Shown one piece after another: positions 1-64,000 of a stretch of DNA of 64,000 nt (position 1 is the first letter of the stretch; each line of letters begins with the position of its first letter). Source of the DNA: Lota lota (lineage: Eukaryota > Chordata > Actinopteri > Gadiformes > Lotidae). The notes under the pieces were generated by a model. It had not been told where the DNA came from, did no database searches, and saw only the letters and a program-made list of their open reading frames with translations. Location of the stretch: assembly GCA_026745465.1 (NCBI GenBank), contig JACYXH010000429.1, forward strand, positions 5,291,333 to 5,355,332. The letters are read 5' to 3'. Made by a program: the position numbers and the translations under genes.

Positions 1-838
1 ATATATATATATATACGGAGTAAAGGCTCTCACTAAAAACACCACGACTTCCTGCAATCTAAATAAGCATTGCTGCCAACTATTTACATTTCCAAACATA
101 ACAAGTAGGGTTGCCAACTCTCCAGGATTGAAGGAGACTAGACTTAGTCACCAGGAAAATAAACAAATATATTCCTGGAGATTTACATGATTGGAAATGG
201 GCCATGCTGATCGTAAATATGAAACATGTTTAATATTATCGGGGCTACCCAGACATGGGCAGCTCTGATCGGCATCAGATTTGATCTGCAGCACAACAGC
301 GCACACTACGTAATAAATTCTACCAAGCTTAGGTCCCGCCAAGTTTTTTCCCCGATTGTCGGGACTAAAACCAAACCCGAAGCCTAAAACCAGATCCAGA
401 TTTTTTTTAATAATTGATATAATTGATATAATTTATTTGACGTGCGCTATTAAGATGACATCATTTGGCACATCCTGCCGAGTATGCTGTCCTTTCAGAG
501 CTGGTCATCTACAGAGCTGTCGAAGCAGCAGCCCAGGGTCTTCAGAAATTTCAGATATAAGAATTGAATGAGGTAAAACAAAGGAAAGTTAGTGATTCTT
601 TAACAGCAATCGTTTAAATATAACAAATTACGCAAGACTTAATGCAATACAGCTCTTGTTTGGACTTAAAATCAATTTAATCCACCTGTATTAACCACAG
701 AACATTTTCATGTCATTTGTGCTCTTTCGCATCAGGCTTATCCTCTCCCATTTCCTGCTAAGGGGATTGTGAAAATAGCAGGATTCATGTTAGTTGTTAC
801 ATAGAGAGCAGTGTATGGCAATGCAACACAGTATGTAC
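1..838. other. Non-coding flank; no gene recognised
   Basis: Opens with a short (AT)n run (1-15). The rest is AT-rich single-copy-looking sequence with only short chance reading frames. I see no splice-framed coding segment, RNA gene or recognisable transposon here. Confidence 0.5.
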
Positions 839-1123
839 CTGTTGCAACAGCTTCAACATGGCCTCCTCTCCATTTCGTGGGAGGGTCAGGTCAGGGCAAA
901 AAACCTTTTGGTGATGAAAGGAGATTGTCAGGAAGCGCAAACCTTTGGTTTTAAGAACATGAACTAAAGGGATGTGCCACACTCCACCTAGGTGGCTTTT
1001 CTGGGCTCCTCCGATGACCAGGACACAGGTTGTTGATGTTAAAACTGGTTTATTGAAGAGTTTAAGGTTTTCTTTACAGTCAGAGCAGGTGTTCCATTCT
1101 TCCATGTCATATCTCTTGAGTGT
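839..1123 (-). CDS. Putative coding exon of an unidentified minus-strand gene
   Basis: A reading frame of about 95 codons on the minus strand looks like a real internal exon. It is bounded downstream by a good donor (CAG/GTACAT, exon end near 839). Upstream it has possible acceptors ending in CAG around 1123-1145. The peptide is rich in ordinary protein-like composition, with segments such as VLVIGGAQKSHLGGVWHIP and LRFLTISFHH. I do not recognise the family. A second exon-like segment lies 450 bp further 5' on the same strand (about 1577-1752), so both may belong to one gene running leftwards out of the window. The alternative is a chance open frame; no conservation data are available to decide. 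Confidence 0.35.
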
Positions 1124-1576
1124 CAGTGGTGATGGCTGGTTCAACCTGTGTGCATTGATTGCTACATGCACCACAGGTGTGCAGCCTGACCCAGCCCCAG
1201 AGTCTAATCAGTCTGACTCTGGCCAGGTCAGGCTGCTTGAACCAGCCATCCACCACACACACTTCAAAGTGTTGAATTAGTGGATATAATGACAATGTAT
1301 GCGGTCAAACATTATACAACTGCAAATCCATAGATTGGATCCTAATCAGTCTTGCATTAGTGATCTGTCTCTGGGACAGATTCCCGCCAAACGAGGCAAC
1401 AAGTTTGAGAGGGATGACAAGAATTCTACTTTTTAAAGTCCATAATTTGTTATTAGATGCTCTATTGCAGTTTGGAAATGTTTTAATAATAATTAATAAT
1501 TAATTATATGCAACAACTCGCAAACTTTCCATACAACAGTGTATCACGTGACACACATCTCTTCATGTTATTATTT

Positions 1577-1737
1577 TCCTTACGGCTCGCCCCATCTCCA
1601 AAGAGTCTTTAATTCCTGTCGGGTTCAGATTCAAACCTGCCCAGGTGTGGACGGCAGCCCATTTGTCCAGAGCATCGGCACAGGCCTCTGGATCAATAGA
1701 AGCATTGCATGGCTGCCTCCTCCGGAGCTCCCAGCCA
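1577..1737 (-). CDS. Putative coding exon of an unidentified minus-strand gene
   Basis: On the minus strand an open stretch of about 53 codons is bordered by an acceptor-like CACAG near 1738 and a strong donor (GCC/GTAAGG) near 1577. The encoded segment includes WELRRRQPCNASIDPEACAD and a Trp-containing part reading DKWAAVHTWAGLNLNP. Family not recognised. It could be the exon upstream of the segment at 839-1123 because both are on the minus strand. I have not established that their phases join. Confidence 0.35.
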
Positions 1738-1752
1738 AAGCCTGTGCTTGAC

Positions 1753-2544
1753 GCAGCACTATTCATAGTGCTCGTCAGTCTCAAAAGGAGCCCTGTGGCC
1801 TAGTTAGACATGTGGGCAGATGAATGGGAACAAGTGAGGGCTGCTGGCCGGCCGGTGCTGGCTGTTTTGTTTAATTTGGTTTAGTTCTTTTTTTTTTTAC
1901 CCTCAGGTCAGGGCATCATAAAAGTCCAAGTAAAGCAATTTTGTTTGAGAAAAAATAAAGTTTGAAAGAATGTTGTCTGACTGACTGAACTGAAACCCAA
2001 TACACAAAACAGTTAATGTGCAATTTGTCTAAAGAGTGTGGTTTTGTTCAATTGTGCACAAATATGCTGCCCTTTATCATTTTTTTTGGCTAATGAGTCA
2101 ACACTTCTGTTCATGTTTCATGGTCCCACAGGCCTAGGGGAACAGTAATGGGGAACATGCAGCATGATTAGCTGATAAATTACCCCCCCCCCCCCCCCCC
2201 CCCCCCCCATTTAAACAAAAGTCTGCTTTCGCCTAGTCGAGTACAACATAATCAACCAAAATCCTTTAATTCGCTTGAATTGCCTTGGCTGACTGTGTGA
2301 TTAGATAATTAACCTGTGGCAGCACACTGCATACACGCGTGAACGGAATAGCATATATTTTCAACATGATCCCAGTCGTTGCTAGGCAGAGTTAAGTTTT
2401 TATTGAATTTTTGTTTTATTACCTGACCTAATACACTCTCACATATGGGCCTTGAACAAGCAAACACACACTACATAGACACAGACATATACACACTTAT
2501 ACACGTCATTGTCATATATTAGATCCTGATTGGTCAATAACCAA

Positions 2545-2586
<42 letters not shown>

Positions 2587-2990
2587 AATCAAGTGCTCAT
2601 GTACACACACAAACAGAATCAAGTGCTCATGTACACACTCAAACACACTCTAACGTGAACATGCCCACAAACACTCAAACATAAAACAAATCAGCTTAGC
2701 GTTGCTATGCTTCAATGGAGTTTCCAAAGTTCCTACACAGAGACGCAACACTTTTTTTCAACTTCCTTTTCTCATACTTAACTTAAAAGCATGCGGAGGA
2801 CATTCTAGTCCATTTCCTCTTTTGGTTTACTCGACAACTGACTAAACATATTTACTCTTAACACCCCCACAAGCCTGTGTGTATGCCTCCGATTTGACAA
2901 ACACCATCCAGGCATCTTTATCTTCACATTTTCACGTTTCTTCTTGGCTAATTCGGTCGGCTGGTGATTTTGTGAACAATCTGTTACACC
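1753..2990. other. Intergenic DNA with simple repeats, upstream of the tnip-like gene
   Basis: Contains a poly-C tract (about 2183-2208), a (CA)n run (about 2546-2580) and a direct repeat in which a unit of about 28 bp containing 'aaacagaatcaagtgctcat' occurs twice in tandem (about 2581-2637). No coding exon recognised. The last part presumably holds the promoter and 5' UTR of the downstream gene. I see no clear TATA box. Confidence 0.5.
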
Positions 2991-4536
2991 ATGGAAGATG
3001 GCTCTCTGGCATTGCTGTCACTGCCGTCGTCACCCGTAACATCAGTAACAGAGAACGATTTCCCTACTATGAGCCAAAGCATCCGTCCCCCACGGAGCCT
3101 GGAACCTGAACACACGCTGAAACCAGGGTATGTATGTCTCGGGCAAGTTTCTTCATTATCGCACTCAAATATTTAACGATATATACATTGAAGAGTGAAG
3201 ATTGTAATAACTGTCTGCTGGGTGGGGAGTCGTTCGATATCTTTTGAGAAAGGCTGTATTGGGTTATCTATATTGATTTTTCTATTGGGGTTGTGTTAAA
3301 CTATGAAAAAGAGGAATAGAATGATGTTGGAGTTCCCCAGTGAAGATGATGGCATGTTTGTTCACAAACTAATCATTCACACCATGTGATAGGCCTACAT
3401 TTGATGTGGTATGTCTGAAAGCAGATACTATGGATCTGATTGTAACAACCAGATTGTAGCCTTACATATAGGGGAGACATAAATAGTATGATAGGTATAT
3501 TTAGGCCTACAACAAAATATACACAACTAAAACCTGTTGTGTTCGCTTCACATCACATTCATCACATCAAATGATCAATGAAAAATTATGAAAATCAATG
3601 AAAACATGTAACCATGTTGATTCTATTACGATGGATTTCTTTTTATAATGTAAACTGCTTTTAACAGCAGTAAATACAGATCTAGATGCTATATACATGC
3701 ATTATGGCCATTGCTTTATGGGTAAGAAAACAGAGTTAGTTTTAGCCTTTAATGAACCATAAGGAGATATATTGTACCTCTTAGTGATGAGGTGACCATA
3801 TGGTGTTCCTCCAGAAGCATATGCTTGAAAGCATATGATTTAATATTTTTCTTTCTTTATCTGGGTCATGTTACATATATACGATTTGAAACCTAGCAGG
3901 AAGCCTACTTGATTGGCTAAAAGAAAAGATATGATGCAAAAGTCCTATCGAGACAGATAATGAGACATGGGTTTGTAACGCCTGCCTGTTGGCATCAAAC
4001 GTTACCGCGCGTCATCAGCTTATAATTAGGTCATTGCCGTTCTTACTTCATATTTTGTATTGGTTCAACCTCTTCCTCTATAAGAAAAAACCCCGTTAAT
4101 CTTTTATAATGGGCGGCAACTGAAAATGATGCCGTTATTGTTGACTCTACTTCAACAGCTACTTCACCGACTTTGTTCTGAACTTCTGACTTGCATTATA
4201 GATTGTAAAGAGCAAATACGTCTAGCTGATTGTCTTGTTTGGTACTCAAATTAATCTATAACTATGAGACTTTATCTGGAACTCGTTATACAAATCCACA
4301 GATAAGACAAGCAGAGTACAGACCTATTTTCTGCATAAACCCATTTTGCAGTAAATAATATGCATTATATCCATGTAAATCAAATTAGAAAAGTTCTAAT
4401 CTGTTGTTTTACATGGCAGGACATAGATCTGCAGCGTGAGAGATGATGTTTGCAGGCTAGTTTGAGCCTTGAGAGGGATACCAAGTCATTTCATACCCTC
4501 CTTAGATTGGAGACACCAGCATACATGTGTGTGTGT

Positions 4537-4601
<65 letters not shown>

Positions 4602-4636
4602 CAGCTGCCTGAGGGAAGAGTTTGTTCTGTGTGTGT

Positions 4637-4667
<31 letters not shown>

Positions 4668-4869
4668 GGGGGGTGGGGGCCAGACATGTGTGTGAATATT
4701 TGTATTTTTGATCCCCTCATAATGGGGATTAGACAGTATTTTGTTAATATTTTTCTTGAGCTTTCATCAAGAGATTGGTTGTGATTAACATTATTTTTCC
4801 TATGCTGTAAAAGGCAACTGGCGTGCAAATATATTAGTAGCTGGGAAGGAACTATTTGATGGGCAACAG

Positions 4870-4922
<53 letters not shown>

Positions 4923-5031
4923 TAATTGCTCCCATCGTATCTGGATCCCTCCAAGGGCTCTTCTCTGTGTGAGTGGAAGTTGAATGTTATTTTTGACAAT
5001 TTATGTGTTGAAGCTTATTAATGACACTGGT

Positions 5032-5083
<52 letters not shown>

Positions 5084-7749
5084 AGGGTGAAGGATGTATT
5101 TGATGGAGAGGAGAGATTGGGGTCTGCTGAGGAGAACTTCTCCATCAGCGAGAGCATGTCGGTCACATCGAGCGACCAGGAGAAGCTCCTCCTGCTCAAC
5201 AAGAACATGGAGCTACGCAGAGTCAACCAGGAGGTACACCTGGTTGACACCATCATAAACAATGCAACACACACACAGCCATTCTGGTCCACCTTGACCA
5301 AGCGGTAGCCGTGACTGCCTGTTTGTGATCCCATCTGGAAGCTACTAATGTGTAGTTCCTCTAACGGCCTATAGGTGGTTCGCAGTGGTTGGATGCGTAA
5401 AGACAGATCACCCCTCTAAGTCAATAGGAAAAATGGGATTTAATTCTCTTAATAAAGCAAATAATTGGTTTCTTTGTTCAATACCAATCTCAAATGTTAG
5501 TTTATCTGCCATTGTATTTATTTTGAGAGGTCCCGTTATATATATCATAAAAGGTTATTACGATTAAATATTAATGAGATGCCATAGACTCCTGTGGGTG
5601 GCCATTAAATTCCCGCCCTCAATGTGCCAAATGTGGGTAGTTTCTGGTTGCAAAAAATGTCAAACAATGGCGGTGCCCATATCGTTAAATCTAAGGCCTC
5701 ATAATGGTTAAACCAATGGTTGATGCCACAGTCCATATGTTTGACAGTCTTTTACCTTGACCCACAAAATGGTTATATGCAGCTCCATTGAAGCAGAGAA
5801 GAAACAACAATAACATGTCATTGGAAGTGTAATAATTATTGTACTGTTTAATATTATATATTATATACATATATATTTTTTTATAATTATTACAATATTA
5901 TTAAATTATGGAGAATATTATCATTATTATAACAATGACGGTTATACATTTTTTATTTTGTACTTTAATTGTTGTACTGTTTTTCATTTGAAATAACATT
6001 ATGCAGGAGAAGATTTGCATACACTTTTTTTGTACACAACATCACATGTCAGAACACTGAACACACTGAATTTGAGGTCCATGCTGCTGCTGCTGCTGCT
6101 GATGATGATGATAACTATGGTGTATGTTTCAGCTGATGAAGCTGAACGAAGAGTGGGACAGGGTCTATCGCAACGCCACCATGGGTCTGCAGCAGAGAGT
6201 TGAGTCTCTGGTTCAGGAGAACGCTGCTGCTAAACAGCTGAATAAACGACTGCTGCTCAAAGTGGAGAACCAACAGGTTAACCCAAACACACACACACAC
6301 ACACACAAACACACATACACACACGCATGCATGAAGCACTCACACATAGGAAATCCACTGTGTGTGCATTTCAAACAATGAACTCATGAAGAGGAAAATA
6401 TGGACTCTTTTGCGTGATATATTGCATGATATATTGTCCTATGTTTAACGTGAATTTATTTGGTCTTACAGAGTACGAGGGACTACTACGAGCAGATCCT
6501 TCAGCAGGAGCTGAAGAAGAATCACGACCTGCATGACTACATCAGCCAGCTGGAGGGCAGAAGCCACCAGAAGCACGCCCACACAGCACGCACCGCAGAC
6601 CAACAGGTGGTTATTCTCTATGCTGAGCTCCTTCAGTGTGTGTGTTTATGTTTACCCATGACCTTCATTCTTTCAAATCCCCCCCCCCCCCCCCCCCTTT
6701 TGGTTTCTTTCCGTGTCCATCCCACAGGGTCTCCATGATTTCGTCCACATCCCGGACCCCACTGTTCCCTCCTCCTCTGATATCCGTGCTAGCCCCGCAC
6801 CCCCATTCTCCAGCTACGGCTCCGGGTCCAGACCTGCAGGCGGCTTCCCCCCCTCCTCGTCCTCTTCCTCTTGCTTCTCCCCGTTCAATCAGCCAGAGAC
6901 AGTACCGCCTGACATGGCGACACACTACCAACCAGACGGAGTCCAGGATCTGAAGGAGCAGCTTGAGGCCCTGAGATGTCAGGTGGGTTGTCACTGGTTC
7001 CAGAATCCCTCAATGTTTGCTTTTTTCTCTTTATTGTGATAGGAAGCTACTGTTGTCATCGCTGCTGTTGCCAGGGGAAGATTTGTGGGCTGTGAGAGTT
7101 TGGCCTACTCGCCTTGTTTTGGTGGTCAATTGGCGCCACCCAGTGGTAATGATTAATAAATCACCGGAAATGGGCAGACGTTGCACGATAGAATGAGAAA
7201 CGTGGGAAAGATTAAATGAAACTAATCTTGTGTCACCAGACGCAGATATATGAAGCAGAGTTTCAGACAGAGCACAAGGACCACAAAAACACACTGCAAG
7301 AAAACCGGAGGTTGAGGAGGAAACGAGAGGAAATGCGTCAACAGGTGGCGCTATTGCAAGAGCAGGTTCGTTCTTTGAAAGAAAATATTATAACATTTTA
7401 TCATTTCAGTTGGCCTTGTGTCTTTCTCGACATTTATGATCAAAGTATTATTTGTGCCTAATTTTTTCAATTAACCCCAACATATTTGTGATGCACGCTA
7501 CAGCTTAAGGTCTATGAGGATGACTTCAGAAAGGAGCGATCAGACAAGCAGGTGCTGCAACGTCTGCTTGTGAAAAAGAATTTCCCCACCAAGGATCCTG
7601 TACTTATTCATCGCTGCAATAACGACACGAAACCGCCAGGTGGCGACAAAGGAACGCAAAGTGGAGAGAGAGCTCACAGACAAAACCATCTGCATTGTCC
7701 CAATCATTGTTACAGCGGTACTCTCACAAATGAGACTTTAGATTGCTAA
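2991..7749 (+). CDS. tnip: TNFAIP3-interacting protein (TNIP/ABIN family)
   Basis: Seven coding exons join in frame: 2991-3127, 5086-5233, 6133-6276, 6472-6606, 6728-6982, 7240-7365 and 7504-7749 (1191 nt, 396 residues). All borders are GT-AG. The product is mostly coiled coil: residues about 75-185 and again about 255-335 are heptad-like and rich in Leu, Glu, Gln and Lys. The last exon opens with the UBAN-type core (about residues 316-335, with [11 protein letters not shown]), which in TNIP, NEMO and optineurin binds linear or K63 ubiquitin. In this family the protein, with A20, damps NF-kB signalling in the cytoplasm. A Ser/Pro-rich linker (exon 5) separates the coils. The C-terminal tail after the UBAN core is short and has scattered Cys/His but no zinc finger I can defend. 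Family call is firm; which paralogue (TNIP1, 2 or 3) is uncertain. Confidence 0.85.
4527..5080. repeat. Cluster of (GT)n microsatellites in tnip-like intron 1
   Basis: Three (GT)n tracts (about 4527-4600, 4871-4911 and 5034-5080) plus a (GT)n/poly-G run (about 4629-4673). The last tract ends immediately before TTACAG at the acceptor of coding exon 2. Open frames here encoding Cys-Val or Thr-His repeats are artefacts of the repeat. Confidence 0.95.
6679..6698. repeat. Poly-C tract in tnip-like intron 4
   Basis: A homopolymer C run of about 20 lies some 30 bp before the exon 5 acceptor (CCCACAG at 6721-6727). It may serve as part of the pyrimidine tract. Confidence 0.85.
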
Positions 7750-8750
7750 TCTAAAATTACCAAAATTACTAATCTAAAATAATATCAAGCTGAAAACTGG
7801 CTGAAAGGGGCGATTCTTTTTCGTTCACTTCATCTTTTTTTACGACCAATCATGTTGCTGGAAGCGGGAATCTGTAAGTGGGTAGTTCGCTATCAACAGC
7901 GAACACGGGCACTCGAGCACTGGTAAATAGTCAAAAAGTGTCTTTAAAGGTTTCAAATCAACAGCATCTGGACTGGTCACTGTAGAAATATGCTTTGAGT
8001 TTCCGGCCCAGGCTCTGTGCCGTCTCCCCCCAGATATTCAGCCATGAAAACGAATTCCCATGATTCCTGATTCTAGAATTGAATATTAATCTAACTCTTA
8101 AAAATGTGACAAATCATTTGATGCCAGCTATTCCGTTTAGCCTCAGCCTTTCAACAGCCAGTTTGCACACCGAAATCTCTTCAGAAATGGCCTTTTCTAG
8201 TTTCTTATGTTCTTTACATATTTTTTTTAATAATGCCTGTATATATTTTTTAACAATTCATATAAATTATGTCATCATATTTGTGTTATGTCATGAACAT
8301 GTGTATCTAACAATAACTAATTTAAAACATTCTCATACAAAAACAGATTTTTCGACCGCATTCATTTGATTTGTTGATGAGGTCCGGATCACATTTAAAT
8401 AAAATGCTCAAACAATCATAATGAGAGATTTGTTACTGAATACTTATTTCTTCACGAAAAAAAATACTTGGCCATTTTCAGTGCACCTGAAATTGTTTTC
8501 TGTTATGCTGGACAGCACATGGTTTTCCCCCAAAACCACTCATTCCGAAATCCATTCACACCCAGTAACATTAACACACGCAGACTCCAACGCACTCTTA
8601 ATATTTGATTCTCGTTCGGTCCTGTTTTCTCCCTCTGCACCTGCATAAAACCCACGTAAAGAGAGCCTTCCGCCGTGGATTCATTACTAGGCCTATTTGA
8701 CTGAAAGAAAGGTTTCATAAGGTTCTGTTGGCTAGGGTTGAATGGTTTAT
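7750..8750. other. 3' flank of the tnip-like gene up to the duplication edge
   Basis: AT-rich DNA without recognisable exons or RNA genes. It presumably includes the tnip-like 3' UTR. This stretch has no counterpart before unit 2, which helps to place the left edge of the tandem duplication at about 8751. Confidence 0.5.
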
Positions 8751-9119
8751 GCGGACATAACCCGCCATGATGGGAACTTACCTGAATCTTTAATAATTAC
8801 ATAAATAATTTATTAAATTTCCCTGGACATTCCCGGAATGATTAAACCCTTCACCCGTTTAGGAAGAAAATGGAAAATGATCAGCTTCTGCATCCTCTCA
8901 CCCATGGTGAGGATATCAGGTTTAACATACTATTGTGAAATATCTTTGTTAGACTACGAAACATTTTCCAGGAAGGGCTTTAAAGGAAGGGCTACACAAA
9001 TACAGGTTTATCCGGTCTACACGTGATTTATATTGTCATGTTTATCGTAATGGGATGGTCAAGCACGTACAATTATTCCATTTCCGACATGGACTTTCCA
9101 TTGACCCACCCCTCTGGAC

Positions 9120-9129
9120 AATATATAAG
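9120..9129 (+). promoter_or_regulatory. TATA box of the PhyH-like gene, unit 1
   Basis: AATATATAAG lies about 90 bp before a donor (exon end 9211, CACAG/GTAGGG) that would close a non-coding first exon. The matching acceptor is at 10151-10154, so translation starts in exon 2 of the transcript. The same arrangement is kept in unit 2. Confidence 0.6.
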
Positions 9130-10181
9130 ATTCTACCAAGTCAGGCCATGGATCAAACCACCTGAGACCTCTGAAGAAGAAAGCTCAAGGGCCACGGCAA
9201 GAAACACACAGGTAGGGTGCTAGACGGTTCAAAGGACAATGTGTAATTGTCCGATCGGATGTTTAACCTCCTTTGGTTTTTCCTTTTCAGTGTATATCAG
9301 TTATTTTGTAGATAGTAATTGATTCTGGGAAAGATCATTCAATAATTGGGGTACAAGTGTACTAATGCTGATAATAATACAACTGTTCTACTATACCAAC
9401 CGATTGTTCATGCTCTCCTATTTTTTTCCTATTTACATTTTCCCTCTCTTTCTCCATTTCTCTCTGTGTTCACACCTAGCATTAATTCGCGTCTTGGGTG
9501 CTTCAATCACAAGTGGACAGCTCTAGTACAAGTGTGAAGATGCACTGAGGACGCATTAAGATCAGATCGCTCAGACCACATTCGGAGGTGGTCTGGGCCG
9601 CTTTTCAAAAAAGCACAAACATCAATAGCAGTTTATGTAGTTTGAAAGTCTTTATTTTTCTTCTTTTAAGTTAGAAAGATATTTAACAATCGACAGATAT
9701 TCACGCTCTGCATTACAGCGATCTGATGCGGAGAACTTAAGACTTGATCACCGGTGTGAATACCGTATGTTAGTGGTGATTACCTGCCCAGGATACGGTC
9801 GGGCAGCAGCACTCCTCTTTATATAGCAATCATTTGGTAAATAGTTATACAGGGAATTACAAATGTACCCTAACCCTGCCTTAGCTCTGTAGCCTACACT
9901 ACAGGTTAAACTGGCTTTCAATATGTGTCTATAGACTCACATGCTTGATCATTTGCAATTTGTCAGCCTTCCCATAAAGTGTTTGCTAAAGTGGACTAGA
10001 CAAGGCCACTAGACTATAATACATTTGATAAATTCAAAGTGTTTAAATCGCCCCATATTCCCAAAACAGATTCAATAAGCAAGTGACAGATTGGATTTTG
10101 CAGTGATTGCAGTGAATAGTAACAATGGGGGTCGCTGTTTCTAGTTGAATACAGGAGCAAGAACAGCAGAATTCTACAGAG

Positions 10182-10343
10182 ATGAGTGCACAACTTCTAC
10201 AGGACACCTACAACCAGCAGGGTTACATCTCAGGGCTGCCTGTGTTGAGCCCTGCAGAGCTGTCGGACGCCAGGCAGGCTTTTTCTGCCCTGGAGGAAGA
10301 GTTTGGTGAGTAGGCTTACCACAAGAAGGACTTATGTGGGAGT

Positions 10344-10384
<41 letters not shown>

Positions 10385-12053
10385 TGTGGGTGTCTAAGTG
10401 TGTGTGCAGCCAATTCATATGTGACTCCAAACTCCACAGAACAGACAACCAGAGTTAAACCGGTACTCACTTGGGTTATTTATGCCTAACATTGACACAA
10501 CGTGACACCTTGCTTACCACACAGGTAAGGAGTACACCCAGTACAGCCTGCATAATGTTCACCTTCAATACCAGTGGGTGATGGATCTGGCCAAGAACCC
10601 CCGGCTACTGGAAGTGATCAATGCCGTCATCGGCCCCGATGTCCTACTGCTTGACTCTCGCTTCATCTGTAAATACCCAACATCCGGCGTTAGGCCTACG
10701 ACGGATCAGGCTGACGGGACTGTCCAAGACACTCAGCTCCCCTATGTGGCCTGGCATCAGGACATGAGGTACACTATACATCCTGTAGGGGTCTGGGTTC
10801 CACAAGACATGGTTGATCGTGTTGGATAACTGTGTTTTGTGTGTGTTTCTGTGTACAGGTATTGGGGCATCGATGGAGGCCCGGTCCTCTCTGTGTGGCT
10901 GGCTCTGGATGACTCGATGGAGGATAACGGAGCTCTGAAGGTTATACCAGGTAACACAGCTTTTGATTTGTCTCTTCTAACACTCTTCTATCAATCACTG
11001 CATTTATGGGCCTTATTTAATCTTGGTTCTAAAGCCACTAGGTATATAAGGTTCATCGGCACATAATAACTTTATTTTCTTCTCGTTCCTTCATTCGTCT
11101 TCTTCTTTCTTTCTTCTCGTGCTTTCGTTCTGTCATTCTTTCAGTCTTTCTTTTATTTATTTCTTTTTCATTCTTTCTTATCTTTCCTTCTACATACAAT
11201 TATTCCACCAGTTGTTTATACCAGTGCCGCCTCATTGCTCTTACAGGGAGTCACCGCGGCGGCATGTTACCGCATGAGCTAGCTAAGCGCCAGGGCAACA
11301 TGCTGTCGGTCAACCAGGAGATCCCAGAGGACCTGGTGGACAGCGGGAAGGCTGTGCTCTGTCCTCTGTTGGCCGGACAGATGTCTGTAAGTGATGAATG
11401 TTTGTTGTTGTGTTGTATGTGAGGCCTTGGCTGTGTTTCATACTTTACCTCTCTTACGAACACCAATGAAATGCTCTCATATACTGGCGAACGTTCCTTC
11501 ATATAACACTGAGAATTCTCACACATACTACTGAAATTACTTAGTAGTTAGTTACAAAATATGCAATAGTATGTGAAAGGATTTTCAGTAGTATGTGAGG
11601 GCATTTCACATGTATATGTGTGAGAGGTAAGGATGAAATAAGGCCCATCCGGCCCCTCATATGTATTTGGTGAAGTTGGTCTTACAATTCAATACATGTC
11701 TTTTGGCCTATATATATTCACGGTCCTGTGGCAACTTGTGTAGACCCATGACGGATTCCTGGTCCATGCCAGTGACCCCAACACATCCCAGAGGAGGCGC
11801 TGTGGTCTGGTCATCCGTTACGTCCCACCCTGTGCATACCCCATTCATGTGAGTACAGCAAGCCTTTCCACTTTTATATCAATGATGAGGTCATGCACAT
11901 GGGTAATGCCGTCTGCCCGTCTTTGGGTTCATCATCGTGAGTTGCTGACTCTATCTTTGACTCCACCTCCGATAGGACCCTGACCGACCCAGGAAGTTCC
12001 ATGCAGTGGTGTTGGCCAGTGGAACAGACCAGTTCAATAATTTTTCTAGCTGA
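10182..12053 (+). CDS. PhyH-family Fe(II)/2-oxoglutarate dioxygenase, unit 1
   Basis: Six coding exons (10182-10305, 10525-10768, 10859-10950, 11247-11386, 11744-11848, 11976-12053) join to 783 nt, 260 residues. The fold is the phytanoyl-CoA dioxygenase-like double-stranded beta helix. WHQD at about residues 118-121 supplies the iron-binding H-x-D. The distal His is probably H208 in GFLVHAS, followed by an Arg cluster at 217-219 suited to 2-oxoglutarate binding. In this family the enzyme hydroxylates or oxidatively cleaves a small substrate using O2 and 2-oxoglutarate, releasing succinate and CO2. The overall look is nearest to the short PhyH proteins often labelled hypophosphite-dioxygenase-like, not to peroxisomal PHYH; I see no peroxisomal signal. 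The substrate is unknown. A polyadenylation signal lies at 12256-12261. Confidence 0.85.
10344..10381. repeat. (GT)n in PhyH-like intron 1, unit 1
   Basis: A (GT)n tract of nearly 40 bp. The unit 2 counterpart (about 41540-41562) is much shorter and interrupted, so the tract has changed since duplication. Confidence 0.85.
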
Positions 12054-12261
12054 AACCTTTCCCCTTCTAGCTATAGCTAAATATATACACATATTTAAAA
12101 GTCATACGCTGTTATGTTATGTTTAAGTTGATGAAACTACTACATTATATTATATTTGCTGTGATGCGCATGCCCTGTGCACAATGATTTGATTTATCTT
12201 AACCTGTTGTGATGTGTTTATCTAGATTTATTTATCCATCTGTATTTATCTGTCAAATAAA

Positions 12262-13347
12262 AAAAAGACAAAGTACCCAGGCCTTCAGTGTGCATTGTTC
12301 CCATATGAGCCCTGACCAAGAAGAAACAATTTTGTTATTTACACTTTCATCCATAGAGACTTGCAGTGATTCTTCTTTACCCACCTAGTAGTAAAGCCGT
12401 TCGAAAACCCCTTAACCACTAGATGATCCTGCCATGTATAAGGCACTTTCATTTACCAAAACTCTACAGCCCACTCAACTCATTAACTGGAATATTGTTT
12501 AATAAACATTATAGCTTATGTTTAATAAACAATATTACAGTTAATAACTAAACAAGTAGCGGTCCAAAATATAATGTGCACTGTCAAACCCAATGCTTCA
12601 ACCCTGCCATATTTGATGACCTACTTTAGTAATCATTCAACTACAGCCTTCTAAACCTCTAATTAATGCCCATATTCAGCATGTACTGTATTTCACTGCC
12701 TCAGTACAGTCTTCCCTTTGGGTTCAGACATTCCACACAAGAATAATGTAACTTCTAATCAAACTCAACAGTTGTTTCTCAGAAAAAAAAAAGAATGGTA
12801 AAGATAATGTATTATATTCAAAACAAAATGTACTAAACAACTTTTTAATCATCAGAAACCTTTTTACTTTTGCTGCTGATGTGAGCGCAAGCAGACCATT
12901 ACTCCATCACTGTACACATCAATATTGTCAACAATGTTTATTGCAGCTTTCAATAATAAAATTTTACATTCTGCCTCGACATTTGTACAGCTCAAGTTGT
13001 GTATATATTATTGTCGATTTTATTCTCATTTCTAAAAATTCACTCTAGGAATTTTGTTAAGATGCATACTTTTTTTTTACGCACCCAAAAAAGGTTCACT
13101 AAAGATATTTCATAAAAGTTTGCATTATTTAGGTTGAGTAATAAGTTATTGGTCCACTAATTCTATTTGTTTTAAGCAGGGGGACCCACACCCATTTCAG
13201 TACAAGATCTACTTTTCTGACTGAACTGCAGAGGTTGATACTGAGGTTCTAGGCAGCCTTGGTTCAAAGTTTCTAGTGTAACTTAGTGATATGAAACACT
13301 GCCATATATCAATAAGAAACAGAGTACTGCGCCTTATTTAAAAAATG
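12262..13347. other. Intergenic DNA between convergent PhyH-like and ES1-like genes, unit 1
   Basis: AT-rich, no exon recognised. The ES1-like polyadenylation signal is at 13348-13353 on the minus strand. The two genes are convergent. The stretch is almost unchanged in unit 2 (about 43450-44535) although it is non-coding. Confidence 0.6.
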
Positions 13348-13457
13348 TTTATTACATTTTGGTTTAAAGATTAATTTGGGGTTTAAAACATACTACAATC
13401 ACACAACAAAGCACACGAAAAAAGAAAATCACAAAACACCTAACGAAAACACATTTT

Positions 13458-15077
13458 CTAGGCCAGTTTCAGCACCTCTGAGACCATGACACCTATGCCG
13501 TCGAACACCTCGTGGAAGGCAGCGTTGCACATGAAGGCACTGGTGGTGACCAGCTTGTTCTTCACGTCCACGTGGGCCTCTCCAACGTTCTTGTTCACGT
13601 GCGTGCAGCCCATATCATTCATCACGCCGGCCGTCTGGGCGTAAGGCCACCTGGGCAAAGGAAACCAAAAAATACAATTAGAAATTTGTTGCCTTCATTT
13701 ATTACGTAATTGGTGCCTTGAGCATAGTGTTTTTTGCAAGTAGACATGTTGTCGTACAATAAACAATTAGTTAAACAATAATGAACAACACGGTACTAAA
13801 GACCTTTTCATACGAAAAGTGAAAATGTTCCCCTTTAGTGCACGAGAAGCCCTTTATAAATAAGGTTTGATCTGAAGATTGATTAATTGCTTCCTCGATT
13901 GATAATATCATACAAAGTGTCTGCAGGTGGATCACAAAGTCCCCATACTTTTCACACTCCTTGTCTTGGCCCACGGTGATCTCACAGCCAGGCAGAGCCT
14001 TGGCGGCCAGCACGGGGGAGATGCAGCACATGGCCAGTGGCTTGCCCGCCTGTCTGAAGGCCTTGATGAGCTTCTCGACCTGGGGCTGGATGGTGTAGTC
14101 CTTCCCCTTCACCGCCCAGTCGCTCAGGTTCTTAGCCACGCCGAAGCCCCCTGAAGAAGGGAAGGGAAAATTAGGTGGGGGAGGGGGAATAAAAGATAAA
14201 TAAAATAAATCGGTGGAAATGAAAACATACAAAAATGAATGAATGAATGCACATAATTAAACACAATACAAAATAAAACAATGACCAAATCAATCAATAC
14301 ATGGTTCCTACAACCGACAACAGTAACGTTCAGTTAGGAATTATCCAGTACATGGTCTGGATTGGGAACCAAACGAACCTGGGATGATGAGGGCATCGAA
14401 GTCTTTCACGTCCAGCTTGGCCAGGTCGGTCACGTCGCCCCTGGCGATGCGCGCGCTCTCCTGCAGCACGTTGCGCTTCCCCTCCGCAGGCTTCCCCTCA
14501 CAGTGGTTCACCACATGCATCTGGTCCGTGTTGGGAGCGAACATCTTCACCTGGTAAGGTGACGAGGGAGGATCATTTAGAAATGCCAAAACCATGGTGT
14601 TACCAACATAGTGGAGGATTCTGTGTATTTAATGTGAGACAGACACTTAGGCACCAGCATACAGACAATGATATAAACCGGATATCTCCCATTGTATTTT
14701 CCACGTACATTTTTCTTAGTTTTATTATATGCCTTTGCTATTTCAGTAAACAAGCAGCCATTTTTCCCATGACCAAAAGGAGCATAGGGATCTTGCTGAA
14801 TGCCTACAGGTAGACGGCAGCCATCGCGGTTCTGACCCACTACCTTTAGAACCCAACACCTAGACCGCCCTGCCCCCCCATCGTTTAACGAATAACCACG
14901 GTCACTGTCGTGCCAGTCCCTGCAGTGATGCTAGGCGTCTAATGGCCTTTAACCTTCTCCACATTATACCTTAGCTCCGGCGCGACTCAGGTGCACGAGC
15001 GTGGCGGAAGCCTCATGGATCTCTGTGCCATCATACACTCCACAGCCAGATAGCAGCACTGCGACACGCTTCACCAT
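13458..15077 (-). CDS. gatd3-like: ES1/GATD3-like protein (DJ-1/PfpI superfamily), unit 1
   Basis: Four coding exons on the minus strand (14970-15077, 14379-14550, 13949-14150, 13458-13650) join to 675 nt, 224 residues. The N-terminus [16 protein letters not shown], the [16 protein letters not shown] elbow with Cys135/136 and the C-terminal AHVD..N..VTT.AFMC are ES1 (C21orf33/GATD3) signatures. Glu19 and the elbow Cys match the DJ-1/PfpI-type site. The biochemical role of ES1 proteins is not settled; glyoxalase-like or deglycase-type activity has been suggested for relatives. Mammalian GATD3 is mitochondrial, but this form starts with [13 protein letters not shown] and has no room for a presequence. 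A non-coding first exon (donor after 15794, acceptor before 15082) contains no ATG that could add one. It shares a divergent promoter region with gene A. Confidence 0.88.
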
Positions 15078-15891
15078 GTTTCCTGTAGGACAAACCCGCG
15101 TTGAACACACATGGAACTGAATCTGTCTGGGTGCACACACAGAGCCACTGTATATGAAGAAGAAACGGTTTCAATTTGTGTATGATTAATTATTATATAG
15201 ATAGATAATAAATTAATCAAATTATTATATGATAAAATATTGTTATGTACTAACTACTTATTATATTTTATATTATATTATATATAGGCTTGTATATATG
15301 TTTTTTCTATCATATACTTCTAAGAATAATATGTTATAGGCCAATATACATATTAAATAGTTATAGTAATTCAATGATAATTGAAGTCTTTTCTTTAGTC
15401 ATGTTGATGAATTCTGTGCCTGTGTAAGCATGACATGTTCACATTAAAGATTTACTAAGGCAGGTGCGAAGCAATGAATCCACTAGAGATCTGTTGCCAG
15501 GTAATGCATTTCTGGCTCTGCGCAAACAACCGCTTTACGGGAAAGAGTCGTTATCTAGTTTAGTCAGCTCGGATCAGACTCCCAGGTCTATGTCGTTTAC
15601 ACAATAAAAGGCCTAGATGTATGATGGGTTAAGCAAAATGATTAAAACATCAAGGCTACTAAAATAAAAACATAATTCATCCATTTAGTCTACATGGTTT
15701 ACAAATTAGGCAGAAGTAGCCTGTTCACCTTCAATCAACATCGTGTCAGCAACCTTGTTTGCCAAGTTTTAATATTAAGTTAACCTAACTTACCTTCAGG
15801 GGTTGCTTTATGTGGCTTAAAGATGAGATGCGTGAAGGTTACGTTGTACGTTGTAGGCGTTGAATACCGTCTTGAACAATGAAGCGGAGAG

Positions 15892-15898
15892 TTTTATA
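15892..15898 (-). promoter_or_regulatory. TATA box of the ES1-like gene, unit 1
   Basis: TATAAAA on the minus strand, about 100 bp upstream of the donor that ends the non-coding exon (15794). The motif is kept in unit 2 at 47086-47092. Confidence 0.6.
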
Positions 15899-16368
15899 GG
15901 CTTCTCCTCTTCCTTGAACGTCCGGGTTCCTCCCACTCATATGAACGTTTGTCATTAAGGAAGTGACCTTGTAAAAATTTGTTAACACTTAGTGTAGGCC
16001 TACCAGATAAAAACAAAAGTGTATTAAATTGTAAATAAAAGCCGAGCAAACGTTTGACATAGTAAGGGTTAGTAAGACTATGATTACAATTTACAATATA
16101 TCCACAGGTGGTAACGGATATTAAGTATAGGCTACTATTTTAACACAATATAATATACTTTAAATAACGCGGCCATAAAGGTAATATGTGTAAATGAATT
16201 GGAGGCTTTAATTAGCTAATGCATAGGCCCAATTACAAACTTTCAACCTATAACGCATATAAAAACAAGGTTTAAAAGGTAACCAGAGAGATAACTAGTT
16301 TGAGGAAATTCTCCATCTCTATTACCAAGTTTCCGTAGAAGGTGCGCCTCATTCTCTCCAAAAAGGCG

Positions 16369-16404
16369 TGACGTCAGGGATTGGGTGTCCAGAGTGAATA
16401 TAAA
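16369..16404 (+). promoter_or_regulatory. CRE and TATA box of fusion gene A, unit 1
   Basis: A consensus cAMP-response element TGACGTCA (16369-16376) is followed by an inverted CCAAT (about 16379-16385) and TATAAA (16399-16404). The start codon at 16437 is only 33 bp after the TATA box, so the 5' UTR must be a few bases long. All three motifs are kept in unit 2. Confidence 0.65.
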
Positions 16405-16436
16405 GCGCGTTCCTCGTACAACATTACATTGTAAGC

Positions 16437-19400
16437 ATGGCTCAAGACTCGCGCGCTGTTCATTTTCCAGTTGGCATTTTAGGGATCTCCAGTGGTAAGA
16501 ATATATTTATAATTTTGATGCGTACGGTTTTGTCTCTAATTTGATAACACTTATCTAAAGTAGACCATATATGTAAGTATAATATTACAGAATAATTATT
16601 ATATAATATATTAATTAATATTTATCATTTAATTATGTTTAATTGTGGTGATGTTTAAAAAATACTTAACTGTAGACCTAATTGAAAACCCTTATAGGGC
16701 TATGCCTGCAATGAAATCCGGCTATTAATGCAAGCATAGTTAGAAATTATTCATACAGAAAAACAAAAAACTATATAGAACATAAAACAATTAAATAAAT
16801 AATGTAGTATTATTGTTACAAAGTAAAACAAAAAGGTAGGATCCTTAACTCAATTGCAGTGTAGCCTACTGCGTTGATCATTGGGAGGTGCAGCCCGTGT
16901 AAAAGTCTGAGGGAATTTTATTTTCAAATGACGGTGATGCAGATAGAAATCTGATATCACTTTTTATGTTGAACAACAGGTTCCCTGCTGCTTCTAGTAA
17001 ACAACTATGCCAGCACTCCTGGGGAAGACTTCATTCCCCAGACGGCACTGGGGATTCTGCTCCTAGTGATTGCTGCTGTTTTAGCAAATGCTGGTTTGTT
17101 TCACGTTCTAATCAACTGGAATATTAGCAGATTTCCTTCATTAATGTATTCATATTCAAGAAACTTACTCCACTTCCCTTCCTCTTTTATTTTCCTCCAG
17201 GTGTCCTTGGTCTCTCCCACGGCCAACTGTTTTCCCTCGTGTGTCTGACAGTGTCTGGGCTATGGTGCGGCTCAGGCCTGGTGTACATTCTAGCAGGACA
17301 AGGGATCCTTCAGCCCGATGACTTAAAACCATCCCTGGTTCCTGGCCTGGCTGCTTTCACCCTGGCACTCATCCTAATAGCTATTGTAGCACTCTTAGCA
17401 AAGAGAGCTGTTCTCTTTATCATAGCGCTAAGCATTAGCCTAGCATGCGCCCATCAAATAGCAGGCCTGTCGGCCACCGGCTTTGCCCAATCCGCCACGG
17501 CCGCTAACTACCTCTTTGTCTGTATGGTGGGGGTCTACTTTGGCGTTGGACACCTGTTGTCTTACATCACCCATGGTAAGGTGGAACTGGTCGCAACGTG
17601 GGCGAAAGAGAAGTCTGTTCAGAAAACGCAGCAGGACCCAGAATGCACCAGCATGATGTTAGTAAGCCTGGTGATGAACCTACTGGCTGCTTCCGTGCTA
17701 GCTTGTCCGCTGCTAGGTGTGGTTCCTCAGCTCTCCACGGGTCACGTGCCCTGGCTGTGGACGGCCGGCGTGTTTCAGCTGGGCATGTGCGTCCTCTCCT
17801 ACCGTGCCATGGACACGCTCGGAGCCACCTTCTCCGGCTTCATGGCTCTGCTGAGGTTTGCCGAGGGCTACACTGCGCTCCTGACCCTATACTCCATCCA
17901 GCCCTATTCCCCCGTTCCTTTCCCCGTCGTCTTCTCCGTGCTGCTCTTCATCACGGCCGTGTTCAGCAGTCAGAAGAGTCTGCTGGAGGGTGTGTACCAG
18001 CTGTTCTTTGTGGCTTACTGTATCGCCATCGCTGTAGAGCCCCGCGGCTTCCTCCAAGGAGGCACCCAAGGCGTGCAGGCGGCCATTTTTGTAGTCTCCG
18101 CTGGCGTGTTGTTTGTTTATGCTCTTAATATGCACTTTAGCAGGAGGATTCCTACAGGACAGGGCCTGTTGAAGGCTTTGGTGAGCAGGATGAATGCTCT
18201 CACTCTTAGACCCCAGGACAAAGACCTTCACGCGCCTTATCTGGGCCTCTCCAAGTACGCTGACGCGGAGGTGTTGGGACATGCTTGCAGTGTGCTGGCT
18301 GCTTTCGCCATCACGGCCACCGTCGGTGACAAGGGTCCGCTCTTTGTGCTGGTCCTCCCCTGGGCGGTGGTGGCTGGCGGGGTGCTGCAGATGCTTTGTG
18401 GCAGTGTGTGTTTTGCGCGGGGTAAGACCTTTGAGAGCACCGCCTTTATTCTTTATGGCGTGATGTGGGTCGTATGGGGGCTGACGCGATACGGCGGCCT
18501 GTATGGTGAAAGCAGAGGGTTTAACGTGGCTGTAGGAATCATTTGTTTCATGCTGTTCAACGCTTTGGTTACCGTTGCGGCGCTGTTCCTGAACGTGGCT
18601 TGGTTTGCCTATGCGCTGGCCTTCCAACTCATTCTGATTAGCTTCCTGCTCGACGCAATTGGGTCCCTGCCATACGGCTATGACATCGGGGTCACTATCA
18701 TCTTTGGCCTAGTCAGTTTCTATTGTTTCCTGGCTCACCTGTTCAACGGCACCTTCCAGTCCCCCCAGATCCCTTTGGGACAAGCTCTGGTCAAGTTGAG
18801 TGGTACAGGGGGAAGCAGAGATGTTTGCCTGCATGTACCAGCTCGGAAGGCTGCCTCCGTCAACCAGATTGCAGGTGAGGGAGCGTAGGCACAGTTCCAT
18901 AGAAGTATTCCTTGGTGAAATCTTCACGTTGTAATTTATTGAATATGTCATAAAACTAAGTATCTTCCTTCTCTTGCAGAAATCATGAAAAATGGTGGCA
19001 TATGTGGAATGCCGACAGATACAGTCTACGTGCTTGTGGCAGCTTGCAACAGGCCGGATGCTGTTGTCAAAGCTTACAAGTCAGCTCATTATTATTTTGA
19101 TTATATGGTTTATTCTGATGCATACATATATTGCATTTTCCCCGTTGCCCCATTGTCTAATGATTGCATTGGATATACTTGCAGGGTGAAAAAGCAGGCC
19201 CAGGATCGGCCCATGTCAATGTGGATCTCGTCCATAAAGCAGCTGGAGCCGGTCAAGCACCTGTTGAGCCCCCTGCTGCTAGATTTCATGCAGGCTGCAT
19301 GGCCTTCCTCTATAAGCATGGTTATACCCAGAGGTAATGACTGAATATGTTTATATTTTGTGCACTGCAAAAAAAGGATGTGCATGTGAAATAACAAAAA

Positions 19401-20269
19401 TAATATGTGGGCTGTGTGTGTACCACTCCAAGATTGACATTTGATTCCTCTTTCAGGGCCCTGGCTGGATGCCTTTGGTTTAGGAGAGGCAGCGAAACAC
19501 ATTGGAACCCCACAGAGCATTGCAATCAGAAACCCAGACTGTACTGTTGCCACACATCTCATTAATATGGTAATCCCTCAGACTGAAGTCATGGTCTCGC
19601 TGATTTCCACAGTGGCACATTCATCCCACAGGCAGAATGCTATATCCTCTTGACTAAACTATGGCTTTATTATAGGTAGGACCAATAGCTGTTACATCGG
19701 CTAACCCTACAGGGGAAGCAGACACAACTCATCACAATCAAGTGTACGCCAAACTGGGAGACAAGGTGATTGCAAGGAGTGATATACTTTTTACTTTAAT
19801 GAATCACTATTGAAATAATTAATTGGAATCAAATCAAATATCATAACGATTCCACAAAGATGGAAATAACTATAATATATCAACTCATCTAGGTCAATGG
19901 CATACTATGTGATGGGCCATCTCCAGAAAACATTGCTTCTACTGTGGTAGACTGCACCAAGATTGAAACGGGACATATTGGTTTCTTCAGGGTGGGTCTC
20001 ATCCCAAAATCAAAGGTAAAATATTCCCCTTAAGTTGAATCCCTTTAGAAGAAAAACACAAGTACTCTTTCTTGCATGGTTTTGTTGTGAGTTAACCACA
20101 TTCTTGTATGCATCTTTCCTGAAAGGTTCTGCACATTTTTGAAGAGGTTCAAAGACGACACAGGCATGGGGAAATGAATCCTGCTTTTGAGGGGGATATT
20201 TCAGACACACAAAGAAACGCTGGTATAGATGGAGAGATCACAGAGGAGCCTGAACAAAGAAATGAGTGA
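16437..20269 (+). CDS. Fusion gene A: 18-TM SatP-like repeats plus YrdC domain, unit 1
   Basis: Nine coding exons (16437-16494, 16980-17093, 17201-18874, 18980-19079, 19185-19333, 19457-19569, 19676-19765, 19893-20015, 20126-20269) join to 2565 nt, 854 residues. Residues about 10-585 hold some 18 hydrophobic helices. I read these as three six-helix repeats (about 10-195, 203-380, 408-585). Repeats 2 and 3 share the end motif IP[TL]GQ[AG]L[LV]K and a PW..(V/T)AG(V/G).Q segment that resembles GPR1/FUN34/YaaH (SatP) channels. Residues 616-854 are a YrdC/Sua5 domain: MPTDTVYVL at 626-634, TSANPTG at 743-749. YrdC enzymes make threonylcarbamoyl-AMP from Thr, bicarbonate and ATP for tRNA t6A. Here the usual K-x-R is K651-K652-Q653, so this reaction is doubtful. 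Function of the fusion is unknown. Polyadenylation signal at 20299-20304. Confidence 0.85.
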
Positions 20270-20304
20270 ACCACAACTCCAAGGAACACTTTCACCTGAA
20301 TAAA

Positions 20305-21510
20305 ATCATGTATGAGTAAAAGTATGAAACGCATCGCTCATAAGCAGCATTATTGGTGGCCATACAAAGTGATAGACTGCTATGACACAAGAGCATGTGC
20401 TACTGCATAACTATGAGGAAAGATGGACTTAATAAGGTTTCCTCGATCAGTATATAATGTCATAAATAATAACATATCATTTAAATGTGTATATAGAGAA
20501 CAGAAGATCATAAGCAATCTGAAAATATATTTTTTACAGTATACAAATGTGCGCTTGTTTTAGATGAATATTGATACAAATACTACCATGCCAAAAATGC
20601 ATACAGGAATTATTTGTAATTTCTTTCTGATAATGTAAATTATTAGTGTTGGTTTATTGTTTTTGTATAATTTAAGGTTTTTTCAAACTGCCAGATTTTC
20701 TTAATTAAAATATGAAGTGTTTTATTTAAGTAGAAGAACAAATCTTACATTAAACCTGCACTATTACCGCACTGTTACTTTATAAATGCTAATGGCGGTG
20801 TTTCTCATGTCACTGTCTTAACCATAATTAGCTAAAAGCTTGTTAAAACGGTTGCAAAATGAACATGGCAACGTAGATGTGCCTCCAGTTAACTTAGCCC
20901 AAATGTACATAAAATGTCAATAATATAAAAATAAACAATGTAATATATACATGGATATATGTATATGACGTATATTATATATATATAGACATATGTTTTA
21001 TTATCACAGTGCCTGTTCAAATAAAAGAAAAAGGTTGTTTTGGTTTTTGCCAGAAAGTAAAATAAAAAGATTACAACTAGTCACACTAAACTGACAAGGT
21101 TGTCTTCAACCAGCCTCAATCCCATCATGGAGGCCACCACCTCTGTATATTGTACCTTAGGTGTCTTCCAGATATGTATGAGACTTCTTAAGTGATTCTA
21201 TTAAATGCTCATTGTTTGAATATCCATAACTACACAATTTAAACACTGTACTTAGTTGTATTTTGAAGTTAGTTTTAATAAAATGTTCTTATTTTTCTAT
21301 TTCAACAGTTTTTCTTAAGATAGTACTCGTAAAATGTGGTTTTGATTTACATCTGATTTACATCTGACATAGGTAAATCTACAGTATATTTATGTAAGAT
21401 TCCAAACACTAATGTATATAATGAATTCTAAATTATTTTCTGTAGATATTGATCACTATGTAGATATTTTATTCAGTTCATATAATGGCAACTCTTATAC
21501 CTGTGTATGT

Positions 21511-21592
<82 letters not shown>

Positions 21593-22918
21593 TTGCGTGA
21601 TTATATATCTAGGGAGTGTGTTATGGACTCAAGGATGTAAAAGAGTGGTCTAAGCACATTTTTCCAGGAAGAAGAGTCCTGGATGAAATTGTACAATGAC
21701 TTCATCAGACAAATAAAGTTCAGCAACTGATTTTTAACCAGAAATATTTGTATCAGATGTTTTAGTGAAACCACGAGGGGTGGTTTGACTAGTTTGACCA
21801 ACCTTGACAGGCATTGTCCTTTAATAGGAGTTTATATGGTGTGTGTGTGTATGTGTGTGTGTATGTGTGTGTGTGTGTGTTTGTGTGTGAATGTGTTTGC
21901 GTGTGTATATCTTAGGAGGGTGTGTTATGGACTCAAGGAAGTAAAAGAGTGGTCTACGCATATTTTCCATCAGTGTCACTTGAGTCCTGGAAGAATGACT
22001 TAATCTGACAAATGTGCAATTTATAAACTGTGTGACTAGCCAGATCCATTTCCTGTATCTGTTACACATCTTTCCTGGTCCTTCCAAATACCTAGCTTTG
22101 GGGGATTCTTTTTACAAAATCAATACTTTGTTAGGTTGTTTTATAATGATCGCTAGATCACGTCCACATTTTTCTTAGTCTCCGGGTCCACGTTAAATCT
22201 GTCCTCTACTAATATACTATGAGGCGCATACCTCTAAACTGTGCCAAATATAACAAACTGAAACACAGAGTATTACCCAATGTCTGTAATATTTATTGAC
22301 TATTATCTTATATAAGCACAGGAAAATAAACTTTCCTAATTTGATTAACATGTATTACAAGAATATGTTCTTAAGAAAGGAAACAAAAAAATATATAATC
22401 TGAAATGCAGTACTGCTGTCTGAAAATGTAACTACTTCAATATTTGACAAACACGCTCTATATAAACAATGGTTGGTTCACACAATAAATCTGGATTATT
22501 ATTAGAACACCATGTGTTAAATAATAATTAATGCAGTTATACATTTATTTCAAAGGGTCGTGGACCCTTTTCTTTCTATATTTTAAAGAAACGTTGAATG
22601 GTTTCGTCCTGATTTCGGGCAGATTTTCCATCACACACTTTTGAGATCCTTTCATTTCATTGTATTTGAGTCGTAGGCCTCCAGCAGTTTCTGTGGTGCG
22701 GAGTTACTTTTGTTTACAGAAGTCCACACAATGCATATTGTTGAGCATGATCCACTTCACTCCAGTTTGCGGTTACCCCACCCTATTCCACTGGACATTC
22801 CTACACAAAGCCCTTCTTTATATTCATAGGCTAACTTCCTTTTACAACATTCTTTTGTAATTGCTCATGAGAAGACACAATAGAGTTAATATAACAAAAG
22901 CTGTATTCCAAACCGCTA
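20305..22918. other. 3' flank of gene A, unit 1: no gene recognised
   Basis: AT-rich DNA without splice-framed exons. A segment of roughly 60 bp containing 'gtgttatggactcaaggatg' (about 21601-21662) recurs at about 21904-21965 with a (GT)n block before each, forming two imperfect tandem units. Unit 2 has only one such block. About 97 bp near 20430-20530 are absent from unit 2. Confidence 0.55.
21502..21588. repeat. (GT)n microsatellite, unit 1
   Basis: An almost pure (GT)n of about 87 bp. Its unit 2 counterpart (about 52624-52745) is roughly 120 bp. Confidence 0.95.
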
Positions 22919-22919
22919 A

Positions 22920-24120
22920 GACTTAGACTTAGATTTAGATCAACTTTAATGTCCTCAAAGAGGCTATTTGTGGTACAGCTCAGAACACACAGACACATCA
23001 ACATCAAAAGCACATCCGACAAACAAAAACAACAGTCCCAGATCATCCATAGCATCCATCATAAACAACTTTACAGTTCAGGCAGGCATTTAAAGTGCAT
23101 GTCAAGAACTGCACACCAACAATTACCACAAAAAGAAATAGCAAGTACACTGCACATCCCCTATATATCCATGTATATCACATCCCCTAGTCCATGTATT
23201 TCCCCGGATTCCCCATGGCTACCGCATCTTGTTTAATTGAGTTATTGCCATGGGAATAAATTAATTTTGTGCTCGGTTGGTTCTGATCTTGGGGTATCTG
23301 TACTTCCGACCAAAACTAAGTGGCTGGAACTCCACTGAAAGTGGATGGGATGTATCCATACAGACCTTGTTTGCCTTCTCAGTCGGCCTGGTCAGGTACA
23401 GCTGATACAGGTCAGCCTGCTGCTCCCCCATGATTTTCCCACAGGTCTTCACAATTTTTCCTAATTTATAAAAGATTATTTTATTTTATATATATATTTT
23501 AGAGTGTTTTGCTATCAATGTTAAGAAAGTTCCGTTTTCTAAGAAAATAAAAACGCTGTTGGCCCTTCTTAAAAATAGCATCAGCACATTAGTCCCAAGA
23601 CAGTTTGTGATCTATAATAAGACCAAGGTACTTATACTCTGTCACCACCTCAATCTCCTCTCCTCTGGTCCTAGATAGAGTGGGTGGTGGAGCATTGCGT
23701 CTAAAATCTAATATCAGTTCTTTGCTCTTGAATATGTTCAAATTCAAATGTGAGGCCTCACACCAGTTGACGAAGTCATTTCAAACTGGACCATGTTCTA
23801 CTTCATCCTGCTCCAATAAGCTGACCAAAGCTGTGTCATCCGCAAACTTAATTAGATGGTGTCCAGGGTATCTGCTGCGACATCAGTACGTGTATGAAAT
23901 ATATAGCAAAGGTGACAGCACCCTGTGGTGTACCAATAGAGGTAAAACGCACCTCTGACATAATGTTGCCTACCGTTAGCTTTTGAGATCTGCCCATAAG
24001 GAAATCCAAAATCCATGTGATCAGTTTTGAGTCTAATCCAAACTCTTTCAGTCTGTCAGCCAGGATTAATGGGTGGATTGTATTAAACGCAGAAGAAAAA
24101 TCTTATGAATCGCTTATTCA
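22920..24120 (-). mobile_element. Degenerate L2/Rex-like LINE fragment (RT C-terminal half), unit 1
   Basis: Read on the minus strand, the segment encodes pieces of a non-LTR reverse transcriptase in the right order. They are DFSSAFNTI (near 24085), GTPQG, the catalytic FADDTALVS (about 23830-23860), a DFRRN stretch followed by VTEYKYLGLIID, and the typical C-terminal HPLS.EF.PLSFGRKYR..K.RTNR (about 23265-23340). After it comes an A/T-rich 3' tail with repeated 'cttaga' units near 22920-22945. Stops and frameshifts make it inactive. The same copy is present in unit 2 but split. Confidence 0.8.
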
Positions 24121-25552
24121 GTTCATATGTGTTGTTTTTCTTCACCAGTCAAGGTTTTTTTTTCCTAATTTGTATGGTGGGAAATTGTGTACATCCCAAT
24201 AATGGTTTGCAAGGCACCACTCAGGGAATAATAAACCATTTATATTTGACGTAAATCTGTTGATTTTCTTTTTTCCCGTGTCAAGAACATACATTAAGTA
24301 ATTGCCTAAACAATTATAACACTAACATTAACAAGATATACAACATTAACAACAGCTTAAAATAATTACAATAATTGCTAGCATCTCTAGCTAAACACTT
24401 GACAAAGTTCCTGCAAGGCACCGTTTGCTAATCGTTCTCAAAAAGCGTTGTTTGTTGGTAAAAAAATGCCGGTTTTACTTTTATTTCAAATCTGCAGCAA
24501 AAATAGAATGAAGATCTTCGTGGCATTCAACAATCATCAAAGATCTTGAGCCCTTGAGTGTGATATCACTGCGAGATTTTCACATAGGTTCACGTTTCTA
24601 AAATTTGTGTAAACTAGTCTTTCAGCTTCAGATGCTTTGTAGAGAGCCTTGAACACTGTCTCATTTGCATTTTGGATGAAAGTTTGCACAGCAACGGCTG
24701 CCTGAATAGTACATGTATAATTTGTGATTGAGGACTTGCTTTGCAGTGCCAGAATTCACTTAATATTATCAACAATATCAACTTTGAGAAGATGTGTCAA
24801 AAACATATCTTCTGTATTATTAACTTTTTGTGGAAGACTGTCTCGGGCTATATGTCTCAACTCAAGATATTTGAGTTAGTGGTGTACAAGTACAACTCGA
24901 ACTAATGATGTATCTTTTTTTGGACATCATTAGTAACGCCATTTCAGACAAAACAATTTATTTGCAATGAATACCAGAATAAACCATAATTCAAAATATA
25001 TACAATAGAAGCAGAAAAAGCAGAAGCAAACCATTTTTAAATACATATTTTCAAAATACTTTCAATTTACATCTATATCAACCAATATAGTCAATCAATA
25101 AATACTAACAACAATCGTCTGACACAAATGCTTTGGTAGTTATGATAATGTAACATAAGGCAAGTTTACTGTGGTAAGCATGTCCGATCCCTAACAGCTA
25201 CCACAAGGCATTTTGAGTTTCCCATCTGATATGCTTCTATTGGTCCCTGTCACGCACACCAAACACATTACAAAAAGCACCAATTGCTTCACTCCATTGA
25301 TTAATTACATATGTTTGTGACAATCTCATAGTGAATTACCTTTTCACAATAAGGATTACAATAAGAGGCTGGATGAGGAAAGCCTCTTGGTTGTCTGCAT
25401 TGAAAAGGAGAATCCAATAAATAAATGCAGGGTATATCATTCTCATATTAAATTATCCCTGAGGTGAGTTGATGGGTAGATTTCTGGAAAACAGCCAGCG
25501 AGAACCTCTCGAGATATACTCTGAGAAAGACAGAAAAGGTCTGTGCAATTAT
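24121..25552. other. 3' flank of gene B, unit 1: no gene recognised
   Basis: AT-rich non-coding DNA. A block of about 380 bp (about 25092-25470) has no counterpart in unit 2, where the flanking sequences are joined directly near 59381. Confidence 0.5.
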
Positions 25553-28500
25553 TTACAGCATTTGACTTTTCACTCTCTCAAAGATCTGTTGGACCTTCAC
25601 AGCAGGGACACACCCCTCCCTTACAATGCCAATGGTACCTGTGGGGAACAAACAAATAAAAACGGTGATGGTTTAATGTGATGCAGGATCGTCACTGGAT
25701 TGGTTCAGAATTTGTTGGGTAAAAGATGGTATTCATTGTACCTTCATCTATCTTCAGGCAGTTGACCACTGTGGAGGCCACGACTTCGTTAGAGTCCCCG
25801 TCACACAAAACCCCTTGGATCTTGTGTCCTAATCGGCTGCAAGCAAATGCAACAACAATATAATGAATTACAATGAACAACAAAACCAAAATGATTCAAG
25901 AACAATGGTGTAGATGTGTGAGGGGCTCCACTCACCTGAGGACCATGGAGTGGTGAGTGCTGTCAGGCTCTCCGCTTGGATTGGCTGACGTAATGGCAAG
26001 AGGTCCGGTGAGATCGCACAGATGTCCGGTGACGGTGTGGTCAGGGACTCGGATCATGATGCTGTCTTTAGTTCCCACGCGGTCGTACGCCGCCCCGACA
26101 CCTATGCAGGACAAGTGAACATTAAAGTAAATCCTGAAACTCTCATTCAAATCCTCCCTCCCCCCTTACTTTCATATCAGCAGCCAAGTCCTACCCAGTT
26201 TGTAGAGCCAGTCGCCTTTGCTCACGATGCAGCTGACGCCTCCAGGATAGACGCTCCTCATGAACTCCCACAGCAGAGGGCTGAAGGGTGGCTTGGCTGC
26301 GATCAGCTGTTCCACGCTGGAAATGCAAATACAGATTGGCTTTTCTGCGGGCCTATCCTGAAACAAGGACACGGAGCACAAGTTTAGCATGTCCACGTAC
26401 GCCAGCCTTCTTGAAAATGATCTTTCTTCAAAGTATGGATTTCGCTTACTTTGATGTTGTAGATCTTCTCGATGGCCTGGGGATTCTTGCAGGAGGCAGC
26501 CAGGGCATACACTGTGTCAGTGGGAATACCACAGACGCCACCTTCATCCAGGAGTTTGGTTATCGTCAAGAGGCCACTGGTGAGCCGGGATTCAGCCACA
26601 GGGCAAGGGAGCTGAGGGTTCTCCTCGTGTTTCTTCTGATCCTAAAATCATTGGAGATTTGTGGTTAATCAAATGTATTTTGTAGAATAGCATAGAACAG
26701 AATATAATATAATATTCAGTCACCTTGAGTAGGGCTTGACCCATTGGGAGAAATCTCTGTGGGAAGATGCAATTCACCAATGATGCAAGGGCTCCATATA
26801 TACAGATGATGGAAAGTATGGCAAGCATGGCAACTGAAATAGAAACAGCAAGTATTAGAAAATACTTTCACAAATGGATTCTAATAATATTAGACATCAA
26901 CAAGAAGGGGGGGGGGGGGAAGGGTTGCCTACTTTCTAGTTTGTATGGAAGTTGCTGCAGGGTGGAGAGCAGAAAACACACCAGTACCACCTCCATGATT
27001 GTTGTTAAAAACAGCAAAACCAGGTTCCTATATGAAGCTGCCAAAAATAAAAGTGTATCACCAGTTAATCAAAATACTGATATATCCATCTTTATCTTTG
27101 AAATAAGTTTGCATCTGAGCTTACCGATTAGCATAAGGAATCCATTGATTACCAGGAATGCAATAGCACCTGCTGTGAACCCATGGGCTGCCATTGAAGA
27201 CAACTGGATCAGAACACCTGTAATGGAATTATGTGTCACTTAAAATCAAGCCAGTCACACTGTCGAACAGTCATACAAATGACAAATAAATAAACCCCAA
27301 ATACAAACAAATGAATAGCCTACCTGCAAATCTAAACCAGGTCCATGTGGCCCACACCACTGCATAGAAGAAAGGGATGACAGACCCAAATCGCCCTCCG
27401 CCACGGATCTGCACCTGGCTCACGTATCCCTGGATAATAGCTCCGGATATCAATACCCAAGGCACGGTCAGATGCAGGAAGTTGGAGTTAGTGCTGGTCG
27501 AACTGGCATGTAGCGCAGAGAGAGCCGCCACTCCGTTGGAGATGTAGAAAAGAGCTTCTGGGATCTGGTCGTTTTGAGAAGCCTCCCCAGGGTCTCTGTG
27601 GTCAGATCGGCCACAGCTCAGGATCCTTTTGAGCTGGTCCGTGGAGACCGGCTGGGGTCCTACCGGGATCAGGGACTTCTCGGCGATGGTGTTGATGAGG
27701 CGTGAGAAGGTGCCATAGAGGGAGGCTGCAGTGAACAGGGAACAGGCCACACCGAAGAAGATATAGTATCCCTGCAGGGGGATCTGAGGGATGCTGGAGA
27801 TTGTGAGCAGGAGGAAGAGCGTGTTGTGGCTCAGCTCCAGGCAATCTGTGTTCAGGCTTCCCACGCAGAGCACCAAGGCTGCAGCCACAAAGAACCAGTT
27901 CCCCACCATTGCTTCCCGTCCAGAGGACACTATATTAGCATCATCAATTAGCACAGATGCTACGAATTCCTCCCAGGCTTTGATAAGCCAGTAGGTCACA
28001 TGGAGACCAAATTTGGTAGCATGGTAGCAGTCTTGGCGGAGGTGGGCGTAGTAGGTGGCGAGTAGCTGGGCAGCGGAGATTATCGACACCCATGCAACTC
28101 CTAATCCAAAGGATTTCACATAGCCGAAGCAGTAAAAAGCGAAGATGAATGAAGAGACAGTGTCACAGAAGGAGCCCAATGCCATTGGCTCGGCATACTT
28201 TGTGTTCTTCTTCTTTTCCTGGCCGATGCTCTGTGCGCTGGCTGAGTTAGCTGTTCCAAGAAGAAGGACATTGAATAGGGGGGTCCCAAAGCCTTTCAGG
28301 GCTAGGCGCTGAGTCAGCCCTTTAACCAGAAGTGCAGCTGAGCCATAGATGGCAAATATCAGAATGAGAAGCTCCAAGATCCCAGCGACAACTAGGGCCC
28401 ACGAGTTGGCCACCAGTGCCACTGCTTCAAATATTAATGTGAGTGTGATTGCTCCAAACACAAAGGGCATGATGTAGTTTACTGTGGCAGAGCAAAATGC

Positions 28501-29140
28501 AAGGAGAAACGAGAGGAGGATATAAGGCACCAGACCAGAAATAGCTGCCTCCTGTATTGACAAAGACGAAAGTAAATCAGCGGTAACTGAAGTGGTATTT
28601 ATGTGAGACAGGTTGCTCATCAGGTTGGTTGACATATTGTTTATCATATCCTGTTGCACTAGTATTGTTGTTGTGACAGCTCCAGTTGCAACACCGTTGT
28701 ATATTCTGGTAGCACCATAACTACCCCAGAGAGCAGCATAGCCAATAAAGGCGGTTCCACTCAAATGGTCATATTTGCGAAAGGAAAGCAACCCGGCGAC
28801 CAATTGACAAATTCCACCAATCAAAATAAGGTGTACACCTAAAAAATAGATGAGAGAGAACAACAATTGTTAGAATTGGAATATAGGTAGAATTAGATAT
28901 AAAGATTAGGTGCAAGAATTTTGCTCAATATCTCTTCGTTAGTACTATAGACAAGTAAAAGACAAATAGGTGGGACGATTTACCTGCAAGAATGTTCTCT
29001 ACCCCTACTGGTGAGATTCCAGTCCGCGCTGCATGGAAGTTTTGTAAAAGTACAAGAAATGCACTGATGCCATTGGCTAACATGCCTAGAACCCCTGGTT
29101 CGCCATAAAAACTGGCTGGAAAACCGTTAGAATTTGCCAT
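25553..29140 (-). CDS. Fusion gene B: 18-TM SatP-like repeats plus YrdC domain, unit 1
   Basis: Ten minus-strand exons (28984-29140, 27324-28838, 27125-27217, 26933-27037, 26724-26833, 26450-26641, 26195-26357, 25936-26101, 25742-25836, 25553-25638) join to 2682 nt, 893 residues. Residues about 12-660 hold three six-helix repeats starting near 12, 267 and 478. Repeat 1 has EPGVLGM, like the NPAPLGL start of SatP proteins, then IGGICQLVAGLLSFR and GTAFIGYAALWGSYG, the clearest SatP-type signature. The loop at about 135-155 carries three N-glycosylation sequons (NMS, NLS, NTT). Residues 661-893 are YrdC/Sua5: GIPTDTVYAL (698-707), intact K724-D725-R726, TSANPSG (816-822). Threonylcarbamoyl-AMP chemistry is therefore possible. 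It is about 40 residues longer than A, converges on A, and stands head to head with acod1. Real substrate and role are unknown. Confidence 0.87.
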
Positions 29141-29857
29141 GTCAAGTTTCTGTTGACTGTTGCCTTTTGGGTTTAAACAGAAACAATAATCAAATTCATG
29201 AAACATAAATGAATGAAATTGTTTATAGGCCCACATATTATCATTAATATAGGTTAAGATTTTAGTATAAATTCATGTTTCAGGTATTTTTACTTGGGTA
29301 AGTGGTAAAAAAGATCCCTCTCCATACCAATTTTTTAAGTCTTCTATGTTAACTTAAGTATTCACAAAAACACAGTGTCTCTACAACTGCCTCTCTCCTC
29401 CTCTACTTATTGGCAACAAGTGGGCCGGCTCTAGTAAGGCACTGTTGTCATGTAAGAGCAGGGCGAGCCAAAGATTAACAGGTGTTTATATTCACTCTGA
29501 CTAACGCTGCTTACTGGGAAGGAAGCAGCCGTCAGCATTAAGCATTTATTCAAAACTCAGAGGGAAGACAGAGATGAATACCCACAGAGGTAACGTAGTT
29601 ATTTAATCAGTTTAAATAATTAGGATTTACAAAGTTATTTTTTACGAATAAGATGACAAAAAGTAATCAATTAAAAATTGATATTGTTTTTATTCCCTTT
29701 ATTATGTTTAACTTTACTGCCCATTTTAAAGATACAAGCTACCTGTAAAGGACATTAGTGGTGTAGCTATGGTTAAAACTGCTTGGTTTAAAACAGTGTC
29801 TTAACACACGTGACCTAATGTGATACAGGTACACAAAATATACAACGTTTCCTACCT

Positions 29858-30164
29858 GGTGAGATGAGAGTATACCCAGGTAGCTGAAGTGATGCTTCTT
29901 ATTTTGAGGTCAAGGTGGAAGCTCGTCATAAATAAGGCTTTCCAGAGTCTGGGAGGGGTTTCAGAAAAATACCTGAGACCCACCCAGTTATTGTCCTCCA
30001 TTGCATCAAGACAACGAACTCCTCCTCCTCCACCCTCTCTTACGATGAGGGTGATGACGATGATGATCTTTTATTAAGCATCTAATCTTTCTTCTGGGAA
30101 AGTTTTGTGATGACAAAATGGAAATCCTGTGTTTCCTTCATAACCACTGGGCTGGGCCGAGTGC
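29858..30164. promoter_or_regulatory. Shared upstream region of gene B (-) and acod1 (+), unit 1
   Basis: Gene B (ATG at 29140) and acod1 (ATG at 30338) are divergent. A minus-strand donor (CAG/GTAGGA near 29857) may close a non-coding first exon of gene B. Within the region are ATTGCATCA (30000-30008), an exact match to the C/EBP-ATF composite element, and TTCTGGGAA (30092-30100), a STAT-type TTCN3GAA site. Both are kept in unit 2 (63888-63896 and 63980-63988). Function is inferred from motif match only. Confidence 0.45.
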
Positions 30165-30170
30165 TATAAA
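30165..30170 (+). promoter_or_regulatory. acod1: TATA box of acod1
   Basis: TATAAA in the context gtgcTATAAAAGGC, followed about 170 bp later by the start codon at 30338. No ATG-initiated frame of note intervenes that would compete with the main frame. Confidence 0.65.
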
Positions 30171-30337
30171 AGGCAGGTCGCCTGTCACCCAGAAGACATT
30201 GGAATCCCTCAGCACATCTTCATCGAGGAGAACTGCTTCAAATCAGACGGAAAGAGCACTCTCATCCAAAAGAGAGAGAGAAAGAATAAACGAAGGAAAA
30301 TAAAATCAACATTGGAAAGAAAGAACGAATCTCTGAC

Positions 30338-33183
<2,846 letters not shown>

Positions 33184-33623
33184 AGGTTTCCCTGAAGGTG
33201 CATCATTTGACGTGATTTTTATCTTTAATAATGCTTATGGATTTGAAGACAATTTTACAATGATCTGCAATCGTTGTCAGTTACTGTCATGTTTCAATGT
33301 ACAACATTTATCTTTGTAAATACTATGCCTGTAGCTGTGTACCTAGAAGGACCTCTTTCAGAGAGTTTAGTTTATATTCAAATCAAATGGGTATTTAGTT
33401 CACTGAAGTTGATACATATGATTGTTAATAAACTATTTCAATATAAATGTAGAGGTCACTTGAAGCTTTGAAATATAGAACTTAGTTGTCTATATACATT
33501 CAATATGACAATGAAAGACATCTACTAATCTTGACATCTACTAATTATTTTATTTATTAAATAAAACTCTTCACAATTACTTTTTTCGAGTTTGTCTTCA
33601 ACCACAATTATATATTCATTAAA

Positions 33624-33808
<185 letters not shown>

Positions 33809-34517
33809 TTCGATATGATATTTGATATCAATTTTAAGAACAGTGGTGAATATAGTCATTAGTCATCCATAATCAGTTTCCACAATCACTCATTAAAAGT
33901 GTTTGTTTCACTCAGTGTATCATTAATATGGAATCAGAAGCTCAGGGATATTTTACGGGAATGTGCATTGTCAAAACATTTTGACTTCCTTCTCAGCGCT
34001 GTCTGGTCCAGCAGGTAGGTGTTAGAGTCCCCTTAGACTCACGCAAGTGGGAAACCATGCCCATTTACAGATTAACAGGTAGATCTGCCCTGTCGGTATT
34101 GACCCAGTAAAATAAGTTGAAAGATAGAGAGTGCATCCACCTTAGAGTTTATCAATACAGCACTCAGAACAAAAAGGAACACATTACACTTTACTTTAAT
34201 TTCATTTACATTAGTTAATGCAGTCATTAACGTACAATTAACTAACAGTCAATTAACAGTTATCTAATGGTGTAGTAATTATCTACTAATGATGTTTATG
34301 TTTACTAATGGTGTTCTAAGGTAATGGTGTTAAAGTTAACTAAGGTATTAAATTAAAGTCCAGTACTTGTAGCTTACTCATCACCCTCATTTTTCATTTT
34401 GTGTTAATGTTTGTTAAAGCTGGGTGGTGAAAATAAGTATTTGTTCCAATAGTTTTTATATTTCATATGCAAACAGAAACTCAAGGGTACTTTATGGGGA
34501 ATGTGTATGGGGAACTC

Positions 34518-34687
34518 AGTTCTGTTTTTGCGGACAGTTCCCACCATTGTGAGCCATCTTTTTAGAAGCTCCTGGCCCAGGTTGTACGAAGTGATAAAAT
34601 TGCGACATTATATTATTATAATGTGACGTGTTATATTGTGCCATGTCGAGCACGACCCTCATGCCCTGATTCTTCTCTGGGGCACCT
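34518..34687. repeat. Interspersed repeat, copy a
   Basis: A segment of about 170 bp starting 'agttctg' and ending 'ggcacct' recurs in the same orientation at 39742-39928, where its end lies at the unit 1/unit 2 junction. The two copies differ by scattered bases and an insertion of about 15 bp. Confidence 0.85.
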
Positions 34688-35435
34688 CCAAGCGGCTTTC
34701 CAGTATAAACCTGCATGTTCAATGCATAGCTGGAGTCTGCAACATGGTTGAAGAAGAGTTCCAAGCTTCCCATGGCCATGACCTTTTATATATTAAATTA
34801 TTTAATTGGTTCACTTGTTCCCCCATTCCTTAATCCCTATATAGTGAACACTATATAGTGCACTGTTTAGGGAACAAGTAAGGCATGGAATCTTGACACA
34901 AATTATGTGTGGGAACTCTATTCCAGTGAAGTGCTCACCCGTAGATGCCGGCCACCTTTATTGATGAGACCAATGTAAATGAAAACCGCTATTCATCATG
35001 CGATATAGTGTGGAAATAAGCAAACATTGGTTGTACACTTATTTTATGGTGCATTATGGGTATTAATTAGTGCACTATAAAATAAGGAAACAGATTTGAA
35101 CACTCAAATTTCAGACATCACTAGAAAATGGCAACGCTCCAAATATTGCATTTTAAATTGATGTGTGAATCAATTAGAAAACGGCAAAGTTCATTCATGA
35201 GGTCAATGAAGAGAAAACTCAGCAGTTCCAGCCCACTAGGCTTATCATTTTCATCGTTAAATTTGTTTTGGCGTCAGTAGTGCATGCAGTTTATTATATG
35301 CAAACATAAACTCTTTTATAGGAAGTGTGTGCTGTTAAGGGGTATATAAATGTTTGACGTCCTTGTGGCGCTGTCTGGATGAAAACAAACACTGAAACCA
35401 TGACTCTAGTAACAAGGAACTCCATTTGCCACGTC

Positions 35436-35625
35436 ATATCCATCTTAACAATCAAGCACTGTGCAGACCTGGAAGGAATGCAAAAAACACACCCCTTCCA
35501 TTTTATCGTCATCTGCATAACATTTTCTCAGTGGAAAATGTGATGATTATGTTAGGTGTACTCACATTTCCTTCTGAGAAAATTCCTTCCAGGTCTGCAC
35601 AGTGCTTGATTGTTAAGATGGATAT
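35436..35625. repeat. 44-bp perfect inverted repeat
   Basis: Arm 35436-35479 and arm 35582-35625 are exact reverse complements, separated by 102 bp. A diverged single arm recurs near 37864-37911. The form suggests a foldback or MITE-type element. Confidence 0.85.
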
Positions 35626-36607
35626 AGTTTTACAAAAGACAAGGAAACAATAAATAAACGAAATTGCTATATTGTGTCCTTGATATTAATAACCATTCAT
35701 CTCTTTTATCAAAGCAATGGATTAGAAATAACAGATTAAAGGATTTAAAAGCTGTTCTTCCTTACAATCAATCATAAAGTGTGTACTGTATAAACGAAAT
35801 AAAAAGCCATCCAATCATAAAGAAATACAATATATTGCAGGTAAAAATAGTTTCCCCTCCCACAGAGAGGGTTAGTTGAGGAGAATCACGCCTTTAACAC
35901 TTTAAATCACACAATTAATACTTGATGTTTTGCTTAAAACAATTAAGTGCTACACACCTTACAGGAACTAAAACAGCTGCAGAAATAGTTGAATTTATTT
36001 ATGAATTAAAATATACTGTTTTTTTTCATGATGTCATGTCACGCCCGCACACACAACCAGTCACACATTATGGATAAGTAACAGCACATGTAAAAAACGA
36101 TAATTTACTGAGTTGTTGAGTTACCCTCAACCACCGCTAAAAACTCATAAACTCCATCTAGCTTTTCACAAGGATGTGGAGGTGAATAGTGCTGGGCAAA
36201 TTACATTAACTGAGAATCACACATCACAAGATTTGTATAACCCTTTGAATTTTTGTAATTGAAGATTACACTGTAACCTGCCTGATGAACACAGACACCC
36301 AAGAGTCTCGTGACGATTTGACGTTTTTTTCCATTGCAATGCACATTTCTTAATATTTTCATGGTGTGTTAAATATTTTGAAAGACGGGAGGTGAAAATA
36401 AGTAATCAATAATCAGTTTCCTCTATCACTCCTCAAAAGGGTTTATTTCAGTAAGTGTATCTTTCAAATGCAAACAGAAACTTCCTTGTCATCTCTAGGT
36501 CAGAGATAGGTAAGAGTAAGACTTGGACTCACACAAACAGGAAACCCTGCATAAAGACTATAAAGGTATAATCATTATCCCTATTGCTATTGTCCCTAGA
36601 CAATAGC

Positions 36608-37205
36608 AACGACGAGATGGTGAACATATTGTTGTGACTGATGACATCTTCCTTTCTGGAGTAACTTAAGTAAAGTGAAAAATGTATGTTACAGTTGAAA
36701 TGCAGCACCATTGAGAGTCAACACGATGGGATCAGGTTATTGATGGACTGAAGCTGTGTATAATGCACACGGAAGAGGTTATGTTACAATAACACACACT
36801 AAAAGAGTAGGAAAAGTGTGGAGGAGGCTGTGGAGGAAGAATGGATCAAACACAGGACTTTTATCCTGGAGACCGCGGTTCATGTCCTATATTATTTTTA
36901 GACAGGTTTAAATAGGTTTAAACAACACAACTGCTTGGTTAGGTTTAGGCAACACAACTACTTGGTAAGGATTAAGAAACACAACTACTTGGTTAAGTTA
37001 AGGCAACAAAACTTATGTTTAGTGTGAATTATTGTAACATAACCTCTCCTGTGTGCGTAATACAGTTTCAGGCCATCAATTACCTGATCCCATCGTGTTG
37101 ACTCTCAATGGCGCTGCATATCAGCTGTAACAAACATCTTTCACTTTACTCAAGTTACTCCAGGAAGGAAGATGTTATCAGCCACAACAATATGTACACC
37201 ATCTC
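36608..37205. repeat. Long imperfect inverted repeat (foldback element)
   Basis: About 190 bp at 36608-36795 is matched by its reverse complement at about 37023-37205, including 'agagtcaacacgatgggatca' against 'tgatcccatcgtgttgactct'. Between the arms are three to four units of about 27 bp containing 'acaactacttggttaag' variants (about 36905-37015). I see no coding capacity. Confidence 0.8.
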
Positions 37206-38435
37206 GTCGTTTCTGTCAACCCATAGGAAAGAATGACCAAGACGGTCTTTAACGTCACTGTTTTTTCTCTAATAGACAAAGGCTGTGTTTTTTTATGTAC
37301 CATTTGCTGCCATGTCCATATATGGCTGGGAGACATAAAGACTTCCTGTGCAACACGGATTGCAGATCATGGCATCTTTCGGCACCTGTGAAAACGTGTC
37401 TTCTTTTACCGCTATGCAGTGAAGAAGGTGTCAACTGATCATTTGGAAAAAATAGCTCTATCTGCATTTTCCCAAAAGAAAATGTTGATGTTTTCATATA
37501 ATGCCAAACACAGTCAAAAATAACAAATTATACTCAATTGATTATATTAATATTAACAAATAGAGAATCGTAGCAATCTGAGACGAAGAAAGTTTGTACC
37601 CATGTCTTTGTTTAAGGACAATGTGATGATCTGTTGTGGTGTGTCTTCCAAAATACACTAGAGTGTCTCACTCAACACCCCAACTCATAACAATAAAGCA
37701 ATGGTTACCACTTGAAGTATTGTAAAAATGTACACCACTTTTCTTGTTTTTCTTGATTATGAATGATCCTAATAGTATTTTCTTAAAATTAACATAAGTT
37801 GTGGTGCGTCACGGTATTCAAAAAGACACTGAAAATAAACAAGAAATTCCATTTGTTATACGTCATATCTATCTTAAGAATCAAGCAATGTTCAGACCTG
37901 GAAGGAATGCTAATTGTCCAGATTATTTTCGTCTTCATTCATTCATTCATCCTTTGATTTTCTCAGAAGGAAGTGTGATGATTATGTTAGGTGACACACA
38001 GGTGCAGTTTTCTGATGCAGTGCAGACACTGAAACATCAAAAAACTAAATTGCTTAATGATGTCCCTCATAACAAAAACCATCCATCCCTCTTATCAAAG
38101 CAATAGATTAAAACAGCTTAAAGGTTTTAAAATACAACTTTTAATTTCACCTTCCAGGAACTAATACACCCCCTTTATGTATGAATTAAAGTAAACCATT
38201 GTTGTCGTGATGTAATGTTATGCCTTCACATACAACCCGAATGGGTCTAGCTTTGTCTTGGTCAACACATTCACCACATTAGACCTACAAAAAATGGTTT
38301 CTTATGTGATATTAAAAGTTCATGCCAAAAAAAACCATTTCAGGTAATGTTTTATTGAGGTATCACATACAAGAATATTGATTATTTTAGTAAGTATTAT
38401 ATTCTCTAAGTACGACCTTTCTCGTGATGATGTGC

Positions 38436-38784
<349 letters not shown>

Positions 38785-39566
38785 GACAAGGAAGTGAAAA
38801 AAGGTTAAATACATTTACAATACACGACTCATGACTCAAGTCTATAAACGTAGATATCCCATTTTTTTATTTGTTCAGATTTAATCCAGTAGTCCGGTAA
38901 CACTTTCGAATAATTTTCTGTCATATGTTTTTTATAGGCCTTTAGTTAATGATGAACTAATCATAAGCAAAACATGAATACACATTTATAGATGATTAAT
39001 AAGTGCTGAGCCTACCAGCCTATCCAGTGGACTGTACCAACTGGCTGATCTATTCAGCATACATCTGGGTGGACATGTCTAACTTGGCACTTATAGATAA
39101 TTTACAAATATTAATTAATGGCTTGTTAACCCTCGTGTTCATTTGTCATGATCAACAAAAATGTTCTTGGGTCAATTTGACCCGGTGCATGTTTAAATAT
39201 CCAAAAGATGTCAGAAACCAAAAAATCTAACAATCAAATTAATATGTAGTGCAATAGTGTTATTAACCTCTCACAGATCATTGTTCCATTAGGATAACAT
39301 AACACACTCGTTTTTCAGCAAAAATACTTGATCTAACTTTTTTTTATGTACTTGGGAAAAACGTTAATATAAAATATATAGTTTTACATAACATTATTTA
39401 TTTTTTTATGTGTGTTCCACTTTATTATTTATGTATTTTTCATGGGATGATGTTGATAAATAGAGATGAGACACCTCTTCTGTTCAGGCTCAATTTGACC
39501 CGTTCACTTAAAATCAAATATATAGAATCAGAAATGAAAAATCTGAGATGAACAATATGGTGTAGG

Positions 39567-39569
<3 letters not shown>
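38785..39569. other. Intergenic AT-rich stretch
   Basis: No exon, RNA gene or named element recognised. 'gggtcaatttgacccg' near 39170 and 'gctcaatttgacccgttc' near 39487 are short related segments, possibly parts of one repeat family. Confidence 0.4.
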
Positions 39570-39633
<64 letters not shown>

Positions 39634-39650
39634 GTGTGTGTGTGTGTGGT
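39570..39650. repeat. (GT)n / poly-G / (GT)n compound microsatellite
   Basis: A (GT)n run, then about 32 G, then (GT)n. Pro/His-rich frames across it are artefacts. Confidence 0.95.
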
Positions 39651-39741
39651 GTATTTTCATTCCTTTTCCATTTTCTGAACATAAAAAGTGAAGTTCAAGG
39701 TTGATTGGACGATTGATCACTAACAATTCGGCAGGATGCTG

Positions 39742-39928
39742 AGTTCTGTTTTTTCGGACAGTTCCCTCCATTGTGAGCCATCTTTTTAGAAGCTCCTGGC
39801 CCAGGTTGTACGATGTGAATTTCTTTTCACATTATGTTATTATAATGTGACATGTTATATTGTGCCACCTGAAACCCTGTGCCATGTCGAGCACGACCCT
39901 CATGCCTTGATTCTTCTCTGGGGCACCT
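39742..39928. repeat. Interspersed repeat, copy b, abutting the duplication junction
   Basis: Counterpart of 34518-34687. It ends at 'ggcacct', immediately followed by two tandem copies of the 11-mer 'gcggacataac' (39932-39942, 39943-39953) at which unit 2 begins. Confidence 0.85.
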
Positions 39929-40309
39929 AACGCGGACATAACGCGGACATAACGCGCCATGATGGGAACTTACCTGAATCTTTAATAATTACATAAGTCA
40001 TTTCTCCTATTTCCCTGGGCATTCCCGGAATGACGAAAACCTTCACCCTTTTAGGGGGAAAATGGAGAATGTACAGCTTCTGCATCCTCACCCATGGTGA
40101 GGATGACATCGCTGTGAAATCTCTTTGTTAGACTACGAAACATTTTCCAGGAAGGGGTTTAAAGGAAGGGCTACACAAATACAGGTTTATCATGGCTACA
40201 CGTGATTTATATTGTCATGCTTATTGTTATGGAATGATCAAGCACATACAATAATTGCATTTCCGACATGGAGTTTCCATTGACCCACCCCTCTGAACAA
40301 TATATAAGA

Positions 40310-40318
40310 TTCTACCAA
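40310..40318 (+). promoter_or_regulatory. TATA box of the PhyH-like gene, unit 2
   Basis: ATATATAAG, followed by the donor of the non-coding exon (end 40390) and its acceptor at 41346-41349, as in unit 1. Confidence 0.6.
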
Positions 40319-41376
40319 GTCAGGCAATGGATCAAACCACCTGAGAACTCTGAAGAAGAAACCCTAAGGGCCAGGGCAAGAAACACACAGGTAGGGTGCT
40401 AGACAGTTCAAAGGACAATGTGTCCTTTGACACCGAGTTGTCCGATCGGATGTTTAACCTCCTTTGGTTTTTCCTTTTGAATGTATGTCAGTTATTTTGT
40501 ACTTGATAATTGATTCTGAGAGAGATCATTCAATAATACAAGTGTACTAATGCTGATAATAATACAACTGCTCTACTATACCAACCGATTGTTCATGCTC
40601 TCATATTTTTTACCTATTTACATTTTCCCTGTCGTTCTCCATTTCTCTCTGTGTTCACACCTAGCATTAATTCGCGTCTTGGGTGCTTCAATCACAAGTG
40701 GACAGCTCTAGTACAAGTGTGAAGATGCATTGAGGACGCATTAAGATCAGATCGCTCAGACCACATTCGGAGGTGGTCTGGGCCGCTTTTTAAAAAAGCA
40801 CACGCATCAATAGCAGTTTATGTAGTTTGAACGTCTTTTTTTTTCTTCTTTTAAGTTAGAAAGATATTTGACAATCGACAGATATTCACGCTCCGCATTA
40901 CAGCGATCTGATGCGGAGAACTTAAGACTTGATCACCGGTGTGTATCCCGTATGTTAGTGGTGATTACCTGCCCAGGAGACGGTCGGGCAGCAGCACTCC
41001 TCTTTATATAGTAATCATTTGGTAAATAATTCTACACGATGTAGGGAATTACAAATGTACCCTAACCCTGCTCTAGCACTATAGCCTACAATACAGGTTA
41101 AACTGGCTTTCGATATGTGTGTACATAGACTCACAACGTGCTTGATCATTTACAATTTGTCAGCCTTCCTATAAAGTGTTTGCTTTGAATGCAAATGGAC
41201 TGGACAAGGCCACTAGACCATAACAAATTTGATAAATTCAAAGTGTTTAAATCGCCCCATATTCCCAAAACAGATTCAATAAGCAAGTGACCGATTGGAT
41301 TTTCCAGTAAATAGTAACAATGGGGGTCGCTGTTTCTAGTTGAATACAGGAGCAAGAACAGCAGAAGCCTACAGAG

Positions 41377-43241
41377 ATGAGTGCACAACTTCTACAGGAC
41401 ACCTACAACCAGCAGGGTTACATCTCAGGGCTGCCTGTGTTGAGCCCTGCAGAGCTGTCGGACGCCAGGCAGGCTTTCTCTGCCCTGGAGGAGGAGTTTG
41501 GTGAGTAGGCTTACCATAAGAAGGACTGATGTGATAGTGTGTATGTGTATGTGTGTGTGTTTGTGTGGGTGTCTAAGTGTGTGTGCAGCCAATTCATATG
41601 TTACTCCAAACTCCACAGAACAGACAACCAGAGTTAAACCGCTACTCACTTGGGTTATTTATGCCTAACATTGACACAACGTGACACCTTGCTTACCACA
41701 CAGGTAAGGAGTACACCCAGTACAGCCTGCATAATGTTCACCTTCAATACCAGTGGGTGATGGATCTGGCCAAGAACCCCCGGCTACTGGAGGTGATCAA
41801 CGCCGTCATCGGCCCCGATGTCCTACTGCTTGACTCTCGCTTCATCTGTAAATACCCAACATCCGGCGTTAGGCCTACGACGGATCAGGCCGACGGGACT
41901 GTCCAAGACACTCAGCTCCCCTATGTGGCCTGGCATCAGGACATGAGGTACACTATACATCCTGTAGGTGTCTGGGTTCCACAAGACATGGTTGATCGTG
42001 TTGGATAACTGTGTTTTGTGTGTGTTTCTGTGTACAGGTATTGGGGCATCGATGGAGGCCCGGTCCTCTCTGTGTGGCTGGCTCTGGATGACTCGATGGA
42101 GGATAACGGAGCTCTGAAGGTTATACCAGGTAACACAGCTTTTGATTTGTCTCTTCTAACACTCTTCTATCAATCACTGCATTTATGGGCCTTATTTAAT
42201 CTTGGTTCTAAAGCCACTAGGTATATAAGGCCCATCGGCACATAATAACTTTATTTTCTTCTCGTTCCTTCATTCGTCTTCTTCTTTCTTTCTTCTCGTG
42301 CTTTCGTTCTCTCATTCTGTCAATCTTTCAGTCTTTCTTTTATTTATTTCTTTTTCATTCTTTCTTATCTTTCCTTCTACATACAATTATTCCACCAGTT
42401 GTTTATACCAGTGCCGCCTCATTGCTCTTACAGGGAGTCACCGTGGCGGCATGTTACCGCATGAGCTAGCTAAGCGCCAGGGCAACATGCTGTCGGTCAA
42501 CCAGGAGATCCCAGAGGACCTGGTGGACAGCGGGAAGGCTGTGCTCTGTCCTCTGTTGGCCGGACAGATGTCGGTAAGTGATGAATGTTTGTTGTTGTGT
42601 TGTATGTGAGGCCTTGGCTGTGTTTCATACTTTACCTCTCTTACAAACACCAATGAAATGCTCTCATATACTGGCGAAAGTCCTTTCATATAATACTGAA
42701 AAGTCTCACACATACTACTGAAATTACTTAGTAGTTAGTTACAAAATATGCAATAGTATGTGAAAGGATTTTTAGTAGAATGTGAGGGCATTTCACATGT
42801 ATATGTGTGAGAGGGTAAGGATGAAATATGGCCCATCCGGCCCCTCATATGTATTTGGTGAAGTTGGTCTTACAATTCAATACATGTCTTTTGGCCTATA
42901 TATATTCACGGTCCTGTGGCAACTTGTGTAGACCCATGACGGATTCCTGGTCCATGCCAGTGACCCCAACACATCCCAGAGGAGGCGCTGTGGTCTGGTC
43001 ATCCGTTACGTCCCACCCTGTGCATACCCCATTCATGTGAGTACAGCAAGCCTTTCCACTTTTATATCAATGATGAGGTCATGCACATGGGTAATGCCGT
43101 CTGCCCGTCTTTGGGTTCATCATCGTGAGTTGCTGACTCTATCTTTGACTCCACCTCCGATAGGACCCTGACCGACCCAGGAAGTTCCATGCAGTGGTGT
43201 TGGCCAGTGGAACAGACCAGTTCAATAATTTTTCTAGCTGA
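41377..43241 (+). CDS. PhyH-family Fe(II)/2-oxoglutarate dioxygenase, unit 2
   Basis: Exons 41377-41500, 41704-41947, 42038-42129, 42434-42573, 42932-43036 and 43164-43241 give the same 260-residue protein as the unit 1 copy. The base changes I noticed in exons are silent (for example the last codon of exon 4 is TCG instead of TCT). The iron ligands (WHQD near 118-121, distal H208) and the Arg cluster are unchanged. Intron 1 has lost most of the (GT)n seen in unit 1. An unchanged protein alongside drifting introns is what selection on a working enzyme would give, but the copies are so young that identity alone proves little. Confidence 0.85.
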
Positions 43242-43449
43242 AACCTTTCCCCTTCTAGCTATAGCTAAATATATACACATATTTAAAACTCATACGCTGT
43301 TATGTTATGTTTAAGTTGATGAAACTACTACATTATATTATATTTGCTGTGATGCGCATGCCCTGTGCACAATGATTTGATTTATCTTAACCTGTTGTGA
43401 TGTGTTTATCTACATTTATTTATCCATCTGTATTTATCTGTCAAATAAA

Positions 43450-44535
43450 AAAAAGACAAAGTACCCAGGCCTTCAGTGTGCATTGTTCCCATATGAGCCC
43501 TGACCAAGAAGAAACAATTTTGTTATTTACACTTTCATCCATAGAGACTTGCAGTGATTCTTCTTTACCCACCTAGTAGTAAAGCCGTTCGAAAACCCCT
43601 TAACCACTAGATGATCCTGCCATGTATAAGGCACTTTCATTTACCAAAACTCTACAGCCCACTCAACTCATTAACTGGAATATTGTTTAATAAACATTAT
43701 AGCTTATGTTTAATAAACAATATTACAGTTAATAACTAAACAAGTAGCGGTCCAAAATATAATGTGCACTGTCAAACCCAATGCTTCAACCCTGCCATAT
43801 TTGATGACCTACTTTAGTAATCATTCAACTACAGCCTTCTAAACCTCTAATTAATGCCCATATTCAGCATGTACTGTATTTCACTGCCTCAGTACAGTCT
43901 TCCCTTTGGGTTCAGACATTCCACACAAGAATAATGTAACTTCTAATCAAACTCAACAGTTGTTTCTCAGAAAAAAAAAAGAATGGTAAAGATAATGTAT
44001 TATATTCAAAACAAAATGTACTAAACAACTTTTTAATCATCAGAAACCTTTTTACTTTTGCTGCTGATGTGAGCGCAAGCAGACCATTACTCCATCACTG
44101 TACACATCAATATTGTCAACAATGTTTATTGCAGCTTTCAATAATAAAATTTTACATTCTGCCTCGACATTTGTACAGCTGAAGTTGTGTATATATTATT
44201 GTCGATTTTATTCTCATTTCTAAAAATTCACTCTTGGAATTTTGTCAAGATGCATACTTTTTTTTTACGCACCCAAAAAAGGTTCACTAAAGATATTTCA
44301 TAAAAGTTTGCATTATTTAGGTTGAGTAATAAGTTATTGGTCCACTAATTCTATTTGTTTTAAGCAGGGGGACCCACACCCATTTCAGTACAAGATCTAC
44401 TTTTCTGACTGAACTGCAGAGGTTGCGACTGAGGTTCTAGGCAGCCTTGGTTCAAAGTTTCTAGTGTAACTTAGTGATATGAAACACTGCCATATATCAA
44501 TAAGAAACAGAGTACTGCGCCTTATTTAAAAAATG
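43450..44535. other. Intergenic DNA between convergent PhyH-like and ES1-like genes, unit 2
   Basis: Nearly identical to 12262-13347. No exon recognised. Confidence 0.6.
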
Positions 44536-44645
44536 TTTATTACATTTTGGTTTAAAGATTAATTTGGGGTTTAAAACATAGTACAATCACACAACAAAGC
44601 ACACGAAAAAAAATAATCACAAAACACCTAACGAAAACACATTTT

Positions 44646-46264
44646 CTAGGCCAGTTTCAGCACCTCTGAGACCATGACACCTATGCCGTCGAACACCTCG
44701 TGGAAGGCAGCGTTGCACATGAAGGCACTGGTGGTGACCAGCTTGTTCTTCACGTCCACGTGGGCCTCTCCAACGTTCTTGTTCACGTGCGTGCAGCCCA
44801 TATCATTCATCACGCCGGCCGTCTGGGCGTAAGGCCACCTGGGCAAAGGAAACCAAAAAATACAATTAGAAATTTGTTGCCTTCATTTATTACGTAATTG
44901 GTGCCTTGAGCATAGTGTTTTTTGCAAGTAGACATGTTGTCGTACAATAAACAATTAGTTAAACAATAATGAACAACACGGTACTAAAGACCTTTTCATT
45001 CGAAAAGTGAAAATGTTCCCCTTTAGTGCACGAGAAGCCCTTTATAAATAAGGTTTGATCTGAAGATTGATTAATTGCTTGCTCGATTGATAATATCATA
45101 CAAAGTGTCTGCAGGTGGATCACAAAGTCCCCATACTTTTCACACTCCTTGTCTTGGCCCACGGTGATCTCACAGCCAGGCAGAGCCTTGGCGGCCAGCA
45201 CGGGGGAGATGCAGCACATGGCCAGTGGCTTGCCCGCCTGTCTGAAGGCCTTGATGAGCTTCTCGACCTGGGGCTGGATGGTGTAGTCCTTCCCCTTCAC
45301 CGCCCAGTCGCTCAGGTTCTTAGCCACGCCGAAGCCCCCTGAAGAAGGGAAGGGAAAATTAGGTGGGGGAGGGGGAATAAAAGATAAATAAAATAAATCG
45401 GTGGAAATGAAAACATACAAAAATGAATGAATGAATGCACATAATTAAACACAATACAAAATAAAACAATGACCAAATCAATCAATACATGGTTCCTACA
45501 ACCGACAACAGTAACGTTCAGTTAGGAATTATCCAGTACATGGTCTGGATTGGGAACCAAACGAACCTGGGATGATGAGGGCATCGAAGTCTTTCACGTC
45601 CAGCTTGGCCAGGTCGGTCACGTCGCCCCTGGCGATGCGCGCGCTCTCCTGCAGCACGTTGCGCTTCCCCTCCGCAGGCTTCCCCTCACAGTGGTTCACC
45701 ACATGCATCTGGTCCGTGTTGGGAGCGAACATCTTCACCTGGTAAGGTGACGAGGGAGGATCATTTAGAAATGCCAAAACCATGGTGTTACCAACATAGT
45801 GGAGGATTCTGTGTATTTAATGTGAGACAGACGCTTAGGCACCAGCATACAGACAATGATATAAACCGGACTCTCCCATTGTATTTTCCACATAAATGTT
45901 TCTTAGTTTTATTATATGCCTTTGCTATTTCAGTAAACAAGCAGCCATTTTTCCCATGACCAAAAGGAGCATAGGGATCTTGCTGAATGCCTACAGGGAG
46001 ACGGCAGCCATCGCGGTTCTGACCCACTACCTTTAGAACCCAACACCTAGACCGCCCTGCCCCCCCATCGTTTAACGAATAACCACGGTCACTGTCGTGC
46101 CAGTCCCTGCAGTGATGCTAGGCGTCTAATGGCCTTTAACCTTCTCCCCATTATACCTTAGCTCCGGCGCGACTCAGGTGCACGAGCGTGGCGGAAGCCT
46201 CATGGATCTCTGTGCCATCATACACTCCACAGCCAGATAGCAGCACTGCGACACGCTTCACCAT
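44646..46264 (-). CDS. gatd3-like: ES1/GATD3-like protein, unit 2
   Basis: Exons 46157-46264, 45567-45738, 45137-45338 and 44646-44838 (minus strand) give 224 residues with no exon difference from unit 1 that I could see. Glu19 and Cys135/136 are present. The non-coding first exon (ending at 46991) has small indels relative to unit 1 but still no ATG, so this copy too lacks a mitochondrial presequence. Divergent from gene A copy 2, whose ATG is 1.36 kb away. Confidence 0.88.
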
Positions 46265-47085
46265 GTTTCCTGTAGGACAAACCCGCGTTGAACACACATG
46301 GAACTGAATCTGTCTGGGTGCACACACAGAGCCACTGTATATGAAGAAGAAACTGTTTATATTTTTGTATGATTAATTATTATATAGATAGATAATAAAT
46401 TAATCAAATTATTATATGATAAAATATTGTTATGTACTAACTACCTATTATATTTTATATTATATTATATATAGGCTTGTATATACGTTTTTTTCTATCA
46501 TATACTTCTAAGATTAATATGTTATAGGCCAATATATATATTAAATAGTTATAGTAATTCAATAATAATTGAAGTCTTTTCTTTAGTCATGTTGATGAAT
46601 TCTGTGCCTGTGTAAGCATGATATGTTCACATTAAAGATTTACTAAGGCAGGTGCGAAGCAATGAATCCACTAGAGATCTGTTGCCAGGTAATGCATTTC
46701 TGGCTCTGCGCAAACAACCTCTTTACGGGAAAGAGTCGTTATCTAGTTTAGTCAGCTCGGATCAGACTCCCAGGTCTATGTCGTTTACACAATAAAAGGC
46801 CTAGATGTATGATGGGTAAAGCAAAATGATTAAAACTACTAAAACTACTAAACTACTCAAATAAAAACATAATTCATCCATTTAGTCTACCTGGTTTACA
46901 AATTAGGCAGAAGTAGCCTGTTCACCTTCAATCAACATCGTCTCAGCAACCTTGTTTGCGAAGCTGTAATATTAAGTTAACCTCACTTACCTTCGGGGGT
47001 TGCTTTATGTGGCTTAAAGATGAGATGCGTGCAGGTTACGTTGTAGAGCGGCGTTGAATACCGTCTTGAACAATGAAGCAGAGAG

Positions 47086-47092
47086 TTTTATA
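47086..47092 (-). promoter_or_regulatory. TATA box of the ES1-like gene, unit 2
   Basis: TATAAAA on the minus strand, same position relative to the non-coding exon as in unit 1. Confidence 0.6.
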
Positions 47093-47560
47093 GGCTTCTC
47101 CTCTTCCTTGAACGTCCGGGTTCCTCCCACTCATATGAATGTTAGTCATTAAGGAAGTGACCTTGTAAAAAATTGTTAACGCTTAGTGTAGGCCTACCGG
47201 AAAAAAAAAAAGTGTATTAAATTGTAAATAACAGCCGAGCAAACGTTTGACATAGTAAGGGTTAGTAAGACTATGATTACAATTTACAATATATCCACCG
47301 GTGGTAACGGATATTAAGTATAGGCTACTACTATAACACAATATCATGTACTTTAAATAACGCGGCCATAAAGGTAATATGTGTAAATGAATTGGAGGAT
47401 TTAATTAGCTAATGCATAGGCCCAATTACTAACTTTCAACCTATAATGCATATAAAAAAAAGTTTAAAAGTGGTTTAGAGAAATAACCAGTTTGAGGAAA
47501 TTCTCCATCTCTATTACCAAGTTTCCGTAGAGGGTGCGCCTCATTCTCTCCGAAAAGGCG

Positions 47561-47596
47561 TGACGTCAGGGATTGGGTGTCCAGAGTGAATATAAA
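47561..47596 (+). promoter_or_regulatory. CRE and TATA box of fusion gene A, unit 2
   Basis: TGACGTCA (47561-47568), inverted CCAAT and TATAAA (47591-47596), with the ATG 33 bp after the TATA box. Unchanged from unit 1. Confidence 0.65.
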
Positions 47597-47628
47597 GCGC
47601 GTTCCTCGTACAACATTACATTCTAAGC

Positions 47629-50600
47629 ATGGCTCAAGACTCGCGCGTTGTTCATTTTCCAGTTGGCATTTTAGGGATCTCCAGTGGTAAGAATATATTT
47701 ATAATTTTGATGCGTACGGTTTTACCTCTAATTTGATAACACTTATCTAAAGTAGACCATATATGTAAGTATAATATTACAGAATAATTATTATATAATA
47801 TATTAATTAATATTCATCAGTTAATTATGTTTAATTGTGGAGATATTAAAAAAATAATTAACTGTAGACCTAATTGAAAAACCTTATAGGGCTATGCCTG
47901 CAATGAAATCCCGCTATTAATGCAAGCATAGTTAGAAATTATTCATACAGAAAAAAAATACATAAAACATAAAACAATTAAATAAAGTATTATTGTTACA
48001 AAGTAAAACAAAAAGGTAGGACCCTTAACTCAATTGCAGTGTAGCCTACTGCGTTGGTCATTGGCAGGTGCAGCCCGTGTATAAGTCTGAGGGAATTGTA
48101 TTTTCAAATGACGGTGATGCAGATAGAAATCTGATATCACTTTTTATGTTGAACAACAGGTTCCCTGCTGCTTCTAGTAAACAACTATGCCAGCACTCCT
48201 GGGGAAGACTTCATCCCCCAGACTGCACTGGGGATTCTGCTCCTAGTGATTGCTGCTGTTTTAGCAAATGCTGGTTTGTTTCACGTTCTACTCAACTGGA
48301 ATATTAGCAGATTTCCTTCATTAATGTACTCATATTTGTGAAACTTACTCCACTTCCCTTCCTCTTTTATTTTCCTCCAGGTGTCCTTGGTCTCTCCCAT
48401 GGCCAACTGTTTTCCCTTGTGTGTCTGACAGTGTCTGGGCTATGGTGCGGCTCAGGCCTGGTGTACATTCTAGCAGGACAAGGGGTCCTTCAGCCCGATG
48501 ACTTAAAACCATCCCTGGTTCCTGGCCTGGCTGCTTTCACCCTGGCACTCATCCTAATAGCTATTGTAGCACTCTTAGCAAAGAGAGCTGTTCTCTTTAT
48601 CATAGCGCTAAGCATTAGCCTAGCATGCGCCCATCAAATAGCAAGCCTGTCGGCCACCGGCTTTGGCCGATCCGCCACGGCCGCTAACTACCTCTTTGTC
48701 AGTATGGTGGGGGTCTACTTTGGCGTTGGACACCTGTTGTCTTACATCACCCATGGTAAGGTGGAACTGGTCGCAACGTGGGCGAAAGAGAAGTCTGTTC
48801 AGAAAACGCAGCAGGACCCAGAATGCACCAGCATGATGTTAGTAAGCCTGGTGATGAACCTACTGGCTGCTTCCGTGCTAGCTTGTCCGCTGCTAGGTGT
48901 GGTTCCTCAGCTCTCCACGGGTCACGTGCCCTGGCTGTGGACGGCCGGCGTGTTTCAGCTGGGCATGTGCGTCCTCTCCTACCGTGCCATGGACACGCTC
49001 GGAGCCACCTTCTCCGGCTTCATGGCTCTGCTGAGGTTTGCCGAGGGCTACACTGCGCTCCTGACCCTATACTCCATCCAGCCCTATTCCCCCGTTCCTT
49101 TCCCCGTCGTCTTCTCCGTGCTGCTCTTCATCACGGCCGTGTTCAGCAGTCAGAAGAGTCTGCTGGAGGGCGTGTACCAGCTGTTCTTTGTGGCTTACTG
49201 TATCGCCATCGCTGTAGAGCCCCGCGGCTTCCTCCAAGGAGGCACCCAAGGCGTGCAGGCGGCCATTTTTGTAGTCTCCGCTGGCGTGTTGTTTGTTTAT
49301 GCTCTTAATATGCACTTTAGCAGGAGGATTCCTACAGGACAGGGCCTGTTGAAGGCTTTGGTGAGCAGGATGAATGCTCTCACTCTTAGACCCCAGGACA
49401 AAGACCTTCACACGCCTTATCTGGGCCTCTCCAAGTACGCTGACGCGGAGGTGTTGGGACATGCTTGCAGTGTGCTGGCTGCTTTCGCCATCACGGCCAC
49501 CGTCGGTGACAAAGGTCCGCTCTTTGTGCTGGTCCTCCCCTGGGCGGTGGTGGCTGGCGGGGTGCTGCAGATGCTTTGTGGCAGTGTGTGTTTTGCGCGG
49601 GGTAAGACCTTTGAGAGCACAGCCTTTATTCTTTATGGCGTGATGTGGGTCGTATGGGGGCTGACGCGATACGGCGGCCTGTATGGTGAAAGCAGAGGGT
49701 TTAACGTGGCTGTAGGAATCATTTGCTTCATGCTGTTCAACGTTTTGGTTACCGTTGCGGCGCTGTTCCTGAACGTGGCTTGGTTTGCCTATGCGCTGGC
49801 CTTCCAACTCATTCTGATTAGCTTCCTGCTCGACGCAATTGGGTCCCTGCCGTACGGCTATGACATCGGGGTCACTATCATCTTTGGCCTAGTCAGTTTC
49901 TATTGTTTCCTGGCTCACCTGTTCAACGGCACATTCCAGTCCCCCCAGATCCCTTTGGGACAAGCTCTGGTCAAGTTGAGTGGTACAGGGGGAAGCAGAG
50001 ATGTTTGCCTGCATGTACCAGCTCGGAAGGCTGCCTCTGTCAACCAGATTGCAGGTGAGGGAGCGTAGGCACAGTTCCATAGAAGTATTCCTTGGTGAAA
50101 TCTTCACGTTGTAATTTATTGAATATGTCATTAAACTATGTATCTTCCTTCTCTTGCAGAAATCATGAAAAATGGTGGTATATGTGGAATGCCGACAGAT
50201 ACAGTCTACGTGCTTGTGGCAGCTTGCAACAGGCCGGATGCTGTTGTCAAAGCTTACAAGTCAGCTCATTATTGTTTTGATTATGTAGTTTATTCTGATG
50301 CATACATATATTGCATTTTCCCCGTTGCCCCATTGTCTAATGATTGCATTGGATGTACTTGCAGAGTGAAAAAGCAGGCCCAGGATCGGCCCATGTCAAT
50401 GTGGATCTCGTCCATAAAGCAGCTGGAGCCGGTCAAGCACCTATTGAGCCCCCTGCTGCTAGATTTCATGCAGGCTGCATGGCCTTCCTCTATAAGCATG
50501 GTTATACCCAGAGGTAATGACCATATGTGGGTATGACTGCATATGTTTATATTTTGTGCTCTGCAAAAAAAAAAGATGTGCATGTGAAATAACAACAATA

Positions 50601-51488
50601 ATATGTGGGCTGTGTGTGTACCACTCCAAGATTTACATTTGATTCCTCTTTCAGGGCCCTGGCTGGATGCCTTTGGTTTAGGAGAGGCAGCGAAACACAT
50701 TGGAACCCCACAGAGCATTGCAATCAGAAACCCAGACTGTACTGTTGCCACACATCTCATTAATATGGTAATCCCTCAGACTGAAGTCATGGTCTCGCTG
50801 ATTTCCACAGTGGCACATTCATCCCACAGGCAGAATGCTATATTCTCTTGACTAAACTATGGCTTTATTATAGGTAGGACCAATAGCTGTTACATCGGCT
50901 AACCCTACAGGGGAAGCAGACACAACTCATCACAATCAAGTGTACGCCAAACTGGGAGACAAGGTGATTGCATGGAATTATATACTTTTTACTTTAATGA
51001 ATCACTATTGAAATAATTAATTGGAATCAAATCAAATGTCATAACGATAAGTAATTCAACTCCATAAAGATGAAAATAAAGGAAATAACTATAATATATC
51101 AACTCATCTAGGTCAATGGCATACTATGTGATGGGCCATCTCCAGAAAACATTGCTTCTACTGTGGTAGACTGCACCAAGATTGAAATGGGACATATTGG
51201 TTTCTTCAGGGTGGGTCTCATCCCAAAATCAAAGGTAAAATATTTCCCTTAAGTTGAATTCCTTTAGAAGAAAAACACAAGTATTCTTTCTTGCATGCTT
51301 TTGTTGTGAGTTCACCACATTCTTGTATGCATCTTTCCTGAAAGGTTCTGCACATTTTTGAAGAGGTTCGAAGACGACACAGGCATGGGGAAATGAATCC
51401 TGCTTTTGAGGGGGATATTTCAGACACACAAAGAAACGCTGGTATAGATGGAGAGATCACAGAGGAGCCTGAACAAAGAAATGAGTGA
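47629..51488 (+). CDS. Fusion gene A: 18-TM SatP-like repeats plus YrdC domain, unit 2
   Basis: Exons 47629-47686, 48160-48273, 48381-50054, 50160-50259, 50365-50513, 50655-50767, 50874-50963, 51112-51234 and 51345-51488 join to 854 residues, the same length as unit 1. I count about nine amino-acid differences. Most are in the membrane part, including a cluster near residues 145-170 (IAS for IAG, GRS for AQS, S for C) and T for A near residue 400; one is in the YrdC domain (M for T in IE[TM]GHIG). The altered K-x-Q at the YrdC active site is the same in both copies, so it predates the duplication. An additional copy of exon 9 lies about 1.95 kb downstream. Function unknown, as for unit 1. Confidence 0.85.
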
Positions 51489-52620
51489 ACCACAACTCCA
51501 ATGAACACTTTCACCTGAATAAAATCATGTATGAGTAAAAGTATGAAATGCATCGCTCATAAGCAGCATTATTGGTGGCCATACAAAGTGATGGACTGCT
51601 ATGACACAAGAGCATGTGCTACTCCATAACCATGAGGAAAGATGGACTTACTTTTTACAGTATATAAATGTGTACTTGTTTTAGATGAATATTTATACAA
51701 ATACTAACATGCCAAAAATGCATACAGGAATTATTTGTAATTTCTTTGTGATAATGTAAATTATTAGTGTTGGTTTATTGTTTTTGAATTGTATAATTTA
51801 AGGTTTTTTCAAACTGCCAGATTTTCTTAATTAAAATATGAAGTGTTTTATTTAAGTAGAAGAACAAATCTTACATTAAACCTGCACTATTACCGCACTG
51901 TTATTTTACAAATGCTAATGGCGGTGTTTCTCATGTCACTGTCTTAACCATAATTAGCTAAAAGCTTGTTAAAACGGTTGCAAAGTGAACATGGCAACGT
52001 AGATGTGTCTCCAGTTAACTTAGCCCAAATGTACATAATATGTCAATAAAATAAAAATAAACAATGTAATATATACATGGATATATGTATATGACGTATA
52101 TTTTATATAGAGACAAATGTTTTATTATCACAGTGCCTGTTCAAATAAAAGAAAAAGAAAAAGGTTGTTTTGGTTTTTACCAGAAAGTTAAATAAAAAAA
52201 ATACAACTAGTCACACTAAACTGACAAGGTTGTCCTCAACCAGCCTCAATCCCACCATGGAGGCCACCACCTCTGTATATTGTACCTTAGGTGTCTTCCA
52301 GATATGTATGAGACTTCTTAAGTGATTATATTAAATGCTCATTGTTTGAATATCCATAACTACACAATTTAAACACTGTACTTAGTTGTATTTTGAAGTT
52401 AGTTTTAATTAAATTTTCTTATTTTTCTATTTCAACTATTTTTCTTAAGATAGTACTCGTAAAATGTGGTTTTGATTTACATCTGACACATAGGTAAAAC
52501 TACAGTATATTTATGCAAGATCCCAAACACAAATGTATATAATAAATTCTAAATTATTTTCTGAAGATAGTGCACACTATGTAGATATTTTATTCAGTTC
52601 ATATAATGGCAACTCTTATA
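51489..52620. other. 3' flank of gene A, unit 2: no gene recognised
   Basis: Matches 20270-21500 of unit 1 apart from a deletion of about 97 bp near 51650. No exon recognised. Confidence 0.5.
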
Positions 52621-52749
<129 letters not shown>

Positions 52750-53180
52750 TTGCGTGTGTATATCTAGGGAGGGTGTGTTATGGACTCAAGGAAGTAAAAG
52801 AGTAATCTAAGCATATTTTTCCATCAGTGTCACCTGAGTCCTGGAATAAATTGTACAATGACTTAATCTGACCAATGTGTAATTTATAAACTGTGTGTTC
52901 AACCAGATCCATTTCCTGTATTTGTTACACATCTTTCCTGGTCCTTCCAAATACCTAGCTTTGGGGGATTATTTTTACAAAATCAGTACTTTGTTAGGTT
53001 GTTTTAAAATGATCGCTAGATCACGTCCACATTTTTTTTAGTCTCCGGGTCCACTTTAAATCCGTCCTCTACAAATATACTATGAGGCAAATATACATAC
53101 CTCTAAACTGTGCCAAATATAACAAACTGAAACACAGAGTATTACCCAATGCTGGTAATGTTTATTGACTATTATCTTAT

Positions 53181-53448
53181 ATAAAATATTTCCCTTAAGT
53201 TGAATTCCTTTAGAAGAAAAACACAAGTATTCTTTCTTGCATGCTTTTGTTGTGAGTTCACCACATTCTTGTATGCATCTTTCCTGAAAGGTTCTGCACA
53301 TTTTTGAAGAGGTTCGAAGACGACACAGGCATGGGGAAATGAATCCTGCTTTTGAGGGGGATATTTCAGACACACAAAGAAACGCTGGTATAGATGGAGA
53401 GATCACAGAGGAGCCTGAACAAAGAAATGAGTGAAACACAACTCCACA
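53181..53448 (+). pseudogene. Ectopic copy of gene A exon 9 with flanking intron
   Basis: About 268 bp copy the end of intron 8, all of exon 9 (53291-53434, stop at 53432-53434) and a few bases of 3' UTR from 51236-51503. The insert carries intron sequence, so it arose at the DNA level and not by retrotransposition. About 150 bp beginning 'ttttttagtctccgggtcc' occur directly before (about 53033-53182) and after it (about 53449-53600). The insert therefore sits between direct repeats. It has the acceptor (GAAAG) but no upstream exons, so it is not a gene by itself. Confidence 0.85.
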
Positions 53449-54206
53449 TTTTTTTTAGTCTCCGGGTCCACTTTAAATCCGTACTCTACAAATATACTAT
53501 GAGGCAAATATACATACCTCTAAACTGTGCCAAATATAACAAACTGAAACACAGAGTATTACCCAATGCTGGTAATGTTTATTGACTATTATCTTATATA
53601 AGCACAGGAAAATAAATTTTCCTAATTTGATTAACATGTATTACAAGAATATTTTCTTAAAAAAGGAAAATAAATCTGAAATGCAGTTAAGTAACTGCTG
53701 ACTGAAAATGTAACTACTTCAATATTTTACAAACACGCTCTAAATAAACAATGGTTGGTTCACACAATGAATCTGGATTATTATTATAACACCATGTGTT
53801 AAATAATAATTAATGCAGTTATACATTTATTTCAAAGGGTCATGGACCCTATTCTTTCTATATTTTAAAGAAACGTTGAATGGTTTCGTCCTTATTTCGG
53901 GCAGATTTTCCATCACACACTTTTGAGATCCTTTAATTTCGTTGTATTTGAGTCGTAGGCCTCCTGCAGTTTCTGTGGTGCGGAGTTACTTTTGTTTACA
54001 GAAGTCCACACAATGCATGTTGTTGAACATGATCCACTTCACTCCAGGTTGCGGTTACCCCACCATATTCCACTGGAAATTCCTACACAAAGCCCTTCTT
54101 TACATTCATAGGCTAACTTCCTTTTACAACATTCTTTTGTAATTGCTCATGAGAAGACACAATATAGTTAATATAACAATTAATGTATTCCAAACCGCTT
54201 AGACTT

Positions 54207-54498
54207 AGACTTAGATTTAGATAAACTTTAATGCCCTCAAAGAGGCAATTTGTGGTACAGCTCAGAACACACAGACACATCAACATCAAAAGCACATCAG
54301 ACAAACAAAAACAACAGTTCATAGCACCCATCATAAACAACATTACAGTTCAGACTTAGATTTAGATAAACTTTAATGTCCTCAAAGAGGCAGTTTGTGG
54401 TACAGCTCAGAACACACAGACACATCAACATCAAAAGCACATCAGACAAACAAAAACAACAGTCCATAGCAGCCATCATAAACAACATTACAGTTCAG
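54207..54498. repeat. Local tandem duplication of ~150 bp in unit 2
   Basis: A segment starting 'gacttagatttagataaac' and ending 'aacattacagttca' occurs twice in tandem (about 54207-54352, 54353-54498). Unit 1 has one copy (about 22927-23075). It corresponds to the 3' end of the minus-strand LINE remnant. Confidence 0.85.
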
Positions 54499-54609
54499 GC
54501 AGGCATTTAAAGTGCATGTCCAGAACTGCACACCAACAATTACCACAAAAAGAAATAGCAAGTACACTGCACATCCCCTATATATACATGTATATCACAT
54601 CCCCTAGTC
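54499..54609 (-). mobile_element. 3' part of the LINE remnant, unit 2
   Basis: Continues the LINE tail that corresponds to about 23076-23187 of unit 1. It is interrupted at 54610 by the hAT element. Confidence 0.65.
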
Positions 54610-56948
54610 CAGTGGTTCCCAACCTGGGGTGGCCAGGGGGAGCGCCAAAGAGCACAGTCTATCTGGTTTGAGGTTGAGGTAAAGAAATATTAGCACGTTA
54701 AAAAATTATGATAATACACCAGAATAGATAATGTATACAAAAGTCTGTATAAAAACTATATTTTTTGTATATAGAAAATATATATATATATACAATATAC
54801 AATTGTGGGCAAGCTACTTAGTAGGTCAAACCTCCGTGACCTCTTAACCTGTGACCCTTGCTGTCATCAGGTCAGGTGCTAGCTGCTGCTATCATATTTG
54901 TTTTTCCTGCCGCCACGGCATTATTTTATGAACGAAACATGGCGGAGAAACGTAGAAGTGCTGATGACTCCTCTGTATCAAAAAAGAAAGTAAGGCTATA
55001 TCTTGAGAGTTACCTCAACTTCGGTTTTATGGAAGGACAGGACAAGTTTCGGCCAGAATGTGTCATTTGTGGCGAGAAGCTAGCTAATGACAGCATGAAG
55101 CCAAGCAAAATGAAACGACACCAAGAAACAAAACACCAGGAGACTGTTGGTGAATGCCAGGACTTTTTTGAGAGGAAAAAGCAACATGCACTATCAAAAA
55201 GATCAACGGACATCAGAAAAGCATTTAAAAGAGCTGGCAGTGATTTACACAGAGCCACGGAGGCGTCATTTGAGTGTTCGCTATTAATTGCCAAGGCTAA
55301 AAAGCCACACACTATTGGAGAGCAGCTAATCAAACCCGCCTGCCTGAAAATTGTAGAGACTGTGTGGCCCACAGGTGGTGGATACAGTGAAAACTGTCCC
55401 ACACTCTGACAACACTGTCAAAGACAGAATTGATAAAATGACTGGAGATTGTCAAAACCAGCTGCACAAGACACTTATAAATGTTCCCTTTGCCATTCAG
55501 TTGGATGAAACGACAACAGTGTCAGACGAGTCCGTGCTCATCGTTTATGTGCAATATATTCACGGTGAGGACTTGAAACAAGACATTCTTATGTCTACCA
55601 ATCTAACCACAACAACAACAGGATAAGATATTTTTATGGCTGTTGACTCTTACCTCTCATCAAACAACCTGCCCTACGAGAATCTTGTTGCATGCTGCAC
55701 TGATGGCGCTGCAGCGATGATGGGAAAAAACAAGGGATTTAACAGCAGATTGAAGGAAAAAGCCCCGGGATGCGCAATTTTTCACTGTATGTTACATCGC
55801 CAAGCCTTAGCCAGTAAAAAAACTTTCAGAAGACCTCAGTGACACCCTGGCAAGTGTTGTTAAAGTTGTAAACTTCATCAAAGCTCGCCCTACGAACAAG
55901 AGACTGTTTGCCCAGCTGTGTGAGGATGAAGTGCATCAAACACTGCTGTTACACACAGAGGTACGTTGGTTGTCGCGTGGACAAGTGCTTGTGCGTTTTA
56001 TGGAACTGCAGGGAAAAATAAAGGAATTCTTGCAAGATCACAATCGACAACTGTGCGAACAGCTGACTGACACATTCTGGATCAAAACGGCATACCTAGC
56101 AGACATATTTGCTCTCTATAATGAGACAAACAAGCGGATGCAAGGCCCCGAATCAAACGTTATGCAGTGCAAAGATGCTCTCAGCACTTTTGTGCGCAAA
56201 ATGGAATACAGAGTTGGGAAAATGTCAAAAGGAGAGCTGCAACAATTTCCACTGCTGATGAAACAGTCTGGTGGCACTATGCGTGCGTCTTTACGCACTG
56301 AGTTTACCCAACACATGAACTTGCTCCAGGAGGAAGTTAAGTCCCGTTTTGCTGATGTTGACGAGTACTTATCAAAAGAGTCGTGGGTGATGGACCCCTA
56401 CATTTCCAGCATGGAGGAAGTGGAATATATCAGCTGTGAAGATGAGCTTGCTGAACTTCAAGCTGATTCTGCGTCAAAGAAATATTTCCAGGAGAACGGA
56501 TACAAAAGGTTTTGGATCGTCAAAGGACACGCTGTTGCACCAAGACTGGCCAAACACGCAATTACAAGGATTATTCTCCCATTCAGCACCACGCATCTGT
56601 CTGAGACGGCCTTTAGCGCCCTTGTAACAATAAAAACAAAGGCCCGTAACAGGCTCGATGTACACCAGGAGTTTAGGCTGGCTGTCACTAACCTCACACC
56701 GGACACTCCATCACTAGTCAGAGGTATGCAAGCCCAAGGTGGCCATTAGTTCATGAATGAACAGGATGACACAGAGTAAAACATGTTCATAAGAGTTTAA
56801 TAAGTTATTGATTATTAGTGTTACATTAGAGCCAAATTAACACATATTGTACATCATGATTAACAGGTTTATCATGATGTATATTTGCATAAAAACATAA
56901 GAAAGACTGATTGGTATTGTTACTGAGCCAAATACATTCTTAATAGCT
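54610..56948 (+). mobile_element. hAT-type DNA transposon, present only in unit 2
   Basis: At 54610 the unit 1 sequence is broken by 'cagtggttcccaacctgggg', which has the form of a hAT (Charlie-type) terminal inverted repeat. A transposase-like gene follows in the plus direction. I could not find the matching terminal repeat or a target-site duplication on the right. The element appears truncated or overprinted by the LINE and gag fragments that follow. Right boundary uncertain. Confidence 0.75.
54939..56749 (+). pseudogene. hAT transposase (ZBED5/SCAND3-like), broken
   Basis: The frame begins at 54939 with a BED-like zinc finger (CVICGE...H..H, near 55058-55140). It continues through DDE/RNase H-fold parts, including ACCTDGAAAMMGKNKGF and IFHCMLHRQALASK, and ends with the hAT C-terminal dimerisation region (LSETAFSALVTIKTKARNR, near 56600-56655). 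At least three interruptions split it: a frameshift near 55375, a stop near 55626 and another frame change near 55840. Some related host proteins are domesticated, but here the breaks point to a dead transposon copy. Confidence 0.8.
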
Positions 56949-57110
56949 TTGTCAAAACCACATCCTGTACACATCCTGTTTGTGGACTTCAGCTCTGCCT
57001 TCAACACCATCATCCCGGCTCTGCTTCAGGAGAAACTCTCCCAGCTTGGTGTGCCTGACTCCACCTGTAGGTGGATCACTGACTTCCTGTCTGACAGGAA
57101 CAGGGCATGG
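56949..57110 (+). mobile_element. LINE reverse-transcriptase fragment, plus strand
   Basis: About 54 codons encode the RT palm start (VDFSSAFNTI, then PDSTCRWITDFLSDR). It is opposite in strand to the neighbouring LINE remnant and a different sequence, so a separate insertion. 5' and 3' parts are missing. Confidence 0.8.
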
Positions 57111-57970
57111 AGACGTCCCTGTTCCCTGGACATTGGCGGGCGATATGACCCGTCTGGCCACAACTAAAACAGCGCCACTCGTCTTGGGGCTCCAGGGAGG
57201 GGCCCGGCGGTCTCGGCGTGGGAGGACGTCGCTGTGGGTCTGGTCCACGCCCGTCAATCCGGGGTTCGGTGGGTCGGACCTGGGAGCTAGCAGTTGCGCT
57301 TAGCGGTTGGGCAACCTGCCAGTTCTCCAGCTAGTGGATCAACTCATCCACAGTGTCAGGGTGGTGGGTGGCGAGGGTCCTCCGGGCGTCCAGCGGGAGC
57401 TCGCGAGGGTATTGTCAATTAGGACCCGGTCCAGAATGCTGGCTCCGTCCTCGGCCGTGAGCCACCTCTTGATGAGTCGTGCGTGTTGCGAGATCTGGGC
57501 CCTCACTGCACCCCTGGGATCAAACCGCCAGTCATGGAATCGCTGGGCTCGGGCGGCGAGGTTATGTCCATAGTAGGCTAAAATTGCCTGTTTCAGCACG
57601 GAGTACTGACTAGCACGATCCGGGGTTAGGTCCTGACTCGCCTGCTGGGCAGGTCCAGTAAGGAAGGGGGCCAGTATGTGGGCCCACTGCTCCTCCGGCC
57701 AGCGCTCTCGTCGGGCCGTCCTTTCAAAGACCTCCAGGTACGCCTCTACGTCGTCATCGGGGCCTTGTTTGGTGAGGCGGCATGTCGGGGCGGAAATCGG
57801 GGGGTCACGCGCCGACTGTCGTGTGAGGTGTAGGACTGCCTCCCGGAGGAGGGCTATGCTTTCGGCGGTATCTCTCTGTGCTGCCGCGGCCATGGCTTGG
57901 TCCTGCTGCTGGCGTTGGCTGCCGATCGTGTCGGCCGCTCCGCCGGGGTTCTGCATTACTGTTCGTTTGG
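57111..57970 (-). mobile_element. Gag-like fragment of an LTR retrotransposon, minus strand
   Basis: A minus-strand frame of 205 codons (57339-57956) has the SCAN/gag-like pattern DDDVEAYLEVFERTARRERW followed by L.P.LTG.AQ.A. Further along, in a different frame, is a CCHC zinc knuckle (CFSCGQTGHIARQC, near 57120-57172). These are typical of fish Ty3/gypsy-type gag. No protease, RT or LTR is visible, and the frame is broken. GC content is clearly higher than in the surroundings, marking it as foreign to the local sequence. Confidence 0.75.
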
Positions 57971-58400
57971 TCTAAAATTGAATATCAGTTCTTTGGTCTT
58001 GAATATGTTCAAATTCAAATGTGAGGCCTCACACCAGTTGACGAGGTCATTTCAAACTGGACCATGTTCTACTTCATCCTGCTCCAATAAGCTGACCAAA
58101 GCTGTGTCATCCGCAAACGTAATTAGATGGTGTCCAGGGTATCTGCTGCGACATCAGTACGTGTATGAAAAATATATTAAAGGTGACAGCACACTGCCCT
58201 GTGGTGTGCCAATAGAGGTAAAACGCACCTCTGACATAATATTGCCTACCCTTACCCTTTGAGATCTGCCCATAAGGAAATCCAAAATCCATGTGATCAG
58301 TTTTGAGTCTAATCCAAACTCTTTCAGTCTGTCAGCCAGGATTAATGGGTGGATTGTATTAAACGCAGATGAAAAATCGTATGAATCGCTTATTCAGTTC
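57971..58400 (-). mobile_element. 5' part of the LINE remnant, unit 2
   Basis: Resumes the minus-strand LINE at the equivalent of about 23700 in unit 1, with the catalytic FADDTALVS and DFSSAFNTI-type parts. About 510 bp of the LINE (unit 1 23188-23699, C-terminal part) are missing and replaced by the composite insertion. Confidence 0.75.
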
Positions 58401-59462
58401 ATATGTGTTGTTTTTCTTCACCAGTCAAGGGGGGTTTTTCCTAATTTGTATGGTGGGAAATTGTGTACGTCCCAATAATGGTTTGCAAGGCACCACTCAG
58501 GGAATAATAAACCATTTATATTTGACGTAAATGTATTGATTTTCTTTTTGGAACATACATTAAGTAATTGCCTAAACAATTATAACACTAACATTAACAA
58601 GATATACAACATTAACAACAGATTTTTCTCAAGCTTAAAATAATTACAATAATTGCTGGCATCTCTAGCTACTTCTACATTTACATTTCTACATTTGACA
58701 AAGTTCCTGCAAGGCACCGTTTGCTAATCATTTTCAAAAAGCGTTGTTTGTTGGTAAAAAAAAATGCCGGTTTTACTTTTATTTAAACTCTGCAGCAAAA
58801 ATAGAATGAAGATCTTCGTGGCATTCAACAATCATCAAAGATCTTGAGCCCTTGAGTGTGATATCACTGCGAGATTTTCACATAGGTTCACGTTTCAAAA
58901 ATTTGTGTAAACTAGTCTTTCAGCTTCACATGCTTTGTAGAGAGCCTTGAACACTGTCTCATTTGCATTTTGGAGAAAAGTTTATACAGCAACGGCTGTG
59001 TAAACTAGTACATGTATAATTTGTGATTGAGGACTTGCTTTGCAGTGCCAGAACTCACTTAATATTATCAACAATATCAACTTTGAGAAGATGTTTCAAA
59101 AACATATCTTCTGTATTCTTAACTTTTTGTGGAAGCCTGTCTCGGGCTATATGTCTCAACTCAACATATTTGAGTTGGTGGTGTACAAGTACAACTCAAA
59201 CTAACAATGTATTTTTTTTGGACATCATTAGTAACACCATATCAGACAAAACAATTTATTTGCAATGAATACCAGAATAAACCATAATTCAAAATATATA
59301 CAATAGAAGCAGAAAAAGCATAAGCAAACCATTTTTAAATGCAGATTTTCAAAATACTTTGAATTTACATCTATATCAACCATGGGTAGAGTTCTAGAAA
59401 ACAGCCAGCGAGAACTTCTCGAGATATTCTCTGAGAAAGACAGAAAAGGTCTGTGCAATTAT
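58401..59462. other. 3' flank of gene B, unit 2: no gene recognised
   Basis: Matches 24121-25552 of unit 1 minus about 380 bp next to 59381. No exon recognised. Confidence 0.5.
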
Positions 59463-62400
59463 TCACAGCATATGACGTTTCACTCTCTCAAAGATCTGTT
59501 GGACCTTCACAGCAGGGACACACCCCTCCCTTACAATGCCAATGGTACCTGTGGGGAACAAACAAATAAAAACGGTGATGGTTTAATGTGATGCAGGATC
59601 GTCACTGGATTGGTTCAGAATTTGTTGGGTAAAAGATGGTATTCATTGTACCTTCATCTATCTTCAGGCAGTTGACCACTGTGGAGGCCACGACTTCGTT
59701 AGAGTCCCCGTCACACAAAACCCCTTGGATCTTGTGTCCTAATCGGCTGCAAGCAAATGCAACAACAATATAATGAATTACAATGAACAACAAAACCAAA
59801 ATGATTCAAGAACAATGGTGTAGATGTGTGAGGGGCTCCACTCACCTGAGGACCATGGAGTGGTGAGTGCTGTCAGGCTCTCCGCTTGGATTGGCTGACG
59901 TAATGGCAAGAGGTCCGGTGAGATCGCACAGATGTCCGGTGACGGTGTGGTCAGGGACTCGGATCATGATGCTGTCTTTGGTTCCCACGCGGTCGTACGC
60001 CGCCCCGACACCTATGCAGGACAAGTGAACATTAAAGTCAATCCTGAAACTCTCATTCAAATCCTCCCTCCCCCCTTACTATCATATCAGCAGCCAAGTC
60101 CTACCCAGTTTGTAGAGCCAGTCGCTTTTGCTCACGATGCAGCTGACGCCTCCAGGATAGACGCTCCTCATGAACTCCCACAGCAGAGGGCTGAAGGGTG
60201 GCTTGGCTGCGATCAGCTGTTCCACGCTGGAAATGCAAATACAGATGGGCTTTTCTGCGGGTCTATCCTGAAACAAGGACACGGAGCACAAGTTTAGCAT
60301 GTCCACGTACGCCAGCCTTCTTGAAAATGATCTTTCTTCAAAGTATGGATTTCGCTTACTTTGATGTTGTAGATCTTCTCGATGGCCTGGGGATTCTTGC
60401 AGGAGGCAGCCAGGGCATACACTGTGTCAGTGGGAATACCACAGACTCCACCTTCATCCAGGAGTTTGGTTATCGTCAAGAGGCCACTGGTGAGCCGGGA
60501 TTCAGCCACAGGGCAAGGGAGCAGAGGTTTCTCCTCGTGTTTCTTCTGATCCTAAAATCATTGGAGATTTGTGGTTAATCAAATGTATTTTGTAGAATAG
60601 CATAAAACAGAATATAATATAATATTCAGTCACCTTGAGTAGGGCTTGACCCATTGGTAGAAATCTCTGTGTGAAGATGCAATTCACCAATGATGCAAGG
60701 GCTCCATATATACAGATGATGGAAAGTATGGTAAGCATGGCAACTGAAATAGAAACAGCAAGAATGTGTATTAGAAAATACTTTCACAAATGGATTGTAA
60801 TAATATTACACATCAACAAGGGGGGGGGGGGGAAGGTTGAGGGTTGCCTACTTTCTAATTTGTATGGAAGTTGCTGCAGGGTGGAGAGCAGAAAACACAC
60901 CAGTACCACCTCCATGATTGCTGTTAAAAACAGCAAAACCAGGTTCCTATATGAAGCTGCCAAAAATAAAAGTAAATACCAGTTAATCAAAATACTGATA
61001 TATCCATCTTTATCTTTGAAATAAGTTTGTATCTGAGCTTACCGATTAGCATAAGGAATCCATTGATAACCAGGAATGCAATAGCACCTGCTGTGAACCC
61101 ATGGGCTGCCATTGAAGACAACTGGATCAGAACACCTGTAATGGAAATATGTGTCACTTAAGATCAAGCCAGTCCCACTGAGAATACAAACGACAAATAA
61201 ATAAACCCCAAATACAAACAAATGAATAGCCTACCTGCAAATCTAAACCAGGTCCATGTGGCCCACACCACTGCATAGAAGAAAGGGATGACAGACCCAA
61301 ATCGCCCTCCGCCACGGATCTGCACCTGGCTCACGTATCCCTGGATAATAGCTCCAGATATCAATACCCAAGGCACGGTCAGATGCAGGAAGTTGGAGTT
61401 AGTGCTGGTCGAACTGGCATGTAGCGCAGAGAGAGCCGCCACTCCGTTGGAGATGTAGAAAAGAGCTTCTGGGATCTGGTCGTTTTGAGGAGCCTCCCCC
61501 GGGTCTCTGTGGTCAGATCGGCCGCAGCTCAGGATCCTTTTGAGCTGGTCCGTGGAGACCGGCTGGGTTCCTACCGGGATCAGGGACTTCTCGGCAATGG
61601 TGTTGATGAGGCGTGAGAAGGTGCCATAGAGGGAGGCTGCAGTGAACAGGGAACAGGCCACACCAAAGAAGATGTAGTATCCCTGCAGGGGGATCTGAGG
61701 GATGCTGGAGATTGTGAGCAGGAGGAAGAGCGTGTTGTGGCTCAGCTCCAGGCAATCTGTGTTCAGGCTTCCCACGCAGAGCACCAAGGCTGCAGCCACA
61801 AAGAACCAGTTCCCCACCATTGCTTCCCGTCCTGAGGACACTTTATTAGCATCATGAATTAGCACAGATGCTATGAATTCCTCCCAGGCCTTGATAAGCC
61901 AGTAGGTCACATGGAGACCAAATTTGGTAGCATGGTAGCAGTCTTGGCGGAGGTGGGCGTAGTAGGTGGCGAATAGCTGGGCAGCGGAGATTATCGACAC
62001 CCATGCAACTCCTAATCCAAAGGATTTCACATAGCCGAAGCAGTAAAAAGCGAAGATGAATGAAGAGACAGTGTCACAGAAGGAGCCCAATGCCATTGGC
62101 TCGGCATACTTTGTGTTCTTCTTCTTTTCCTGGCCGATGCTCTGTGCGCTGGCTGAGTTAGCTGTTCCAAGAAGAAGGACATTGAATAGGGGGGTCCCAA
62201 AGCCTTTCAGGGCTAGGCGCTGAGTCAGCCCTTTAACCAGAAGTGCAGCTGAGCCATAGATGGCAAATATCAGAATGAGAAGCTCCAAGATCCCAGCGAT
62301 CACTAGGGCCCACGAGTTGGCCACCAGTGCCACTGCTTCAAAGATTAATGTTAGTGTGATTGCTCCAAACACAAAGGGCATGATGTAGTTTACTGTGGCA

Positions 62401-63054
62401 GAGCAAAATGCAAGGAGAAACGAGAGGAGGATATAAGGCACCAGACCAGAAATAGCTGCAGATTCCTGTATTGACAAAGACGAAAGTAAATCAGGGGTAA
62501 CTGAAGTGGTATTTATGTGAGACAGGTTGCTCATCAGGTTGGTTGACATATTGTTTATCATATCATGTTGCACTAGTATTGTTGTTGTGACAGCTCCAGT
62601 TGCAACACCGTTGTATATTCTGGTAGCACCATAACTACCCCAGAGAGCAGCATAGCCAATAAAGGCGGTTCCACTCAAATGGTCATATTTGCGAAAGGAA
62701 AGCAACCCGGCGACCAATTGACAAATTCCACCAATCAAAATAAGGTGTACACCTAAAAAATAGATGGGAGAGAACAACAATTGTTAGAATTGGAATATAG
62801 GTAGAATTAGATATAAAGATTAGGTGCACGATTTTTGCTCAATATCTCTTCGTTAGTACTATAGACAAGTAAAAGACAAATAGGTGGGACGATTTACCTG
62901 CAAGAATGTTCTCTACCCCTACTGGGGAGATTCCAGTCTGCGCTGCATTGAAGTTTTGTAGAAGTACAAGAAATGCACTGATGCCATTGGCTAACATGCC
63001 TAGAACCCCTGGTTCGCCATAAAAACTGGCAGGAAAACCGTTTGAATTTGCCAT
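59463..63054 (-). CDS. Fusion gene B: 18-TM SatP-like repeats plus YrdC domain, unit 2
   Basis: Ten minus-strand exons (62898-63054, 61235-62752, 61043-61135, 60852-60956, 60634-60743, 60360-60551, 60105-60267, 59846-60011, 59652-59746, 59463-59548) join to 2685 nt, 894 residues. There is one extra codon (Ser in SIQESAAISG) relative to unit 1. The stop codon is TGA instead of TAA, and the last residues read VKRHML instead of VKSQML. Other changes include N for H and Q for R in the first helix-loop, and LIHDANK for LIDDANI. YrdC motifs PTDTVYAL, K-D-R and SANPSG are intact, as are the three glycosylation sequons. Both copies therefore look functional. Confidence 0.87.
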
Positions 63055-63769
63055 GTCGAGTTTCTGTTGACTGTTGCCTTTTGGGTTTAAACAGAAACAA
63101 TAATCACATTCATGAAACGTAAATGAATGAATTGTTTATAGGCCCACATATTATCAGTAATATATATTAAGTAACTTTAAGTAAGATTTGAGATAAATTC
63201 ATGTTTCAGGTATTTTTACTTGGGTAAGTGGAGAAAATGTTCCCTCCCCATACCACAACACAGTGTCTCTACAACTGCCTCTGTCCTCCTCTACACATTG
63301 GCAACAAGTGGGCCGGCTCTAATAAGGCACTGTTGTCATGTAAGAGCAGGGCGAGCCAAAGATTAACAGGTTTTTATATTCACTCTGGCTAACGCTGCTT
63401 AATGGGAAGGAAGCAGCCGTCAGCATTAAGCATTTATTCAAAACTCAGAGGGAAGACAGAGATGAATACCCACAGAGGTAATGTAGTTATTTAATCAGTT
63501 TAAATAATTAGGATTTACAAAGTTATTTTTTACGAATAAGATGACAAAAAGTAATCAATTTAAAATTGATATTGTTTTTATTCCCTTTATTATGTTTAAC
63601 TTTACTGCCCATTTTAAAGATACAAGCTACCTGTAAAGTACATTAGTGGTGTAGCTATGGTTAAAACTGCTTGGTTTAAAACAGTGTCTTAACACACGTG
63701 ACCTAATGTGATACAGGTACACAAAATATACAACGTTTCCTACCTGGTGAGATGAGAGTATACCCAGGT

Positions 63770-64000
63770 AGCTGAAGTGATGCTTCTTATTTTGAGGTAG
63801 AGGTAGAAGCTCGTCATAAATAAGGATTTCCAGAGTCGGGGAGGGGTTTCAGAAAAATACCTGAGACCCACCCAGTTATTGTCCTCGATTGCATCAGGAC
63901 AATGAACTCCTCCTCCTCCAACCCCTCTTACGATGAGGGTGATGACGATGTTGATCTTTTATTAAGCATCTCATTTTTCTTCTGGGAATGTTTCGTGATG
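63770..64000. promoter_or_regulatory. Upstream region of gene B, unit 2, with conserved C/EBP-ATF and STAT motifs
   Basis: ATTGCATCA at 63888-63896 and TTCTGGGAA at 63980-63988 match the unit 1 sites. The window ends before the TATA box of the expected second acod1. Confidence 0.45.

Follow-up and report, generated by a model that had tools for sequence, protein, structure and literature searches.

Vertebrate ATO proteins of about 900 aa have been described that contain three six-helix Gpr1/Fun34/YaaH domains and a C-terminal Sua5/YciO/YrdC domain and that form two clades (PMC13316224, in part). The same source, published in June 2026, put forward the hypothesis that two of these chains assemble into a SatP-type hexamer and reported mammals to be without ATO-YrdC fusions; the fusion architecture is thus already known. 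Acetate is a substrate of the Ato proteins studied so far, as are further monocarboxylates, including lactate (PMC13316224, in part). Opening of the constriction (L131A in SatP, L219A in Ato1) leads to succinate transport, with import by the opened AceTr variants being favoured at low pH and absent at pH 6 to 7.5 (PMC9409672). Itaconate is moved by MCT1/4 mainly as a monocarboxylate, along a path common to lactate and succinate (PMC12658120).

Two genes, termed A and B, within a 64,000-nucleotide stretch of Lota lota DNA (the window) encode proteins of 854 and 893 aa that fit this vertebrate family in having three repeats followed by a C-terminal YrdC domain (PMC13316224, in part). New relative to that paper are the loss of the KxR motif in A and the presence of ACOD1 in the same block; the main text of PMC13316224 contains none of the terms itaconate, irg1, acod1, synten-, neighbo- or zebrafish, and an ACOD1-adjacent setting of the fusions was not found in the published literature. 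Bacterial SatP (5YS3, 5ZUG) resembles the fish repeats in the end motif and in Gln50 and Trp76, each kept in five of the six repeats, but is a single repeat without YrdC and has constriction residues that are largely changed in the fish. Sua5/TsaC resembles the C-terminal domain of A and B, PF01300 extending across most of the domain and SxN being found in both proteins and KxR in B, but the fish domain is fused to a membrane protein, is without the KxR Arg in A and scores below the TIGR00057 cut-off.

Gene structure and the duplicated block

Models of the genes and their copies were drawn by eye with the aid of splice landmarks. Gene A (16437-20266, + strand) has 9 exons and gene B (29140-25556, − strand) has 10, each encoding three SatP-like repeats and a YrdC domain. 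The two are convergent, with none of their modelled exons at 20.3 to 25.5 kb, and the interval 16437-29140 is two genes rather than one. Both have an intact second copy: A2 (47629-51485, + strand; 854 aa) has 10 aa differences from A, while B2 (63054-59466, − strand; 894 aa) is one residue longer than B and has 19 aa substitutions. All introns of the four genes are GT-AG and all frames are open. As stated in the preliminary description, a hydrophobic part is followed by a YrdC/Sua5 part in every copy; the two are encoded in one open spliced frame, and PF01300 was detected in A and B (Pfam), confirming the observation of a channel-YrdC fusion in these two proteins. Separate genes for the membrane and YrdC parts were rejected, as both parts are connected by splicing and reading frame in each of the four gene models; pseudogene status was likewise rejected on account of the intact frames and a dN/dS of ∼0.25 (∼0.24 for A/A2 and ∼0.26 for B/B2, with the frame kept in both pairs).

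The copies are part of a block of 31 to 34 kb, comprising A, B, ACOD1/IRG1, a PhyH dioxygenase gene and an ES1-family gene, that is duplicated head to tail (unit 1, 8751-39928; unit 2, 39943 to ∼74186 in coordinates extended beyond the window end). Queries with large A/B exons and PF01184, with the best candidates being scored, detected no further A/B copy in the 575-Mb assembly. A false duplication, in which two haplotypes were assembled end to end and A, B and acod1 would each be single-copy, is suggested by the direct abutment of the units (39928/39943) and by aligned pieces that are ∼86 to 97% alike; we regard this as unlikely, since the unit offset shifts by ∼3 kb via unshared sequence at 54.6 to 58.0 kb and dS between copies is 0.022 to 0.036. 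The shift and these dS values are also compatible with an older tandem duplication. Whether the duplication is false is independent of all of the functional readings.

Membrane repeats and YrdC domain

Repeat borders, loops and linkers were placed by eye, giving repeats at residues of about 1-193, 194-400 and 401-605 in A and about 1-240, 255-470 and 471-668 in B. The preliminary description had assigned all of these repeats to the SatP family. PF01184 (SatP/Ato; AceTr, Gpr1/Fun34/YaaH; cut-off, 25 bits) matched A with 27.6 bits, in repeat 3; whole B scored 21.9 bits, below the cut-off, and its repeat 1 alone 33.1, while the other four repeats, run singly, had no PF01184 match in Pfam. Other single-repeat Pfam matches, such as DUF1615, Per1 and UL84, were each under their own cut-off. 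The NCBIfam AceTr_1 equivalog cut-off of 50 bits was not reached (24.2 and 25.6 bits). A repeat profile searched against 177,635 PDB sequences with E values up to 10 gave two matches, both to SatP (1.2e-8 and 3e-8), and a different transporter family was thus rejected. Whole B had no SatP match in PDB at E values up to 1; its repeat 1 alone matched SatP with an E value of 0.027.

Aligned globally to SatP, the six repeats scored z values of 2.5 to 7.3. Repeat 1 of A had a z of 3.5 in this comparison, with 2 of 500 shuffles scoring equally high, and no clear signal against the other fish repeats (z ≤ 1.8). The best conserved pair was repeat 3 of A with repeat 3 of B (z, 14.3). When hhalign was run against a core of these two and B repeat 1, the probability was 63% for B repeat 2, 22% for A repeat 2 and 0.2% for A repeat 1. 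Self-BLAST of A and of B detected no internal repeat. Taken together, sequence comparisons supported a SatP-like assignment for A repeat 3 and all three repeats of B and did so weakly for A repeats 1 and 2. The end motifs were found as previously described (IPTGQGLL at A 374, IPLGQALV at A 581 and LPMGQALL at B 652), as were EPGVLGM and GGICQLVAGLLSFR in B; IPVGPQPV at B 443 closes repeat 2, and the NPAPLGL motif is degenerate in the repeats. Among the SatP constriction residues, of which Leu131 is named as such (PMC9409672) and Phe17 and Tyr72 are putative counterparts, Phe17 is kept in none of the six repeats, Tyr72 in three and Leu131 in one. The position of the constriction Phe is occupied by S, N, N, D, a gap and I.

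The YrdC assignment of the preliminary description was borne out: PF01300 matched A (domain at about residues 606-805) with 107.6 bits (6.8e-31) and B (about 684-890) with 123.5 bits (8.8e-36), exceeding the gathering score of 25.1. The family reading of A and B as SatP-like proteins with a YrdC domain is supported. Scores for the TIGR00057 TC-AMP synthase equivalog were 106.7 for A and 118.6 for B, both below the cut-off of 123.2. The KxR/SxN tetrad is present in B as K-D-R and S-A-N (IKDRPAEKP, TSAN) and is incomplete in A and A2, where VKKQAQDRP reads K-K-Q, the Lys and TSAN being kept and the Arg replaced by Gln. Perhaps, then, the domain is catalytic in B and altered in A.

One possible reading is a membrane-tethered threonylcarbamoyl-AMP synthase, in which an active B domain supplies t6A near the membrane and the repeats act mainly as an anchor. 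Conservation between A and B is indeed highest in this domain (92 of 200 residues, 46%, versus 22 to 26% for the repeats), and B keeps both KxR and SxN, the published YrdC signature (PMC3223725). We nevertheless consider such an enzyme very unlikely, given the missing Arg in A and A2, the sub-equivalog scores and the pace of change in the repeats, which is no faster than in the rest of the protein (15 B/B2 substitutions up to residue 668 and 4 beyond). Another PF01300 gene is, moreover, located elsewhere in the assembly (C826); we take it to be the ordinary YRDC, so that the t6A role need not fall to the fusions. Alternatively, the domain might bind ATP, HCO3− or an acyl-adenylate and gate the pore without turnover. 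Its conservation, although A (unlike B) has lost the catalytic Arg, and its position directly after the best conserved repeat pair would fit a gated channel of this type; retention of the KxR Lys and SxN by A argues against it, and we hold it to be improbable.

The ACOD1 neighbourhood and zebrafish co-listing

An acod1/irg1-like gene for cis-aconitate decarboxylase (30338-33180, + strand; 6 exons, 505 aa), a neighbour that the preliminary description did not mention, is divergent from B, with ∼1.2 kb from ATG to ATG. Its frame is open and spliced and matched PDB 7br9 with an E value of 4e-165. Also present are genes for a PhyH-type dioxygenase (10182-12050, + strand; 260 aa; second copy at 41377-43238) and an ES1/DJ-1-PfpI family protein (13461-15077, − strand; 224 aa; second copy at 44649-46264). 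The neighbours appeared as short ORF pieces without a Pfam match, and matches came after splicing. Together with A and B, acod1, PhyH and ES1 were duplicated as a single unit. A 14-mer in a TATA context, AGAGTGAATATAAA, occurs upstream of A (16391-16404, + strand), A2 (47583, +), B (29498, −) and B2 (63386, −), these being its four sites in the whole window, and is absent upstream of acod1. In a motif count run without a chance control, a C/EBP-like site was found for B, B2 and acod1 and not for A, and no NF-κB-like site was found upstream of any. A second acod1 locus in the assembly (C592) had no A, B or PhyH match. Mammals have ACOD1 and are without the fusions; this and the C592 locus indicate that itaconate biology does not require them.

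In Shigella-infected zebrafish, the top 50 differentially expressed genes included irg1l, si:ch211-153b23.4 (named YrdC domain-containing protein-like), si:ch211-153b23.5, a PhyH-like gene, krtt1c19e and cyt1 (PMC6980646, in part). Three of five hub genes in one zebrafish module were irg1l, si:ch211-153b23.3 and.5 (PMC11140123, in part), and irg1l,.4 and.5 made up three of the top five up-regulated genes in one PFOS group of zebrafish (PMC9228135). The F2 PFOA low group listed irg1l without the fusions (PMC9228135), and other papers listed the fusions without irg1 (PMC7083608, PMC11489432). The three zebrafish genes resemble A and B in the YrdC label of.4 and in being co-listed with irg1l, their orthology being inferred from name and company rather than from an alignment. 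We take krtt1c19e and cyt1 to be skin keratin genes, so the co-listing may reflect a tissue programme. A and B could then be acetate, lactate or butyrate permeases, linked to ACOD1 merely by shared immune or epithelial regulation, with itaconate not a substrate. Carriage of acetate and lactate by the studied Ato proteins favours this (PMC13316224, in part); we think it rather doubtful, as ACOD1, A and B lie within one duplicated block and none of the six repeats shows the constriction Phe, five having another residue and one a gap.

A proposed carboxylate permease

The adjacency of ACOD1 suggests that A and B move itaconate or a similar acid. Our working proposal, to which we give somewhat less than an even chance, is that they are carboxylate permeases belonging with ACOD1 and moving itaconate or succinate. 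Absence of the constriction Phe from all six repeats, together with succinate transport upon opening of the constriction, speaks for such a substrate. Weighing against the ACOD1-linked proposal are the indirect nature of neighbourhood and co-listing as evidence, the sub-cut-off AceTr_1 and TIGR00057 scores, zebrafish papers in which irg1l and the fusions are listed apart, a 14-mer upstream of the fusions alone and the restriction of succinate import by opened AceTr variants to low pH.

On this proposal, A and B would be vertebrate Ato/AceTr-type membrane proteins with three tandem six-helix repeats and a cytosolic TsaC-like YrdC domain, with both termini predicted to be cytosolic and two chains plausibly forming the six-domain ring of SatP. 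They would most likely conduct small mono- or dicarboxylates at the surface or an endolysosomal membrane and, if switched on jointly with ACOD1, might carry its product itaconate, or succinate, into a compartment or to the outside of the cell. ATP, bicarbonate and an amino acid are possible substrates of the B domain; that of A, without the KxR Arg, may be weakened or a regulator. B has N-glycosylation sequons at 120, 128 and 133, all kept in B2 and, as we take it, all in the presumed loop 3-4 of repeat 1, which would support a surface route. Such clustering was matched by 35 of 2,000 shuffles, and the count of three is no excess over the shuffle mean of 4.1. A has a single sequon (573), on the predicted cytosolic side.

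A broader and more speculative version, which we consider questionable, is a vertebrate itaconate cluster: ACOD1 would make itaconate, A and B would be unlike subunits of one pseudo-hexameric ring carrying it across the surface or phagosomal membrane, PhyH and ES1 would process itaconate or its products, YrdC would couple transport to ATP and bicarbonate, and the transport arm would have been lost in mammals. The ACOD1 block and the co-listing of the likely zebrafish homologues with irg1l provide a concrete candidate substrate and setting for the ATO-YrdC fusions. If true, a vertebrate would have a metabolic gene cluster for innate immunity, and a microbial acetate-channel family would be put to use in animals.

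Gene models and the duplicated block

The window carries vertebrate-type, intron-bearing DNA, whose gene content points to a ray-finned fish, and is part of a 575-Mb, 867-contig assembly. Genes A and B, fusions of SatP-like repeats with a C-terminal YrdC domain, were modeled by eye and from splice landmarks without a gene finder, as were their second copies, A2 and B2. Gene A (16437-20266, + strand) has 9 exons and encodes 854 aa, and gene B (29140-25556, − strand) has 10 exons and encodes 893 aa; all introns are GT-AG. Each gene has an intact second copy: A2 spans 47629-51485 and B2 spans 63054-59466. A and A2 differ by 10 non-synonymous and 14 synonymous changes (dN 0.0052, dS 0.022) and B and B2 by 19 and 23, respectively (dN 0.0094, dS 0.036). 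An identical 14-mer, AGAGTGAATATAAA, was detected upstream of A (16391 +), A2 (47583 +), B (29498 −) and B2 (63386 −) and nowhere else in the window; it is probably the common ancestral TATA region of the fusion genes.

An acod1/irg1-like gene (30338-33180; 6 exons, 505 aa) with MmgE/PrpD domains points away from B, its start codon lying 1.2 kb from that of B; its product matches the cis-aconitate decarboxylase 7br9 at 4e-165 over residues 44-501. Beyond A are a PhyH-type dioxygenase gene (10182-12050, +; second copy, 41377-43238; PF05721, 1.4e-23) and an ES1/DJ-1-PfpI family gene (13461-15077, −; second copy, 44649-46264; 1oy1, 7e-53). The block 8751-39928 recurs head to tail from 39943 to about 74186, in pieces 86-97% alike, and the second unit contains open copies of PhyH, ES1, A, B and acod1, the last (505 aa, 502 identical) being just beyond the window end. 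When the 575-Mb assembly was searched with PF01184 (E ≤1) and with the large exons of A (E ≤1) and B (E ≤0.001), the best candidates scored included no further A or B copies, and the A copies were the only PF01184 matches among these. The PhyH protein (E up to 0.001) had no copy in the genome besides the window's two.

A long CT repeat (about 32155-32255) lies immediately ahead of the last acod1 exon and is present in the second copy too. Transposon-like frames were noted by eye at 55811-56746 (+, hAT-like), 57342-57971 (−, gag-like) and 34519-34785 (−, piggyBac-like); Pfam gave no match for the first and third, and the first two are located between A2 and B2, in sequence without a first-unit counterpart. 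Exons at about 5000-7750 (+) resembled by eye those of TNIP/ABIN, a coiled-coil protein of the NF-kB pathway; two pieces of them had no Pfam match.

Domain assignment and number of repeats

The YrdC domain that the preliminary description had placed in both genes was confirmed by PF01300 (Sua5/YciO/YrdC; A, 6.8e-31; B, 8.8e-36). The NCBIfam model TIGR00057 scored 106.7 for A and 118.6 for B, both below its curated cut-off of 123.2. PF01184 (Gpr1/Fun34/YaaH) matched A at 441-582 with 27.6 bits, above the Pfam cut-off of 25, and B at 11-224 with 21.9 bits, below it; the first B repeat (B_r1) alone scored 33.1. The NCBIfam model AceTr_1 gave 24.2 and 25.6 bits for the two fusion proteins, below its curated cut-off of 50. 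A profile of 12 pieces (six repeats from both copies, the A_r1, B_r1 and B_r3 pieces being cut at exon ends) was compared with 177,635 PDB sequences and at E ≤10 matched two, both SatP (5ys3, 1.2e-8; 5zug, 3e-8). The 5ys3 match extended to the common end motif (SatP, LPIGEAHLV; A, IPLGQALVK). In single-sequence PDB searches, B_r1 alone matched SatP at E 0.027, and SatP was absent from the matches of whole B at E up to 1. With PF01184 over the cut-off in A and in B_r1 alone, and SatP the only PDB family matched by the profile, the SatP-like assignment of the membrane part also held. The fusion architecture is sure and was previously described in PMC13316224.

The proposal of three SatP-like repeats per protein was examined by local alignment of 15 repeat pairs with window-shuffled controls. 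A_r3 gave z values of 14.3 with B_r3, 6.4 with B_r2 and 5.7 with B_r1, and B_r2 with B_r3 gave 4.5; the remaining 11 of 15 pairs gave ≤2.1. Global scores against SatP exceeded those of shuffles in all six repeats (z: A_r3, 7.3; B_r2, 5.8; B_r1, 4.9; A_r1, 3.5; A_r2, 2.5; B_r3, 2.5), and seven other global pairs gave 11.5 (A_r3/B_r3), 2.2 (A_r2/B_r2) and ≤0.6 (five pairs). No internal repeat was detected within A or B by BLASTP. A_r3 and the three B repeats are thus supported as SatP-like repeats, whereas support for A_r1 and A_r2 is weak. For some homologues from vertebrates, AlphaFold modeling gave three six-helix domains, one model having a TM-score of 0.82 against SatP (PMC13316224), and SatP is a hexamer (PMC8471396).

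Pore and active-site residues and predicted topology

Residues aligned with the SatP constriction positions, in the order A_r3, B_r1, B_r3, B_r2, A_r2, A_r1 (the alignment of the weak repeats being uncertain), were S, N, N, D, gap, I at F17; Y, Y, Y, H, M, S at Y72; and F, I, F, L, Y, I at L131. Gln50 and Trp76 were each conserved in five of six repeats. Yeast Ato1 is described as having a constriction termed FLY (PMC13316224), and we infer that F17 and Y72 are the SatP counterparts of its residues; L131A/L219A changes confer succinate transport (PMC9409672). The YrdC tetrad is K-D-R + S-A-N in B and K-K-Q + S-A-N in A and A2, the functional signature being KxR/SxN (PMC3223725, PMC10321239). 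Judged from these residues, the YrdC domain of B may be catalytic, and that of A is probably not catalytic in the standard way.

The six post-repeat linkers (268 residues) contain 33 K+R versus 20 D+E, and six stretches taken as loops 3-4 (142 residues) contain 5 versus 11, a contrast that fits the expectation for cytosolic linkers and YrdC. The N-glycosylation sequons of B, three in total, all sit in a 14-residue stretch of the long loop 3-4 of B_r1 and are kept in B2. When the B membrane part was shuffled, 35 of 2,000 shuffles had at least three in 20 residues, and their mean total of 4.1 shows that B is not enriched in sequons. The single sequon of A (573) is on the predicted cytosolic side. 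With caution, B would be an ER-routed protein of the surface or endolysosomal membrane.

A second acod1 locus, expression and possible cargo

Another acod1, 53-61% identical by exon, was found on contig C592, together with an ES1-family gene (C592:754741-756604, −) and adjacent exons judged by eye to be CLN5-like and FBXL3-like, company that matches the mammalian ACOD1 neighborhood. ES1-family matches in the genome were on C429, the window's contig (two), C592, C695 and C100; those on C429 and C592 give both acod1 loci an ES1 neighbor, about 15 kb away in the window and 0.5 kb on C592. This suggests that ACOD1-ES1 linkage is old and that ES1 possibly has a role in itaconate metabolism. Genome searches gave no match for A, B or PhyH on C592.

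The zebrafish genes si:ch211-153b23.3,.4 and.5 are candidate orthologues of A/B, judged from the YrdC label of.4 and their company. After exposure to iron oxide particles, one module had five hub genes, three of them irg1l,.3 and.5 (PMC11140123), and in one PFOS group irg1l,.4 and.5 were three of the five top up-regulated genes; the excerpted results for a different group list irg1l without the fusion genes (PMC9228135). Excerpts of PMC7083608 and PMC11489432 name fusion genes without irg1, and PMC8877790 tabulates.3,.4 and.5 with mixed changes. External bacteria elicit an irg1l response, suggested to be epithelial (PMC3206475). In Shigella-infected zebrafish, irg1l,.4,.5 and a PhyH-like gene all appear among the 50 top differentially expressed genes (PMC6980646). 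The June 2026 paper (PMC13316224) reports three repeats plus YrdC, mammalian absence and two chains per six-domain ring; its main text contains no occurrence of itaconate, irg1, acod1 or synten-. Among open-licence PMC papers, no link between the fusion and itaconate was found; irg1l and yrdc occurred together only in the Shigella paper, PMC6980646, and the single paper with both itaconate and yrdc appears unrelated.

A and B are likely carboxylate permeases. Because of the linkage, the joint listing and the changed constriction, their natural cargo is tentatively proposed, as the best single guess at somewhat less than an even chance, to be itaconate or succinate.
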